A stretch of 54,390 bases of DNA from Candidatus Poribacteria bacterium (GTDB taxonomy: Bacteria > Poribacteria > WGA-4E > PCPOR2b). The position numbers and the translations under genes are program-made. The notes under the pieces are model-generated. The model did not search any database. It was not told the origin of the DNA and was given only the letters and a program-made list of their open reading frames with translations. This document shows, in pieces, positions 1 through 54,390 of this stretch; the first letter of the stretch is position 1; each line of letters begins with the position of its first letter. The stretch lies in NCBI GenBank assembly GCA_021295755.1, contig JAGWBT010000087.1:3712-58101 (forward strand), in the 5' to 3' direction.

Positions 1-702
1 GAGCATGTCTTGGACTTGGCGCGGGAATTGATACAGTTCTCCATTGCAGGAGCGATTGAAGACCCGTTGCGCACACACGATTTTGAAGGGTATCGCATAC
101 TGCGCGATAAATGTCCGCTGCCGATCTACTTCCACCATTTGCCGTTGGGTGGACGGGAGGCGCTGATGGGACTTGCGGACGGTTACATGCTGGGTCATGC
201 ACCCCCTGGACAGGTCATCCAACGAGCAGGACTGTTCGAAGCAGCGAATATACCGTTCATGATGCAGAACACGGGCGGCAACATCACGCGAGCGTTTATC
301 GCGCACATGGCGGCGGTCTTCCCGATGGCGACACTTCATCACGTCACCGGCACCCACCTGTGGGAAGAAGACGTCGTAACGCCGGCGTTGGAGATCGCTG
401 GTGGAACAGCGCGTGTGCCAGAGGAGCCGGGGTTGGGTGTGACACTTGATCGTGATGCACTTGCCCATTGGGCTGCAGTTGAGCCAGATCCGTTACCACG
501 CGCCTTGATAACGATTCAATATGCAGGGCTTGCGCCAATTTACGCACGGCTGCCAGTCCGTTCTGTGGGCGATGGTCTGGGCACCGGTCCAAGTTTTATA
601 GATGGACACGGTCCCGGTTATAATCAGCCGGTTGATATGTACTTCTGGGACGACGATGGCTCTGCGGAATTCGCTGAAGCGTGGGAACGCACCGGGGATT
701 GA
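1..702 (+). CDS. Enolase-superfamily (mandelate racemase/muconate lactonizing-like) protein, 3' part only
   Basis: The reading frame is open from the first base, so the gene begins outside the window and only the last 233 codons are present. The internal TTG at base 10 is not the start. The piece has the C-terminal barrel signature of the MR/MLE group: an IEDPL segment (usual second metal ligand Glu), a GG-N-x-TR region, and a C-terminal VPEEPGLGVTLDRDAL that matches the usual P-GPGLGV-D tail. Where the third acidic metal ligand is expected there is a FHHLPLG segment, that is His rather than Asp/Glu. The enolase-superfamily gene near 49 kb also carries His at this point. The substrate cannot be inferred. 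The family normally removes a proton next to a carboxylate in sugar acids or amino-acid derivatives. A TolB-like remnant follows 30 bases downstream. Confidence 0.75.
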   Translation, partial: EHVLDLARELIQFSIAGAIEDPLRTHDFEGYRILRDKCPLPIYFHHLPLGGREALMGLADGYMLGHAPPGQVIQRAGLFEAANIPFMMQNTGGNITRAFIAHMAAVFPMATLHHVTGTHLWEEDVVTPALEIAGGTARVPEEPGLGVTLDRDALAHWAAVEPDPLPRALITIQYAGLAPIYARLPVRSVGDGLGTGPSFIDGHGPGYNQPVDMYFWDDDGSAEFAEAWERTGD

Positions 703-732
703 ATGACTTTGAGAGGAGAGGAGGTACAACAG

Positions 733-927
733 ATGCAACGGAGATACACTCTCGCATTAGCTACGGTTGTCCTCTTGACGCTGATGATAGGCGTTGATGC
801 ACAGGCACAGATTGCCTTTGTGTCTAATAGATCTGGGAACTGGGACATCTACGTGATGGATGCTGATGGTGGGAATCCCCAAAACCTCACTAATAATCCT
901 TTCGCACATGACCGTCAACCTGTGTAG
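733..927 (+). pseudogene. Truncated TolB-like (PD40) beta-propeller secreted protein
   Basis: The ATG at 733 follows a strong purine-rich ribosome site (GAGAGGAGAGGAGG). The 64-residue product starts with a clear signal peptide (MQRR, hydrophobic stretch, VDAQAQ) and then one PD40/WD40-like blade, IAFVSNRSGNWDIYVMDADG followed by GNPQNLTNNP. It stops right after HDRQPV, where family members normally continue with W-SPDGK and further blades. Intact members have 200 to 1000 residues and fold into propellers in the periplasm, so this is a 5' remnant. A weak echo of a following blade (P-x-GKQ) can be read about 15 codons past the stop. It may still be translated but is unlikely to fold as a propeller. 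Confidence 0.6.
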
Positions 928-1034
928 TATCGTCCTACGTTTTCAGTTGGGCCTGTGGGCAAGCAATTCACAATGTGGAGTTGGGTCAAACAAGGCACCC
1001 AATAATCCTTTTTCACCGCTGAGCACTAAAGCAT

Positions 1035-1700
1035 TTATAGGGGAATCAATCTTCCTAATTCTCGAATACTCGATAGGATGTAATTTGGTGCCGCTGCCTT
1101 CAGTTGTGCTTCTGTCTGAGATCCTGTCAACACAGCGACTGTCCAAGCACCGGCGTTCTTCCCCTCTTGAACATCAACCACAGTATCCCCAATCTTGATA
1201 ACCTTGCTTCCATCTGTGATGTTGAGCCGTTCCATTGCGTCAAGGATCATCTTCGGGTTGGGACGTCCTACACCGATTTGATCGGCACTTCCTACATAGT
1301 CGAGCAGCCTCTCGTCCAGCCAGCCTAGTTGGGAGACACTTCCGACTCCAACATAAATATCCTTGGATTTGAGGTGTCGGAAAAGCTCGGTTGCGCCGTC
1401 AATTTCCGAGATACTTGAAAGGTTGCTTTCCAGCTCATGAAGAAAATAACGATATATACTATCACCGATGCGCTCGGCATCGGCGGGAGATAGTTCCGCA
1501 GCCTCTTTTAGAAGGGTTTGGATAGCCTCAGACTTCTGCTTCCCCCGATGCTTGTTAATTGGATCTGGAGCGAGTTCAATCCCGTGCTTCGCAAAGGCAT
1601 GCATCATGCTGACAACCATTAGCGGATGTCCATCAACGTTATCGTTGACAGTAGTTCCAGCCATGTCGAACATTGCTAACTGAATTGGTTGGGAGAACAT
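1035..1700 (-). CDS. HAD-superfamily phosphonatase-like hydrolase with an internal deletion
   Basis: This 221-residue protein resembles the phosphonatase-like HAD family (PhnX relatives). Motif I is DMAGTT with the nucleophile Asp12. The usual second Asp of HAD phosphatases is Ala, as in phosphonoacetaldehyde hydrolase. A lysine-bearing cap segment (RGKQKS, residues 52-57) lies where PhnX has its Schiff-base lysine. Motifs III/IV are GRPNPKM and KIGDTVVDVQEGKNAGAW. The segment after IYVGVGS at residue 121 is odd: homologues have about ten more residues (a TGF/SGF turn and helix) before QLGW, so motif II looks cut by an in-frame loss near base 1337. The ATG at 1700 lies 4 bases after the upstream gene's stop. 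A TTG at 1718 would overlap that gene. It is probably co-transcribed with the glutamine-synthetase-like gene. A phosphonate substrate is a family-level guess. Confidence 0.75.
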   Translation of the reverse strand: MFSQPIQLAMFDMAGTTVNDNVDGHPLMVVSMMHAFAKHGIELAPDPINKHRGKQKSEAIQTLLKEAAELSPADAERIGDSIYRYFLHELESNLSSISEIDGATELFRHLKSKDIYVGVGSVSQLGWLDERLLDYVGSADQIGVGRPNPKMILDAMERLNITDGSKVIKIGDTVVDVQEGKNAGAWTVAVLTGSQTEAQLKAAAPNYILSSIRELGRLIPL

Positions 1701-1704
1701 AGTA

Positions 1705-3069
1705 TCAGATAATCTCAAAGTATCGCTTGAGTTCCCAATCCGTTATGGCGCGATGGAATTCCGTAATTTCATGCTCGCGTGTGATTATGAAGTGGTCCAC
1801 GAACGCATCACCGAGGCAGGCGCGACTGATTTCGCTATCTGTCAACAGATCTGTCGCTTCCGCCAACGATCTTGGCAAAAGTTCAAACCGCCCTTGAGGG
1901 GCATTGTAGGCGTTGCCCTCAAACGGCTCACCGGGATCGAGCTGATTCTCAATCCCGTATAACCCAGCGGCGAGGCTTGTCGCCATAGCGATATGTGGAT
2001 TGCCATCGGCACCGGCTAGCCGATATTCGGTCCGCGTGGATTTAGGGGAGGTGCCGGGAATTGCACGAAGGGCGCACGTTCTATTTTCTATTCCCCAAGA
2101 GGCGCTGGTCGGTGCCCATGCACCGGGGACTGTCCGCTTGTAGGAGTTGATTGTCGGACAGATAAGCGCCATCATTTCGGGCATTGCCGCGATCTGTCCC
2201 GCGATATAGTGCTTCATCGTTTGAGACATGCCTGATGCATCTGATTCATCGGCAAATAGATTCGTGTCGCCTTCTAAATTCCATAAGCTCTGGTGTAGGT
2301 GGCCGCTGCAGCCGGGGTAATCTAAACTCCACCTTGCCATGAAGGTTGCGACGAGTCCGTGTCTGGCTAAGATTTCTTTCACGCCTGTTTTGAACAGTGC
2401 GGCTTTGTCTGCGGCGCTGCAGGCGGTATCATAGCGAATCGCAGTTTCATACACACCGGGCCCTGTTTCCGTATGTATCCCTTCTAGTTCAACGTCATAT
2501 TCCTTCATCCCATCGACAATTGCGTGAACATAATCCGCAGCTGCAGATGCCCGTAACACACTATAACCGAACCAACCGGGCGAGAGCGGCGTCATGTTCT
2601 CAAATCCTTTATCCTCTAGGGAATGGGGTGTCTCTCGGAAGATGAAGTATTCATACTCTGCTGACATGAACGGCTGGAATCCCATATCGTTCGCTTTGCG
2701 GACGACTGTTTGGAGTAGTTGACGCGGGGAAACCGTAAGCGGTCGATCCTCGGTCTCGTAAAAGTCAAGCAAAAACAGCGCTGTGTTCGGCTCCCAAGGC
2801 ATTGCGCGATATGTACTCGGATCAATCTTGGCAAGGAGATCCGGATACCCAGTATGCCAACCTGTGACGGTCGGTTGTTCGTAGAGTTGATCAATCATAT
2901 CCCAACCGAATGTCACATCACAGAAGCCTAAACCCTTTTCGATGACAGAAAAAAATTTGTCGAGCGAAATGTATTTGCCGCGCATGACGCCGTCAATATC
3001 GAAGCCAGCGAGTTTAATCTTCTGAATTTTGTCGCTTTCAAGGTGTGCTTTAATCTGATTTATTTCCAT
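1705..3069 (-). CDS. Glutamine-synthetase-family gamma-glutamyl ligase
   Basis: The 454-residue protein contains the GS beta-grasp N-domain and catalytic barrel. Visible motifs are AEYEYFIF (metal-binding Glu pair), ETGPGVYE, GCSGHLHQSLW (active-site His loop), INSYKR, ENRTCALR and EYRLAGADGNPHIAMA. It lacks the adenylylation tyrosine tail of GlnA and is closer to the GlnA3/PuuA group, which joins glutamate to amines or polyamines using ATP. The start chosen is ATG at 3069 because GGAAGAAGAG sits just upstream. An in-frame ATG at 3087 has a poor ribosome site. A phosphonatase-like HAD gene begins 4 bases after the stop, so the two form an operon. Whether it is a true glutamine synthetase or a gamma-glutamyl-amine ligase cannot be settled here; the ligase is more likely. 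Confidence 0.85.
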   Translation of the reverse strand: MEINQIKAHLESDKIQKIKLAGFDIDGVMRGKYISLDKFFSVIEKGLGFCDVTFGWDMIDQLYEQPTVTGWHTGYPDLLAKIDPSTYRAMPWEPNTALFLLDFYETEDRPLTVSPRQLLQTVVRKANDMGFQPFMSAEYEYFIFRETPHSLEDKGFENMTPLSPGWFGYSVLRASAAADYVHAIVDGMKEYDVELEGIHTETGPGVYETAIRYDTACSAADKAALFKTGVKEILARHGLVATFMARWSLDYPGCSGHLHQSLWNLEGDTNLFADESDASGMSQTMKHYIAGQIAAMPEMMALICPTINSYKRTVPGAWAPTSASWGIENRTCALRAIPGTSPKSTRTEYRLAGADGNPHIAMATSLAAGLYGIENQLDPGEPFEGNAYNAPQGRFELLPRSLAEATDLLTDSEISRACLGDAFVDHFIITREHEITEFHRAITDWELKRYFEII

Positions 3070-3216
3070 AAAGCTCTTCTTCCACATTAAAGCGAGGGGT
3101 CCAATTTCTGCCGAAACTCAATTGACAGACATAAGATGTTGAGGTATTAGCCGATGGTGTCCGATACCGGCTAGCGCTATAACTTATTTCCCGTGCATTT
3201 AGTGATCCCTAACGTT

Positions 3217-4139
3217 CTACGAGTCCGGTAAAGTTCCCTCGATTTGATCAACAAGGTGAATCGAATGAATCGCGTCACGAAGATCGCTAATCGGGACTTT
3301 TTTGTTACGGACGCAGTCTACGAAGTGTTCGTGCATTGTCAGGACACCTTCATAGCGAGGTGTATCCCGCTCGTCAACGTTGTCAACCTCCCAGCCGCCC
3401 ATCGTGTGGCTCTGGTTGTCTTCGTGAATTTCGATCTCCGCTGGGATCTTCATGTAGCACCCGATCCCCACGCCGTGAAGCTCTGAACGAAGCACCCGCC
3501 CCCCTGACGCGCGATTCCCAAGCAACACGCCTGTTACATCGTTATCAAAGCGAACAAGCGCGGTGTAACAGTTTCGGCTTTCGCTGCCGAATTTGTCCCG
3601 ATACGCCGTCACCTCAACAGGTTCACCCCCTGCCATATATCGCAGAAGATCGATAACGTGACACACATCGTTCCAGAGTGTTGTCGTGAACTCCTTGCCG
3701 TCACCACCGAGAATTTGCTTGTTGAAGGTGGTTATCGCTGTAGAGACAGGTCCTTTCTCCGCCACACGCCGCATCGCCTCACGGGTCACTGCGGCGTAAC
3801 GGCGTTGAAAACCGACCATTGCATAGACATCGTTTGCGATTGCAGTGTCGAGCAGCTGCTGCGTCTCATCGCTGTTGGCACCGGGCGGCTTTTCGATGAA
3901 GATATGTTTCCCCGCGTTGAGGCAATCGAGCGCGGGTTGCAATATCCACTCCTCGCGCATCACGCAGTAGATAATATCCAAGTCAACGCTATCAAGCATC
4001 TCACGGTGATTTGCGAAGGTATGCTGGAATTCATATTTCTTGGCGACCTGATTCAATCGTTCTTCGTCAAGTTCGCATACCGCGGGTAGTGCGCACCTTG
4101 ACTTCGACCGCCAGCACCGATAAATCCTGCCTTTAACAT
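3217..4139 (-). pseudogene. Gfo/Idh/MocA-family NAD(P) oxidoreductase, broken by a short deletion
   Basis: The gene starts at ATG 4139 behind an AAAGGA site and encodes MLKAGFIGAGGRSQGAHYP, the start of a Rossmann fold (G-x-G-GRS). The first frame then hits TGA at about base 4055. The rest of the protein is in another frame: AVCELDEERLNQ, then a second open stretch (3217-4056) with the IEKPPG motif typical of the family and the C-terminal sugar-dehydrogenase-like domain. Homologues have about ten residues between HYP and AVCELD. A single-base slip therefore does not explain the break; roughly 28 bases are missing near 4085. Family members oxidise or rearrange sugars and cyclitols. The product is probably inactive unless the deletion is an assembly fault. 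Confidence 0.75.
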
Positions 4140-4349
4140 GTTGATTCCTTTCTGAGGTCTTGATCTAAGCAGTTGAGTAGGACTATTATTAACCAATAGT
4201 GATCGTTTGCAACTGTTGATGTGTTCTCCATTCAAAGACCAAAAGTGGAACGTGGAAATAATGTGTCCATTGTTTCATCGTCGTTATATTTCGGGAATCG
4301 GCGAAGCACCGAGGGGGCAGAGTATTTTCTTATCGTATCACGTTTTCTA

Positions 4350-4378
4350 TTGGCAAGGCAAATAAATTCGTGTATAAT
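4350..4378 (+). promoter_or_regulatory. Sigma70-like promoter for the 4442-6739 gene run
   Basis: TTGGCA and a perfect TATAAT are separated by 17 bases, ending 63 bases before the start of the small gene at 4442. The surrounding 4140-4441 gap holds no other convincing gene. Confidence 0.6.
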
Positions 4379-4441
4379 GCGGCAGAGAGATAATTGGAAC
4401 TTTTGTCAGTAGAATCATAACCTTGAATGAGGGAAAACTCG

Positions 4442-4813
4442 ATGACTGAAAGGCAGAAAGAGACCATAGAGGCACTAGTGACGGAACTCCAACAGGAGAC
4501 ACTGACGGAAGCGAATCTGCGCAAGGGAATTGCGGACATTGTTGGGGCAGACAGTCCGAAACGGCAGGATGTCCTCTATCTGCAAGCGGTAACCACTTCC
4601 CCCGGAGCGGCGGTGGTCGGTATGCTGCTGGTTGAGGATGGAGAACTTCGTGAGGGACCGCCTAATCCAGAGGATTGGCCCTATCAGACAGTGCTAGAAG
4701 CTGTCCAAGATGGCTGGCGGATTATTTCTTTCCCGAATATGGCACTGCTTGCTGTCGATGAAAAAGAGTTCTACGGCTTGGGCGCTGAATTCATTCTTGA
4801 ACGCTGGAGGTAA
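4442..4813 (+). CDS. Small acidic hypothetical protein
   Basis: The 123-residue protein starts MTERQKETIEAL. The ATG at 4442 is chosen because GAGGG lies 8 bases upstream; an ATG at 4427 would add only five residues. It has no signal peptide or membrane segment. The N-terminal half is a helical, Glu/Gln-rich stretch (TELQQETLTEANLRKGIADI). The second half looks like a compact alpha/beta domain with GAAVVGMLLVEDGEL and FPNMALLAVDEKEFYGLGAE. I do not recognise a family. The PhyH gene starts 7 bases after its stop and a Gfo/Idh gene follows, so it is probably part of the same transcription unit and may assist those enzymes. Confidence 0.7.
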   Translation: MTERQKETIEALVTELQQETLTEANLRKGIADIVGADSPKRQDVLYLQAVTTSPGAAVVGMLLVEDGELREGPPNPEDWPYQTVLEAVQDGWRIISFPNMALLAVDEKEFYGLGAEFILERWR

Positions 4814-4820
4814 GTAAATC

Positions 4821-5684
4821 ATGCGAATATCAGAACGGAAAACCTACGACTATGAACCGACGATGACAGACACTCAGGTACTAGAGTTCTGCAAGAATGG
4901 GTATCTGATGCTTGAGGGTGTTGTCCCCGATGATGTTAATCGCAGGGCGATGAAATACTGCGACCAGCACTCCAATATGGAGCCAAGCGGTATTCTGATG
5001 GAAGATTGGTTCGTTGAGAACGTGATAGTTCATCCGGAGGCTGCTGGTGCTGTGCGTTCCCTTCTGGGGGCTAACTTTCACCTACCAATATTGATGAGCA
5101 ACCATCGTGTGCAGTGCCCCATTCAGACTGTGGGTGGATGGCATGTGGACGGTAACTATCACTACACGCACGAAATCAACTTTTTGCAGGTTTTCTACTA
5201 CCCACAGGATACGCCCATTGAAATGGGACCAACGCAGATTGTTCCGGGCACCCATCTTGTGCGAAATAAAGCGAGGTTCATGGGACATTTGGCTAGCATC
5301 AAGGGTGCTATTCCCACTACCGCACCCGCCGGTTCCATCTTCCTGACCGTATACCACATCTGGCATCGCCGCGGACCGTCAACAGCTTCAGGCATCCGCA
5401 ACCTACTCAAATACTTCTACTGGCGTACGACTCCCCCGCAACGGGACTGGGTAACCGAACCAGACTTCGATTTTGCGACCGCTCAATACACTGGTCCTGG
5501 CGGGGCGTATGTGGAGCAGTTCCGCGACACAATCAAGGTGTCGGAGATGTTCTTATGGCTCTGTGGTCGCCACAAGTCGTTCCAGAATCTAGGTGGGCAA
5601 AGCTGGCCCCTGCCCGCAGATCGGAATGACCTTCCCTACGGCTTCCCTGCAGGATTGCCTCAACCCCAATCTGTTGAGTTGTAA
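4821..5684 (+). CDS. Phytanoyl-CoA dioxygenase (PhyH) family Fe(II)/2-oxoglutarate oxygenase
   Basis: The 287-residue protein has the PhyH fold. The N-terminus TDTQVLEFCKNGYLMLEGVV is typical. The iron-binding H-x-D is in GGWHVDG (His108, Asp110). The distal His and the 2-oxoglutarate-binding Arg lie in WHRRGPSTASGIRN (about His182, Arg193), after the usual GPTQIVPGTH strand. Such enzymes hydroxylate small organic acids, amines, phosphonates or natural products in the cytoplasm; the substrate is unknown. A GGAGG covering the previous gene's stop supports the ATG at 4821. A Gfo/Idh dehydrogenase follows, an arrangement common in bacteria that oxidise unusual sugars or methylated compounds. Confidence 0.85.
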   Translation: MRISERKTYDYEPTMTDTQVLEFCKNGYLMLEGVVPDDVNRRAMKYCDQHSNMEPSGILMEDWFVENVIVHPEAAGAVRSLLGANFHLPILMSNHRVQCPIQTVGGWHVDGNYHYTHEINFLQVFYYPQDTPIEMGPTQIVPGTHLVRNKARFMGHLASIKGAIPTTAPAGSIFLTVYHIWHRRGPSTASGIRNLLKYFYWRTTPPQRDWVTEPDFDFATAQYTGPGGAYVEQFRDTIKVSEMFLWLCGRHKSFQNLGGQSWPLPADRNDLPYGFPAGLPQPQSVEL

Positions 5685-5710
5685 GAAAGACCAATATAAC
5701 GAGGTGAACG

Positions 5711-6739
5711 ATGAGCAATGAAAAATTACGGGCAGGCGTTATAGGTTGCGGCTTGGGATCATATCATGGATATGCCTATGCCAATGCCTCCGAATTTGAA
5801 CTTGTCGCAGTCTGCGACCTGAAACCCGATGTTCTCGACAACTTTTTCGAGCGTTCAAAGATTACACGCGGCTCAGTCCGTGAGTACAACGACTATCACG
5901 CCATGCTCGAAAAGGAGAATCTGGATGTCGTCAGTGTGGCAACGCCGGACGATTACCACACCAACCCGGTCTGTGACGCATCGGACGCTGGGGTCAAAGG
6001 GATTCTCTGTGAGAAACCGCTGACAATCAACCTTGGAGACGCGGATCGGATTATTGAGACGGTCGAGCGGAACGGGACCAAGATGTCAGTGGATCATACG
6101 CGGAGTTGGTTGCCACTGTACCAAGCGGTACGAACTGCGGTTCGGGAAGGTGAAATCGGCGGACTGACCCGTATTATCGCACACATGGGAGGGCGTCGGT
6201 CAATGCTTTTCCGTAACGGCACCCACCTCATTGACGCGGTCTGCTACTTCGCCGATGCAGATCCGGTTTGGCTCATCGCCGCACACGAGCAAGGCTTTGA
6301 AGACTACGGCATTGAGTACAAAGGAGAAGGCGGGAGAGATCCTGACCTCGATCCAGCATCCTCGATTTTGATTGAGTTCTCCAACGGGGTGCGCGGCATC
6401 GTGAACAGTGCTAAGATGACGCCCGCCGGTTGCGAATTTGATCTCCAAGGGCCGAATGGTCGCTATGTTTTGAACGACAACCATTGCAAAGCGTGGAAGA
6501 CAGATCAACCTGAAGGGACAGCAACGGAAGCATCGGCACCCCAAGGCGAAACCTACGGAGACTTTTTCGGCGATAGTTTGATTCATCCTGTCCGGGAACT
6601 CGCCCAGATGGTTTGGAACGATGTGCCGAGCAGTTCGCCGCCACGCCGCGCCCGACATACACTGGAGATTATGCTGGGGGCATTGCAGTCACAATCACAG
6701 GACAGCGCGAAAATTCACTTACCTTTGCCACGAGACTAA
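5711..6739 (+). CDS. Gfo/Idh/MocA-family oxidoreductase
   Basis: This 342-residue protein appears intact. It has an N-terminal Rossmann motif (AGVIGCGLGSYHG), a VAVCDLKPD strand end, the family CEKPL motif near residue 100, and a C-terminal domain with GTHLIDAVCY. The tail SSSPPRRARHTLEIMLG with LPLPRD is typical of large-genome environmental bacteria. It is expected to use NAD(P)(H) to oxidise or reduce a sugar, inositol or related polyol. GAGGTGAACG lies just before the ATG. It sits 26 bases after the PhyH gene and is probably co-transcribed with it. It serves as an intact comparison for the broken relative at 3217-4139. Confidence 0.85.
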   Translation: MSNEKLRAGVIGCGLGSYHGYAYANASEFELVAVCDLKPDVLDNFFERSKITRGSVREYNDYHAMLEKENLDVVSVATPDDYHTNPVCDASDAGVKGILCEKPLTINLGDADRIIETVERNGTKMSVDHTRSWLPLYQAVRTAVREGEIGGLTRIIAHMGGRRSMLFRNGTHLIDAVCYFADADPVWLIAAHEQGFEDYGIEYKGEGGRDPDLDPASSILIEFSNGVRGIVNSAKMTPAGCEFDLQGPNGRYVLNDNHCKAWKTDQPEGTATEASAPQGETYGDFFGDSLIHPVRELAQMVWNDVPSSSPPRRARHTLEIMLGALQSQSQDSAKIHLPLPRD

Positions 6740-6800
6740 GAACACTTTGGAAACGAAACAACCATTCAGGGGGTGTTTGTCTAACACGCTCACTAACCCG

Positions 6801-6816
6801 TAGGAGGTGGCTCCTA
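6801..6816 (+). promoter_or_regulatory. Hairpin covering the ribosome site of the CDF exporter gene
   Basis: TAGGAG-GTGG-CTCCTA is a perfect 6-bp inverted repeat directly before the ATG at 6817. Its left arm contains the Shine-Dalgarno AGGAGG. Pairing would hide the ribosome site, so translation could be controlled by RNA structure. Chance is possible for so short a stem. Confidence 0.4.
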
Positions 6817-7883
6817 ATGTTTAGGAAAAAAGCGCGCCAGCATCATGACGAACATGACCACCATCACGATCATAGTCATGACCACGATGAACACCACGAC
6901 CATGAGGAACACGATCATCACGGTCACAGCCACGACCATGGGGAACATGGTCATACACACGGCGTCGTCGACCCGTCCATTATAACCACGGAGCGAGGCA
7001 TTTGGGCAATAAAGTGGTCCTTCTTAGGATTGATGGTAACCGCACTGTTACAGGTCGGCGTGGTTGTGATTTCCGACAGTGTTGCACTACTCTCTGACAC
7101 GATCCACAACTTTGGCGACGCAGCGACTGCGATTCCGTTGTGGATTGCTTTCTCCTTCGCCCGATTAAAGCCGAGCAAACGGTTTACCTACGGCTACGGG
7201 CGCGTTGAGGACTTAGCGGGTATCGCGATCGTGCTTACGATACTGTTCAGCGCAATTTACGCAGGATATGAATCAATCAACCGCTTCTTTAATCCTAAAA
7301 CTGTTGGACATCTTTGGGTCGTTGCTGCCGCATCGGTGATCGGTTTTATAGGCAATGAAGGGGTTGCAATATTTCGGATTAAGGTTGGAAAAGAGATTGG
7401 AAGTGCTGCTCTCGTTGCGGACGGTTATCATGCGTGCTAGTGGGAGTGATCGGGATACGGTTCGTCCATCCACTCGCAGATCCCATCGTCGGAGTGCTTA
7501 TCACCATCGCAATCTTTGGCATTGTGTTGCAGTCGGGAAAAGCGGTATTTACGCGCCTATTGGACGGCGTGGAAGCTGACGTAATTGATGAGATAAATCA
7601 TGCTGCCCACCACGTTGAGGGGGTTGAGGAGGTAACAGATGTTCGCAGCCGTTGGATCGGGCACCGCCTACATGCGGAAGTGAATATCGCTGTGCCACCG
7701 CACCTCTCTGTCGCTGAAGGGCATACGATAGCGAAAGAGGTTCAGCATCAGCTTTTTCATCACCTGAGTTATCTTTCTAGAGCGGTCATCCATATTGACC
7801 CGGTCGAGGAATCTGGCGAACATCACCACAGCATCATAGAACATAGCCATGACGATTTACCGACCCACTCGCATGTCGTGTAG
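6817..7883 (+). pseudogene. Cation diffusion facilitator (zinc/cadmium exporter) broken by a short deletion
   Basis: The ATG at 6817 follows GGAGG. The N-terminus is a long His/Asp-rich metal-binding stretch (about 25 His in 50 residues), then CDF membrane helices with SDSVALLSDTIHNFGDA (metal-site D/HxxxD of helix 2), FTYGYGRVEDLAG and GNEGVAIFRIKVGKEIGSAAL. The first frame ends at 7440 straight after ADGYHA. The second part (7434-7883) resumes as VLVGVIGIRFVHPLADPIVG, the cytoplasmic domain with VTDVRSRWIGHRLHAEVNIAV, and another His-rich tail. Homologues read ADGYHA-R-x-DG-x-x-SLAV-LVGV, so about nine residues (28 bases) including the Asp of the second HxxxD metal site are missing near 7433. 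Neither half should transport alone. Members export Zn2+ in exchange for protons. It lies 77 bases after the Gfo/Idh gene. Confidence 0.8.
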
Positions 7884-7922
7884 CGCACAGATTGGGACAT
7901 AGTCCAAAGGAGAAAACAGTAG

Positions 7923-9464
7923 ATGCAGCATCTTGAACCGGTAGATATGTTGAATCATATTCGGCTGGGATTGAATTCGCTTGTAGGTGGACTTGATCCG
8001 ACAAATAAGCACATGCCGTATTGGTCTATCGGCTTTGCTGAAGGAGAATTGGGGGCGTTTCGTCACTCTGGCGCATGGGACTGGTGTCACGATGTTGCCA
8101 GAGCCATTCATGCTATCGGTATGGTGGAGCGTGCTACGGGGGAATGTGTGGATGAGGCTATCTGGACGGATCTCGCAGATCTTCAGATTGCTCTGTTCGA
8201 TGAGGCGGACAATCTACCCGGCACAGCGGATAACGATACCGGTGAACGTTTTGTCCATCTTCACAACATACGGGAATCTACCCACGCCCTGAATGGTCTC
8301 ATCCCCCGCGGCGACGAACGGGCGCGAGAATGGAGCCGGCGGATGATTCGGACCGTCCGCGCTGCGCTGACTGACGATGGAGCTATCCAACTCGACCGCC
8401 TTCCTTCTTACGTCTTAGACTATAATCACCAGCCATCGCAAGAAGGTCGCGCCGTTGATGCGCTGGTCCGGAACTATCGCATCACAGGCGATGAAGTTGC
8501 CTTGGAGTTGGCAGGACTTATGACTTCCTACGCGCTGGAACACTGTTTTACGCCCGAAGGCGCACTCAAGGAAGAAGCAGGGACACACGGTCATTCCCTC
8601 AACGCCATAGTCGCCGGAATGCTTGACCTTGCGCTCCTCACCAACGATGCAGATCTGTTGAACAGAGTCAAAGCCATCTACGACGTTGGCTGCCCACGTT
8701 TCAACAGCAGTTTTGGTTGGTCCATGGAATCGCTGCATAAATTTCATCCCCGCGGCGAATCCAACAACACCGGCGACCTACTGCGTGCCGCGCTACTTTT
8801 AGGGCACGCCGGTTGGGCAAACTACTTCGAGGACGCCGAGCGTATACTCCGCGGACATCTCCTGCCTTCTCAGGTTATTGATGTAGACGACCTGCCCGAT
8901 GATCCTGATGAAACAGATGATAGTCTTCATCGTCGTGCCTCACGCCTGCGTGGTGGCTTCAGTTTTCCAACGCCCAATGATTACCTCTTGCGTCCAGACG
9001 CCACTATCACAACGTATGATATTACGTCTGGCGCCGTGGACGGGATGTGTGAAGCGTTATCATCCATCATTACTTCAGACGCTGCGGGCGTCCGCATCAA
9101 TCTGCTATTCAGCCACGAAGCGGAAGGGGGGCGCCTGACCAGTCACCTTTCCCGAACAGGACGCCTTGAAATTGAGAACCGAAGTGGACGACCGCTGCTC
9201 GTGCGTATCCCGTCTTGGGTGAAAAAGAAAGAGGTTCGTCTAGAAGTAAATGGTGTGGAATCTCAGAAGATATTCAACCAGTCATATTTACTTATAACTG
9301 GCAATGAGATTCCTTCATCAAGTATTATTACTTTCCCAATGCACGAAGCACGGACGGTGGAGAGTATATGCTTTGAAAACTACACCATTGATTGGCGGGG
9401 CGACCAGATTGTTGCTATGTCGCCACCCGCGAAACATCGACCGATGTTTCCACCGTGTGAATAA
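7923..9464 (+). CDS. Glycoside hydrolase 127-like (DUF1680-type) (alpha/alpha)6-barrel protein
   Basis: This 513-residue cytosolic protein has no signal peptide. AAAGGAGAAAACAGTAG precedes the ATG. The N-terminal two thirds are helical repeats of an (alpha/alpha)6 toroid: WDWCHDVARAIHAIGMV, a HLHNIRESTHALNGLI stretch and LPSYVLDYNHQPSQEGRAVDAL. The last 100 residues form a beta-domain with GRPLLVRIPSWVKKKEVRLEVNG, closely resembling the R-IPSW-x-x-x-V-x-NG tail of GH127 beta-L-arabinofuranosidases. I therefore place it in or near that clan. The substrate may be arabinose- or uronate-containing glycans, but catalytic residues cannot be assigned with certainty. It follows the zinc exporter by 39 bases with no evident functional link. 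Confidence 0.6.
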   Translation: MQHLEPVDMLNHIRLGLNSLVGGLDPTNKHMPYWSIGFAEGELGAFRHSGAWDWCHDVARAIHAIGMVERATGECVDEAIWTDLADLQIALFDEADNLPGTADNDTGERFVHLHNIRESTHALNGLIPRGDERAREWSRRMIRTVRAALTDDGAIQLDRLPSYVLDYNHQPSQEGRAVDALVRNYRITGDEVALELAGLMTSYALEHCFTPEGALKEEAGTHGHSLNAIVAGMLDLALLTNDADLLNRVKAIYDVGCPRFNSSFGWSMESLHKFHPRGESNNTGDLLRAALLLGHAGWANYFEDAERILRGHLLPSQVIDVDDLPDDPDETDDSLHRRASRLRGGFSFPTPNDYLLRPDATITTYDITSGAVDGMCEALSSIITSDAAGVRINLLFSHEAEGGRLTSHLSRTGRLEIENRSGRPLLVRIPSWVKKKEVRLEVNGVESQKIFNQSYLLITGNEIPSSSIITFPMHEARTVESICFENYTIDWRGDQIVAMSPPAKHRPMFPPCE

Positions 9465-9529
9465 CACCCCAAGGGTCCATCATCTAGAGTAGAAAGTGCG
9501 GCTGTTTTTACCGCGGATTGGATGAAGTT

Positions 9530-11764
9530 ATGATGAGATTGCTCGAACAGATGCCGGATACAGTCAGCCAGAAAATTCAGGATGTGCTGACTCACGAAGA
9601 AGAGGAACTCATTCGTGTGTCCACAGATCTAAATCCTGATGGCACCTTTGGAGAGCAGTGGCTCATCGCTACAGATAGGCGCGTGATTGTGGTGCCTGCA
9701 GAAGGAGTCGACGGGGTTGTTGACGTACCCATCAGGGAATTAGCGGCTGTTCAGACCGAATCCTTAGTCGGTGGCGGGCGCTTAGAAATCGATCGGAAGA
9801 AAGAGGCGACCCTTTTTGTTCCCTACTCTAGCTCGCTTGCAGAAAAATTCTCTGAGGTGGCACTTGGACTTGAGCAGCTCCGCCAGCAAGATGAATTTTT
9901 GATTAGCACGGAACTTGACCAGACACGGTGCTCCAAATGTGGTAGGCTGTTACCTGAGAAGAACGGAATATGCACAGCGTGCATTCGTCGGTTGGCAACG
10001 CTGGGACGAATTGCTAGTTATTTGATACCCTATAAGGGGCGCGCTGTCCTGTTGGCACTCATCTCACTGGTAACTATCGGTGCAGATCTTCTCCCACCGC
10101 TAGTGATGCGGCAGATTGTTGATAATGTCTTCCTGCTACAGGGGGAAACGGTTCGCAGCATAGATCAAAGGGCAGCACTTCTGGGACAGTGGATACTTGT
10201 GTTGATTGGCCTTCGCATACTAAGTTGGAGTATGGAGCTGGCACACGGATGGATAGTTAGTTGGTTAAGTGCACGGATGACAGCGGATATCCGAAGCCAC
10301 CTTTATCGACGGTTAGAGATGCTTACCATGCAATTTTACTCAGACCGTAGGGTAGGCGCTCTAATGTCTCGTGTCACCCGGGACAGCGACATGTTACGGG
10401 AATTTCTGGTTAATGGGCTGCCCTACTTGGTAATCAACATCCTGAAGATTCTCGCTATACTCGGTATTCTGTTCTGGATGCACTGGCAGCTGACTCTTTG
10501 CATGCTACTTCCCGTCCCTTTCATCATAATCTGGGGTAGGCTCTTCTGGCGACGTATGCGACGAATCTTCAACAAGCATGGCCAGAGTTGGGCGCATCTG
10601 AGCGCACGATTAAACGAGGCATTCGCCGGTATCCACGTCGTAAAGGCTTTCGCGCAAGAGGTCCGGGAAATAGGAGACTTTGAGAAGAAGAACACCGATT
10701 TGATGCGGATTTCTAGGAGAACCGCACGTCACTGGCTTGTGTTTTTTGCAGTGACCAGCTTTCTGACCGGATGTGGCGGAATAATCATCTGGCTAGTTGG
10801 GGGATCGGACATGCTTCGAGGCAACTTAACTCTAGGCACCCTCACAGCGTTTTCTGGTTATATGTGGCAGGTCTACGGCCCCTTAGAGTGGCTTAGTCGC
10901 GTCAACAGCTGGATGACACGGGCTTTTGCCGGCGCAGAGCGTATTTTCGAAGTCATTGATGCGTCACCCGAAGCTTACGACGATCCAGAGGCAACTGCAC
11001 TGGCAGAAATAAAAGGACAGGTCACCTTCAAAGATGTAACCTTTGGCTATGACAAGAGCAAACCGGTCCTTCACGAAGTGGACCTTGACGTTGCTCCCGG
11101 GGAGATGGTTGGGCTCGTAGGCAAATCCGGAGTAGGCAAGACAACCACCGTGAACCTAATCGTCCGTTTCTACGATGTAGACCGTGGCGCCATTGAAATC
11201 GATGGTGTGGATGTACGCAACCTGCGTCTAGAAGACCTACGCAGTCAGATTGGTATCGTGCTGCAAGAGCCATTTCTCTTTAGCGGAACAATTGCCGAGA
11301 ACATCGGATATGGCAACCCGGGTGCCACCTTCGAGGAGATCATGCAGGCAGCACAGGCGGCGAATGCACATAATTTTATCGTGGCAAAGGCGGATGGTTA
11401 CGACACAAATGTCGGAGAACGGGGAAACAGCCTGTCAGGTGGAGAGAAGCAGCGCGTTTCTATCGCACGCGCCATCCTCCACAACCCAAAGATTCTTATT
11501 TTAGATGAAGCGACCTCGTCGGTGGATGTCGAGACCGAGAAAGAGATTCAGGAGGCAGTTGCCCGGCTAGTCAAAAATAGGACGACCTTCGCCATTGCTC
11601 ATCGACTGTCGACCCTTCGGAACGCTAACCGGCTGGTCGTCCTTGATGCAGGACGAATTGTAGAGGTCGGTACACACAGTGAATTGATGGCCAAGAAGGG
11701 GGCGTTTTATGATCTTGTAGAGTTACAACAACAGACCTCTGAAATTATCGGAATCAGAGAATGA
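9530..11764 (+). CDS. ABC exporter (half-transporter) with N-terminal PH-like domain and zinc ribbon
   Basis: The 744-residue protein fuses a membrane domain and ATPase (type I exporter, MsbA/BmrA-like). Helices start at YLIPYKGRAVLLALIS. The nucleotide domain has Walker A GKSGVGKTT, Q-loop region GIVLQEPFLFSGTI, signature LSGGEKQR, Walker B ILILDEATSSVD and switch AHRLST. Unusually, about 150 residues precede the membrane domain: a beta-rich stretch (TFGEQWLIATDRRVIVVP) like bacterial PH domains, then a four-cysteine ribbon (Cys134, 137, 148, 151; CSKCG...CTAC). The substrate is unknown; lipids, peptides or drugs are typical. ATG 9530 is preferred over the TTG at 9518 because the product then begins MMRLLEQMPDTV. 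The ribosome site is weak. It probably acts as a homodimer. Confidence 0.85.
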   Translation: MMRLLEQMPDTVSQKIQDVLTHEEEELIRVSTDLNPDGTFGEQWLIATDRRVIVVPAEGVDGVVDVPIRELAAVQTESLVGGGRLEIDRKKEATLFVPYSSSLAEKFSEVALGLEQLRQQDEFLISTELDQTRCSKCGRLLPEKNGICTACIRRLATLGRIASYLIPYKGRAVLLALISLVTIGADLLPPLVMRQIVDNVFLLQGETVRSIDQRAALLGQWILVLIGLRILSWSMELAHGWIVSWLSARMTADIRSHLYRRLEMLTMQFYSDRRVGALMSRVTRDSDMLREFLVNGLPYLVINILKILAILGILFWMHWQLTLCMLLPVPFIIIWGRLFWRRMRRIFNKHGQSWAHLSARLNEAFAGIHVVKAFAQEVREIGDFEKKNTDLMRISRRTARHWLVFFAVTSFLTGCGGIIIWLVGGSDMLRGNLTLGTLTAFSGYMWQVYGPLEWLSRVNSWMTRAFAGAERIFEVIDASPEAYDDPEATALAEIKGQVTFKDVTFGYDKSKPVLHEVDLDVAPGEMVGLVGKSGVGKTTTVNLIVRFYDVDRGAIEIDGVDVRNLRLEDLRSQIGIVLQEPFLFSGTIAENIGYGNPGATFEEIMQAAQAANAHNFIVAKADGYDTNVGERGNSLSGGEKQRVSIARAILHNPKILILDEATSSVDVETEKEIQEAVARLVKNRTTFAIAHRLSTLRNANRLVVLDAGRIVEVGTHSELMAKKGAFYDLVELQQQTSEIIGIRE

Positions 11765-11834
11765 CGGCAGCTAACTTAACAAGTTAGACTAAGCAACATT
11801 TTTCACTTATTAACTCATGAAAGGAATACCAATT

Positions 11835-12905
11835 ATGGCAACAACACATAAACTTCAAGCAAGTCATTTGCATTCTATCACGCGACGGATATTTGTCGCA
11901 GCAGGCGCAACCCGCCACATCGCTGACGATGTGGCAGAAATTCTGGTCAACGCGAACCTCGCTGGCCACGACTCACACGGAGTCCTTCGCATCCCCGCAT
12001 ATCTGCGCAGCATTGAAGGTGGTGGAATTGTTCCGAATGTGGAGCCTGAAGTTGCTAGGGAAACCGCGAATACCATGTTTTTCGATGGGAAAAACTGTTT
12101 CGGTCATTACATCGCTCGACAGGCGATGAACCGTGCAATTGAGAAAGCAAAAGCAGCAGATATTTGTAGCGTAAGTATCGTTAATACCGGTCACATTGGT
12201 CGCCTGGGTGAGTATGCAGAAGCAGCGGCAAGCGCGGGATGTATTGGTATTATTACGACCGGTGGAGGTGGGCGAATGCAGGGAATTACAGTGCCCTTTG
12301 GCGGTGCTGGCGGTGCAACAGGCACCAACCCGATTGCCGTAGGTGTCCCAACCGGTGACGATGCGCCGTTTGTCATTGATATTGCCACAAGTATGATTGC
12401 TGAGGGCAAAATCCAAGTCGCACGGAGCAAAGGCGAAGATTTGCCTGAAGACCACATAGTGGATAAGAACGGAAATCCGAGTGTCAAACCTGCGGACTTT
12501 TACGATGGCGGATTCCTCCTACCGTTTGGCTTGCACAAAGGTTACTCAATCGGCTTGCTGGTTTGTTTGCTTGGAGGACTATCTGGCACTTTTGATATTG
12601 AAAAAGGCGCGATGGGCGGCTGTTTTATGCAGGTGATAAATGTCAACTCGCTGACGCCGTTGGACGAATATCAACAGGGCGTGCGTGCTTTCCTAGATGG
12701 CATCAAGTCGATCCCTCCTGCACCGGGCTTTAACGAGGTCCTTGTCCCCGGTGACTTTGAACATCGGAATCGCGTCCAGCGTCTGGCTGACGATATTGAA
12801 CTCCCCGATACTATCCATCAGCAGATTTCGGAGTGTGCAGAGAAACTAGGTGTTTCAATGAGCGAAGACGCTGTTGAACCTGCCGACGCAGAACGATATG
12901 AATGA
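11835..12905 (+). CDS. Ldh2/malate-type NAD(P)-dependent 2-hydroxyacid dehydrogenase
   Basis: This 356-residue protein is of the malate/lactate/ureidoglycolate dehydrogenase (Ldh2) family, which is unrelated to classical LDH. Signatures are AGHDSHGVLRIPAYLR, VNTGHIGRLGEYAEAAA, a glycine-rich GAGGATGTNPIAVGVPTG, DIATSMIAEGKIQVAR, LPFGLHKGYSIGLLV and PPAPGFNEVLVPGD near the C-terminus. It reversibly reduces 2-ketoacids such as malate, sulfolactate or ureidoglycolate with NAD(P)H in the cytosol; the exact substrate cannot be told. ATG 11835 is preferred to 11817 because AAAGGA lies 9 bases upstream. It stands 71 bases after the ABC gene and is followed by a hairpin terminator. Confidence 0.85.
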   Translation: MATTHKLQASHLHSITRRIFVAAGATRHIADDVAEILVNANLAGHDSHGVLRIPAYLRSIEGGGIVPNVEPEVARETANTMFFDGKNCFGHYIARQAMNRAIEKAKAADICSVSIVNTGHIGRLGEYAEAAASAGCIGIITTGGGGRMQGITVPFGGAGGATGTNPIAVGVPTGDDAPFVIDIATSMIAEGKIQVARSKGEDLPEDHIVDKNGNPSVKPADFYDGGFLLPFGLHKGYSIGLLVCLLGGLSGTFDIEKGAMGGCFMQVINVNSLTPLDEYQQGVRAFLDGIKSIPPAPGFNEVLVPGDFEHRNRVQRLADDIELPDTIHQQISECAEKLGVSMSEDAVEPADAERYE

Positions 12906-13011
12906 AGTGTCAAACGTGATGTGTGAAACGTGAAAACCATTATTCATTGGTGTCGTCAGGCCAGGAGGAGCAGTTTACTGGGCTTTAAAAAAACAGTGCA
13001 AAGCACAAAGA

Positions 13012-13041
13012 GAAACCGAGTTTTTTCAAAACCCGGTTTCG
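13012..13041 (+). terminator. Hairpin after the Ldh2 gene
   Basis: GAAACCGAGTTTT and AAAACCCGGTTTC form a stem of about 12 bp with one mismatch around a short T-rich loop, roughly 110 bases after the Ldh2 stop. No long T-run follows, so it could be a bidirectional or weak terminator. Confidence 0.45.
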
Positions 13042-13102
13042 GTTGCACGATTTCTGTACATGAGCGTTTGACGCAGTTTGAATCTGAACAGGCTAACTGA
13101 TT

Positions 13103-13399
13103 ATGCTATTTTTCATCATCTGGATTATCTGTATACCGCTGGTTATCTGGATTGTTCTGCAGATTATCTCGAGACGGAAAGCGGGAGGAGAAGTCGAGCC
13201 CAGCGTTCAACTTGAGGAATGTGCACTCTGCCATGAGGAATTTCCAATGAACGTGCTGCTAGAGAAGGAGGTCGGCGGCTATAGCAGACTCTACTGCTTT
13301 TGCGGCAATTGTATTGAACAACTACGCCGCGAATACCAAGCAAAAGTAGAACAAAGAGATGAGGAACATGAACAAATCAGTGAATCCACGAATGCATAA
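13103..13399 (+). CDS. Small membrane-anchored protein with cysteine zinc-finger
   Basis: The 98-residue protein begins with one strong membrane helix (LFFIIWIICIPLVIWIVLQI), a basic stop-transfer segment (SRRK), then a soluble part. The soluble part has paired cysteines C40-ALC43 and C65-x-C67-x-x-C70, in the order ECALC...YCFCGNC, which could bind zinc or an iron-sulfur group. A charged coiled tail (REYQAKVEQRDEEHEQ) ends it. I do not recognise a named family. With the N-terminal anchor and internal cysteines, the metal-binding part is probably cytosolic. Its ribosome site is weak. It lies alone between two hairpin regions, so it probably has its own transcript. Confidence 0.65.
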   Translation: MLFFIIWIICIPLVIWIVLQIISRRKAGGEVEPSVQLEECALCHEEFPMNVLLEKEVGGYSRLYCFCGNCIEQLRREYQAKVEQRDEEHEQISESTNA

Positions 13400-13446
13400 A
13401 TTGAGTTCAAGTATTCATTAAACTACCTAAGTTGCTAGATAACCGT

Positions 13447-13519
13447 AGTCGGGCCAGTCGCGATTCGGATATCGCTCCTACAGTATGTTTTTTGTAGGAG
13501 GGAATTCCAATTCCCGACT
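13447..13519. repeat. Nested palindromic intergenic element
   Basis: Several inverted repeats sit inside one another. The outer arms are AGTCGGG (13447) and CCCGACT (13513). Inside are GCGAT/ATCGC (13460/13471), CTCCTACA/TGTAGGAG (13475/13493, the longest hairpin) and GGGAATT/AATTCCC (13500/13509). The design resembles REP/MITE-type mobile palindromes. The central hairpin could also end transcription. It fills the gap between the small zinc-finger gene and the sugar kinase. Confidence 0.6.
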
Positions 13520-13663
13520 CTTGCACCTGTTTCTGGTGATTAGTTTATCGACTAGCAACTTGCGTTAAGCTGATAAATACTCGAACTCAGTCTGCTCGGA
13601 TACATCATACAATTGAGGGTTCAACCTGATTTCATCGGAGTAGATTCCACAAAGGAGGTTGAT

Positions 13664-14707
13664 ATGTACGATTTAGTTACATTTGGCGAAGCGATGGTAC
13701 GACTCACTTCGCCCGAGTTTAGGCGGCTTGAGCAGTCGTCAACGCTATTGATGGACGCCGGCGGGGCGGAGTTGAATGTCGCAGTCAATGGGGCTCAGTT
13801 AGGACTACGCACCGCATGGGTCTCTCGCTTGGTTGATAACTGGTCAGGAAAATTCATCGCTAACAAAGGACGTGAGTTAGGCGTCGATACGTCCCATATT
13901 GCGTGGACACCGTTTGACGGCGTCGGGCTAGAACGGAACGGATTCTATCATGTCGAATTAAGTGCGGGCCCCCGCGCTAGCACCGTTACCTATGACCGCG
14001 GTTATTCAGCAATCTCAAATATCCAACCCGGCGAAATTAATTGGTCACAGATTTTTGATGGTGCCCGTTGGTTCCATCTGAGCGGCATCACTCCGGCACT
14101 ATCTGAATCCGCAGCAGCGGTAGCGAAAGAAGCACTTCAGGCAGCACGTGCCGCAGACGTAAAAACGAGTTACGACCTAAACTTCCGATCCAAGTTATGG
14201 AACGCAGAACAAGCACAGGCTGCGAATCGTGAGATGATGGATCACGTCTGTGTGCTCATCGGTAACGAAGAGGATTTTGAGATGGCACTCGGATTCAAAG
14301 CAGAGGGTACAACTGAAAGTTTCAGCCAACTTGATCCGGAGAGTTATAAAGAGGTCGCACAACGGGTTTGTGAGGCATTCCCCAATATCGAAATGATTGG
14401 CACAACCCTGCGCGACGCAAAAACCGGTTGGCTGAACGATTGGCGCACGCTTCTGTTCGACGGATCAGACTTCTACCTATCGCGCATCTACGAAAATCTC
14501 GAACTTGTTGATCGCGTCGGCGGCGGTGATAGTTTCTCCGCAGGATTGATCTATAGCCTGCTCAGCGGCAAATCACTTCAAGAAGCAGTTGATTTCGGTG
14601 GTGGCTACTCCGCGCTTGCGCATACCTTTCCCGGTGATTTCAACTGGGCAACTGCCGAAGAAGCTGAAAGCGCAATGCAGGCGGGTAGTGTTAGGATTCG
14701 GCGATAG
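13664..14707 (+). CDS. kdgK: PfkB-family carbohydrate kinase, probable 2-keto-3-deoxygluconate kinase
   Basis: The 347-residue protein has the ribokinase/PfkB fold. The N-terminal LVTFGEAMVRLTSPEFRRLE and GGAELNVAVNGAQLGL segments form the sugar site. The C-terminal ELVDRVGGGDSFSAGLIYSL carries the anion-hole GGGDSF motif with the catalytic Asp. AKTGWLNDWRTLL and YSALAHTFPGDFNWAT match 2-keto-3-deoxygluconate kinases of environmental bacteria. It would phosphorylate KDG with ATP in the pathway from uronic acids to pyruvate and glyceraldehyde-3-phosphate. ATG 13664 follows AAAGGAGG, the strongest site nearby. KDG aldolase is not in the window. It converges on the nitroreductase gene. Confidence 0.8.
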   Translation: MYDLVTFGEAMVRLTSPEFRRLEQSSTLLMDAGGAELNVAVNGAQLGLRTAWVSRLVDNWSGKFIANKGRELGVDTSHIAWTPFDGVGLERNGFYHVELSAGPRASTVTYDRGYSAISNIQPGEINWSQIFDGARWFHLSGITPALSESAAAVAKEALQAARAADVKTSYDLNFRSKLWNAEQAQAANREMMDHVCVLIGNEEDFEMALGFKAEGTTESFSQLDPESYKEVAQRVCEAFPNIEMIGTTLRDAKTGWLNDWRTLLFDGSDFYLSRIYENLELVDRVGGGDSFSAGLIYSLLSGKSLQEAVDFGGGYSALAHTFPGDFNWATAEEAESAMQAGSVRIRR

Positions 14708-14777
14708 GTTTTTGGAATAACCCGGAATCGTCGGAACAGGTGAACTTCATCTCATTGAAGGTTAGCTCATCGGTTCT

Positions 14778-15419
14778 TCAATCCGTCCATCGGATTTGTT
14801 CACTCACGGGTTTCCGCTCATGCGTGGGCACTTCAGCCGGATAACCCATATAATAAAATCCGATGATATACTCACAATCGGAATCAATACCGAGTAGATC
14901 GTAGGTATTTTGCTCCAGCGTGATTGCGCCGGTGCTCCACTGCATCCCGACCCCTCGCTCCCAACCAGCCAGTTGAATGTTCAGCATCGCGCAGCAGGTT
15001 GCAGCGTAGTCTTCGCGCTTGCGTTGTTCGTCGCCATCTTGAAGACACGAAACCGCCACAATTGTCGGTTTGGACGTGAACTTCTTGAAGCCTTGCTCTC
15101 CTGCCTTGGCAAGGATTGCTTCATCCGCAGCCGCAGCCGCTTTTGGGTTGGACGTAATTTTTTCGATCTGGATTTCACTATACCGTTCAGCGAGGATTAG
15201 CTTCGTTTCTTCACCAATGACAGTGAATCGCCACGGCTCGGTTAGGTGGTGATTGGGACTCCAGATACCTGCCTCAAGAATCTCTTCGAGAACATCTTGG
15301 GGCACTGGATCCGGCTTAAACTGAAAAATCGTTCGGCGAGATCGGATTGTTTCTGTAACAGGGAATCTCTGATCGGTCGGAACAGAGCGTATCTCAGTGC
15401 TCAAAGTATCTTGACTCAT
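14778..15419 (-). CDS. Nitroreductase-family flavoprotein
   Basis: This 213-residue protein is an FMN-dependent nitroreductase of the small YdjA-like type. It begins PVTETIRSRRTIFQFKPDPV (FMN phosphate-binding RRT) and continues with EAGIWSPNHHLTEPWRF, DYAATCCAMLNIQLAGWERG and a C-terminal GFYYMGYPAE with RKPVSEQIRW. Members reduce nitro groups, quinones or similar electron acceptors with NAD(P)H. Two ATGs stand in tandem (15422 and 15419). AAGGAGGAA is only 2 bases from the first and 5 from the second, so the second is chosen. It converges with the kinase gene and diverges from the aldo/keto reductase. Both starts leave the family domain complete. Confidence 0.85.
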   Translation of the reverse strand: MSQDTLSTEIRSVPTDQRFPVTETIRSRRTIFQFKPDPVPQDVLEEILEAGIWSPNHHLTEPWRFTVIGEETKLILAERYSEIQIEKITSNPKAAAAADEAILAKAGEQGFKKFTSKPTIVAVSCLQDGDEQRKREDYAATCCAMLNIQLAGWERGVGMQWSTGAITLEQNTYDLLGIDSDCEYIIGFYYMGYPAEVPTHERKPVSEQIRWTD

Positions 15420-15647
15420 CATTTCCTCCTTTTTTTGAAACTGAGACTCATTTTCAATTACAGGCTTGAAAAAATTATAAACCCACAGAGAATATTTGTC
15501 AAGAGGTTTTTCGCAAAAAAAATGTAGGTAACTAGAAGTTGTGTAATACGTTTTTCAAGAATAAAGGTTAGCAATTCCGGCTCAATTCGGTCTCAATAAC
15601 ACTATCCCTCTAGCTAGTGAGAGCATTTCGGATTTCTGTGAATAGGG

Positions 15648-15676
15648 TTGACCTCACCAATGTCGTGTGATATACT
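15648..15676 (+). promoter_or_regulatory. Sigma70-like promoter of the aldo/keto reductase gene
   Basis: TTGACC and TATACT are separated by 17 bases, ending 64 bases before the start at 15741. The 320-base gap between the divergent nitroreductase and aldo/keto reductase genes is AT-rich and otherwise shows no gene. Confidence 0.65.
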
Positions 15677-15740
15677 GTCCGCAAAAATAAATCAAGCACA
15701 AGATAGTATACAGCCATCTTTAACCTAAAGGAGTCATTTA

Positions 15741-16502
15741 ATGCAAGTTGTCGATCTTGGCAGAACAGGGCTGCGAGTTTCGCGGCTTTCGATTGGAACA
15801 GGTACGCACGGCTGGGGTGGAAAATCGGATCAGACGGCACTAGGATTGAAAGGATTGGTCGACCTCCTCCACTTTGCCCACGATCAGGGTGTAACGTTTT
15901 GGGATGCCGCAGATCAATACGGCAGCCACTCCTACATCAAGGAAGCCCTCAAGGGATTGGATCGGTCATCAGTTGTTATCACATCAAAAACTGTTTCGCG
16001 CACTAGAGAATCGGTTGAAAATGATGTCAAACGCTTCTTGAAGGAAATCGGATCGGACTATGTGGATATTGTATTGCTGCACTGTCTCACCGAATTCGAT
16101 TGGCCCGAGCGCTATCCGGACGCGATGGAAGCCTTAGAGCGGTGCAAAGAACAGGGACTCATACGTGCGCATGGCGTTTCATGCCACGATTATGGCGCGT
16201 TCCAAACGGCTGCCATGACCAAATGGGTCGAAGTTGTGTTAGCCCGGATTAACTACACTGGCGTCCACATGGACGCATCACCGGCTGATGTTATACGGAC
16301 TATGGAACAGATGGCAGCATTTGGCAAAGGTATCTATGGAATGAAGGTACTTGGACAAAGCAAGTTAGCCGAGGAAGATGGCCCGAAGCAAGGTATTGAG
16401 TTTGTCATGGGGCTGCCTTGTGTACACGCAATGACAATTGGCATGACTAGCCGGAGCGAAGTTGAAGAGAATGTTGCAATTGTCAATGAACTTGCTGATT
16501 AA
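15741..16502 (+). CDS. Aldo/keto reductase family protein
   Basis: The 253-residue protein is a shortish aldo/keto reductase. The N-terminal VDLGRTGLRVSRLSIGTGTHG is typical. Catalytic-region residues appear as FWDAADQYGSHSYI (Asp and Tyr), VVITSKTVSRT (Lys) and VDIVLLHCLT (His). The second half has HGVSCHDYGAFQTAA and GIYGMKVLGQSKL, then VHAMTIGMTSRSEVEENV. This matches a bacterial group that keeps the TIM barrel but lacks a long C-terminal NADPH clamp. It reduces or oxidises aldehydes or ketoses; the substrate is unknown. AAAGGAG precedes the ATG by 8 bases and a good promoter lies upstream. The EnvC-like gene starts 80 bases later. Confidence 0.8.
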   Translation: MQVVDLGRTGLRVSRLSIGTGTHGWGGKSDQTALGLKGLVDLLHFAHDQGVTFWDAADQYGSHSYIKEALKGLDRSSVVITSKTVSRTRESVENDVKRFLKEIGSDYVDIVLLHCLTEFDWPERYPDAMEALERCKEQGLIRAHGVSCHDYGAFQTAAMTKWVEVVLARINYTGVHMDASPADVIRTMEQMAAFGKGIYGMKVLGQSKLAEEDGPKQGIEFVMGLPCVHAMTIGMTSRSEVEENVAIVNELAD

Positions 16503-16582
16503 TTCAAGTCGCCACTTATCTCCTGTAGTATGAGCCTACTGAAATTTTGGAAGTCTTTCCCCTAACTATAAGGAGTCACGTC

Positions 16583-17749
16583 TTGAAACTGTTTGATTTG
16601 AAGATTTTAAGTCCTTTTGTCTACATCATCGCTGCGAGTCTCCTTCAGGTTCCCGCGCTACTCCTAGCGCAAAATCCGGAGCAGACGGAACAGTGGCAGC
16701 GGGAACATGAAGAGAAGAAGGAGGAGAAGCGTAGCCTAGAAGAACAAAGAAACACGATTATCCAAAAGGAACAAGGGATCTTACAGAAACTACAAGAAAT
16801 TGAAACCAAGTTAGCCACTAACAAAAAAGAACTCGCCCGGTATCAACAAGAGATTGAAAATCATACACTTGAGGCTGCGGAACTTCAAAGAGAATTAGAG
16901 GAGTTGCTCTCTCAAGACAAGGAACAAAAGAAACGTGCGATAAAGCGGATTAGTGCGATTTACAAGCTAGGCTACAATAAGGAAGATGAACACTTCTTGA
17001 GGATATTGTTTGGTGCTCAGGATATGCAGGATCTTGTGGAAAAGTATAAGTATATGGGGGTTATCGCCGAAGCAGATCAAGATATGTTAAAGGAGATACA
17101 ACTTCGACAGAAAGAAATTGCACAAAAATCCACTGAAATTGTTCACCAAATCCAATTAGCAAAGGAAGCAGAGAAAGCAAAGCAAGCGGAACGTTTACTC
17201 CTGCTCGCCCAAGAACGGAGACGCCAACAACTCCTACATAAGTACCGGACAGAGAAAGGAACTCATAACCAAGCGTTAAAGGAGTTAAGAGCTGCTGTTG
17301 CACAGTTGGAGGAACGACTCGGAATCGCCAGTGATGAACATCTTACAAAACAGGCGCAGGCGATTAAAAGCATTCGGCCGGCCCTGTTTGGCAAACTCCC
17401 TTGGCCCGTCGTCGGGGTGATTGTGCGGAGCCAAACGCCCACTGACCGTGGTATCACCATTAAAGCAAAGAAGGGGAAACCGGTGCGGTGTGTTGCAGAT
17501 GGTATTGTTGCAGACTCCGAATCAATTATAGGCTATGGTAACACAGTTGTCGTTATGCACGGGAATGGATACATCTCCCTTTATGCGCATCTGTCAGATA
17601 TATCTGTGAAACGGGGTGATATCGTTCAAGCGAAACAGGTCCTCGGAACCGTCGGCGAAACCGGATCCCTGATTGGTTCAGTGCTTTACTTTGCGCTTTG
17701 GAAGGACTATGAGCCTTTGAATACGCGAAGATGGTTACAAGAAAGATGA
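16583..17749 (+). CDS. EnvC-like murein hydrolase activator (coiled coil plus degenerate LytM/M23 domain)
   Basis: The 388-residue protein starts at TTG 16583, with AGGAG 6 bases upstream; a TTG at 16547 lacks such a site. A signal peptide (LSPFVYIIAASLLQVPALLLA) leads to about 220 residues of charged coiled coil and then a LytM domain with PVRCVADGIV, YGNTVVVMHGNGYISLYAHL and GSLIGSVLYFAL. The zinc ligands of active M23 peptidases are missing: H-x-G-x-D is RGITI and H-x-H is LYFAL. This is as expected for EnvC, which activates periplasmic amidases during division instead of cutting peptidoglycan. Between GVIVRS and TPTDRGI homologues usually have about ten more residues, so a small in-frame loss is possible. 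gatB follows 48 bases later. Confidence 0.8.
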   Translation: MKLFDLKILSPFVYIIAASLLQVPALLLAQNPEQTEQWQREHEEKKEEKRSLEEQRNTIIQKEQGILQKLQEIETKLATNKKELARYQQEIENHTLEAAELQRELEELLSQDKEQKKRAIKRISAIYKLGYNKEDEHFLRILFGAQDMQDLVEKYKYMGVIAEADQDMLKEIQLRQKEIAQKSTEIVHQIQLAKEAEKAKQAERLLLLAQERRRQQLLHKYRTEKGTHNQALKELRAAVAQLEERLGIASDEHLTKQAQAIKSIRPALFGKLPWPVVGVIVRSQTPTDRGITIKAKKGKPVRCVADGIVADSESIIGYGNTVVVMHGNGYISLYAHLSDISVKRGDIVQAKQVLGTVGETGSLIGSVLYFALWKDYEPLNTRRWLQER

Positions 17750-17797
17750 GTTAATATCAATCGGTTTTTCAATCGACATCCCGATTGGGGAGAAGAC

Positions 17798-19240
17798 ATG
17801 GCATACAAATACGAAACCGTTATCGGTTTGGAGATTCACGCTGAATTATCGACAAACAGCAAACTCTTTTGCAACTGTGAGGTTAAGTTTGGATCCGAGG
17901 CAAATACGCAAACCTGTCCAATCTGTTTGGGGATGCCCGGTGTGCTGCCTGTGATGAATCAGCGGGCGGTCGAATTCTCAATCCGTGCCGCTTTAGGCCT
18001 GAACTGCAAAATCGCGTCTTACAGCAAATTCGATCGGAAAAATTATTTCTATCCAGATTTGCCCAAAGGTTACCAGATCTCACAGTATGATCTACCCCTC
18101 GCCTACGACGGTTATGTCAATTATGAACTGGATGGCGAAACGAAGCGTGTTCGCATTAATCGTATTCACTTAGAGGAGGATGCCGGAAAGTTAGTCCATG
18201 CGGATGTGACAGGAAATCCAAATCAGAGCTATGTAGACTTCAATCGTTCATGTGTGCCGTTGTTAGAGATTGTTAGTGAGCCGGATCTCCGCACCCCCGC
18301 AGAAGCAATTGTCTACTGGCGCGCTGTCAAAGAAATTCTAGAGTATGTCGAAGTCAGCGATTGTAACATGGAGGAGGGAAGTTTCCGATGTGATGCGAAT
18401 ATCTCCCTGCGTCCTGTCGGCAGCAAAGAACTAGGAACACGAACGGAGTTAAAAAACAAAAATTCATTTCAGCATGTGTTGACCGCCTTGGAATACGAAG
18501 AGAAACGTCAAGCACGGCTTCTCGATCAGGGCGAGGAAGTTGTCCAAGAAACTGTACTGTTTGATATCAACACCGGCAGGACAGCACCCATGCGTAGCAA
18601 AGAAGAAGCTCACGATTATCGCTACTTTCCTGAACCGGACCTTGTTCCTTTTGAGGTAGATGGAGCAGAAGTTGAATGTATTCGAGCATCGTTGCCGGAA
18701 CTACCCGCCGAGCGCCGCAAACGTTTTGTCGAAGAGTACGATATTCCTACCTATGATGCAGAATTTCTCACCGCCACACGACAGATAGCAGACTTTTTCG
18801 ATGAAACAGCACGTCTCAGCAGTGATCCAAAGTCGGGCAGTAACTGGATCATGGGTGACTTGTCGGGGCTGTTGAACAATGCAGGGATAGAGATTCAGGA
18901 GGCTAAAGTAACGCCCGCTCACCTCAGCGAACTGATTCAGCTAATTAAAGATCAGACAATCAGTGGTAAAATTGCTAAATCCGTCCTACCCGATGTCTTT
19001 GAAACCGGCAAAACTCCAAAACAGATCGTTGAAGAGAAAGGGCTTTCGCAGATTTCCGACGTGTCTGCAATCGAGTCAATCGTCGATCAGGCCATCGAAG
19101 AAAATCCAGGTCCTGCACAAGATTACCGAGATGGAAAGCAGAAGGCAATCGGTTTCCTCGTCGGTCAAGTGACCCACAGATGGCCAACCAACTTTTGCGA
19201 CAAAAACTTGACGGGTAAGGCACCAACAAACAATGGCTGA
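17798..19240 (+). CDS. gatB: Aspartyl/glutamyl-tRNA amidotransferase subunit B with altered C-terminus
   Basis: GatB binds mischarged Glu-tRNA(Gln)/Asp-tRNA(Asn) and, with GatA and GatC, converts the amino acid to its amide. The 480-residue product has YETVIGLEIHAEL, zinc cysteines (FCNCEVKFG...CPICLGMPGVLPVMN), KNYFYPDLPKGYQISQYDLP and HLEEDAGK, all typical. The end is abnormal. After GFLVGQV the family normally continues with about ten residues (ATxGxANP) and then [10 protein letters not shown]-stop. Here those residues are missing and the frame is shifted, giving THRWPTNFCDKNLTGKAP. The expected [10 protein letters not shown] reads correctly one frame over. The last roughly 180 bases are repeated at 19751-19928. 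gatA and gatC are not in the window. The tail helix binds tRNA, so function may be weakened but not necessarily lost. Confidence 0.9.
   Translation: MAYKYETVIGLEIHAELSTNSKLFCNCEVKFGSEANTQTCPICLGMPGVLPVMNQRAVEFSIRAALGLNCKIASYSKFDRKNYFYPDLPKGYQISQYDLPLAYDGYVNYELDGETKRVRINRIHLEEDAGKLVHADVTGNPNQSYVDFNRSCVPLLEIVSEPDLRTPAEAIVYWRAVKEILEYVEVSDCNMEEGSFRCDANISLRPVGSKELGTRTELKNKNSFQHVLTALEYEEKRQARLLDQGEEVVQETVLFDINTGRTAPMRSKEEAHDYRYFPEPDLVPFEVDGAEVECIRASLPELPAERRKRFVEEYDIPTYDAEFLTATRQIADFFDETARLSSDPKSGSNWIMGDLSGLLNNAGIEIQEAKVTPAHLSELIQLIKDQTISGKIAKSVLPDVFETGKTPKQIVEEKGLSQISDVSAIESIVDQAIEENPGPAQDYRDGKQKAIGFLVGQVTHRWPTNFCDKNLTGKAPTNNG
19049..19231 (+). repeat. gatB: Direct repeat, copy 1 (gatB 3' end)
   Basis: This stretch matches 19751-19928 with about eight mismatches and one 5-base difference. 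It covers the last part of gatB from QISD onward and ends at ACCAACAAAC. The extra 5 bases here (around 19173) put this copy out of frame relative to copy 2. Confidence 0.9.
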
Positions 19241-19625
19241 GATTGCCAACATTTTGCAGGTAGACACACCGTCTGGTAGTTCTCAAGTCATCCTTTTTAT
19301 TCCGAGTAAAGATCGGGATGGTCATGAAATTGATCAGGTGTATTGGGTTGATGAAAGCTTGAGTGTTGTTGGTCGGCTCTTTCGAGGAGGCACTGCTTTC
19401 CCACCCGGTAAAGGTGTGTGGCGCGATGATGCACGCGGTGAACAGCTTCTTTTTGAGACCACTGTAATGGTTCTTTCGTTTGCTGATCCTAACGACTTAA
19501 CCGAATTTGCCTTATTAGAACTGAAAGCATTTTTGATGCGTTTAGGGCGAGAAACCAATCAGGGTGAAGTCGGTGTCGTCATAGATGGGATCTATTACGG
19601 TTTTACCCAATTTACGGAGGAATAG
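19233..19625 (+). CDS. Hypothetical protein located between the two gatB tail copies
   Basis: The 130-residue protein begins [15 protein letters not shown] and has no signal peptide or membrane helix. It looks like a single beta-rich domain ([36 protein letters not shown]) followed by a helix ([21 protein letters not shown]). I do not recognise a family. It starts 2 bases after the repeat's end, has only a weak AAGG upstream and overlaps the altered end of gatB by 8 bases. Its stop is 5 bases before the next small gene, which has a good GGAGG. The two small genes therefore look like a pair that entered the 3' end of gatB together. Confidence 0.6.
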
Positions 19626-19630
19626 CTACA

Positions 19631-19915
19631 ATGTCGAAAACGAAACAGACTGATCATTTGAAGGAGCTTTTAAAGCCCGACATTGTCATTGATTTGGAGA
19701 AACGGGTTACCAATCCATTCGATCTCCTCCAACTTCAGGAGCAGCTCAATCAAATTTCCGACGCGTCTGCAATCGAGTCAATCGTCGATCAGGCTATCGA
19801 AGAAAATCCAGGTCCTGCACAAGATTACCGAGATGGAAAGCAGAAGGCAATCGGTTTCCTCGTCGGTCAAGTGAAGATGGTCAACCAGCTTTTGCGACAA
19901 AAACTTGACGAGTGA
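19631..19915 (+). CDS. Hybrid small protein: unknown N-terminus fused to a GatB tail
   Basis: The 94-residue product has about 40 residues of its own ([20 protein letters not shown], then [19 protein letters not shown]), a charged helical stretch I do not recognise. It then continues in frame into a copy of the GatB C-terminal domain ([20 protein letters not shown] to [10 protein letters not shown]). This tail also lacks the usual ten residues between VGQV and KMVNQLL, but the loss is exactly in frame (30 bases), so the end reads properly. GGAGG precedes the ATG. It may be a fusion caused by the duplication and lack function. Alternatively the tail alone may still bind tRNA, which I cannot judge. 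Confidence 0.55.
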
Positions 19916-19928
19916 GGAACCAACAAAC
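19751..19928 (+). repeat. Direct repeat, copy 2 (displaced gatB 3' end)
   Basis: About 95% identical to 19049-19231 and starting at the same CA(G/A)ATTTCCGAC. The 519 bases between the copies hold the 19233-19625 gene and the first 40 codons of the 19631 gene. The arrangement resembles insertion of a cassette at the 3' end of gatB. Confidence 0.9.
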
Positions 19929-20045
19929 GATTTGCCGGAGAAGCCCCGGTTCAAAGCAGTTATGACAATCCAAGACACCTTTCACCAAGGTGCTGTGGCT
20001 TGTGCAATCCATTCAGACCATGCAATCGGGTTACTAGCCACAAGT

Positions 20046-20386
20046 TATCAATCTTGCTGACAAGATCCCTTCCTTTAGGTTGGGGATGGTAGTCAGCCAA
20101 GCCCCGTTAGTTAGCCAAGAAATGTTGAAATTACAAGTGAAATATGGTACAATTCGTCTTTAGAGGTTGGGTATTCCACTTTCTATTAGTAGGGGTCAAA
20201 TTCACAATAGTTAGGATATGCCGACAGGTATTGGAATCCCCTATAGCCTCGCCAAAGTTCCCGGTGACGGGAGTGGGCAGGGCGTTGTCCATTGCGTTAG
20301 CGATATGTAAGACGGACTTCGGTTCGCAGTCGTGTTTGACCGCACAATTATAAGAATCCCCCCTTGAGGGTGTGGGAGTACGTCAA
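20046..20386 (+). mobile_element. Remnant of an IS200/IS605-type element (no transposase)
   Basis: The 460-base gap between the gatB tail copy and rlmN has no gene. It holds palindromes like IS200/IS605 ends. ATCTTG-CTGA-CAAGAT is at 20050. ATCCCTTCCTTTAGG-TTGGGGAT with GTAGTCAG is at about 20065-20095. At the right there is AAGAATCCCCCCTTGAGGG followed by TGTGGGAGTACGTCAA (20353-20386), which resembles the right end of TnpB-carrying elements. The stretch before it (20270-20350) could be the scaffold of a TnpB guide RNA. I see no TnpA or TnpB. The assignment rests on remembered end patterns and is not certain. Confidence 0.4.
20125..20153 (+). promoter_or_regulatory. Sigma70-like promoter inside the element remnant
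   Basis: TTGAAA and TACAAT with 17 bases between. A transcript would start near 20160 and run through the remnant's right end into rlmN, so it could drive either a guide-RNA-like transcript or rlmN. Confidence 0.5.
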
Positions 20387-20393
20387 TAATACC

Positions 20394-21479
20394 ATGACAA
20401 TACAATCTCCACAGACAGACAAAATCAACTTGAAAGGGTTGACACTGCTTGAGCTAGAAAATATAGTGATACAGTGGGACGAACCGAAATATCGTGCGAA
20501 ACAACTGATGTCATGGATGTATAGCAGACGGGTGGAGACATTCGAGGAAATGACCAATTTGCCGCACAAGCTAAGACAGACGTTGGCAAGTCTCGCTTAC
20601 ATCAGCGGTGCACATGTCCTCACGCGCACAACTTCCAATGCCGACATGGCAGTCAAATACTTGTTTGAACTCACTGATGGCAGTCAGGTCGAAAGTGTCT
20701 TGATGTATGACCAAGATCGTATCACGGTCTGTGTTTCATCACAGGTAGGGTGTGCGATGGCGTGCGACTTTTGTGCGACTGCGAAGATGGGATTTTTCCG
20801 CAATTTAACAGCGGCAGAGATTTTGGATCAATTGATAGCAATCGAACGCGAACTAGACGACGAAAAAGGTGTGACGCATGTTGTGTTTATGGGGATGGGG
20901 GAGCCGCTAGCAAACTATGATCAGACCGTGAAAGCAATTCGCTTGATGACGGATGCAAACGGGTTAGGAATATCTGAAGGGAAGATTACCGTTTCCACCT
21001 CCGGTTTAGCCCGACGGATGCGACAATTCACCCACGAACAGCTTAAGTGCAATCTCGCTCTCTCGTTAAACGCCACAATAGACGAAGTCCGCACACGCTT
21101 GATGCCCATCAATACTAAATACCCAATTGATGAAGTCCTCGATGCCACACGGGAATGGGCGCTCGCCACGCAACGACCTGCCACGCTTGAATATGTCCTG
21201 ATCCGCGGTGTGAATGATAGTGTTGGAGACGCGAGACGCCTCCGTAAACTGATGGGGCGACTGCCGTGCAAGCTAAACCTTATCCCCTTCAACGAGATTG
21301 AAGGTGCCGATTTTCAACGTCCTGAACTCGATCAGATTGAACAATTCCGTCGCATTGTCGCAGACGGTCACCATGTCGCACCGATCCGGTTCAGTAAGGG
21401 TAGAGATATCGCCGCCGCCTGTGGTCAACTCCGAACAACTTACGAAAAGCAGGGCGTGATGCTGCCGCAGGTGTCATAG
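20394..21479 (+). CDS. rlmN: 23S rRNA/tRNA adenine-C2 methyltransferase RlmN (radical SAM)
   Basis: The 361-residue enzyme methylates A2503 of 23S rRNA and A37 of some tRNAs using S-adenosylmethionine. The radical-SAM cluster cysteines are in VGCAMACDFCATAKMGFFRN (Cys120, Cys124, Cys127). Other signatures are LTLLELENIVIQWDEPKYRAKQ at the N-terminus, THVVFMGMGEPLANYD, KITVSTSGLARRM, LALSLNATIDEVR and a C-terminal GRDIAAACGQL with the catalytic Cys. The length and order are normal. The ATG at 20394 is chosen as the first in the conserved region; no strong ribosome site is near and GGGAG lies 17 bases away. The upstream region is a mobile-element remnant. A kinase-like gene starts 12 bases after the stop. 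Confidence 0.95.
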   Translation: MTIQSPQTDKINLKGLTLLELENIVIQWDEPKYRAKQLMSWMYSRRVETFEEMTNLPHKLRQTLASLAYISGAHVLTRTTSNADMAVKYLFELTDGSQVESVLMYDQDRITVCVSSQVGCAMACDFCATAKMGFFRNLTAAEILDQLIAIERELDDEKGVTHVVFMGMGEPLANYDQTVKAIRLMTDANGLGISEGKITVSTSGLARRMRQFTHEQLKCNLALSLNATIDEVRTRLMPINTKYPIDEVLDATREWALATQRPATLEYVLIRGVNDSVGDARRLRKLMGRLPCKLNLIPFNEIEGADFQRPELDQIEQFRRIVADGHHVAPIRFSKGRDIAAACGQLRTTYEKQGVMLPQVS

Positions 21480-21491
21480 CAAACTCCCATT

Positions 21492-22490
21492 ATGCTTTCT
21501 GATCTTGCCACCGCTATTCAGGTATCCATCCGTCAGAACTACGACCTCACCATCGAGTCCGCGACACCAATCGGCACCGGCGCAATGAGCACAACCATGC
21601 GTCTTGCAACCAATCGGAAAACATTGTTTCTGAAAATCTATAAGTCAGCGCGGAATCAGAAGTCCCCTGCACAATCCGACCTTCAACGAATCGCCTTCAC
21701 GCACGCTGTCCAAACCTTTCTGCATCAGAAAGATTTTCCTGTTCCTCGGTTATTGCCGAATAACAGTGGAGAAACGTTCAGCATATGCGACCAGCCCCCG
21801 AAAATAGGGGAGGTGTATGCCCTCTCTGAATTCATTGAGGGATCTGACTACGACGTTGCGAATTCGGAGCAGCTGCGGACATCGGGGGCAATGCTCGGAC
21901 GTTTACACCAGCAACTCCGCCAACTTCAACCCCAGATCCAACTTGCCAGACCTCCCCTAGAAACCGAGATTTTTATACAACTGCAGGAGCGTTTATCCCG
22001 TCTCCAACCCATTGTGGAAAAATATCTGGTGTCACCAACCCAAATTGATTCATGGATTCAGGAGGTTGAAGTTCTCAAGAGTTCGGTGGGTGCACGACAC
22101 GATACACAATACGGACAGGAATGGCTCATACACGGCGATTACCGCGCCCAAAATCTCAAGTTTGATGGTGGGACTATTCGCGCAATTCTAGATCTGGATA
22201 CCGCTTGCCCCGCGTTCCGTCTATATGATCTGGGTTACGCGCTGGTCTTCTTCCCCGCCGTTTATCAAGATATCCCTCTAACCTCAAATCAGCAATCTAT
22301 ATTTCTGTGCGCCTACGAAAGCATCTGCCCATTATCTGAAACCGAAAGGGCTATGCTTCCCACCCACCTGCGGCTTGCCTTCCTACGCGGGCTGACGCTC
22401 TGGTTGGATCTGTACTATTTTGCCGGAATGAGCGATCGAACACGCCCCTGGATCCAAGGGTATCTGCAACACGCACAATCTCTTTTCTAA
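21492..22490 (+). CDS. Aminoglycoside-phosphotransferase-like (APH/choline kinase fold) protein
   Basis: The 332-residue protein has the APH kinase fold: a small N-lobe with TLFLKIYKSARNQ (ATP-binding Lys), a hinge near YALSEFIEGSDYD, and the catalytic loop WLIHGDYRAQNLKFDGG followed by AILDLDTACPAFRLYDLGYA (Brenner's motif HGDxxxxN and metal-binding D-x-D). Relatives phosphorylate small alcohols such as homoserine, choline, fructosamine or antibiotics; the substrate cannot be inferred. It follows rlmN by 12 bases and is likely co-transcribed with it. Nothing points to antibiotic resistance. The reading frame appears intact to the stop at 22490. Confidence 0.75.
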   Translation: MLSDLATAIQVSIRQNYDLTIESATPIGTGAMSTTMRLATNRKTLFLKIYKSARNQKSPAQSDLQRIAFTHAVQTFLHQKDFPVPRLLPNNSGETFSICDQPPKIGEVYALSEFIEGSDYDVANSEQLRTSGAMLGRLHQQLRQLQPQIQLARPPLETEIFIQLQERLSRLQPIVEKYLVSPTQIDSWIQEVEVLKSSVGARHDTQYGQEWLIHGDYRAQNLKFDGGTIRAILDLDTACPAFRLYDLGYALVFFPAVYQDIPLTSNQQSIFLCAYESICPLSETERAMLPTHLRLAFLRGLTLWLDLYYFAGMSDRTRPWIQGYLQHAQSLF

Positions 22491-22554
22491 TCCGAATTTC
22501 ATCCAGATTCAAAAGCAAGCTGAGAGAATTTCTGGGCACCAACAGAGAATTATA

Positions 22555-22584
22555 TTTACATCCGCTCTGCTTTTAGTCTATAAT
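22555..22584 (+). promoter_or_regulatory. Sigma70-like promoter of the VOC-family gene
   Basis: TTTACA and TATAAT with an 18-base spacer, ending 69 bases before the ATG at 22654. Confidence 0.55.
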
Positions 22585-22653
22585 AATCCCTGTATCAGGT
22601 CAAGATATAGTCTTCGACCAAGACAACATTTCATTCTTTAGGAGGATATAAAA

Positions 22654-23031
22654 ATGGGATACACATTTCATCACGTTCATCTGCGTTGTGAAGATGTTGA
22701 AGCAGCCGTTGCTTACTACGAAAAGATGCTCAATGGCGAAGTTACGGAGCGGGTAGAGGTACGCGGTTTGCCAATCGTTCGGATGAATATTGGTGGAGAG
22801 AAAATTTTCCTTTCACCGAAATTTGGTGACATGGAAGTGGAACCGACCAGCGGCAATCCACGCTGGGGCGTTTATCAATTGGCGTTTGGAGTAGAAGACC
22901 TCGATGCCACCCTTGCAGAGATGGAAGCAAAAGGGGCCGAGATTGAAGATGCTAAACCGTCTGGCTTACCAATCGCTTTCGTCAAGGGTCCAGATAACGT
23001 GCAGATTGAACTCATTGAGGGAACGGTCTAG
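22654..23031 (+). CDS. VOC-superfamily (glyoxalase/dioxygenase-like) protein
   Basis: This 125-residue single-domain protein has the paired beta-alpha-beta-beta-beta modules of the VOC fold. TFHHVHLRCEDVEAAVAYYE (metal-ligand His near the start) opens module 1. WGVYQLAFGVEDLDATLAEM opens module 2. VKGPDNVQIELIEG ends it with the usual metal-ligand Glu. Family members include glyoxalase I, dioxygenases and bleomycin-resistance proteins. With one metal His visible and no close context, it could be an isomerase, lyase or dioxygenase. TTAGGAGGATATAAAA before the ATG is a strong ribosome site and a good promoter is upstream. An inverted repeat 40 bases after the stop likely ends its transcript, so it seems to be a single-gene unit. 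Confidence 0.8.
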   Translation: MGYTFHHVHLRCEDVEAAVAYYEKMLNGEVTERVEVRGLPIVRMNIGGEKIFLSPKFGDMEVEPTSGNPRWGVYQLAFGVEDLDATLAEMEAKGAEIEDAKPSGLPIAFVKGPDNVQIELIEGTV

Positions 23032-23069
23032 CTTTTGTGGACTGATACCCCTAGAGGCAGTATCACACA

Positions 23070-23112
23070 GAAGGCAAACTTCTTCACATGAAGGATTAAA
23101 AAGTTTGCCTTC
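23070..23112 (+). terminator. Long inverted repeat after the VOC gene
   Basis: GAAGGCAAACTT and AAGTTTGCCTTC are perfect 12-base arms. Between them CTTC-ACAT-GAAG forms a second small hairpin, so the RNA could fold as a two-hairpin structure. It lies 38 bases past the stop and is probably a terminator, though only a CTCTACTT tail follows. Confidence 0.55.
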
Positions 23113-23205
23113 CTCTACTTCCCACCTAAGATATACCAATGAATCAATCGCTTTGAGAAATCTGCCGGAAAACGACCAACTTTCTTGAAAAAAGGAGAGT
23201 AATAG

Positions 23206-23814
23206 ATGAGATTGGAGTTTTACACCGCCGGCGTTTCTCAAGCGAGTTTCTTGGATTGGAAGGCGCGACTCTTGGAAGACGCACAAGCAGCAGGGCTGGA
23301 GGTGGCACACTCCTCAATCCAAGAGACGCCGGAAATTCTTCGAGAAAGGCTGCCAGTCGTTTTGGATGAACTTTGTTCAATCCCTGAACAGCGGGTACAA
23401 TTTCATTCGGCAGACGAAAAGCAGTTGTGCACCTTCGCTTATACAAATTACCAGTCCCGTATGAATAGAGACTGGAATGCCTCCCTCTATTTCCCTTCAA
23501 AGGAGGCAATTTTCCTTCCCTTCGATGACAAATTACTTTCAAGGCGAGTTGCACACCTCTACTATCAGGAGGGAACATCGGACAAGGTCTATCATCTTTA
23601 CCTTGCTCAATCGTTGACGGACAATGGTTACTCTGTCATTAGCCGCTATGGTCGTCGTGATGGAGGTCTTCAGCAAGCGGAGAAGGTGTTTGACTCCCAC
23701 CTTGAGGCAGCTGAAAAGGAGTGGGCCCGACTTCACCACGACAAGCTTCAGAAAGGGTATCAGGTCGGACACCCAACCCCGCCCCAACAACTCAAATTGG
23801 CTTTGTCTTTCTAA
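23206..23814 (+). CDS. WGR-domain protein
   Basis: The 202-residue protein ends in a WGR domain (about residues 110-190): AHLYYQEGTSDKVYHLYLAQ, then YSVISRYGRRDGGLQ, with YGR in place of W-GR, and KEWARLHHDKLQKGYQ. WGR domains occur in PARP-like enzymes, MolR-type regulators and small stand-alone proteins, and are thought to bind nucleic acids. The N-terminal 110 residues (EFYTAGVSQASFLDWKARLL, then PEILRERLPVVLDELCSIPE) are not recognised. AAAGGAGAG precedes the ATG. The queE start is 2 bases after its stop, so the two genes are translated together, but no functional link is known to me. Confidence 0.75.
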   Translation: MRLEFYTAGVSQASFLDWKARLLEDAQAAGLEVAHSSIQETPEILRERLPVVLDELCSIPEQRVQFHSADEKQLCTFAYTNYQSRMNRDWNASLYFPSKEAIFLPFDDKLLSRRVAHLYYQEGTSDKVYHLYLAQSLTDNGYSVISRYGRRDGGLQQAEKVFDSHLEAAEKEWARLHHDKLQKGYQVGHPTPPQQLKLALSF

Positions 23815-23816
23815 TT

Positions 23817-24497
23817 ATGAAATACAGCGAATTTTTCCACACAATTCAGGGCGAGGGCAAACTGGTTGGCGTACCCTCCGTTTTCTTTCGGACTAGCTAC
23901 TGCAATCTAAGGTGCGACTGGTGCGATTCAGCTTACACCTCTTGGAATCCAGAGAATAAGCACATCACCCTCATAGAAGCAGTCGAAGCGATCACGAAGT
24001 ACGATTGCAAGCATGTTGTTATCACGGGCGGTGAACCGTTCATCCAAGTCAAGGAGTTGACCCAACTCTGCCAAGCGCTTGACGAACGTGGTCACCACAT
24101 CACTATTGAGACGAATGCGACCGTTTTTGCACCTGTGGCGGCGCACCTCATCTCCATGAGCCCCAAACTGCGAAACTCCAATCCACCCAGCGACAATCGC
24201 TTTTTTCAAAGACATGAGCGCGGACGTATCCGCCCCGATGTCATCCGGCAATTCCTTGACTTGTACGAGTGCCAAGTTAAGTTTGTCGTTGATCAGCCTG
24301 CGGATATCGAAGAGATTCAAGCACTACAGGCAGAAATCCCCATCCCCACAGAAACAATTGTGCTGATGCCCCAAGGCATAACCCCCGAAGAATTGGCACC
24401 CAAACAGGAGTGGCTTGTGGACATTTGTAAGGAACACGGCTATCGCTATTCACCGCGGGTTCACGTTGATATTTGGGGAGATAAGCGGGGAGTGTAA
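23817..24497 (+). CDS. queE: 7-carboxy-7-deazaguanine synthase QueE (radical SAM)
   Basis: QueE makes the 7-deazaguanine core for queuosine and related modified bases from 6-carboxytetrahydropterin, using S-adenosylmethionine and Mg2+. The 226-residue protein begins MKYSEFFHTIQGEGKLVGVP. It carries the cluster cysteines in SYCNLRCDWCDSAY (Cys29, Cys33, Cys36), an ITGGEPFIQ motif and a C-terminal SPRVHVDIWGDKRGV, all typical. The start is the ATG 2 bases after the WGR gene's stop; an upstream in-frame start at 23721 would lie inside that gene and is rejected. Partner genes for queuosine (queC, queD, queF) are not in the window. Confidence 0.9.
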   Translation: MKYSEFFHTIQGEGKLVGVPSVFFRTSYCNLRCDWCDSAYTSWNPENKHITLIEAVEAITKYDCKHVVITGGEPFIQVKELTQLCQALDERGHHITIETNATVFAPVAAHLISMSPKLRNSNPPSDNRFFQRHERGRIRPDVIRQFLDLYECQVKFVVDQPADIEEIQALQAEIPIPTETIVLMPQGITPEELAPKQEWLVDICKEHGYRYSPRVHVDIWGDKRGV

Positions 24498-24592
24498 TAC
24501 TGTGGATAATCCTTCCGAGGTCAAATATACCCGAGGATAGTGTGAAGGCTACAAACTTACCCGGTGGACCTCCGTAGGATCAGTCGTGGAGA

Positions 24593-24901
24593 ATGGAAAT
24601 GATCATGAGTAAGTTTGATCTGAATAATTCCAATATGCTGTATTTGCAACAATTGCCGGGGTATTTCATCACGAAAGCGATCAAAGCAAGCTTTATTGAT
24701 GAACCGAGTTGGCAGATGAGAGATGCACTGGAGGTAATTAAGGCGATCGAACAGAGTCAATTTGCCATTACAAACGTATATGTTTATGCGCTCAAAGACG
24801 GTGTGCCAATAGTGCCATCGGAGGCAGTATATGATTTTGAAATAGCAGGATTTCCTCTTGATTATCTCTGGCATCAGATAGTAAAAAATCATCGGATATG
24901 A
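24593..24901 (+). CDS. Small hypothetical protein, first gene of an overlapping pair
   Basis: The product has about 100 residues. Three in-frame ATGs (24593, 24599, 24605) make the start uncertain; GTGGAGA lies nearest the first. There is no signal peptide or membrane helix. A middle segment, DALEVIKAIEQSQFAITNVY with VYALKDGVPIVPSEAVYDFE, faintly resembles Imm40-type immunity proteins, but I would not name it on that. The last bases (ATGA at 24898) form the start of the next small gene, a 4-base overlap typical of coupled translation. The 95 bases before the gene hold nothing I can identify. Confidence 0.6.
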   Translation: MEMIMSKFDLNNSNMLYLQQLPGYFITKAIKASFIDEPSWQMRDALEVIKAIEQSQFAITNVYVYALKDGVPIVPSEAVYDFEIAGFPLDYLWHQIVKNHRI

Positions 24902-25056
24902 CAGTGGATTTCGTAAAGGAATTTCAATTTATGGCATCCGGTTCGTTCCACAGTCAAGAAGCTGCGTTCTCTTTTTGGGCTTTTAACGAAAAAGTGTACC
25001 GCCGATTTCAGAAGTATGGTGATGAGGTAGAAGCAGAAAAAAATGATAAAAAATGA
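24898..25056 (+). CDS. Short (52-residue) protein overlapping the preceding gene
   Basis: The frame opens at ATG 24898, inside the ATGA that ends the previous gene, and runs 52 codons to TGA 25056. The product (MTVDFVKEFQFMASGSFHSQ, then EAAFSFWAFNEKVYRRFQKY, then a Lys/Asp/Glu-rich end) has plausible amphipathic helices and rich aromatic content. The overlap and absence of a ribosome site of its own suggest translational coupling. I do not recognise it. It may be a small partner of the gene before it, for example a two-protein immunity or toxin-antitoxin-like set, but that is only inference. The amidohydrolase starts 15 bases later. Confidence 0.5.
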   Translation: MTVDFVKEFQFMASGSFHSQEAAFSFWAFNEKVYRRFQKYGDEVEAEKNDKK

Positions 25057-25071
25057 TGAGGAATAATCTAA

Positions 25072-26187
25072 ATGAAATATGACATATTGCTCAAAGGTGG
25101 AACCGTTATTGACCCCGCGCAGAAATTGCATGACCGGCGCGACGTTGCAATTATTGATGGAAAGATTGCAGCAATCGAGGAGGATATTTCTGCAAGGAAG
25201 GCGACGCAAACGGTTTTCGTTGACGGGAAGCATGTAACTCCCGGCTTAGTGGACATCCATGCCCATGTCTACGCAGGTGTCACGACATGGGGGGTTAAAG
25301 CGGATCCGGTCTGCACAACGACTGGCGTCACGACAATTGTTGATGCTGGCAGCCCAGGCTGGGCGACATTCCCCGGGTTTCGGGAGTATATTGCACAGCC
25401 GGCGCAAACACACATCTTAACCTATATCCATATCTCTGGCATCGGTCTCGTTTATGGACCCGTAGGTGAAATGCACGAACTTGAGTACGCTCATCCAGAG
25501 AAGGTCGCTGACACGCTCATGCAGAATCGGGAAATCACTGTCGGCGTTAAAGTGCGCCAAGGCAAATCCCAAGTCGGTGATAATGGTGTTGAACCGTTGA
25601 AGTTAGCAATTGAAGCCGCTGAAATTGCCGATACATCCGTCATGGTGCACATCGGGACGGGTGTTCCGCTCCCCGATGTTCTCAAACTGATGCGTCCCGG
25701 CGATGTCGTCACCCACTGCTTCCAAGGAAACGGTGACTGTATCGTTGATGATAAAGGACGGGTTATCCCGGATGCGTGGGCAGCGCGTACAGATGGGGTT
25801 ATCTTCGATGTCGGGCATGGCGGCGGGAGTTTTAATTACGAAGTTGCTCAACGTGCGATGGAGCAGGGATTCATCTCCGATGTCATTAGTACAGACCTGC
25901 ACTCCGGCAACATCAACGGTCCTGTCTATGATCTCCCAACAACGTTATCAAAATTCTTGAATCTTGGGCTTTCGCTTGAGGAGGTCATTGAAAAATCAAC
26001 GATTGCTGCGGCAAGAGCAATTGGGCGTGAGACTGAACTCGGTCATCTCAAAATTGGGACGGTCGCCGACATTGCTGTTTTTGATGTCATCGAAGGCGAA
26101 TTCGAACTTTTCGATACACACGGCACGATGGTTATTGCTAACCGGAAGTTGCAAGCAGATTTAACAATCCGCGAGGGGAAACTGTGA
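25072..26187 (+). CDS. Amidohydrolase/deacetylase-family metallohydrolase (dihydroorotase-like)
   Basis: The 371-residue TIM-barrel enzyme has the amidohydrolase metal site: H63-x-H65 in VDIHAHVYAG, a probable carbamylated lysine (Lys160, VGVKVRQG), His193 in MVHIGTG, His215 in VTHCFQGN, and the Asp in ISTDLHSGN. The N- and C-terminal beta-sandwich parts (LLKGGTVIDPAQKLHDRRD, then TVADIAVFDVIEG) match the group that hydrolyses N-acyl or O-acetyl groups (Atu3266-like deacetylases) rather than true dihydroorotases. Two metal ions, often Zn2+, are expected. The ATG at 25072 has GAGG about 10 bases upstream. A small membrane protein starts 3 bases after the stop, so both are probably co-transcribed. 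Confidence 0.8.
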   Translation: MKYDILLKGGTVIDPAQKLHDRRDVAIIDGKIAAIEEDISARKATQTVFVDGKHVTPGLVDIHAHVYAGVTTWGVKADPVCTTTGVTTIVDAGSPGWATFPGFREYIAQPAQTHILTYIHISGIGLVYGPVGEMHELEYAHPEKVADTLMQNREITVGVKVRQGKSQVGDNGVEPLKLAIEAAEIADTSVMVHIGTGVPLPDVLKLMRPGDVVTHCFQGNGDCIVDDKGRVIPDAWAARTDGVIFDVGHGGGSFNYEVAQRAMEQGFISDVISTDLHSGNINGPVYDLPTTLSKFLNLGLSLEEVIEKSTIAAARAIGRETELGHLKIGTVADIAVFDVIEGEFELFDTHGTMVIANRKLQADLTIREGKL

Positions 26188-26190
26188 TAT

Positions 26191-26604
26191 ATGGCGCAGA
26201 GGAAGGGCTGTTATCGGCGTATGGCGACCACCGGGCTCGTGGTGGTGATAATTATTGCCGCAGTCGGAGCCTTGCTTTATCAAAGGGTGGATGGACCTGA
26301 GGGGGCGCGATATTGGATGGCGGAGCGTGCCTTGAACGCTATCGAAGCGCACCTGTTGATGAAAGCTCCGGATGGCAGCTGGCTGCGGAAACCGGATGGT
26401 GTATCCGTTGAAGAAATCGGCTCTCAGTTTGAGCGTGTCAGAGAAGCGACCGCAGATCGTCGAACGGATCTGATACGACTAAATCAGATCCTCAAAGAAT
26501 ATCAATCCAAATTTCAGAACACCCAACCGGCGACCAGCGAAGTCATCGAGTTTCTGAATGCTATTGAGGGAACAATTGTATCCAAAGCAAGCGTGGGAGG
26601 CTAA
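26191..26604 (+). CDS. Hypothetical single-span membrane protein
   Basis: The 137-residue protein has a basic start (MAQRKGCYRRMATTG) and one membrane helix (LVVVIIIAAVGALLY), followed by a helical outer domain (ARYWMAERALNAIEAHLLMK, then VSVEEIGSQFERVREATADR). This topology (short basic N-in tail, about 100 residues outside) fits an envelope protein. No family is recognised. It lies 3 bases after the amidohydrolase and 59 before the GHL6-like gene, so it may be part of that unit. No cysteine lipobox is present. Confidence 0.6.
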   Translation: MAQRKGCYRRMATTGLVVVIIIAAVGALLYQRVDGPEGARYWMAERALNAIEAHLLMKAPDGSWLRKPDGVSVEEIGSQFERVREATADRRTDLIRLNQILKEYQSKFQNTQPATSEVIEFLNAIEGTIVSKASVGG

Positions 26605-26663
26605 CTGGATAACCCAAGAAGGGTTTAGAACCATGTTGGGTTGAGTATTGAGGGGGATATACT

Positions 26664-28889
26664 GTGAACGCAGAGGACAGAGGACCAAAAGTGAATCGGG
26701 TTGGGTCTACCGCGCAAAGGCTTGCAGAAAAGCCTTACGAAAAGCGTGTATGCCGCATAGAGTGCTATCCAAGTTGTGTGCAACCGGGGGAGTCATATGT
26801 CGGACTGTCCGTCGAGGAGTGGGTGGACTTCATCGATGAAATTGGTGTCGAAGTGCAGGTAGTCGATGGAGAGATCAACAGGGGTACGCCCCGCTTTCGC
26901 TCAAAGATGATTCCGCCACCTCCCAATGTTGACAACGATCGCCTGCCTAGATTCTTGGAACTGGCGCACCAACGGGGCATCCTTATCCTCAGCTACTATC
27001 CTGTCATATACACCAAACCACTCAAGCCGCTTCATCCGGAGTGGTTGATGCAGTTTCTGGATGATGGAAGACATCGTTCCGAGCATTCCGATAAATCGGA
27101 ACCTGAAATCGAAAATCTGGGCTGGTTTTGCTTCAACTCACCGTATCGGGACTGGTTACCGGAATATCTCATTGAATGGTTAGACAATCTTGACCTCGAT
27201 GGCTTCTATTTCGACGACACCAACTACGGGTCCCACGAAGAGCGTCCTTTTTACCCCTCCTGCTGTTGTGAATACTGTGAAAAACTGTTTCGGGAAGAGA
27301 CGGGGTTGGAAATTCCCCGAAAGGTTGACTTTGATTCTCTGGACTTCCGACACTTTGTCAACTGGCGCTATGAGAAGATGAAGGATTTTATGCACCATCT
27401 CTTCCGGCAGATCAGGGCAGAGCATCCGGATGTCATCCTTGACATGAATTCATACATTCGACCAACTGCCGACTGGTCAGACGGTCACCCGCTCAACTCA
27501 TTCCACTTGGAAGATGTTGGTGGCTATTTCTTCGTGGAGACATTTCGCTCCCTACGCGAACCCAACTTTACAGCAAAAGTGCTACGGTCAACTGGCACCC
27601 CCTTCGGTCTCTTCCGGAACGTCACTCAATCACTCCAAGGATTTGGCGGTGCACCTTATCCTGACACGTTTTCCCCCGCAATCGCTGGCCTTGCCGCCAT
27701 CGCTAACGGCGGTGCCCCGTGCGGCAATCCTTTCGATGGACCGACAATTCTCCATAAGGATACGGTTAAGTCTGTCTTCAGCGAATTTAAGAAACGGGTC
27801 GATTACATCAAAGGCGATACGGTCAAATACGTCGCGCTCCACTACTCACAGCAGAACCGGGATTTTCGTCCATCGGAGATCCCCAAGAACACAGGACAAA
27901 CCTACTTCCACGAGATTGGGCAGAAGGACGCTTACGGTGCCTACGAGATATTGAATCGGTCACATCTGTTGTTTGACTTCGTTTTGGACGAACGACTGAA
28001 CTACGAGACGCTGTCCCAATATCGCTTGCTTTTTCTCTCAAACAGCGCGTGTTTGTCCGACGAACAGTGCGAGGCTATCAGAAGATTTGTCCATGAAGGT
28101 GGCACGCTCATCGCCACCCATGAGACTTCGCTGCTCGACGAGCTTGGACGTGAGCGTGGAAAATTTGCCCTCTCCGATGTATTAGGCGTGGAGTACAGAG
28201 GAACACGTGGAGGCACAAATGACCACGGTATCATATACGTCCCTCAAGATGCAGAGCTGTCGCGCCAATTCGGTCATGTCATCTGTTTTTACGGTCAGGA
28301 ATCTGCGGTGTCCGTTCTGCCGGATGCGGACATCCATGTACTTTGCACACGAAGCTGTCTAGAAGGGGAACGCTTGCTGAAGGATTTTGACCCAAGGATG
28401 GACTATGATTCGCCCGAACCGGCTATCACAATGAACCGTTATGGGAAAGGCAAAGCGATTTATATCTGCGGTGATGTGGGTGGCGCATATATGAACAATC
28501 CGTACCCGCCACTGAAACGGCTCATCATCGACTTAGTGAAGCAAACACCTCCACCTATCGAGTTTGAGATGCCGGAAGCTATTGAGGTAACCGCTGCCCA
28601 CCGAGATGCGAATGAGTTGATGATTCATCTGCTCAACAATCCCATCCCACTCCTGCCGTGGCGTATTACCAATCGTGAGAAACACGATGCAGAGATGACC
28701 ACTTTTTTGTCGCTCCGTGAGGTGAACCCTATCCACAATATTCGGGTTCGGTTTAATGACTTCGCGGTGAAATCGGCACGATTGCCGCTACAGGAGACAA
28801 ATCTAGAGGTGTCAGGAAGCGCCGCTGCAACGGTTGTGGTGCCAGCGGTAAGTCTCCACGAGGTGCTTCTTGTGGAGTATAGAAATTAA
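26664..28889 (+). CDS. GHL6-like glycoside hydrolase with C-terminal glutamine-amidotransferase-like domain
   Basis: This 741-residue protein lacks a signal peptide. It begins GTG 26664 with GAGGGGG upstream. The first 400 residues form a barrel like hypothetical glycosyl hydrolase family 6 (GHL6): RGILILSYYPVIY, LDGFYFDDTNYG (acidic pair FDDT near residue 180), a cysteine-rich SCCCEYCEKLF and HPDVILDMNSYIRPT. After about residue 420 there is a beta-galactosidase-trimerisation/class I amidotransferase-like fold (LLFLSNSACLSDEQCEAIRR, then FVHEGGTLIATHETSLLDE), as in many GH42-clan proteins. It probably cleaves a glycan, with fucosidase- or galactosidase-like activity, but the substrate is unknown. 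The CCCEYC cluster may bind a metal. A serine hydrolase follows 14 bases later. Confidence 0.65.
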   Translation: MNAEDRGPKVNRVGSTAQRLAEKPYEKRVCRIECYPSCVQPGESYVGLSVEEWVDFIDEIGVEVQVVDGEINRGTPRFRSKMIPPPPNVDNDRLPRFLELAHQRGILILSYYPVIYTKPLKPLHPEWLMQFLDDGRHRSEHSDKSEPEIENLGWFCFNSPYRDWLPEYLIEWLDNLDLDGFYFDDTNYGSHEERPFYPSCCCEYCEKLFREETGLEIPRKVDFDSLDFRHFVNWRYEKMKDFMHHLFRQIRAEHPDVILDMNSYIRPTADWSDGHPLNSFHLEDVGGYFFVETFRSLREPNFTAKVLRSTGTPFGLFRNVTQSLQGFGGAPYPDTFSPAIAGLAAIANGGAPCGNPFDGPTILHKDTVKSVFSEFKKRVDYIKGDTVKYVALHYSQQNRDFRPSEIPKNTGQTYFHEIGQKDAYGAYEILNRSHLLFDFVLDERLNYETLSQYRLLFLSNSACLSDEQCEAIRRFVHEGGTLIATHETSLLDELGRERGKFALSDVLGVEYRGTRGGTNDHGIIYVPQDAELSRQFGHVICFYGQESAVSVLPDADIHVLCTRSCLEGERLLKDFDPRMDYDSPEPAITMNRYGKGKAIYICGDVGGAYMNNPYPPLKRLIIDLVKQTPPPIEFEMPEAIEVTAAHRDANELMIHLLNNPIPLLPWRITNREKHDAEMTTFLSLREVNPIHNIRVRFNDFAVKSARLPLQETNLEVSGSAAATVVVPAVSLHEVLLVEYRN

Positions 28890-28903
28890 ATAGGAGGTCT
28901 TAA

Positions 28904-29992
28904 ATGCAATTTTCACAAAATATATACTATCCGGAACGAGGGGACGATTGGGAGCGCAGAAAACCTGAGGATGTGGGTGTTGATCCTGACTCTCTCAACG
29001 AGGCAATTCACTATGCCCAGACGGTCGAAACCGCATGGTCTCGTAAACTACGGTTGCATTATACCGAGATGGAAAGGGAAGAATCCCACCCCGAGGTCAT
29101 TGGATCGATAAAAGACCGGGCCGCGCTTAACGGACTTATCTTGCGGCACGGCTACATTATCGCCGAATGGGGCGAGACGCAGCGCGCCGACATGACGTTT
29201 AGTATTACCAAGAGTTATCTGTCTACGACAGCAGGACTAGCGTTAGACCGCGACCTGATTCGAGACGTACATCAACCTGTCCGAGACTATGTAAACGACG
29301 GTGGATTCGATTCACCACACAACGCCCAAATTACTTGGCATCACTTGCTTCAACAAACGAGTGAGTGGAAGGGGACGCTTTGGGACAAACCCGACTATGC
29401 TGACAGTCAGGGAGAGCGGGGTCCTGATAATGCGCTTCCAGCCCCCGGCAGCGTCTTTGCTTACAATGATGTCCGTGTTAACCGGCTCGCGCTTTCTCTG
29501 CTGCGTGTTTGGCGCAAGCCGCTGCCGCAGGTGCTAAAAGACAACGTGATGGACCCTATCGGTGCTTCCAATAGTTGGCGATGGCATGGCTACCGAAATT
29601 CGTGGCTGACAATTGATGGACGGAAGATGCAGTCGGTCAGTGGTGGTGGTCACTGGGGTGGTGGAGTCTGGATTAGCACCAGAGATCATGCGCGGTTCGG
29701 CTATCTATTTCTGCGACGTGGGCGCTGGGGTGAACGGCAGATACTTTCTGAGCGGTGGATAGATCTAGCGACCACACCGTGTCCGGTTGAACCGGATTAT
29801 GGCTATATGTGGTGGCTCAATACGGATAGGCAGCTATTCCCAAGCGCACCAGAAACGAGTTTCTGTGCTCTGGGTGCTGGACGGAACATGATTTGGATTG
29901 AACCGGAAAATGATTTGGTGGTTGTAGTGCGGTGGATAGAGTCAGATTGTATTGACCAATTGATGAAACACGTGCTAGCAGCGATTCGCTAA
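28904..29992 (+). CDS. Serine hydrolase of the beta-lactamase class C / penicillin-binding-protein-like family
   Basis: The 362-residue protein has the class C serine-hydrolase motifs: S100-x-x-K103 in FSITKSYLSTT, Y187-N188 in PGSVFAYNDVRVN, and a C-terminal GGGHWGGGVWIS (the K/H-x-G-type segment). EPDYGYMWWLN and WIEPENDLVVVVRW are typical of the environmental esterase/amidase group. There is no signal peptide, so it is probably cytosolic and not a drug-resistance enzyme. It may hydrolyse acyl esters or amides on the sugars processed by its neighbour. TAGGAGGTCTTAA precedes the ATG. It is co-directional with and 14 bases after the GHL6-like gene. Confidence 0.8.
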   Translation: MQFSQNIYYPERGDDWERRKPEDVGVDPDSLNEAIHYAQTVETAWSRKLRLHYTEMEREESHPEVIGSIKDRAALNGLILRHGYIIAEWGETQRADMTFSITKSYLSTTAGLALDRDLIRDVHQPVRDYVNDGGFDSPHNAQITWHHLLQQTSEWKGTLWDKPDYADSQGERGPDNALPAPGSVFAYNDVRVNRLALSLLRVWRKPLPQVLKDNVMDPIGASNSWRWHGYRNSWLTIDGRKMQSVSGGGHWGGGVWISTRDHARFGYLFLRRGRWGERQILSERWIDLATTPCPVEPDYGYMWWLNTDRQLFPSAPETSFCALGAGRNMIWIEPENDLVVVVRWIESDCIDQLMKHVLAAIR

Positions 29993-30059
29993 GTAATCAA
30001 GGCCGGGTAAGGTAATCCGTTAACCTAGCCAGTCCTGATTGATTGAGAGGAGAAATGCG

Positions 30060-30683
30060 ATGCCACACGAATGGGATTCACCCGAATACGTTCGCCAGTG
30101 GATAGAAGATGGCGACAAAACAGACCCGGAACGGGCAGAACAGATTACCGCGCTCGTGGGTTTGATTCGATGCAGCGCTGAAGAACCTATTGAGGTGTTA
30201 GATCTCGGTGCGGGATACGGAATTGTAACACGCGAGATTCTGACTGCTTATCCAAACGCACAGGTGGTGTGCGTCGATGGGTCAGGGGAAATGCTAAAGC
30301 ATGGGAAAGCACGACTAGCAGAGTGGCAAGATCAACTCTCGTTCATTGTCACGAACTTCGATTCTCCGAATTGGTTGGCAACCTTGCCTACGGATCGACA
30401 GTTCGATGCGGCGGTCTCCTCACGAGCTATCCACCATGTGGTTGATGAGCGCAAACAGATGTTGTACGAAGAAATCTTTCGACTGCTGAAACCGGGCGGT
30501 TGCTTTGCCAACCACGACTTGGTACGAAAACTCGATGACCCTATACGCGACAGCCACGATCCCTTTGGAACGGTTGAAGATCAGGTTGTTTGGCTTAAAA
30601 ACATTGGGTTTGTTGATGTGGAATGTTTTTGGCAGACGGAGGGGCGTGCCTTGTTTGGGGGATATAAGTCAGATCTCCCGTAA
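30060..30683 (+). CDS. Class I SAM-dependent methyltransferase
   Basis: The 207-residue protein has the Rossmann-like SAM-binding fold. Motif I is VLDLGAGYGIVTREI, motif II AQVVCVDGSGEM and the later AAVSSRAIHHVVDERK plus EIFRLLKPGGCFANHD (motif IV/post-I). The C-terminal segment HDPFGTVEDQVVWLKNIGFV matches small-molecule methyltransferases of environmental genomes. The acceptor is unknown. ATG 30060 is chosen because GAGAGGAGA stands just before it; the TTG at 30039 lies upstream. It begins a short run with the NlpC-like and SDR genes, with no overlap. Confidence 0.8.
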   Translation: MPHEWDSPEYVRQWIEDGDKTDPERAEQITALVGLIRCSAEEPIEVLDLGAGYGIVTREILTAYPNAQVVCVDGSGEMLKHGKARLAEWQDQLSFIVTNFDSPNWLATLPTDRQFDAAVSSRAIHHVVDERKQMLYEEIFRLLKPGGCFANHDLVRKLDDPIRDSHDPFGTVEDQVVWLKNIGFVDVECFWQTEGRALFGGYKSDLP

Positions 30684-30737
30684 TGGAGCGAGATACGCTC
30701 AAGAGAGATCACATAAGCCTCTAATCGGAGGAATATT

Positions 30738-31214
30738 TTGGCGCAAAAAGTTGAGTTAAGCCGTTTTAAGAATTATATGCTGATGGTTCACCGCAGCGTT
30801 GGTTCGGAATTATTCCGAAATCTATATGCTTCTGTTGACGGGAAAGAGACAGATATCCTGCGAGATGGAATACTTTCTTGTGCCTATTTCGTTTCATCGG
30901 TGCTTTTCCACTGTAAACTGATAGATGACCTACACACGACCGTTAGAGGACTAGAGGCGAATCTCCAGCGGTCAGGTTGGAACAAGATAGAAGAACCGGA
31001 AGTTGGCAGTGTCCTCGTCTGGGAACCGACAGAATTTCCTGACGGCGGTATTCGTAGACACGCTGGGTTTTACATCGGCGATGCGGAAGCGATCAGTAAT
31101 CGGACGGATCAGCGCGTACCCAAGGTTCACAGCATGAATTTTGAAACAGAGGGAAAGTATCGTGCGATTGAAGCCATTTATTGGCACGAGAATTTCGATG
31201 AAATAGATAGCTAA
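30738..31214 (+). CDS. Papain-fold (NlpC/P60 or CHAP-like) putative cysteine hydrolase
   Basis: The 158-residue protein starts at TTG 30738 with GGAGG 7 bases upstream. A catalytic-type Cys48 lies at the start of a helix (ILSCAYFVSSVLFH). His108 in IRRHAGFYIGDAEAIS sits in the strand that follows GSVLVWEPTE. This Cys-helix-His order and the H-x-G-x-YIGD pattern match NlpC/P60 or CHAP-type peptidases and amidases. There is no signal peptide or membrane segment, unusual for a cell-wall enzyme, so it may work in the cytosol or on another substrate. The third catalytic residue is not identified. It sits between a methyltransferase and an SDR. Confidence 0.5.
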   Translation: MAQKVELSRFKNYMLMVHRSVGSELFRNLYASVDGKETDILRDGILSCAYFVSSVLFHCKLIDDLHTTVRGLEANLQRSGWNKIEEPEVGSVLVWEPTEFPDGGIRRHAGFYIGDAEAISNRTDQRVPKVHSMNFETEGKYRAIEAIYWHENFDEIDS

Positions 31215-31235
31215 CCGCACAACGGAGCGAAGCGA

Positions 31236-32027
31236 TTGGAAAACTACAAGAACAAGGTAGTCATCATCACTGGCGCATGTGGAGGCATCGGAGAGGTAAT
31301 CGCTGAAAAGTTTGCGGCTGCCGGGGCGACGTTAGCTCTTTGCGACATCCGTCAAGATGAACTCTCACAGACCGCTGAAAAATGCCGAGAATCAGGTGCA
31401 ACCGTTCACAGCGAAACTATTGATGTCGCAGATGAAGCCTCGGTACGCAGTTTTTGTGAGACGGTCGCCCAAAATTTCGGGACGATTGACTGCCTGATCA
31501 ATACTGTCGGCATTGTCGATTGTCCGGGAGATGTCGAAGAACTTTCGCTGTCAAGGTGGGATCAGACGCTCGCCATCAATCTCACGTCCGCTTTTCTAAT
31601 GGCAAAGTATTCGGTGCCACACATCAAAGGACAGGGTGGTGCTATCCTCAACATTGCTTCGGTATCGGGCTTGGCAAACCAAGAGGATGCGATGGTCTAT
31701 TCAGTGACCAAAGCCGGGCTGCTGTCGCTCACGCGGAGTGAAGCCATAGATTTGGCAAAATACGGCATCCGCGCCAACGCTATCTCGCCCGGATCGGTGG
31801 AGACGCCACTATTGGAGGCAGCGGTTGACCAAGCAGCGCAACTGTTTAACCGTACCAAAGACGAACAATGGGAGGTCTGGCGCTCACAATATCCAACCCA
31901 ACGTTTTACATCACCGCAAGAAATTGCAGAATTGGCGCTGTTTTTATGTAGCGAGAGAGCAACCAACATCACCGGTGCCAATTTTGTGATCGATGGTGGA
32001 TTGACATCGCTGCTTCCGGAACGATAG
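31236..32027 (+). CDS. Short-chain dehydrogenase/reductase (classical SDR)
   Basis: The 263-residue protein has the coenzyme motif TGACGGIG (residues 12-19), the NTVG strand (family N-A-G type) near residue 89, and the catalytic Ser142, Tyr155 and Lys159 (NIASVSG, VYSVTKAG). The C-terminal segment has IRANAISPGSVETPLLE, FLCSERATNITGANFVIDGG and a short variable end. The acidic LALCDIRQDEL points to NAD(H) use. The substrate, probably a sugar alcohol or sterol/ketone-type alcohol, is unknown. The start is TTG 31236 with GGAGCGA before it. The next 200 bases hold an IS-like remnant and then the MDR gene. Confidence 0.85.
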   Translation: MENYKNKVVIITGACGGIGEVIAEKFAAAGATLALCDIRQDELSQTAEKCRESGATVHSETIDVADEASVRSFCETVAQNFGTIDCLINTVGIVDCPGDVEELSLSRWDQTLAINLTSAFLMAKYSVPHIKGQGGAILNIASVSGLANQEDAMVYSVTKAGLLSLTRSEAIDLAKYGIRANAISPGSVETPLLEAAVDQAAQLFNRTKDEQWEVWRSQYPTQRFTSPQEIAELALFLCSERATNITGANFVIDGGLTSLLPER

Positions 32028-32147
32028 AAATTGTCGCCGGATAAGCAGGAGGTAACGCGCAAAATTTCCAGAGGAACAACTCTTACGGTTGAATGCCGAA
32101 CTATCCTCAAAGGGCAAGTGCATCCAACCTTGCGAAAGTTTCAAACC

Positions 32148-32195
32148 TTCACCAAATTCTTAGCAGTTGAAGCCCCATCCTTTAGGGCAGGGTAA
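32148..32195 (+). mobile_element. Possible 3'-end remnant of a TnpB-carrying IS200/IS605-type element
   Basis: The in-frame string FTKFLAVEAPSFRAG-stop resembles the last residues of TnpB proteins. The DNA around the stop (GCCCCATCCTTTAGGGCAGGG) can fold like an element end, with TCCTTTAGG also present near 20075. Only this short piece is found, with no transposase. The 200-base gap holds nothing else clear. Confidence 0.35.
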
Positions 32196-32225
32196 CTGAC
32201 ACGGTTTAATCAAAAGGTTGAAGCA

Positions 32226-33173
32226 ATGCAGAATATTGGCATAGAGTTTCCGGTACAGGGTGAAATGGCATTTTTTGATCTGGGACCGCCACCAGCCCCA
32301 GACCCAACAGAGATACGGATCCGCACGCTCTATTCAGGTGTGACCAATGGTACCGAGCGGCATGCGTTGATGAATGACTTTGGTAGAACAAATTATCCCA
32401 CTCGTGCCGGCTATCAGCACATCGGCGTTGTCGACGGTGTAGGGAATCGGGTCAAAGCGTTTTCGGTGGGTGATGTCGTCTTTCTCGGCGTCCACGGGGG
32501 CCACCGTGGATGGCATCTGGTAAACGTCGAAACTACCAACGAAAGAGCTCGACTCTGCATCAAACTTCCCGACGATGTCGAGCGTGAATTCTGCGCCCTC
32601 TTTGGTGTAGCCGGCGTAGGAATGCAGCACTCCAAACGCCTCCGTGTTGGCCCCGCCCATAATGTGTGGGTGGCAGGCTTGGGGCTTATTGGCCAATCTG
32701 TGGCACAGGCCTCGCGCGCCCTCGGCGCTTTCAATCCTCGGCGGCTTGAGATTGCCAGAACGCTCGGCGCACACCGGGTGATAAACGTCTCAGAGCCATC
32801 TGAAGACGAGGCGCTGAAGCACGGAGCTCCCTATGACCGCATCGTTGATGCCTGTGGGGCACCGACGTTATTTGAAGATATTTATAGGAATGACCTGCTT
32901 GCCCTATATGGAGCCATCGGTGCGCTGGCTGGTCGGGGCGAGACGAAGTTCCACCAAAGCATGCTTCATTCCAAAAGAGCTTCAATTGAATCCTCATCTC
33001 ACTTCACACTCGAAGACCTACAGATCCTTCTACATTTTGTCAGGTTGGGTACCATCCGAATTGCACCGCTGGTGACGCATCGGGTTTCGATAACAGAAGC
33101 ACCGCGCATCTATGAGACGATGAAGAACAGGCCAGAGGCTCTGCTGGGTGTGATATTTGACTGGAAGTCCTGA
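32226..33173 (+). CDS. Zinc-binding-type alcohol dehydrogenase (MDR) with a short internal loss
   Basis: The 315-residue MDR protein has the GroES-like N-terminus (EIRIRTLYSGVTNGTERHAL, then AGYQHIGVVDGVGNRVKAFS) and a Rossmann domain. No zinc-ligand cysteine pattern is seen, so it may be zinc-independent. VWVAGLGLIGQSVAQASRAL is immediately followed by GA-FNPRRLEIARTLGAHRV. Homologues have about six more residues (a beta-strand ending in Asp that reads the cofactor, as in GA-x-V-x-x-x-D) between GA and NPRR. An in-frame loss of 18 to 21 bases near 32730 is likely and should harm NAD(P) binding. No other damage is visible. The substrate is unknown. The preceding gap contains an IS-like remnant. 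Confidence 0.75.
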   Translation: MQNIGIEFPVQGEMAFFDLGPPPAPDPTEIRIRTLYSGVTNGTERHALMNDFGRTNYPTRAGYQHIGVVDGVGNRVKAFSVGDVVFLGVHGGHRGWHLVNVETTNERARLCIKLPDDVEREFCALFGVAGVGMQHSKRLRVGPAHNVWVAGLGLIGQSVAQASRALGAFNPRRLEIARTLGAHRVINVSEPSEDEALKHGAPYDRIVDACGAPTLFEDIYRNDLLALYGAIGALAGRGETKFHQSMLHSKRASIESSSHFTLEDLQILLHFVRLGTIRIAPLVTHRVSITEAPRIYETMKNRPEALLGVIFDWKS

Positions 33174-33263
33174 TAGAGTGTGGGAAGTGCTTACATTTTA
33201 AGCCGAAAACCACAGTCAATCGATAGCGTAACCTTCCGAGAAAATATTTCCACTATCAAGACG

Positions 33264-33283
33264 TTTAACACATATTTGTTAAA
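33264..33283 (+). promoter_or_regulatory. Inverted repeat, possible operator
   Basis: TTTAACA-N6-TGTTAAA is a perfect 7-base palindrome with a 6-base spacer, 76 bases before the aminotransferase start. It could bind a dimeric regulator. Its role is not known. Confidence 0.35.
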
Positions 33284-33358
33284 ATTTAGAAGTTTCCACA
33301 GCAGAGCAGCGGACTTTTCGGAGAGTCCCTAGCAACTTGAAAGGAGTAGGTAAACGAT

Positions 33359-34264
33359 ATGGATCAAGAACGTATGGTATACATCAATGGAGAGATAGTT
33401 CCAGAGAGCGAAGGGAAGGTATCCTTCCGAGATCAGGGATTTGTGACCGGGGATGCGGTCTTCGATGCGACTCGCACCTTCGGTGGGGTGATATTCAAAC
33501 TACAGGAACATCTGGATCGGTTGTACGATTCGCTAAAATATATGCGTCTAGATCCGGGAATTCCCCAGCAACAGATGGCAGATTTGACTACACAGGTGCT
33601 AGCGGCAAATCAGCCCCTGTTAGGACCAGGCGATGACTACTGGGTGATACAGCGGATCAGCAGAGGTGTTCTAGCGGGAGAGGGCAAATATAAGCCGACG
33701 GTAATCATCGAGTGCAACCCTTTACCGTTCGCTGCGCGGGCACGGTATTACCGAGACGGTTTGAGCGTTGTCATCCCTTCGATAAGACGGACACCACCTG
33801 AGTGTATGAGTCCTAGGGTCAAGGTGCACAATTACATCAACCTCTTACTTGGAGATCAGGAGGTAAAAGCGCAGAACCCAGACGCCTTCTCTATCTTGCT
33901 GGACATCAACGGTAATATATCCGAAGGTTTCGGAAGCAATTTCTTCATTGTCAAAAACGGGGTGGTCATTACACCAAAGGAACAGTATGTCTTAGCAGGT
34001 ATAAGCCGCGAGACTGTCATTGAACTCGCCCAAGGTCTGAACATTGAGGTGCAAGAGGCAGATATCGATCTCTATGATGTCTACACAGCCGATGAGGCTT
34101 TTGTGACTTCTACTAGTTTTTGTCTCTGCTCCGTGTCCTCTGTCAACGGTTCAACCATTGGCGATGGCGGTGTACCGGGACCCGTTACGGATCGAATACA
34201 GACAGCGTATAGTGATCTTGTGGGAATAGACATCGTCAAACAGTATCTGAAGCGACTCGATTGA
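33359..34264 (+). CDS. Class IV (branched-chain/D-amino-acid-type) PLP aminotransferase
   Basis: The 301-residue protein has the fold-type IV signature: VYINGEIVPESEGKVSFRDQ with GFVTGDAVFDATRTF at the N-terminus, Lys155 in SPRVKVHNYINLLLGDQEVK as the PLP-binding lysine, EGFGSNFFIVKNG, and an AGISRETVIELAQ turn. It moves amino groups between branched-chain or D-amino acids and keto acids. Which of IlvE, D-alanine aminotransferase or aminodeoxychorismate lyase it is cannot be decided from motifs alone. AAAGGAG lies upstream of ATG 33359. The gene ends 250 bases before the convergent DUF6785 array, with a repeat element in between. Confidence 0.8.
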   Translation: MDQERMVYINGEIVPESEGKVSFRDQGFVTGDAVFDATRTFGGVIFKLQEHLDRLYDSLKYMRLDPGIPQQQMADLTTQVLAANQPLLGPGDDYWVIQRISRGVLAGEGKYKPTVIIECNPLPFAARARYYRDGLSVVIPSIRRTPPECMSPRVKVHNYINLLLGDQEVKAQNPDAFSILLDINGNISEGFGSNFFIVKNGVVITPKEQYVLAGISRETVIELAQGLNIEVQEADIDLYDVYTADEAFVTSTSFCLCSVSSVNGSTIGDGGVPGPVTDRIQTAYSDLVGIDIVKQYLKRLD

Positions 34265-34371
34265 CCAAGACTTTGCCTCAAAGCGATACACACTCACATA
34301 TTAACGCAAGTTGTCATTTATAGGAAACGTTGCAAGCTAGGAGAATGAGAGCTAAACCGAACCAATCACCG

Positions 34372-34443
34372 CCCCGATAAGATCCTCGATGAATCGGGAC
34401 AAGCGGGATTCAAAGCAACTTGCAGTGGATTGCCAAATCCACT
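34372..34443. repeat. Intergenic repeat unit, locus A
   Basis: The element has GCCCCGATAA with a CCCGAT/ATCGGG hairpin (34373-34398), then GGGATTCAAAGCAACT (34405-34420), then a second hairpin, AGTGGATT/AATCCACT (34424-34443), around GCCA. The same plan and the same 16-mer appear at 48033-48088. It lies in the 250-base gap between two convergent genes. Confidence 0.6.
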
Positions 34444-34511
34444 GTCTGTGGGCATGGCTTGGATATGTCTATTCAAGCCAAGCAGAGATGATAGATAGTA
34501 ACTTGATTATA

Positions 34512-36494
34512 TCAAGGGAAAAATAGGTATAAAGAGATAGTCGTTGGAATGTCCAAAATACTCCAGAGGCTACCCAAGATATAGTCTCCTAACGCGAGTC
34601 CGAGAAAGAATGGGATTGCGCGTCGATATGCATTGAATCCGCTATAACGCAGGATGATAGCCTTGCACGCCCAAGCGACAAAGAGACAGCACCAAAGGTT
34701 CGCCATCCCCCAACTCTGTGCTGTGGCATAGCCGAGCGGATGGAGCGGCCACCATAGGAAACGCGCTCGCAAAAACATCAGCAAGACAGTAAGTACAAGC
34801 CCGCCGCCCATGAAGGCAAGCGCTGGACGATCTGGCTCTTTGGGAGAGTTCAGCCAATTTTCAAGCTGCACATAGACATCACGCCCAAATCCCAATACGG
34901 CGGGATCAAAGTATCCAGATTCCGCGCCATGTCGATAGTAGATATCCAACAAGAGCCAAAAGGTTACCCCTGATCCGATCACTGTCGCAAGCAGAATCGC
35001 AACGGCTGTATGACGCGGGTTAATCTGTCGCCTTTCCGAGATTTTCAAGGCTTCCAGCTGCTCCGGCATTGGATTTGCCCAGTTGGCGCGATTGAAAAAC
35101 ATGTACAGCGAAAAGACGGTCAGCGTACTAGTGTTAAGTCGCCATGTGCCAACACCGACAACAATCATGTTATGTGGACTGATGTATTTCAAACCGTGTA
35201 CTAGGAACCCCAACTCTGCCCTTAGTCGCGTAACCATTACTGATAGCAAGAAATAGATCGCGAAGAAAATTGGGATCACCCACAGCGACATGCCTGCTTT
35301 GTAGGAAAATGCCATCAGAAAAATCAGCCCGATCAGGATACCCGCGCAAGCAAGGCGATATGGCATCGGTTCACCGGAATCATCGAGTTGCGACGGGGAG
35401 GCGCGGGAACTGAAGAGATGACGCACCAGTCCTTTGATATGCGATCTGCCAGTCCAGAGGACGAATCCTAGCAGCCCCATATATACACCGAAAGCCTGTT
35501 CAGCAGGGTAAGGGAAGCGCGGCAGACCTCGCCAACCCATGATGCTACCAACCATCAGCTCGATCTTGTAGATCCAGAAAAATGCCCAGCATGAAAATAG
35601 GAGATCCAGTGGTATAAGAAAGCCGATCCCGATAGCAAAAGGATAGAACGCGACTTGCACACCGCCCATCCCGTTCCAAGGGCGGGTGGTAAAATAGTGA
35701 CTGATGCCCTGGCGTTTGACAGGGATATATGGGACAATAGGGTTGATAGAATGGAGCAGGTTCACAATACTAATCAACGCAGCGATGCCGAAACCGAGCC
35801 ACATCAATCTGTTTCTGAAGAACCCTAACCTCGGATTGGTCATTTCTAACGGGAGTTGGGTCAACGGATAGGTCAACCGCTCGCGCTCAATCCACTGAAT
35901 TCGCAACAGCGCATTGATACATAGCATCACAACCATCCATGCGAAGATAAACGCCATCCACGCCACCGCCGGACCAAGCCACGCCTTCAAATACCTCTCA
36001 ATGTAAAGACTTGACCCACCTTCATAAAGCGCCGTCACCGCTTTTTCATCGTGAACGGTAAGCCACTCTGGAAGTTGTCGCCAAAACAGCTGACGCCATT
36101 CATTTTCAGGACTGGCAAACCGGAACGCATGCGCCATAATCGGTACAAAGATCTCCATACAGTCGTACGAACAAAGGGTAGAGACAATACACAACATGAA
36201 GTAAATCGTGAGGAGTTCCTGTTGGGAAAGACCGAGTTTAGGTGAGATTTTACCGAATATCCACCCAATCAGAACGAGCCAGAAGAGCGTAAAAATGACA
36301 TGCGAGAGCGGATGAACAAGCGTTGGGAAGGTATGGCGAACCACTTCAAGCTGAATGATCCAAGCAACGGTGACTGGAATCAGCAGGAAAGCGATAACGA
36401 ATGATTTAAGTGTTAAACCACTCTGGAAGGGCACAGGGGTATTCTCTGTTAGGGTAAAACGGGTATTTTGAGAGTCTGTCGATATATTTTTCAT
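34512..36494 (-). CDS. Large multi-span membrane protein (DUF6785/DUF6784-type), copy 1
   Basis: The 660-residue protein has at least ten hydrophobic helices, starting with LTLKSFVIAFLLIPVTVAWI, and no signal peptide. Characteristic stretches are WLTVHDEKAVTALYEGGSSL, RIQWIERERLTYPLTQLPLE, KPWN-like RPWNGMGGVQVAFYPFAIGI, RAELGFLVHGLKYISPHNMI and LRARFLWWPLHPLGYATAQS. It is strongly similar to its neighbours at 36552 and 38627, so the three arose by tandem duplication. I recall such proteins as abundant in Poribacteria and Lentisphaerae and of unknown function; a transporter or membrane-enzyme role is possible. The start is ATG 36494 just after the charged MKNISTDSQN. Copies 1 and 2 are about 60 bases apart. 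Confidence 0.75.
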   Translation of the reverse strand: MKNISTDSQNTRFTLTENTPVPFQSGLTLKSFVIAFLLIPVTVAWIIQLEVVRHTFPTLVHPLSHVIFTLFWLVLIGWIFGKISPKLGLSQQELLTIYFMLCIVSTLCSYDCMEIFVPIMAHAFRFASPENEWRQLFWRQLPEWLTVHDEKAVTALYEGGSSLYIERYLKAWLGPAVAWMAFIFAWMVVMLCINALLRIQWIERERLTYPLTQLPLEMTNPRLGFFRNRLMWLGFGIAALISIVNLLHSINPIVPYIPVKRQGISHYFTTRPWNGMGGVQVAFYPFAIGIGFLIPLDLLFSCWAFFWIYKIELMVGSIMGWRGLPRFPYPAEQAFGVYMGLLGFVLWTGRSHIKGLVRHLFSSRASPSQLDDSGEPMPYRLACAGILIGLIFLMAFSYKAGMSLWVIPIFFAIYFLLSVMVTRLRAELGFLVHGLKYISPHNMIVVGVGTWRLNTSTLTVFSLYMFFNRANWANPMPEQLEALKISERRQINPRHTAVAILLATVIGSGVTFWLLLDIYYRHGAESGYFDPAVLGFGRDVYVQLENWLNSPKEPDRPALAFMGGGLVLTVLLMFLRARFLWWPLHPLGYATAQSWGMANLWCCLFVAWACKAIILRYSGFNAYRRAIPFFLGLALGDYILGSLWSILDIPTTISLYLFFP

Positions 36495-36551
36495 CTCACC
36501 AACTATATGTGTTGATATCTACGACAAGCAGGTCGATGTTATCTCTGCCCA

Positions 36552-38443
36552 CTAGGGAAAAAATTGATACAGAGTGCTGTTGGTTGCAATACTTATAATA
36601 CTCCAAAGGCTGCCGAATATATAGTCTCCTAGGGCAAGTCCCAAAAAGAAGGGGATTGCCTGTCGGTATGCCTTAAGTCCGCCGTGACGTAGGATGATTG
36701 CTTTCGCTACCCATGCAACAAAGAGACAAGCCCACAGATTGAACATTCCCCAGCTATTTGCCATGGCATAGCCGAGTGGATGGAGGGGCCACCACAGAAA
36801 GCGCGTTCTTAGGAACATGAGTAGTGCTGCGAAACCGAGTCCGCCTCCCATGAAAGCGATAGCTGGAACATCTGTCTCCTGGGGATAGTTCAGCCATATT
36901 TCGAGTTGATTATAGATGGCTCGTCCGTACCCTAATGCCCATGGTCCATAGTACCCGGTGTCTGCGCCGTGTCGGTAGTAGCTATCTAACAACACCCAAA
37001 AAACGCTCACTGACCCAATTAAAGTGGCGAGTAGAATCGCTGCAGCTATATGACGCGGATTGATATTTCGCCTTTCAGCGATTTTCAGACCCTCTAGTTG
37101 TGGTGGCATCGGATGAGCCCGATAGGCGCGATTGAAAAACTGATATAACGAAAAGACGGTCAATGTGCTCGATCCGAGGCGGCGTGTTCCAAATACGGTG
37201 ACGAGCGTATTGTGCGGGTCAATATAATGTAAATCGTGTACTAAAAAACCCAATTCCGCACGGAGCCTCGCAATCATTATCGCTACTAGAAAGTAAATCG
37301 CGAAAAAGATCGGAGTAACCCACAAGGACATCCCCGCTCTGTAGGAAAATACCATCAAAAATATCAATCCAATTACTATGCCGGCGACTGCCAAGCGATA
37401 CGGCATCGGTTCACGGGAATCATCAAGTGAAGATGAGCCTAGCAGATGGCGCACCAACCCTTTGAAATGGACTCTGCCGATCCACAAGACAAATACGAGC
37501 AGTGCAACGTAAACCCCCAATGCCTGTTCGTTAAAATAGGGAAAACGCGGCAGATTGCGCCATCCCATTATGTTACCGACCATTAGTTCGATCTTATAGA
37601 CTCCGTAAAACATCCAGCATGAAAAGAGGAGATCCAGGGGTATGAGGAACCCAATGCCAATGACAAAGGGATAAAACGAAACCCGGAAGGAGCCCATCGC
37701 ATTCCAAGGGCGGACGGTGAAAAATTGGTGTAAATTCTGACGCTTGACGGGAATATAGGGAACCGCGGGGTAAATCGAATTGAGCAGGTTCATTATACTA
37801 ATCAACGCAGCGATGCTGAAGCCAAGCCACATCAGCTTATTTTTGAAGAACCTGTTACTAGTGTCTGTCATTTCCAGTGGAAGTTGAATAATTGGGTAGG
37901 TCAACCGTTCCCGTTCCGTCCACTGAATCCGTAACAACGTATTAATGCACAGCATCACAAACATCAGGACAAAGATTAATGGGACGTATGCCAGAGCGGG
38001 ACGGAGCCAGGCATACAGGTGCCGTTTGATATAGAAACTGGATCCTCCTTCGTAATAGGGGGTTAGTGCCTTTTCATCTTGGACGGTGAGCCAAGCGGGA
38101 AGTTCCTTCCAGAACAGTTCGCGCCATTGGTTTTCAGGTGTTGCAAAACGGAAGGGATGCCCCAAAAGGGGGATCAAAATCTGCATCGAGTCACCCGAGC
38201 AGAGAGATGATACGATCCCTAACATAACATAGATCGTCAGAAGTTCCGACGAACTAATTCCAAGCTTGGGAGAAATTTTCTTGAGGAGGGCTCCAATCAG
38301 AAGTAGCCAAAACAGAATAAAAATAACATTTGATAGCGGATGGACGAGCGTGGGAAATGTATAACGGACGACTTCGAGTTGAATAAGGAAGTAAATATTG
38401 ATCGGAATGAGGCACAGTGTGATAAAAAGGTCGTTTCGGGCAC
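36552..38443 (-). pseudogene. DUF6785-type membrane protein, copy 2, with a frame break near the start
   Basis: The conserved frame is open from about base 38447 to the stop at 36552. It encodes a close homologue of copy 1 (WLTVQDEKALTPYYEGGSSF, RIQWTERERLTYPIIQLPLE, RAELGFLVHDLHYIDPHNTL). The first ATG in this frame, 38225, would cut away the first two helices. A GGAGG at 38453-38457 and GTG at 38443 make a good start, but that GTG is in another frame. Only V-P-E-T-T can be read before it should meet DLFITLCLIPINIYFLIQLE. The N-terminal 25-40 residues of copy 1 are missing, so a small deletion with frame shift within the first codons is likely. Start, frame and function therefore remain doubtful. 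A sigma70-like promoter sits upstream. Confidence 0.65.
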
Positions 38444-38526
38444 TGTATTAAGCCTCCAATGGAGGTGATAAGAACAACGTTAAACTCAATATGGACTTTA
38501 TGAAAGTGACATACAGCTCTGTTCTC

Positions 38527-38554
38527 ATTATAAATTGTAGTAAGTAAAAGTCAA
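38527..38554 (-). promoter_or_regulatory. Sigma70-like promoter of DUF6785 copy 2
   Basis: On the minus strand TTGACT and TATAAT are separated by 16 bases, ending about 80 bases before the GTG at 38443. It indicates that copy 2 is transcribed apart from copy 3. Confidence 0.65.
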
Positions 38555-38626
38555 GCGGCACCGTCAGTTGGACATCCTATTGGAAATGATAGCGGACGAG
38601 AACAAAGTCAATAGAGATTTTAGCCC

Positions 38627-40543
38627 TCACCAAATAAATCGATACATCGGTCTCTGTACAATCACACCAATCAGCGCCCACACACCTCCGAGTAGAAACT
38701 CGCCGAATAACATTCCTAGAAAGAACGGTGCTAGGCGACGAAACGTCCTTATGCCTCCAAAGCGGAGGATGCACAACTTAATCACCCAAGCGACGAGCAC
38801 CGAGGACCAAAAAAAGTTGACCGCCCATGTCCCTGTGATGCCGTACCCAACGGGATAGAGGGGCCACCAAACGAAACGATGACGTAAGGCGGTGAGAGCG
38901 AAAGTGAAGAGTGTGCCGAAGAGCATTGCCAAGATTCCTAGGATATCCACAGGCATTGGATTGGTGAGCCAGCCCTGAGTCCGTCGAAAGACACCGCCGC
39001 CCCAAAACGCCACTGCACCGGATTCGTAGCCGAGCTGCAATCCACCCAAGAACAGGGGCAGCGGGCTGATGACGACAGCGATTAGTATCGCAAATCCGAC
39101 GCGACGCGTTGAGATACCCGCCCGCTCGGCGAGCTTCAGTCCTTCCAGTTGCGGCGGCATAGCATTACCCCGATAAGCACGATTAAAAGGAAATACGAGC
39201 GCAAACAGGCTGAGATTTCTAGGACCGACTCGCCGCATGCCAAACATCTGTGGAATTAACACATCAGGTCCCATCCTGCGGAGATCATGGAGGGGAGGTC
39301 CGAGCTCGGCGCGAATGCGGGCTGTAACGGTCACGGTTATAAAATGGATGATGAAAACTAGGACAGCAACCCAAAGCGACATCCCCGCTACGACCCAAAA
39401 CCCGATTAACAGTAGGAAACCGATAATTATTCCGAGGACTGCCGTACGATAAGAAATCGGTTCGTTAGACTCAGACGCTTTATCGCCGCGCCATGCGCCT
39501 ATCAGCACATTTCGTATATGATGGCGCGCACTCCAAAACACCAGAATCAGCACGCCGACACAGACGCCAAACGATTGCTCAAAGATATAGGGAAAATTGG
39601 GGATCTGCTGAAACCCGAGAATACTCCCCATGATCAATTCAAATTTCCAGAAGATATAGAAAAACCAGAACGTAAAGGAGAGATCGAGCGGCATAAAATA
39701 TGCCATCCCAACGGCAAAGGGGAAGAGCGTGACGGGTGTCCAACCGATAGCGTTCCACGGTTTCGTAGTAAAATAGGGGCGCAAATCGAAGAAATCGCCA
39801 CCGAGTCCTGGGATGGACGGATACAAGAAATGCAGCGCGTTGACGATATCCATACCGCCCGCGAGGATCGCTCCAGCCCACATCAACCGATTCCGAAAGA
39901 AGCCCTTGGTTGTCATCTGCTGCGGGAGTTCGATAATTGGGTAGCTGAGTCGTTCTATCTCAATCCACTGTTTCCGCATAATGACGTTGATGCAAAATGC
40001 CGTGCAAACAAGGACGACGATAAACCCAGACCACGAAAGGACGGGCTTCCACCATAACCGAAGATGTTCGTCAAGGTAAAGGGTCGATTCACCGACAAAA
40101 TAGGTCGTGAGGCTGTTTTTATCGGTCAATGCTAGCCAATCGGGGAAGTAACGGTGAAACAATGTCGCCCATTCGTTCTCCTCAGTTGCCAGCCAGCCGC
40201 CGCCGGCGATATGTGTGATAATTACGGCGAAGAAATCTGCACCGGCGATTGCAGTGGCGACGGAGAGCATGGTGTAGAACGTCAGCAGTTCGCCTTGCGT
40301 CAATGCCAAGCGAGGCGAATATAGGGAAATTCCATAATTCAATACAAGCAGAATCGCAAAGATAAAAATCACATTGAAGAAGAGCGACATAGTCGTCGGG
40401 AGGCCCTGTGCCCACCGCAGCATCGCGTAGACCCAATAGTTGTTAAAGGGGATGATAGCCACCGCCAGCCAGATTACACGCCAACGGATTTCTGGTTGAG
40501 GGCGGCGGGTTGAAGCAGGAAAACGATTGTCTGTCGGACTCAA
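38627..40543 (-). CDS. Large multi-span membrane protein (DUF6785/DUF6784-type), copy 3
   Basis: The 638-residue protein is complete. The charged N-terminus (SPTDNRFPASTRRPQPEIRW) is followed by helices starting IWLAVAIIPFNNYWVYAMLR, and the family stretches WLALTDKNSLTTYFVGESTL, KQWIEIERLSYPIIELPQQM, RAELGPPLHDLRRMGPDVLI and LRHRFVWWPLYPVGYGITG. It is more distant from copies 1 and 2 than they are from each other. Its length and helix order set the standard that copy 2 falls short of. A PhyH oxygenase lies 82 bases upstream on the same strand. Function is unknown; the conserved charged residues between helices suggest transport or membrane catalysis, which is inference. Confidence 0.75.
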   Translation of the reverse strand: MSPTDNRFPASTRRPQPEIRWRVIWLAVAIIPFNNYWVYAMLRWAQGLPTTMSLFFNVIFIFAILLVLNYGISLYSPRLALTQGELLTFYTMLSVATAIAGADFFAVIITHIAGGGWLATEENEWATLFHRYFPDWLALTDKNSLTTYFVGESTLYLDEHLRLWWKPVLSWSGFIVVLVCTAFCINVIMRKQWIEIERLSYPIIELPQQMTTKGFFRNRLMWAGAILAGGMDIVNALHFLYPSIPGLGGDFFDLRPYFTTKPWNAIGWTPVTLFPFAVGMAYFMPLDLSFTFWFFYIFWKFELIMGSILGFQQIPNFPYIFEQSFGVCVGVLILVFWSARHHIRNVLIGAWRGDKASESNEPISYRTAVLGIIIGFLLLIGFWVVAGMSLWVAVLVFIIHFITVTVTARIRAELGPPLHDLRRMGPDVLIPQMFGMRRVGPRNLSLFALVFPFNRAYRGNAMPPQLEGLKLAERAGISTRRVGFAILIAVVISPLPLFLGGLQLGYESGAVAFWGGGVFRRTQGWLTNPMPVDILGILAMLFGTLFTFALTALRHRFVWWPLYPVGYGITGTWAVNFFWSSVLVAWVIKLCILRFGGIRTFRRLAPFFLGMLFGEFLLGGVWALIGVIVQRPMYRFIW

Positions 40544-40624
40544 AGTGATTCTTTCTTAGGTCAGTTATCTGTCATCTCGATGCAGGAATTGATATGAAAT
40601 CTCGATTATCGCTGATGATAATAT

Positions 40625-41464
40625 TCATGAAGTACTGATCCACTCCAGATCACGTAAACATTCAATCCAACGTTCGCGCACAGGATTTCCTTGAGCGCCT
40701 TCGATCCAGTGTGGGTGACAAAAGGGTGCATCAATCGGGTAGTTGAACATACGATAGTGGTTGCTGTGTATGGTGCGCGCTTCTTTGCGGCGAGCATCTG
40801 CCTGCTCTGGGGTTTTTGACGGAACCCAATATACAGTCGCACCGAAGCGTCGATTGGGAGCACCTCCAAAACTAGCGTGTAACAAAGGCATAGCAAATGC
40901 GATTACATCACCCGGCTCAGATTCCACGGCTACACTAGGAAGCATGCGGTCACCCGGCTGGATTTCTAGCGCTCTTACCTTTCGCATGTAATCCTCATCC
41001 TTTGGGGTGAGACGCAGAGGCTCGACTTCGGGAACATTGGTGTGGTGAGGCTCTATGTGGGACCCCGGCACGACGCGTAAAGATCCGTTCTCCGCTTGAA
41101 GCGCATCCAAATAATAGATGAATTTCAATCCGGTGTTCCCCGGCACATCCAGATCGCGGTGCCAGCCTGTATTAGCCTGCCACCAGAGCATATCGGTGTT
41201 TAAGCCGATTATGTTCTCGTCAAAGAGTTGGGTGGCAATACCGTAGAAGCGCTCGTCCTCAAGCAGGGAAGCGTTGAAAGGAGTGGAGGGACCAAGAAGT
41301 GGCACCCAACTGCCGTGGGGACCGCCTTCGCGACCTTGGTAAATTTCGTTCAAGGCAATTTCCGCCTCGCTGCCGATGGTCTCCATCTCTTGTAGACTAA
41401 ACAACTGGCGAAACACAAGAAATCCGAATTCGTTAAAGAAGTTGATTTGTTCGTCGGTGAGCAT
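40625..41464 (-). CDS. Phytanoyl-CoA dioxygenase (PhyH) family Fe(II)/2-oxoglutarate oxygenase
   Basis: The 279-residue protein shows the full PhyH plan. LTDEQINFFNEFGFLVFRQL starts it, H102-x-D104 is in TGWHRDLDVPGN, NGSLRVVPGSH follows, and the distal H196 with Arg205/206 is in LLHASFGGAPNRRFGATVYW. The H-R-D-L-D and P-GSH pattern matches enzymes acting on free small molecules rather than CoA esters. The ATG at 41464 is the only start near the conserved N-terminus. It is divided from the ABC importer by about 110 bases, and both might serve uptake and oxidation of the same compounds, but that is not shown. The substrate is unknown. Confidence 0.85.
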   Translation of the reverse strand: MLTDEQINFFNEFGFLVFRQLFSLQEMETIGSEAEIALNEIYQGREGGPHGSWVPLLGPSTPFNASLLEDERFYGIATQLFDENIIGLNTDMLWWQANTGWHRDLDVPGNTGLKFIYYLDALQAENGSLRVVPGSHIEPHHTNVPEVEPLRLTPKDEDYMRKVRALEIQPGDRMLPSVAVESEPGDVIAFAMPLLHASFGGAPNRRFGATVYWVPSKTPEQADARRKEARTIHSNHYRMFNYPIDAPFCHPHWIEGAQGNPVRERWIECLRDLEWISTS

Positions 41465-41574
41465 AGTTAGGACTCCATATCAACGCACCTAAAATCGTTC
41501 CCTAGTGTGCCAACTTTTTCGTTGTTTTTGCGGCTTCCGCCTACCGCCACGGAAGGTGTCAAACTTGACTACCA

Positions 41575-42609
41575 TCAGTCTCCATATTGTTCTACGCCTT
41601 TTAGTACCAATTCCTTGGCAAAATGACAGGCGGTGAAATGGTCAGGCTGTATCTCTTGCCAAACAGGTGGTTCAGTTTTGCAGATATCCTCGGCATATCT
41701 GCAGCGGGGATGGAACGGACAACCGTTGGGGATATCAGCCGGGTTTGCTGCTTCACCATCAAGAATAATCCGTCGATTTTTACTGTCTCCTTCGGGTGTT
41801 GGCACCGCTGAAAGCAGTGCTTCGGTGTAGGGGTGTTTGGGGCGAAAAAATAGATCTTCGGTCTTTGACATCTCGACCAATTTTCCGACATACATCACGC
41901 CAACCCGGTCGGAAATGTGCTCGACCACAGAAAGATCGTGCGAAATAAATAGATAGGTTAACTGTAAATCTTTTTGGAGGTCAAGGAGTAGATTGAGAAT
42001 CTGGGCTTGAATTGAGACATCCAAGGCACTGACCGCTTCATCGCATACGACGAGCTTTGGATTTGTGGCTAATGCTCTTGCGATACCGATACGCTGCCGT
42101 TGACCACCGCTAAATGCGTGAGGGTAACGTTTCAGGTATTTGACCTCTAGACCAACGACTTCCATAAGTGCCTTGACACGTTCTTCCAGTTCGACCCCCT
42201 TGGCTATACCGTTTACCTCCAAAGGCTCGCCCACAATTTCTAGTACTGTCATACGGGGGTCAAGCGATGTGTAAGGGTCTTGGAAAATCATCTGCATGTG
42301 TTGACGAACTTCTCGAATCTCTTTTGGGTTCAGCGAAATCAAATCGACCATTTCTCCGTCGGCTCTGAACTTCACGATACCATCAGTCGGTTCAATCGCC
42401 CGTATAACACTACGCCCCAAGGTTGTCTTTCCGCAACCGCTTTCTCCTACTAGGCCAAGGGTTTCGCCTTGATCGATAGAGAAACTCACATCGTCGACCG
42501 CTTTGACCTGACCCACCTCGCGCCTTAAGAAACCTATCGTAATAGGGAAATATTTTTTGAGGTTTTGCACCTCCAAAAGCCGTTTTGCATTCCCTTTTTC
42601 TTGATTCAT
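41575..42609 (-). CDS. Oligopeptide/dipeptide ABC importer ATPase (OppF/DppF type)
   Basis: The 344-residue cytosolic ATPase has Walker [11 protein letters not shown]-loop [17 protein letters not shown], signature [15 protein letters not shown], Walker [15 protein letters not shown] and H-loop ISHDLSV. The C-terminal extension [20 protein letters not shown] carries the cysteines that in this family hold an iron-sulfur cluster. It pairs with the OppD-type ATPase to drive the two permeases. Its first codons overlap the end of the upstream ATPase gene by 4 bases, a sign of coupled translation. It is the last gene of a five-gene operon (47915 to 41575). Confidence 0.9.
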
Positions 42610-43619
42610 CCTTCAACGCCTTCGATTTCGTCACTGTGTAGAAAACAACAGACCGAATGTTTTTTATTTTTCTCTAGTAGAGCTGGAATATCTACATCAC
42701 AAACCCCTGTTTTAGATTCAGGGCAGCGAGAAAAGAATCCACATCGCCGAGGCGGGTCAAGGGGAATTGGGACATTGCCTTCTATAGTTTCAAGCCTTGA
42801 ACGAGCTTTGTGACCCAGTTTAGGCACACTTTTCAATAACCGTTGTGTATAAGGATGAAGTGGATTATCAAGGATTTCGCGGGTTGGTCCTTGTTCAACA
42901 ATTCGCCCTAGATACATCACCGCAACTTCATCGGCAATCTCAGCAATGACACTGAGGTCGTGTGTAATATAGATCATGCTCATCCCTGATGGCCCCTGCA
43001 ATTCTTGTAGCAGTTCAAGGATCTGCGCTTGTACCGTTACATCCAGAGCGGTTGTCGGTTCATCAGCGATTAGTAATTTCGGTTCACAACATAACGCCAT
43101 AGCAATCATAACGCGCTGCCGCATTCCGCCAGAAAGCTGATGTGGTAGTTCTTCTATTCTTTGGGATGGGTTGTTGATACCTACACGATTGAGCATGTCC
43201 AGTGCGATGTCGCGTGCTTCTGTTCGGTTCTGGGTTTCGTGCAATAGAAGGGCTTCCATGATTTGGTCCCCAACGGTATGAATCGGACTGAGGCTTGTCA
43301 TGGGTTCCTGAAAGATCATCGCAATTTGACGGCCTCTAATATCACGAATCGTTTTCCCAAATGGATCTAGCTGATTAATAAAAACCGGTTCCTCCCCGTC
43401 TGTATATAAGATAATTTCTCCATCAACAATCCTGCCGGGGTGCGGTACTATTTGTAGGATTGATTGGGCAGTAATGCTCTTGCCGCAGCCGCTTTCGCCT
43501 ATAATTCCAAGCGTCTGTTTCTCAGAGACCTTAAAGCTGACCCCATCGACGGCTTTTAAGACGCCCTCATCGAGGAAGAAATGCGTTTTCAAATTATTCA
43601 CTTCAAGCACTGGCAACAT
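42606..43619 (-). CDS. Oligopeptide/dipeptide ABC importer ATPase (OppD/DppD type)
   Basis: The 337-residue protein has Walker [11 protein letters not shown]-loop [20 protein letters not shown], signature [15 protein letters not shown], Walker [15 protein letters not shown] and H-loop THDLSV. The C-terminal [16 protein letters not shown] has the spaced cysteines usual in Opp/Dpp ATPases. It forms a heterodimer with the next gene's product and powers peptide or related small-molecule import. The 4-base overlap (ATGA) with the downstream OppF-type gene shows tight coupling. The upstream OppC gene ends 54 bases before the ATG at 43619. Confidence 0.9.
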
Positions 43620-43672
43620 TATATACTCACTCAGTCAAATTTTTTGGCCACCTTAGCGATCATTAGCGGTTC

Positions 43673-44806
43673 TTAATGACGATGCGGATCCGCCGCATCT
43701 CTCAAGCCATCACCCACGAAATTGAAGGCAAGCACCGCGACAATTACAGCCGCTGCAGGCGTAATAATCCACGGGTATAGAGTAACGGTGGTAACCGCTT
43801 GAGCCTCTTTGAGCAAAACACCCCAACTCGTTACAGGCGGTCGAAGTCCTATATTGAGAAAGCTCAACGAAGTTTCGGCGAGAATCATCCAAGGGATCGC
43901 CAGCGTTAAATGTACAATGATATAGGTAAATACGCCGGGTATCAGATGACGCCGAATGATGTAGCCATCTGTAGCACCACTGACCTTAGCCGCCATGACA
44001 AAATCTTGCTCCCTCAGCGAAAGCAGCTGACTTCTGACGACCCTTGCAACTCCTGTCCATCCCATAAAAGAGAGAATCACTGTGATGCCAAAATATACCA
44101 ACACCGGCGACCATTCGGGTGGGACCGCTGCACCGAGTGCCATCCAAAGTGGTATAGTCGGGAAAGAGCGGAGTATTTCAACAACACGTTGTATGACAAT
44201 GTCCCAAATCCCGCCAAGATAGCCTGAAATGCCGCCAAGGAATAAACCAATTATAAGCGAAAGCAATACACCGATGATTCCTACAGAGAGACTGATTCGA
44301 GCACCGTAGATAATTCGAGATAACAGATCTCTTCCCATCCGGTCTGTGCCTAGCAGAAATATACTTCCCTGCTTGTCAACACCAAACAGATGTATGTCGG
44401 TTTCAAATAATCCCCACAGCTTGTAAGTGTTTCCACGAGCGAAAAGTCTGATAGGATACTTTTTTGTCTTGTCCTCTTCATAGATCTTCTGGAAAGTTTT
44501 TTTGTCGATTGTGCGCTTAACACCGTACACAAATGGTCTGAAGTTAAAACCATTTTCGTCGAAAAAGTGGACATCTTGGGGAGGAAAGTAGGTGTATTTG
44601 GCGTGCCGATCTCCAAGCCGATATGGTGCGAAAAATTCACAGAAGATAGCAATGAAGTAGAATAGAGCTAATAGGGTTAGGCTGATTTGCGCCAACTTGT
44701 GCTTTTTGAATTGAATCCAAATCAGTTGGCGATGAGATAAAGCTGAATATAGATTGTTATCCTGTTCCGTTTTTTCTCGCTTTTTTCTTTTCTTTAAGAA
44801 AATCAT
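43673..44806 (-). CDS. Oligopeptide/dipeptide ABC importer permease (OppC/DppC type)
   Basis: The 377-residue membrane protein has a charged N-terminus, a first helix (ISLTLLALFYFIAIFCEFFA), then a long extra outer loop (about residues 75-150) before the core helices. GRDLLSRIIYGARISLSVGI and the ATPase-contact EAA-like loop VSGATDGYIIRRHLIPG identify it as the OppC type. ETSLSFLNIGLRPPVTSWGV and a C-terminal NFVGDGLRDAADPHRH are diagnostic. It forms the channel with OppB. The extra outer loop is common in environmental OppC proteins and may contact the large binding protein. It starts 3 bases after the OppB stop. Confidence 0.9.
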   Translation of the reverse strand: MIFLKKRKKREKTEQDNNLYSALSHRQLIWIQFKKHKLAQISLTLLALFYFIAIFCEFFAPYRLGDRHAKYTYFPPQDVHFFDENGFNFRPFVYGVKRTIDKKTFQKIYEEDKTKKYPIRLFARGNTYKLWGLFETDIHLFGVDKQGSIFLLGTDRMGRDLLSRIIYGARISLSVGIIGVLLSLIIGLFLGGISGYLGGIWDIVIQRVVEILRSFPTIPLWMALGAAVPPEWSPVLVYFGITVILSFMGWTGVARVVRSQLLSLREQDFVMAAKVSGATDGYIIRRHLIPGVFTYIIVHLTLAIPWMILAETSLSFLNIGLRPPVTSWGVLLKEAQAVTTVTLYPWIITPAAAVIVAVLAFNFVGDGLRDAADPHRH

Positions 44807-44809
44807 TGC

Positions 44810-45802
44810 CTAATTTGATTCAAAATGAATTCTCGGATCAACGATAACCAATAGAATATCAGAAACAAAATTTCCAACAACTGTCAGTGATGACAAGATC
44901 AACACGATGGATCCGGCGAGAAACATGTCTTGCCCTGATAGTGCCTTTAGGAAAATGGGACCAATTGTTGGAAGGGAGAGGACGACCGAGGTGATGACTG
45001 TCGCGGATATCATTTCTGGAAGTTGCCAACCGATTACACTGATGATGGGGACTAACGCCATTCTCACAGGATATTTGTATAGAAGACGTCTTTCGCTGAC
45101 CCCTTTAGCTCGCGCGGTCATAACATACTGTTGCCTTAATTCGTCCATGAGTGTTCCGCGCATGATACGAATTAACCAAGCAGTTCCAGCTGTACCGACC
45201 ACGATTATCGGAACCCATAAATGACTGATAAAGTCCAGAAATTTGGCAAAACTCCACGGCTGATCATAAAATTCAGGTGAGAATAAGCCGCCGATGCTTA
45301 TTCCAAAATATTGATGAAATATCCAAATCAGTACAAGTGCGAGAAGGAAATTCGGAGTTGCCACGCCAATGAAACCCAAGAATGTGAGCGTGTAGTCCCC
45401 AAAGGAGTATTGGTGTGTGGCTGCATAGATCCCAACCGGGATTGCCAGCAAGTAGGTAAAGATTAATGAAACAAAAGCGATGAGGAGCGTATAGCTTAAT
45501 CGTTCCCAAATGATTTCGTTAACGGGTCTATTCCACATAAAGGAGACGCCAAAATCACCGACAAGAACACCTTGCATCCATAAGAGATACTGAATATACA
45601 CAGGTTTGTCAGCCCCCAACTCCTTTCGCAGTTGCGCTTCATAGTCTGCGTCAAGCCGACTCGCATCATTTGCCATTTCAGCCATAATATAATCAACAAA
45701 ATCTCCCGGCGGCAATTGAATGATGATAAAACTCACTATTGAAATGAAGACGAGCGTTGGGATCGCATAAAGCAATCTTTGGATAATATACCGTATTATC
45801 AT
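44810..45802 (-). CDS. Oligopeptide/dipeptide ABC importer permease (OppB/DppB type)
   Basis: The 330-residue protein has six helices. It starts with IIRYIIQRLLYAIPTLVFIS and FIIIQLPPGDFVDYI. It carries the DppB-type loop GVSFMWNRPVNEIIWERLSY, the EAA-like coupling loop RAKGVSERRLLYKYPVRMAL and the C-terminal ALSGQDMFLAGSIVLILSS with ILLVIVDPRIHF. It is the first permease of the operon. OppC follows after only 3 bases, and the binding-protein gene ends 70 bases upstream. The frame shows no damage. Confidence 0.9.
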   Translation of the reverse strand: MIIRYIIQRLLYAIPTLVFISIVSFIIIQLPPGDFVDYIMAEMANDASRLDADYEAQLRKELGADKPVYIQYLLWMQGVLVGDFGVSFMWNRPVNEIIWERLSYTLLIAFVSLIFTYLLAIPVGIYAATHQYSFGDYTLTFLGFIGVATPNFLLALVLIWIFHQYFGISIGGLFSPEFYDQPWSFAKFLDFISHLWVPIIVVGTAGTAWLIRIMRGTLMDELRQQYVMTARAKGVSERRLLYKYPVRMALVPIISVIGWQLPEMISATVITSVVLSLPTIGPIFLKALSGQDMFLAGSIVLILSSLTVVGNFVSDILLVIVDPRIHFESN

Positions 45803-45872
45803 GGTTTATTTTTTTGGCTTTTCACTATACTTGTGAGAGTTTACACCATGACTGCCTCCGTACCTACTATGA

Positions 45873-47915
45873 TTAATTTTTGAAATAGAAGGTTTCGTAT
45901 GCAATATTTTTCGGGCTGTTGTAGGCGAGTGCATACACGCCTTCCATTGAAACATTACCTAATCTCTTTGAAATAATCATGGGTTGGGGAACATCACCTA
46001 CAACACCGATAACCCATAAGTTATCAATATGATTCTGGATGATTTGTTCTAAGAGTCGCTTTTGTTCAGCCTCGGTTTCTGCGACAAGTATTTTTTGGTG
46101 GAGATCGAAAAGGGCTTGCATTTCAGGGATAGGTTTTTCACCCTGTTCTCCATCATAATGGTACCACTGAGAATACAAAGGTGCCCACGAGTTGGACCAC
46201 GAATCTGTTGCATAAGGGACAAAATGCACCATGGTGGAGTAACTTGGAAAATAGACATAGAGGCCAATTTGAAGTTTGTTGTCTGCCCACTTGGGCATAA
46301 GCTGCTCGCGAGCCTGATTATCAACAGCCACATCAACGCCAATCTTACCCCAATATTCCTTTAGCATTTCTGCTGTGTCAACATCTTCAGTGCCGAGCCA
46401 GCCTTGATAACAGGAAACAACGACGGTGAGTTTCTTTCCATCTGGGCGTAAGCGATATTTCCCATCCCATTTGAGTCCCATTTCATCGAGTAGACGGTTT
46501 GCCAGTTTTACATCGTATTGTGCATAATTGTTCGCCCATTTATCACGATGGAAAATGCTATTTGAAGCTGACGAAGCCTGCCTTGGTGTTAGCAATCCCA
46601 TGGTCACAAGTTCGTTGGCTTCCTCACGATTAATGGCAACGGAAAGTGCTTGTCTAAAACGCACGTCCTGGAAGATTTTCCGCAGCGTCAAGTCTTCAAC
46701 CGTTTGGTTTATAAATATTCCGGGCAGTGCACCAATGTGGGTATCGTAAAGCGCCACATCAAAGTTATTCTTTTCTGCATTTGCCATAAAGGTGGGAAGA
46801 TTATTCGGACTGAGCCGCCGCCCCTGAAAATCGACTTCGCCGGCGGCGGCTTTCAGATTCAGCATAGTGGTGTCTTCTGTCAAAGTATGGACGATTTCAT
46901 CGATGTAGGGAAGTTGATTGCCGGCACTATCAACTTTCCAGTAGTAGGGATTGCGGGTGTGCACAAGACGTTCCGGTGTTGCTTGCGTGACTTTGTACGC
47001 GAAAAGCGTTGGGTGATCTGGATTACCAACAAACCAACCTTGTCCACTGCTGCTGGACTTTGCGGACCAAAGTTGAAGCCACGTATCAAAACCGGCTTTT
47101 TTTGCTTTCTTTTTCAGCTCGCCGATGGGGGTGTATTTTGGATGGAACTGCTTGAGGTAGTGTCTCGGATATGAGGTAAAACCGAGGTAATTTGCAATCA
47201 GCGTATGAAAAAATAGATGGGGTTCCTTAAAGGTTATTTGAAAGGTATGTTCATCTAACACTTTAAGTTTCCCATACTCACCACCCGATTTATATTGAAA
47301 TCCGGGGACATTTAGGATATCTTTATCAAATTGGACATCCTCCCAGTAAAACAAAATATCTTCGGTGGTGAATGGATGACCATCTGACCATTTGATTCCC
47401 TTTCGGATATGATAAGTGTATACACGACCTCCATTGGAAATTTGTGCATCCGTGACAACACAGGGAATAATTTCAGTGCCATCTTCGGACCATTCTATCA
47501 ACGATTCTCCGGTCAACTTTTCAACACCCCATTTATCTGAAAAACCGAGCCACACGCGGTTCAGAGTCCCCCCATACTTACCAATTTCAGGTGGACTCAG
47601 AACCAGTGGATTCTCCGGAAGCCGCTCTTCAACCGGTGGAAGTTTCCCCTGTTTGACAAGCTCTGCCAGCATCGGTGCTTCGTTATATTCTTCTGTATGG
47701 GATACTGTGGTGAATGTGAGTGATATGCCTATTACTGCGATGAATAGTAGGCATTTGGCAATAGATACCCCACAAATACTACTGTTGGATTGGTATTTCC
47801 GCCTCTGCGTGCAGTTGACACTCAATCTTTTCACTGGGTTTGAAGGCAGGTGTAAAAATCGGGAAATCTCGATTGAGTGTGTTTCAGGCTGGCTGATAGT
47901 TGGTTTTGGTATCAT
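45873..47915 (-). CDS. Extracellular solute-binding protein of the oligopeptide/dipeptide ABC importer (SBP_bac_5)
   Basis: The 680-residue protein captures the substrate outside the membrane. About 50 polar residues precede a signal-type hydrophobic segment (CLLFIAVIGISLTFTTV). This is unusually long, but the ATG at 47915 has a proper GGAG and no better downstream start is visible. The mature part shows the family patterns YTYHIRKGIKWSDGHPFTTE, then DILFYWEDV, RNPYYWKVDSAGNQLPYIDE and VRFRQALSVAINREEANEL. The size and the EERLPENPLV segment fit the large environmental subgroup (DppA-like) that may bind oligosaccharides or peptides. Gene order SBP-OppB-OppC-OppD-OppF is standard, so it should be one operon. 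Confidence 0.85.
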   Translation of the reverse strand: MIPKPTISQPETHSIEISRFLHLPSNPVKRLSVNCTQRRKYQSNSSICGVSIAKCLLFIAVIGISLTFTTVSHTEEYNEAPMLAELVKQGKLPPVEERLPENPLVLSPPEIGKYGGTLNRVWLGFSDKWGVEKLTGESLIEWSEDGTEIIPCVVTDAQISNGGRVYTYHIRKGIKWSDGHPFTTEDILFYWEDVQFDKDILNVPGFQYKSGGEYGKLKVLDEHTFQITFKEPHLFFHTLIANYLGFTSYPRHYLKQFHPKYTPIGELKKKAKKAGFDTWLQLWSAKSSSSGQGWFVGNPDHPTLFAYKVTQATPERLVHTRNPYYWKVDSAGNQLPYIDEIVHTLTEDTTMLNLKAAAGEVDFQGRRLSPNNLPTFMANAEKNNFDVALYDTHIGALPGIFINQTVEDLTLRKIFQDVRFRQALSVAINREEANELVTMGLLTPRQASSASNSIFHRDKWANNYAQYDVKLANRLLDEMGLKWDGKYRLRPDGKKLTVVVSCYQGWLGTEDVDTAEMLKEYWGKIGVDVAVDNQAREQLMPKWADNKLQIGLYVYFPSYSTMVHFVPYATDSWSNSWAPLYSQWYHYDGEQGEKPIPEMQALFDLHQKILVAETEAEQKRLLEQIIQNHIDNLWVIGVVGDVPQPMIISKRLGNVSMEGVYALAYNSPKNIAYETFYFKN

Positions 47916-48032
47916 ACTCTCCTAAAAAACCGATTTTTATAATAACGTAAGTTTCTAGACCACCAGTAACTTGATTTTCATACCCGACATCTATTAGAAA
48001 CAACCAATTTTACGACACACCTATCGCCCCGC

Positions 48033-48088
48033 CCCGATAAATCGGGATTCAAAGCAACTGGGGCTTGGGCGAATTGGGTTGCCAATTT
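48033..48088. repeat. Intergenic repeat unit, locus B
   Basis: GCCCCGATAA with CCCGAT/ATCGGG (48033-48046), GGGATTCAAAGCAACT (48044-48059) and a hairpin around GTTGCCAATT (48071-48088) repeat the plan of locus A at 34372-34443. It is part of the 590-base gene-free stretch 47916-48504. Confidence 0.6.
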
Positions 48089-48118
48089 CTATACACATAC
48101 CGCCCCCGCTGAGGCTTT

Positions 48119-48169
48119 GTAGGTCGGGCAAGTCCGAGAGGATCTCGAGGCCGGGGATGCCCGACCTAC
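48119..48169. repeat. Palindromic element with 12-base arms
   Basis: GTAGGTCGGGCA (48119) and TGCCCGACCTAC (48158) are perfect arms. CGAGA/TCTCG form an inner hairpin. It resembles mobile palindromic (REP/MITE-like) elements. Confidence 0.65.
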
Positions 48170-48277
48170 GGGTATAGGGGTCAATATTATCGCGCCGCAT
48201 ATAACTAGGGTGCGTTGACATTTTGATGTTGCTAATTCGGTAAACGCTATAATCATCGGGCAATCTGGAAAATGTAG

Positions 48278-48325
48278 CGCAAACTGTTAGTTTGCGGATT
48301 GGGATCATCCCGATAAAATCGGGAT
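48278..48325. repeat. Two adjacent hairpins
   Basis: CGCAAACT-GTT-AGTTTGCG (48278-48296) and ATCCCGAT-AAA-ATCGGGAT (48307-48325) are both perfect. They could be terminators or parts of the repeat family nearby. No gene is seen in 48326-48504. Confidence 0.5.
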
Positions 48326-48504
48326 GGTACAAAAGATTACTTTTATGAAATAAACTTTTGAAAAGGAGACTTTCCGATGAAAAACTGAACTGGGTTTCAC
48401 CCCATCTGTGTATCAACAGGTGTTGTTAAACGACCGATCCTCTATTGGACTTGATAGGGATTGACGTTTAACCGTTCAACCCAACCCACGCGTGTTGGAG
48501 GTAT

Positions 48505-49581
48505 TTATGCGGAGGCGACTGTCAGTTCCCTCATCTTGTCGTCGTCCAACTCGATGCCCAAGCCAGGTCCCTCTGGCGGATACAGGTGGCTTTCTTCAGC
48601 TCGGATGCGCACTTTAGCAGGTGAAACTGTATAGAGTAGGGGACCAGCAGGGTCAGCAGGAATATCAAGGTTGGGCACCGAAACCCCTAGATGCACCGCA
48701 CCGGCTGTGCCTACGGTTGAATCCTGATCGGTCGAAAGCAAAGTTTTGAAGCCCGCGGCTTCGTAGGTCGGACCATACCAGATCCACGCCAAGTTAAGGA
48801 CGGTGCATGCCCCGCGCTCAATGGCCTCATAGCCTTGCTCTAGGTTGCTGATGTGCAGACTTACCTGCGTATCCATCCGCTTGACAAACTCGGCGCACAC
48901 TCGCAAATTGTTTGATGGTTGCTCAAAATTATACGGATTATGATGACGTAACACGTCTGCGTAGCGCAGGGCGGTCTCCCAATCGTTGAAACGTCCGGAA
49001 AAATCGAAGGCTTTGAGTTTGATTTTGTCCCCAAAACGGGCTTTCATCTCGGTGATGAACCGGTTGTCCAGATCACTGTCTCCTGAAACGTAGTAGCGAA
49101 ACAGATGATGTCCCAAATCCACCAACCGCTGTAGGTAGCTGGCGTTCCGCTCAAAGCCATCCTCTAGGTGCGCCCCTATAATCGGATAACAGAAGTACAC
49201 GCTTTCTCGCACTTTTCCGCCCATTAAATTGTGGGCTGGCACGCCCTGCGCCTTACCGTTGAGGTCGTACAATCCGATGTCGATGGCGGCTGTTATGTGT
49301 GCGTTACTGACTGTACTCTCAAAGTCCTGCGCCCGCATCAACTCATTAATCTCGGTAATCCGAGTGGCGTCGCGTCCAACCAGCAAATCGTTGTAGCGCT
49401 TTGTTAGCGCGCCCAGATCATCAGCCTTGCTGTCCGGTGCCTCTCCTAGCCCTACAAGCCCGTCAGCCACATGCAGCTTCACGACAACGTGACCTGATGG
49501 CGCTTCGCCTGTGTCAACGGGGTGTTTTTGGTAATAGCGTGGGGTTTCAATCTGGAATGTTTCGATTTTCGTGATTTTCAT
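48505..49581 (-). CDS. Divergent enolase-superfamily (MR/MLE-like) protein
   Basis: The 358-residue protein has the capping domain (KITKIETFQIETPRYYQKHP, then VVVKLHVADGLVGLGEAP) and the barrel. Second-strand residues expected as K-x-K are replaced by FRYYVSGD, so the catalytic lysines seem absent. An Asp (KAFDFSGRF) and a Glu (FEQPSN) could bind metal, but the third site is VSLHISNLE with His. A late His appears in GTAGAVHLGVSVP. The partial gene at the window's left end has the same type of change at the third site, so they may form one subfamily. It is unlikely to be a normal racemase. It could be a dehydratase-like or scaffold form, which is inference. It heads a run with the 2OG oxygenase upstream. 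Confidence 0.75.
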   Translation of the reverse strand: MKITKIETFQIETPRYYQKHPVDTGEAPSGHVVVKLHVADGLVGLGEAPDSKADDLGALTKRYNDLLVGRDATRITEINELMRAQDFESTVSNAHITAAIDIGLYDLNGKAQGVPAHNLMGGKVRESVYFCYPIIGAHLEDGFERNASYLQRLVDLGHHLFRYYVSGDSDLDNRFITEMKARFGDKIKLKAFDFSGRFNDWETALRYADVLRHHNPYNFEQPSNNLRVCAEFVKRMDTQVSLHISNLEQGYEAIERGACTVLNLAWIWYGPTYEAAGFKTLLSTDQDSTVGTAGAVHLGVSVPNLDIPADPAGPLLYTVSPAKVRIRAEESHLYPPEGPGLGIELDDDKMRELTVASA

Positions 49582-49631
49582 TGATTTGTCCTTTCAGTGG
49601 CTAACAATAGTGCAAAGTAACAATAGCATCA

Positions 49632-50471
49632 TCACGACCAGACAAAAATTTCTTCATCGTCCGGGGACATGCCAAAAAAGGCAGCGAGCACAATGCGCGG
49701 TTTCTCACCTATCACCGGCGGTACTTCATGGATGTTTTCAGAGAAGAAGAAGTAAAGGTCGCCGGGCTCAAGTTGAATTTGAACACGGGGGATACCTTGG
49801 TCAGCGACATATTGGCTAAACGTGCCTGCGGTGATATATTCCCCCACGGCGGGGGTCCATGGACAGTTGTAGAGAAAAGGTTCTCCGCTTTCGTCCTCCT
49901 TTTCGGAGTTCTGGAAGCACATCACCCCAGCAAACTGATGCTGGAACCGCGCAACCTGATAATGGAACAACCTCTGCCGCTTTGCTACGGAGTCAAAGTG
50001 CGGCCCGTGTCCTCTATCGGCATAGTAGGCACGAAAAACGGCGGGACCATAGAGACGTCCGTCCGGTTCACGAGCGGTCATCACCCGCTTGTCCGGTGCC
50101 AGACATGACAACATCTCGTAGAAGGTCTTTACTGGATTATCGTACCCGTTAAAGAGGGTTTTGAAAAGTTCGTGGGTGTCGGCGGCGTAAGCGAAGAGCT
50201 TGTCGGGATCACCGCTGTACCTAACAAAGGCGGGACCAACGTACACAGGTCTATTACTTTCTTCGCTGTTTTCATTTGGGCGAGGGTCGTATGCCAAGCC
50301 ACGTTCATAGAGCCTCTCTATGAGACCCGCGCAGTGATTCGGATTGAAAACTTGGCGGAGGACAATCGCCGGTACTTCGCCTGATACCAACGCATTGAGA
50401 GGATTTGGATATTTCTCTAATATTTCTTGTAGACTACCTTCAGCAGGCGTCCACTCATGGGGACCTGTCAT
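49632..50471 (-). CDS. 2-oxoglutarate/Fe(II)-dependent oxygenase (prolyl-hydroxylase-like)
   Basis: The 279-residue protein has a double-stranded beta-helix iron site. His158-x-Asp160 is in RGHGPHFDSVAKRQ. The third His248 and 2-oxoglutarate-binding Arg259 are in FFFSENIHEVPPVIGEKPRI, after QIQLEPGDLYFF. The pattern fits prolyl-4-hydroxylase-like and related small-molecule hydroxylases rather than PhyH. The enolase-superfamily gene begins 50 bases downstream on the same strand, so both may act on one substrate. The ATG at 50471 is the first codon before the conserved WTPAEGSLQEILEKYP segment. The substrate is unknown. Confidence 0.7.
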   Translation of the reverse strand: MTGPHEWTPAEGSLQEILEKYPNPLNALVSGEVPAIVLRQVFNPNHCAGLIERLYERGLAYDPRPNENSEESNRPVYVGPAFVRYSGDPDKLFAYAADTHELFKTLFNGYDNPVKTFYEMLSCLAPDKRVMTAREPDGRLYGPAVFRAYYADRGHGPHFDSVAKRQRLFHYQVARFQHQFAGVMCFQNSEKEDESGEPFLYNCPWTPAVGEYITAGTFSQYVADQGIPRVQIQLEPGDLYFFFSENIHEVPPVIGEKPRIVLAAFFGMSPDDEEIFVWS

Positions 50472-50549
50472 TATTCGGTCCTTTCTTCAAATGATGAAAT
50501 AATGGCATGAGAATATCACAACGCGGGTTGCCCACAAGTTAAAATAAGA

Positions 50550-51497
50550 CTAAGGGTCAGCAGGGACTACACAACGAAAGCCAAAGTAACTGAGCGTGAC
50601 CGCCGGTTCACTGCTGTAGCGGTACGCCACGCGGAGAATCTCCGGAGTGCTGTGCCACGAACCTCCGCGAAGTATGCGGCGTTCCCTAATACTATTAAAG
50701 TTATCAGGCATCAATAGTGTAATTCCACCTGACACCGGGTTCTCTTTCGGACTGTTTTCGTAAAACTCTACATCCAATTCATCTACGCACCATTCCCATA
50801 CGTTTCCAGCAATGTCGTATAGCCCATAGCCATTTGGAGGATATAGCCCCACAGGAGCGGTTGTTTGGTAGCCGTCATCAGCGTTCGGATCTGACCAAGA
50901 ATAGCTTGTGTTCTTATCCGCGTAGTTGCACTGACTCCCATCAGGCTCATCATCTCCCCACGGATACCGTTCCTTGACCTGTCCACCGCGAGCGGCTTTC
51001 TCCCACTCCGCTTCGGTCGGCAAGCGTTTGCCTGCCCACTGGGCATATGCCGCTGCACCGTACCAACTCACTTCAACCACAGCATACTCTTCAAATCCTG
51101 CCTTTGCTCGGTATTGCCCCCCAACCGATTCGATCATCTCATCACCGTCGCCGATATCCAGCCAGATATGACCGGTATCCCCCACATGCCTCCCCATCTC
51201 ATTGAGAAATTTAGCGTACATCGCATTGGTCACTTCGTAGACATCAATATAGAAATCGTCAAGGAAGACAGTGTGGACAGGGCGTTCGTAGGTCGTACCT
51301 TCGTTGAAGGGATCGCCCATCTCAAACTCCCCAGCAGGAATCAGCACCATTTCCGCATTGTCGTTACCGACAATTTTATCGGGGTGGTCCCCATTCTCTT
51401 GTTCATCATCACTTCCACAACCCAGCCATAGTGAAGCAATCAAGATGATAAGTAGCCCCATGCTGTATGCAGATTTTCCACCAGAATCTTTGCGCAT
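50550..51497 (-). CDS. SUMF1/FGE-family lipoprotein without the active-site cysteine pair
   Basis: The 315-residue product starts at ATG 51497 (GGGAGAA upstream). An earlier in-frame start at 51689 would add 64 unlikely residues. The signal sequence ends in a lipobox (SLWLGC, Cys27), so it should be lipid-anchored in the envelope. The formylglycine-generating-like fold shows IPAGEFEMGDPFNEGT, RPVHTVFLDDFYIDVYEVTN, KRLPTEAEWEKAARGGQ, GYGLYDIAGNVWEWC and RILRGGSWHSTPEILRVAYR with FGFRC. In true FGE two cysteines lie after GGS-W; here they are absent, so copper-dependent formylglycine formation is unlikely. Such relatives often sense or bind other proteins. An inverted repeat upstream may belong to it. 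Confidence 0.8.
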   Translation of the reverse strand: MRKDSGGKSAYSMGLLIILIASLWLGCGSDDEQENGDHPDKIVGNDNAEMVLIPAGEFEMGDPFNEGTTYERPVHTVFLDDFYIDVYEVTNAMYAKFLNEMGRHVGDTGHIWLDIGDGDEMIESVGGQYRAKAGFEEYAVVEVSWYGAAAYAQWAGKRLPTEAEWEKAARGGQVKERYPWGDDEPDGSQCNYADKNTSYSWSDPNADDGYQTTAPVGLYPPNGYGLYDIAGNVWEWCVDELDVEFYENSPKENPVSGGITLLMPDNFNSIRERRILRGGSWHSTPEILRVAYRYSSEPAVTLSYFGFRCVVPADP

Positions 51498-51606
51498 TAA
51501 ACTATTCTCCCGTAGAATTAGTTTTGACTGATATGTTGAGGTGTGAAGCCAGCCCTTCAGTGAAACGAAGAGCAAGCGATTCTTGGGGGTGAGCGTATGT
51601 CGTGAT

Positions 51607-51632
51607 GCTAGGGAGGAATTGCACTCCCTAGC
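51607..51632. repeat. Inverted repeat upstream of the SUMF1-like gene
   Basis: GCTAGGGAG and CTCCCTAGC are perfect 9-base arms with an 8-base loop, in the 295-base gap between the SUMF1-like gene and the PhyH gene. It could be an RNA hairpin or a regulator site. Confidence 0.45.
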
Positions 51633-51733
51633 GACTACTGGTAAGCACAACTTCAAGGAGTAGCAATACAGTCTGATTTCGTCGGACAACCGCTGTCATC
51701 AGCTCCCGACCTTTACGGCATGGTAGTATCAAA

Positions 51734-51770
51734 ATGGCGTAAGTTTTCGGTTTCAGAACACTTACGCCAT
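51734..51770 (-). terminator. Terminator after the PhyH gene at 51792
   Basis: On the minus strand ATGGCGTAAGT and ACTTACGCCAT form an 11-bp stem with a 15-base loop, followed by TTTTG. It lies 22 bases past the stop, in the right place for factor-independent termination. Confidence 0.6.
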
Positions 51771-51791
51771 CGGAATTGAACATCCGCTTGG

Positions 51792-52568
51792 TTAGTTGAA
51801 TTGAGGGATTAAGGCATCTTCACCGAAAATAGTGGGGAGAGGCTGACCCTCTTTGGTCCTAGCTGCAGCATCTATATAAGCGACGCTGAATGCCCGCCGT
51901 GGCAAACCGGTATCATTCACCGCGGAAGTGTGAATCAGGTTGACGTGCAGCAATACCCCCTCGCCCGGCTCTAATGCTAGGCTGACGGGATCCGCCACCG
52001 CGAAGAGGGCTGCCAGCTGTTCTTCCGTGGGGAAGTTTCCTTCATAGATGCGGTGATGAGATTTGGGAATTACCCTGAGACAGCCGCTATCAAGGGTCGC
52101 CGGATCGAGCGCCGCCCAGATGATAATGTCTGAAAATGTGTCAAGGTTCCGAAATACATCCTGATGCCAAGGAAGGTGAGTTCCTGTGTCCGCCGGCTTA
52201 TTCATAAACATTGCACGCGGGGTAGCAATCGGAGTAGAGGAACCGTAGGCTCTAGCACAAATGTCCCGGAAGGCAGGTTTTTGCATATACGACAGGAAGA
52301 ATGGGTCAAGCTCAAGTTCCGTAATCTTACGATAGTTTAACGTCGGACCTTTGTGTCCCTTGGTCATTGGTTCCATCTTACTGTAGTCGCTGGTCTTGCC
52401 ATCAATTTGCATCATTATCTGATCGTAGGGGAGTTTGGCTTTTCCCATCATGATGTCATCAATGCGCTTCTGTAAAGTATCGAGTTCCTCATCGTCCATC
52501 ACTCTGCCGAGCAGGAGATAGCCTTCCTCCTCAAATTGCTGCCATTGACTGTCACTGATTGATTGCAT
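51792..52568 (-). CDS. Phytanoyl-CoA dioxygenase (PhyH) family Fe(II)/2-oxoglutarate oxygenase
   Basis: The 258-residue protein begins SISDSQWQQFEEEGYLLLGR, typical of the family. The iron ligands are His135-x-Asp137 (HLPWHQDVFRN) and His213 (NLIHTSAVNDTGLPRRAFSV, with Arg224/225 for 2-oxoglutarate). SGCLRVIPKSHH is the usual strand. It differs from the two other PhyH proteins here and is not a recent copy of either. The substrate is unknown. The ATG at 52568 is preceded by TTAGGAGG. A terminator follows; the upstream PpiC gene is 150 bases away. It is probably a single-gene unit. Confidence 0.85.
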   Translation of the reverse strand: MQSISDSQWQQFEEEGYLLLGRVMDDEELDTLQKRIDDIMMGKAKLPYDQIMMQIDGKTSDYSKMEPMTKGHKGPTLNYRKITELELDPFFLSYMQKPAFRDICARAYGSSTPIATPRAMFMNKPADTGTHLPWHQDVFRNLDTFSDIIIWAALDPATLDSGCLRVIPKSHHRIYEGNFPTEEQLAALFAVADPVSLALEPGEGVLLHVNLIHTSAVNDTGLPRRAFSVAYIDAAARTKEGQPLPTIFGEDALIPQFN

Positions 52569-52720
52569 TATTTGTAAATCCTCCTAATCTTAAAATTGTC
52601 AAGTCGTGCACCGCAACATAAGCCTTGATAGTCTTGTTCGCTGTGCATCCCTAAATCCACAGCACATTGTTGAGAATTGGTTTGAAGTAAGTACCCCAAG
52701 CTGAAGGTGGCTGGTTGTTG

Positions 52721-54390
52721 TCACTTATCTGACTGCTCTGGAATTCGGTCGAAATATATTTTGAGTTTCGCTTTATTACGGAGTTGGGTGTACAAATTGC
52801 TCGTAAGTGCATTGCGCATTTCCGTTTGGGTGTCCGCTGTCACTATCCGCCGGACCTCTGAGTCGTCAAGCGTTTTTTGGACTGCTGGGTTATGTTCTTC
52901 TTTTCGGAAAATTGTATAGTATTGTCTGCCTTGAAAGCTGACAGTCATGATATCATCAGTGGTTTGTCCCACATCCATTGCAAAGGCGTCGTCAGTAAAG
53001 GCTTGCTGCTCCTTCGGAAAGGTGTCGCGGGCCAGGTAACCGGTATCGCCGGGGTTGAGGGGATCCGCCCCGGGACCAGTCAATTCTCCGGTATCTGACA
53101 ACTCCTTCGCCACTTCGACCATATCTTTGCCCGACTGAATTGATTCAAAAATCTCCTTCGCGCGATCGCTATCCTTAAGCGTGATACAGGTTAGCCGCAC
53201 CTGCTCCTCTTCGGCGAATTCGCTTTTACGCGCTTCATAGTTGGCTTGTATGTCTTCCTCTGTCACTCTGACCTTCTGCTCAACTTCGACTTTCCAGAGT
53301 TTATTGGCTAGCATCGTGTGGAGATACCTTCGGTTTTTTCTCTGGATTTCTGGCTCGTCTTCGAGTTTTCGAGCTTTGGCAAGACAGAGTATTAAGCGCC
53401 CTTCTGCCATCAGGGTCGCGTATTCTTCAAGGCGCGCTTTGTCTCTGTAGCGCTCGGGTGTATACTCTGAGAGTTCACGAATGTCCTGTATCATTTCAGC
53501 AAGCGTAATCTGCTGCTTTCCGTTGCAATCAAACTCTGCAATGACAATACTTTCGGCGTTTGTCACCGGTTCCTCTTGGTCCAGCACTGATTCAGGAATC
53601 CGTTCGGGGTAGGTTTTCAGTCCGCTTGTCGAGGTGACTTCTGCCACCCATTCAATGATTCGTTGCCGTTTTTTCTCACGCTTAACGGAGGGTTCAATAT
53701 AGTCGGTATGTGCTCCTCCTTGCGGAAAATGAGGTAGTACGTTTCGTGATCCATCTCAAGTTCAAGAATCTCTTCCGTTATTTCGCCGACTTCCATATCA
53801 AAAGCGGCGTCGACAAAAGGCTGCCAGTCTTCGGATTCGTCCTTAGTAAAGAGTCCGGTGTTCCCCGGATCCAACTTGTTGCTGCCAGGACCAAACAATT
53901 TTTCTTTCTCTGACAATCCTTTTGCCAGTTCGCTGATGGCTACTCCAGCTTTGATTTGTGCCAATGCCTCCTGCGCAAGCGTTTTTTCCAAGACACTGAT
54001 GCAGGTTACTCGTGCTGCTGCTTCCTCAATGTATTCCGATTTGTGTTCCTCGTAATACCGCCGCCGATCCTCCTCTGTGAGGAAGACTTTTTCATCGACT
54101 TCAATTAGCGTCAGGCGCTCGATTAAGAGCGTGTGTTTGTATTCCTGCGACTTTTTGAGTATACCTTCATCTTTATCCAACCCTTTATCTATCGCTGCGA
54201 GGACTTTCAGCTTCTCGTCAATGAACTCTGGTAGGTATTCTGTCTTCCCGGCTTTGCTTGCGTAGTTTTCCTGCTGGAAGATTGATAACTGTTCAATCGC
54301 CTCCCTGAAATCCGCAAGCGAAATCTCGATTTTTTTATCGTTCCATTGATATTCAGCCAAGATAATCTGACTTTCATCGACAGATTCGGT
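52721..54390 (-). pseudogene. Multi-repeat parvulin-type (PpiC) peptidyl-prolyl isomerase with a frame break; 5' end outside the window
   Basis: The gene enters from the right edge (T-E-S-V-D-E-S-Q is read before LAEYQWNDKK) and is read as two pieces, 53617-54390 and 52721-53647. Each piece carries one copy of a roughly 270-residue unit: an N-terminal helical region (LADFREAIEQL; LAEMIQDIREL) and a parvulin domain (GPGSNKLDPGNTGLFTKDE; GPGADPLNPGDTGYLARDTF), ending with YLIFRKEEH or YTIFRKEEH. SurA-like proteins help outer-membrane proteins fold. The first unit is read in frame to EEHIPT and then turns to nonsense. Its true continuation, DYIEPSVKREKKRQRIIEWV, is in the other frame. About eleven residues are missing compared with the second unit, so a deletion of roughly 28-32 bases near 53704 is likely. 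No signal peptide is visible within the window. Confidence 0.75.

Follow-up and report, generated by a model that had tools for sequence, protein, structure and literature searches.

Genes of the locus

The analyzed window is a stretch of 54,390 nucleotides from a Candidatus Poribacteria bacterium. As described in a previous sequence-only reading, three neighboring genes were found on one strand (the minus strand) at positions 34512-40543. The trio and its surrounding genes are listed below.

34512..36494, minus strand: copy 1, 660 aa, DUF6785+DUF6784, predicted OPT/YS1 fold; the protein that was modelled
36552..38443, minus strand: copy 2, DUF6785+DUF6784; ORF listed as 36552-38225, 557 aa as listed
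38627..40543, minus strand: copy 3, 638 aa, DUF6785+DUF6784, the divergent copy
40625..41464, minus strand: PhyH-family dioxygenase, neighbor of the trio
41575..47915, minus strand: peptide/nickel-type ABC importer with two ATPases (named from sequence), two permeases and SBP_bac_5
48505..49581, minus strand: member of the mandelate racemase/muconate lactonizing enzyme family; located immediately upstream of the trio in L031, L033 and L034

All three proteins match the Pfam models PF20581 (DUF6785) and PF20580 (DUF6784) nearly over their full length, copy 2 without its start, and belong to the same family. For copies 1, 2 and 3, the E-values were 9.8e-152, 2.3e-144 and 7.6e-145 for PF20581 (506, 482 and 484 bits; cut-off 25) and 5e-36, 2.5e-36 and 1.9e-32 for PF20580 (123, 124 and 112 bits; cut-off 26.4), respectively. 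Pfam assigns no function to either model and the NCBIfam scan of the trio gave nothing useful. A match of OppC_N to copy 2 (E 0.11) was below the cut-off, and matches to polyphosphate kinase and SCO2097 were far below theirs; these were rejected.

Copies 1 and 2 are 71.6% identical (557 aligned residues). The identity is 37.5% between copies 1 and 3 (638 aligned residues) and 39.9% between copies 2 and 3 (547 aligned residues), which agrees with the previous description of a close pair and a distant third copy. The long motifs assigned to all three copies were only partly common to them: RAELG is exact throughout, whereas ERLTYP, WLT-x-DEKA (which actually reads WLTV-x-DEKA) and RFLWWPLHPLGY occur in copies 1 and 2 only. 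Their counterparts in copy 3 are ERLSYP, WLALTDKNS and RFVWWPLYPVGY. Purifying selection is strong, with a dN/dS of 0.04-0.11 (0.04-0.07 for copy 1 against four relatives).

The open frame of copy 2 extends upstream to approximately position 38429 without an ATG, GTG or TTG. Its start region is 28 nt shorter than in four relatives, the GTG start of which corresponds to positions 38443-38441. Since the relatives carry these additional 28 nt, copy 2 is frameshifted in this assembly by a deletion at 38429/38428, between the GTG and the listed start. The gene is intact in L031, L032, L033 and L034.

Tandem growth, as previously suggested for the trio, found weak agreement in the order of the three genes, which is maintained in L031, L033 and L034, and in the adjacency of copies 1 and 2 with 72% identity. 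In the tree, however, copy 1 groups first with the unlinked L071 (node support 0.976) and copy 3 with the unlinked L069 (0.989), while copy 2 and its orthologues join the copy 1-like genes only at a 19-member node (0.965). Because the nearest paralogues are located elsewhere, simple tandem growth is unsupported, and a local duplication under dosage selection is an improbable origin of the trio.

Relationship to the OPT superfamily

The AlphaFold2 model of copy 1 (pLDDT 86.4, pTM 0.88) was compared to the PDB using Foldseek. Barley YS1 was matched with E-values of 2.6e-9 (7wst) and 3.7e-9 (7wsr) and TM scores of 0.62-0.68, followed by a next best match with E 0.027 and a TM score of about 0.1. 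Using VIA-align, the model superposes on 7wsr with Z 25.7 and an rmsd of 3.7 Å over 549 residues, at a sequence identity of 13%. A bona fide bacterial OPT, modelled identically as a control, reached Z 33.6 and 5.6 Å over 538 residues against 7wsr. The best entry other than YS1 was found at Z 5.1; the other folds in this list (ClC, VMAT, BetP and others) did not exceed this value, covered the protein only partially and were rejected. By computation, the model of copy 1 therefore has a near full-length OPT/YS1 fold, with an equal overall fold over the 549 residues. This assigns the whole chain to the OPT superfamily at the fold level, and copies 2 and 3 are expected to share the fold by their homology to the modelled protein.

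YS1 is a member of the OPT/YSL family and a proton-coupled Fe(III)-phytosiderophore symporter (PMC9691689). The comparison with known transporters recommended in the sequence-only reading thus led to an OPT/YSL transporter. A dimerising C-terminal strand and the Cys pair C250-C671 are traits of the YSL subfamily; the C-terminus of the copy 1 model is a coil. A shared fold by itself does not demonstrate activity.

The family is also homologous to OPT in sequence, as computed by comparisons in both directions, in which the direct HMM matches were weak. With PF03169 (OPT), matches at E ≤ 1e-3 were obtained in 48 of 81 Poribacteria genomes (best E 3.4e-13) and matches above the cut-off in 10 of 81, and all 30 matched loci that were fetched are DUF6785 genes. 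In the reverse search, PF20581 matched within the OPT gene of L156 (G238:C1:955842-956897) with E 3.1e-5, which is below the cut-off. The alignment of family and OPT profiles by hhalign resulted in a probability of 77-80% (E 1.4e-5 to 2.2e-5) over up to 514 collinear columns, compared to 0.1-0.2% for reversed controls; a rerun with 29 OPTs gave 73%.

Conservation reaches 80% or more in the family as well as in the bacterial OPTs (PF03169; e.g. L145-L174) in 27 aligned columns, 13 of which carry the same residue. Shifting the register left 0-4 identities, a comparison that is partly circular because the aligner rewards identities. The bacterial OPT motifs NPVSGMT, DLKTG and LPYPEGTA are all missing from the DUF6785 family consensus. 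Unlike some DUF6785 paralogues, copies 1 to 3 are not recognised by PF03169 (zero matches at E ≤ 1), which places them outside the OPT family proper. The family profile found none of the PDB chains, YS1 included, at E ≤ 1.

Conserved residues and putative pocket

Two segments of copy 1 were located from the residue numbers.

35865..35903, minus strand: residues 198-210, R-x8-L-x-Y-P, containing ERLTYP
35031..35066, minus strand: residues 477-488, P-E-Q-L-E-A-L-K-I-S-E-R

The first segment aligns with OPT 'LRR..v.E..LpYPEG' and YS1 'LRQVLVVDYKLVYP', and the R-x8-L-x-Y-P spacing is identical to that in YS1. E205 is kept in 104 of 104 family sequences and R198 in 102 of 104. The second segment aligns with the TM9 segment 'D..qDlKtG' of OPT/YS1, where K484 falls on K496 of YS1; E481 is kept in 95 and K484 in 89 of 104 family sequences. 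The C-terminal GLALGD of copy 1 is aligned to SALICGD in YS1 and to SGLIAGE in OPT, each with an acidic residue at this place.

Three Asp residues, D446, D490 and D494, are essential in YS1 (PMC9691689). According to the profile alignments, none of the three is conserved in the family. D446 falls on G429 of copy 1, D490 on position 478 (E in copy 1, mostly H across the family) and D494 on position 482, adjoining E481. A one-to-one correspondence of E481 to D494 was rejected; the two are offset by one residue in the profile alignment and are only assigned to the same segment. The TM9 motif DxxxD-x-K (D490/D494/K496) is absent, and the family has P-x-Q-L-E-x-x-K instead.

The putative family-specific pocket signature is composed of RxRAELG in the second hairpin, P-x-Q-L-E-x-x-K replacing D-x-x-x-D-x-K of OPT/YS1, and the acidic residue after the C-terminal GLxxG. 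Strongly conserved polar or aromatic residues include E130, N131, W133, W144, E205 and K611; some of them are part of a loop region with a poor alignment to bacterial OPT.

Gene neighborhood, proposed function and distribution

Judged from the model and the sequence homology, the trio very likely encodes secondary transporters of a previously unrecognised DUF6785+DUF6784 branch of the OPT/yellow-stripe superfamily. For YS1 itself, an elevator mechanism was proposed on the basis of a single conformation and simulation (PMC9691689). By analogy, a mobile core domain containing two inverted-repeat hairpins would carry the substrate past a scaffold domain. The direction would probably be uptake, probably coupled to protons or another cation; given that none of the essential Asp residues of YS1 is conserved, proton coupling is a prediction from the YS1 mechanism.

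Of the transport or membrane-enzyme function considered previously, fold and sequence homology to OPT/YSL transporters speak for the former. Pfam and NCBIfam recognised no enzyme family. A recruitment of the fold for another role, for example as a membrane sensor or an enzyme acting on a lipid-linked substrate, would fit the loss of the three essential Asp residues and the conserved E130, N131, W133, W144, E205 and K611. It is nevertheless very improbable, given that the entire fold with both halves superposes on YS1 and no soluble domain was added.

The neighborhood was surveyed at 96 family loci in five genomes and 25 control loci in three of those five; the neighbor counts are rough because genes were called by a longest-ORF script. 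Of the two refuting findings named previously, the lack of a conserved neighborhood is true when the entire family is considered. The other, structural similarity to a known but unrelated family, turned out differently, as the likeness leads to a known superfamily of transporters and supports transport. The PhyH gene and the peptide importer are genuinely present beside the trio, but PhyH is not commoner near the family (12 of 529 genes versus 7 of 244 in control regions), and the importer, which lies between the trio and the conserved genes upstream of it, is missing at the corresponding place in four relatives. Thus, neither is a specific partner.

The 30 commonest neighbor clusters gave no substrate clue when compared to the controls. 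Two of them, a Zn-dependent alcohol dehydrogenase-like cluster and a 532-aa protein, had p<0.05 before correction only; the former accounted for 4/188 adjacent genes and 8/529 genes near the family versus 0/244 control genes (p 0.035 and p 0.047, respectively, without correction for the 30 clusters). The Pfam tally of 110 of 111 adjacent genes (excluding a contig-edge fragment) was diffuse, with AP_endonuc_2 (5), PhyH (4), sulfatase (3) and GFO/IDH (3).

The existence of many paralogues, each beside different enzymes, suggests that they take up differing small organic solutes. A possible though doubtful reading is that they chiefly carry sugars, sugar acids and related carboxylates, with each paralogue specialised on a different one. 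Close same-strand neighbors include GFO/IDH, SMP-30 gluconolactonase, DHDPS family, AP_endonuc_2, aldo/keto reductase, BNR-repeat (sialidase-like) and Iso_dh proteins, and the MR_MLE gene upstream of the trio in three relatives resembles sugar-acid dehydratases/cycloisomerases, all below curated cut-offs. None of these families is clearly enriched versus control regions of the same phylum, however (GFO/IDH-like cluster, 7/188 adjacent versus 5/244 control genes, p 0.22).

Rather unlikely is an import of peptides or metallophores by dozens of classical OPT/YSL-like carriers. The fold shared with a metal-phytosiderophore symporter, an M32 carboxypeptidase directly upstream of two copies in L270 and a C45/C69-like hydrolase in L070 (sub-cutoff matches) are consistent with it. 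The pocket-forming segments differ (RxRAELG versus TDxNxxY in YS1 or NPVSGMT in OPT), and most identified close neighbors are non-peptidases, namely GFO/IDH oxidoreductases, gluconolactonases, a DHDPS-type protein, xylose-isomerase-like TIM barrels and a BNR-repeat protein. As a tentative and rather speculative extension of the transporter assignment, DUF6785/DUF6784 could be an OPT branch with its own pocket chemistry and a main organic-solute uptake system of Poribacteria, each paralogue accepting its own small molecule (sugar acid, carboxylate or amino-acid derivative) and not peptides or metal chelates.

To our knowledge, the nutrition of Poribacteria is known from genomes only. The family was found in 84 of 84 Poribacteria genomes, with 15-54 copies per genome in the five that were counted, and in 4 of 155 other sampled genomes; a scan of genome contigs with a single protein gave matches in Poribacteria only. 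Marine sponges harbor Poribacteria as one of their dominant groups of uncultured symbionts (PMC3909097).

The family is labelled 'unknown function' in databases, is present in every sampled Poribacteria genome and is mostly multicopy; the proposed transporter assignment provides it with a testable identity and extends the OPT superfamily past the reach of sequence models. The family also makes natural variants of the coupling residues available for a fold for which YS1 was the only close PDB match in this search. Metabolic reconstructions of Poribacteria would change if a large, hitherto hidden complement of uptake carriers had to be included.

Gene content and integrity of the trio

Three neighbouring membrane-protein genes, each carrying DUF6785 and DUF6784 (PF20581 and PF20580, both labelled by Pfam as of unknown function), were analyzed.

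34512-36494, minus strand: copy 1, open reading frame with DUF6785 and DUF6784
36552-38225 (listed open reading frame), minus strand: copy 2, with DUF6785 and DUF6784
38627-40543, minus strand: copy 3, open reading frame with DUF6785 and DUF6784

The identity was 71.6% between copies 1 and 2, whereas copies 1 and 3 share 37.5%, in agreement with the sequence-only reading of two close copies and a distant third. All shared motifs quoted there are present in copies 1 and 2, but in copy 3 RAELG alone is exact.

In this assembly (5.03 Mb in 257 contigs), the reading frame of copy 2 is disrupted. Compared with L031, L032, L033 and L034, four relatives, 28 nt are missing shortly past the GTG start; the intact protein comprises 639 aa in the first three and 652 aa in L034. 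The loss may be a true mutation or an assembly error, as the sequence fits either. Outside the broken start, copy 2 is under purifying selection as in its orthologues (dN/dS 0.06-0.10, four relatives). The values were 0.04-0.07 for copy 1 (four relatives) and 0.04-0.09 for copy 3 (three relatives). The named relatives recovered are Candidatus Poribacteria MAGs.

Neighbourhood and origin

The gene order in L031, L033 and L034 is PhyH, FGE-sulfatase, WelO5-like, MR_MLE, copy 3, copy 2, copy 1 and a convergent aminotransferase, with neighbours named after the window genes of the same clusters. L032 is without copy 3 and carries the window's PhyH gene. In the window, this PhyH gene (40625-41464) and a peptide/nickel-type ABC importer (41575-47915) sit between MR_MLE and copy 3. 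Since the flanking genes adjoin in three relatives, the two look like an insertion or local rearrangement. A chance position of PhyH beside the trio fits the remarkably high occurrence of PhyH-domain genes described for Poribacteria in PMC3909097.

At 49635-50471 (minus strand), a 279-aa 2OG-Fe(II) enzyme matches Pfam WelO5 (carrier-protein-independent halogenase; E 7e-25). Its cluster was found again in L031, L033 and L034 beside MR_MLE and the trio, and the protein is a possible halogenase or hydroxylase within this conserved cluster. A Glyco_hydro_42M/GHL6 glycoside-hydrolase-like protein (26664-28889) is followed by a beta-lactamase-fold protein (28904-29992).

In the tree, the first paralogues of copies 1 and 3 are L071 and L069, respectively, both unlinked to the trio. 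The three genes form a long-standing, conserved cluster whose members differ in age, rather than one tandem burst; simple tandem growth, as suggested earlier, is not supported. The suggested neighbourhood comparison recovered the trio order in three relatives, but no fixed partner gene was found across the family neighbourhoods. For 108 family genes, a same-strand gene lies <100 bp away at 35 upstream and 31 downstream ends; neighbours that are family members themselves number 11 upstream and 9 downstream. Among those scanned, picked by eye (20 of 44 close neighbours listed in Poribacteria, 10 of 61 nearby genes from other lineages), close neighbours were diverse enzymes. Sugar and sugar-acid types were common among them, and others were of different kinds (PPS_PS, homocysteine S-methyltransferase/MTHFR and Wzy_C).

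Distribution of the family

PF20581 was searched in 239 genomes. The family was found in all 84 Poribacteria (23, 15, 29, 54 and 41 matches in five genomes scored in full), and the model matched 5 of 155 genomes sampled outside the phylum. Four of the latter are strong (3, 1, 15 and 4 matches); the fifth match (E 3.1e-5) is located within a gene of the OPT transporter family (PF03169). The genome with 15 matches (G194, 3.8 Mb; L261-L271) shows an expansion too. There, one copy is followed after 37 bp by the gene of a BNR-repeat (sialidase-like) protein, and an M32 carboxypeptidase gene immediately precedes two copies.

The window's genome has 31 matches, of which 24 span the model wholly or for the most part, and seven are partial. 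Six partial matches are paired on contigs C153, C84 and C132 (L064, L074 and L027/L029), and we read them, from sequence, as three DUF6785 genes in two pieces, split or degraded. These suggest that several copies were hit by turnover or assembly errors. Neither DUF6785 nor DUF6784 was found in the open-access full texts searched; Poribacteria and "oligopeptide transporter" occur together in one of these papers, PMC6040077.

Relationship to OPT transporters and proposed mechanism

The structure comparison with known transporters proposed in the sequence-only reading returned the fold of the barley OPT/YSL symporter YS1 (PDB 7wsr, 7wst). Copy 1 was modelled with AlphaFold2 from 50 family sequences (pLDDT 86.4, pTM 0.88). 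Foldseek against the PDB gave YS1 at E 2.6e-9 and no other entry below 0.02. In VIA-align, YS1 reached Z 25.7 (549 residues, 3.7 A) and the best other entry Z 5.1. A bona fide bacterial OPT modelled by the same procedure reached Z 33.6 (538 residues, 5.6 A), so that the DUF6785 protein resembles YS1 almost as closely as a recognised OPT does.

With the OPT model PF03169, matches at E<=1e-3 were obtained in 48 of 81 Poribacteria genomes, in 10 of them above its cut-off. The best matches span model positions ~310-617 of 623, and all 30 loci fetched from these matches are DUF6785 genes. At E<=1e-20, OPT matches were found in 41 of 239 genomes, all outside Poribacteria and hence in none of the 84 Poribacteria. 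Aligned profile to profile, the family and 30 OPTs of other lineages matched at 77-80% probability, with E from 1.4e-5 to 2.2e-5 and as many as 514 collinear columns. Reversed profiles gave 0.1-0.2%. A repeat with 29 OPTs, L169 (1107-aa ORF) being omitted, gave 73%. PF03169 matches none of copies 1 to 3, which are therefore not classed with it; their place is on a divergent branch within the superfamily that also holds the PF03169 OPTs.

YS1 requires Asp446, Asp490 and Asp494, and the mechanism proposed for it has a core domain, which contains two inverted-repeat hairpins, shifting against a scaffold domain (PMC9691689). Matched via the OPT profile, the YS1 TM9 motif D-x-x-x-D-x-K corresponds to E478-Q-L-E481-A-L-K484 of copy 1; K484 falls on K496 and E481 lies one residue off D494. 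The second hairpin carries R423-x-R425-A-E427-L-G429. E205 and K611 are invariant across the 104 family sequences compared, followed by R198 and P477 (102 each), R423 (96), E481 and R425 (95 each). Position 637, acidic in 95, aligns with the C-terminal SGLIAGE (OPT) and SALICGD (YS1).

From the TM9 alignment and these conserved residues, the family is best read as a proton- or cation-coupled elevator carrier. The core with its two hairpins would move past the scaffold as proposed for YS1, driven by a proton or other cation at a putative coupling site, and transport would presumably be uptake.
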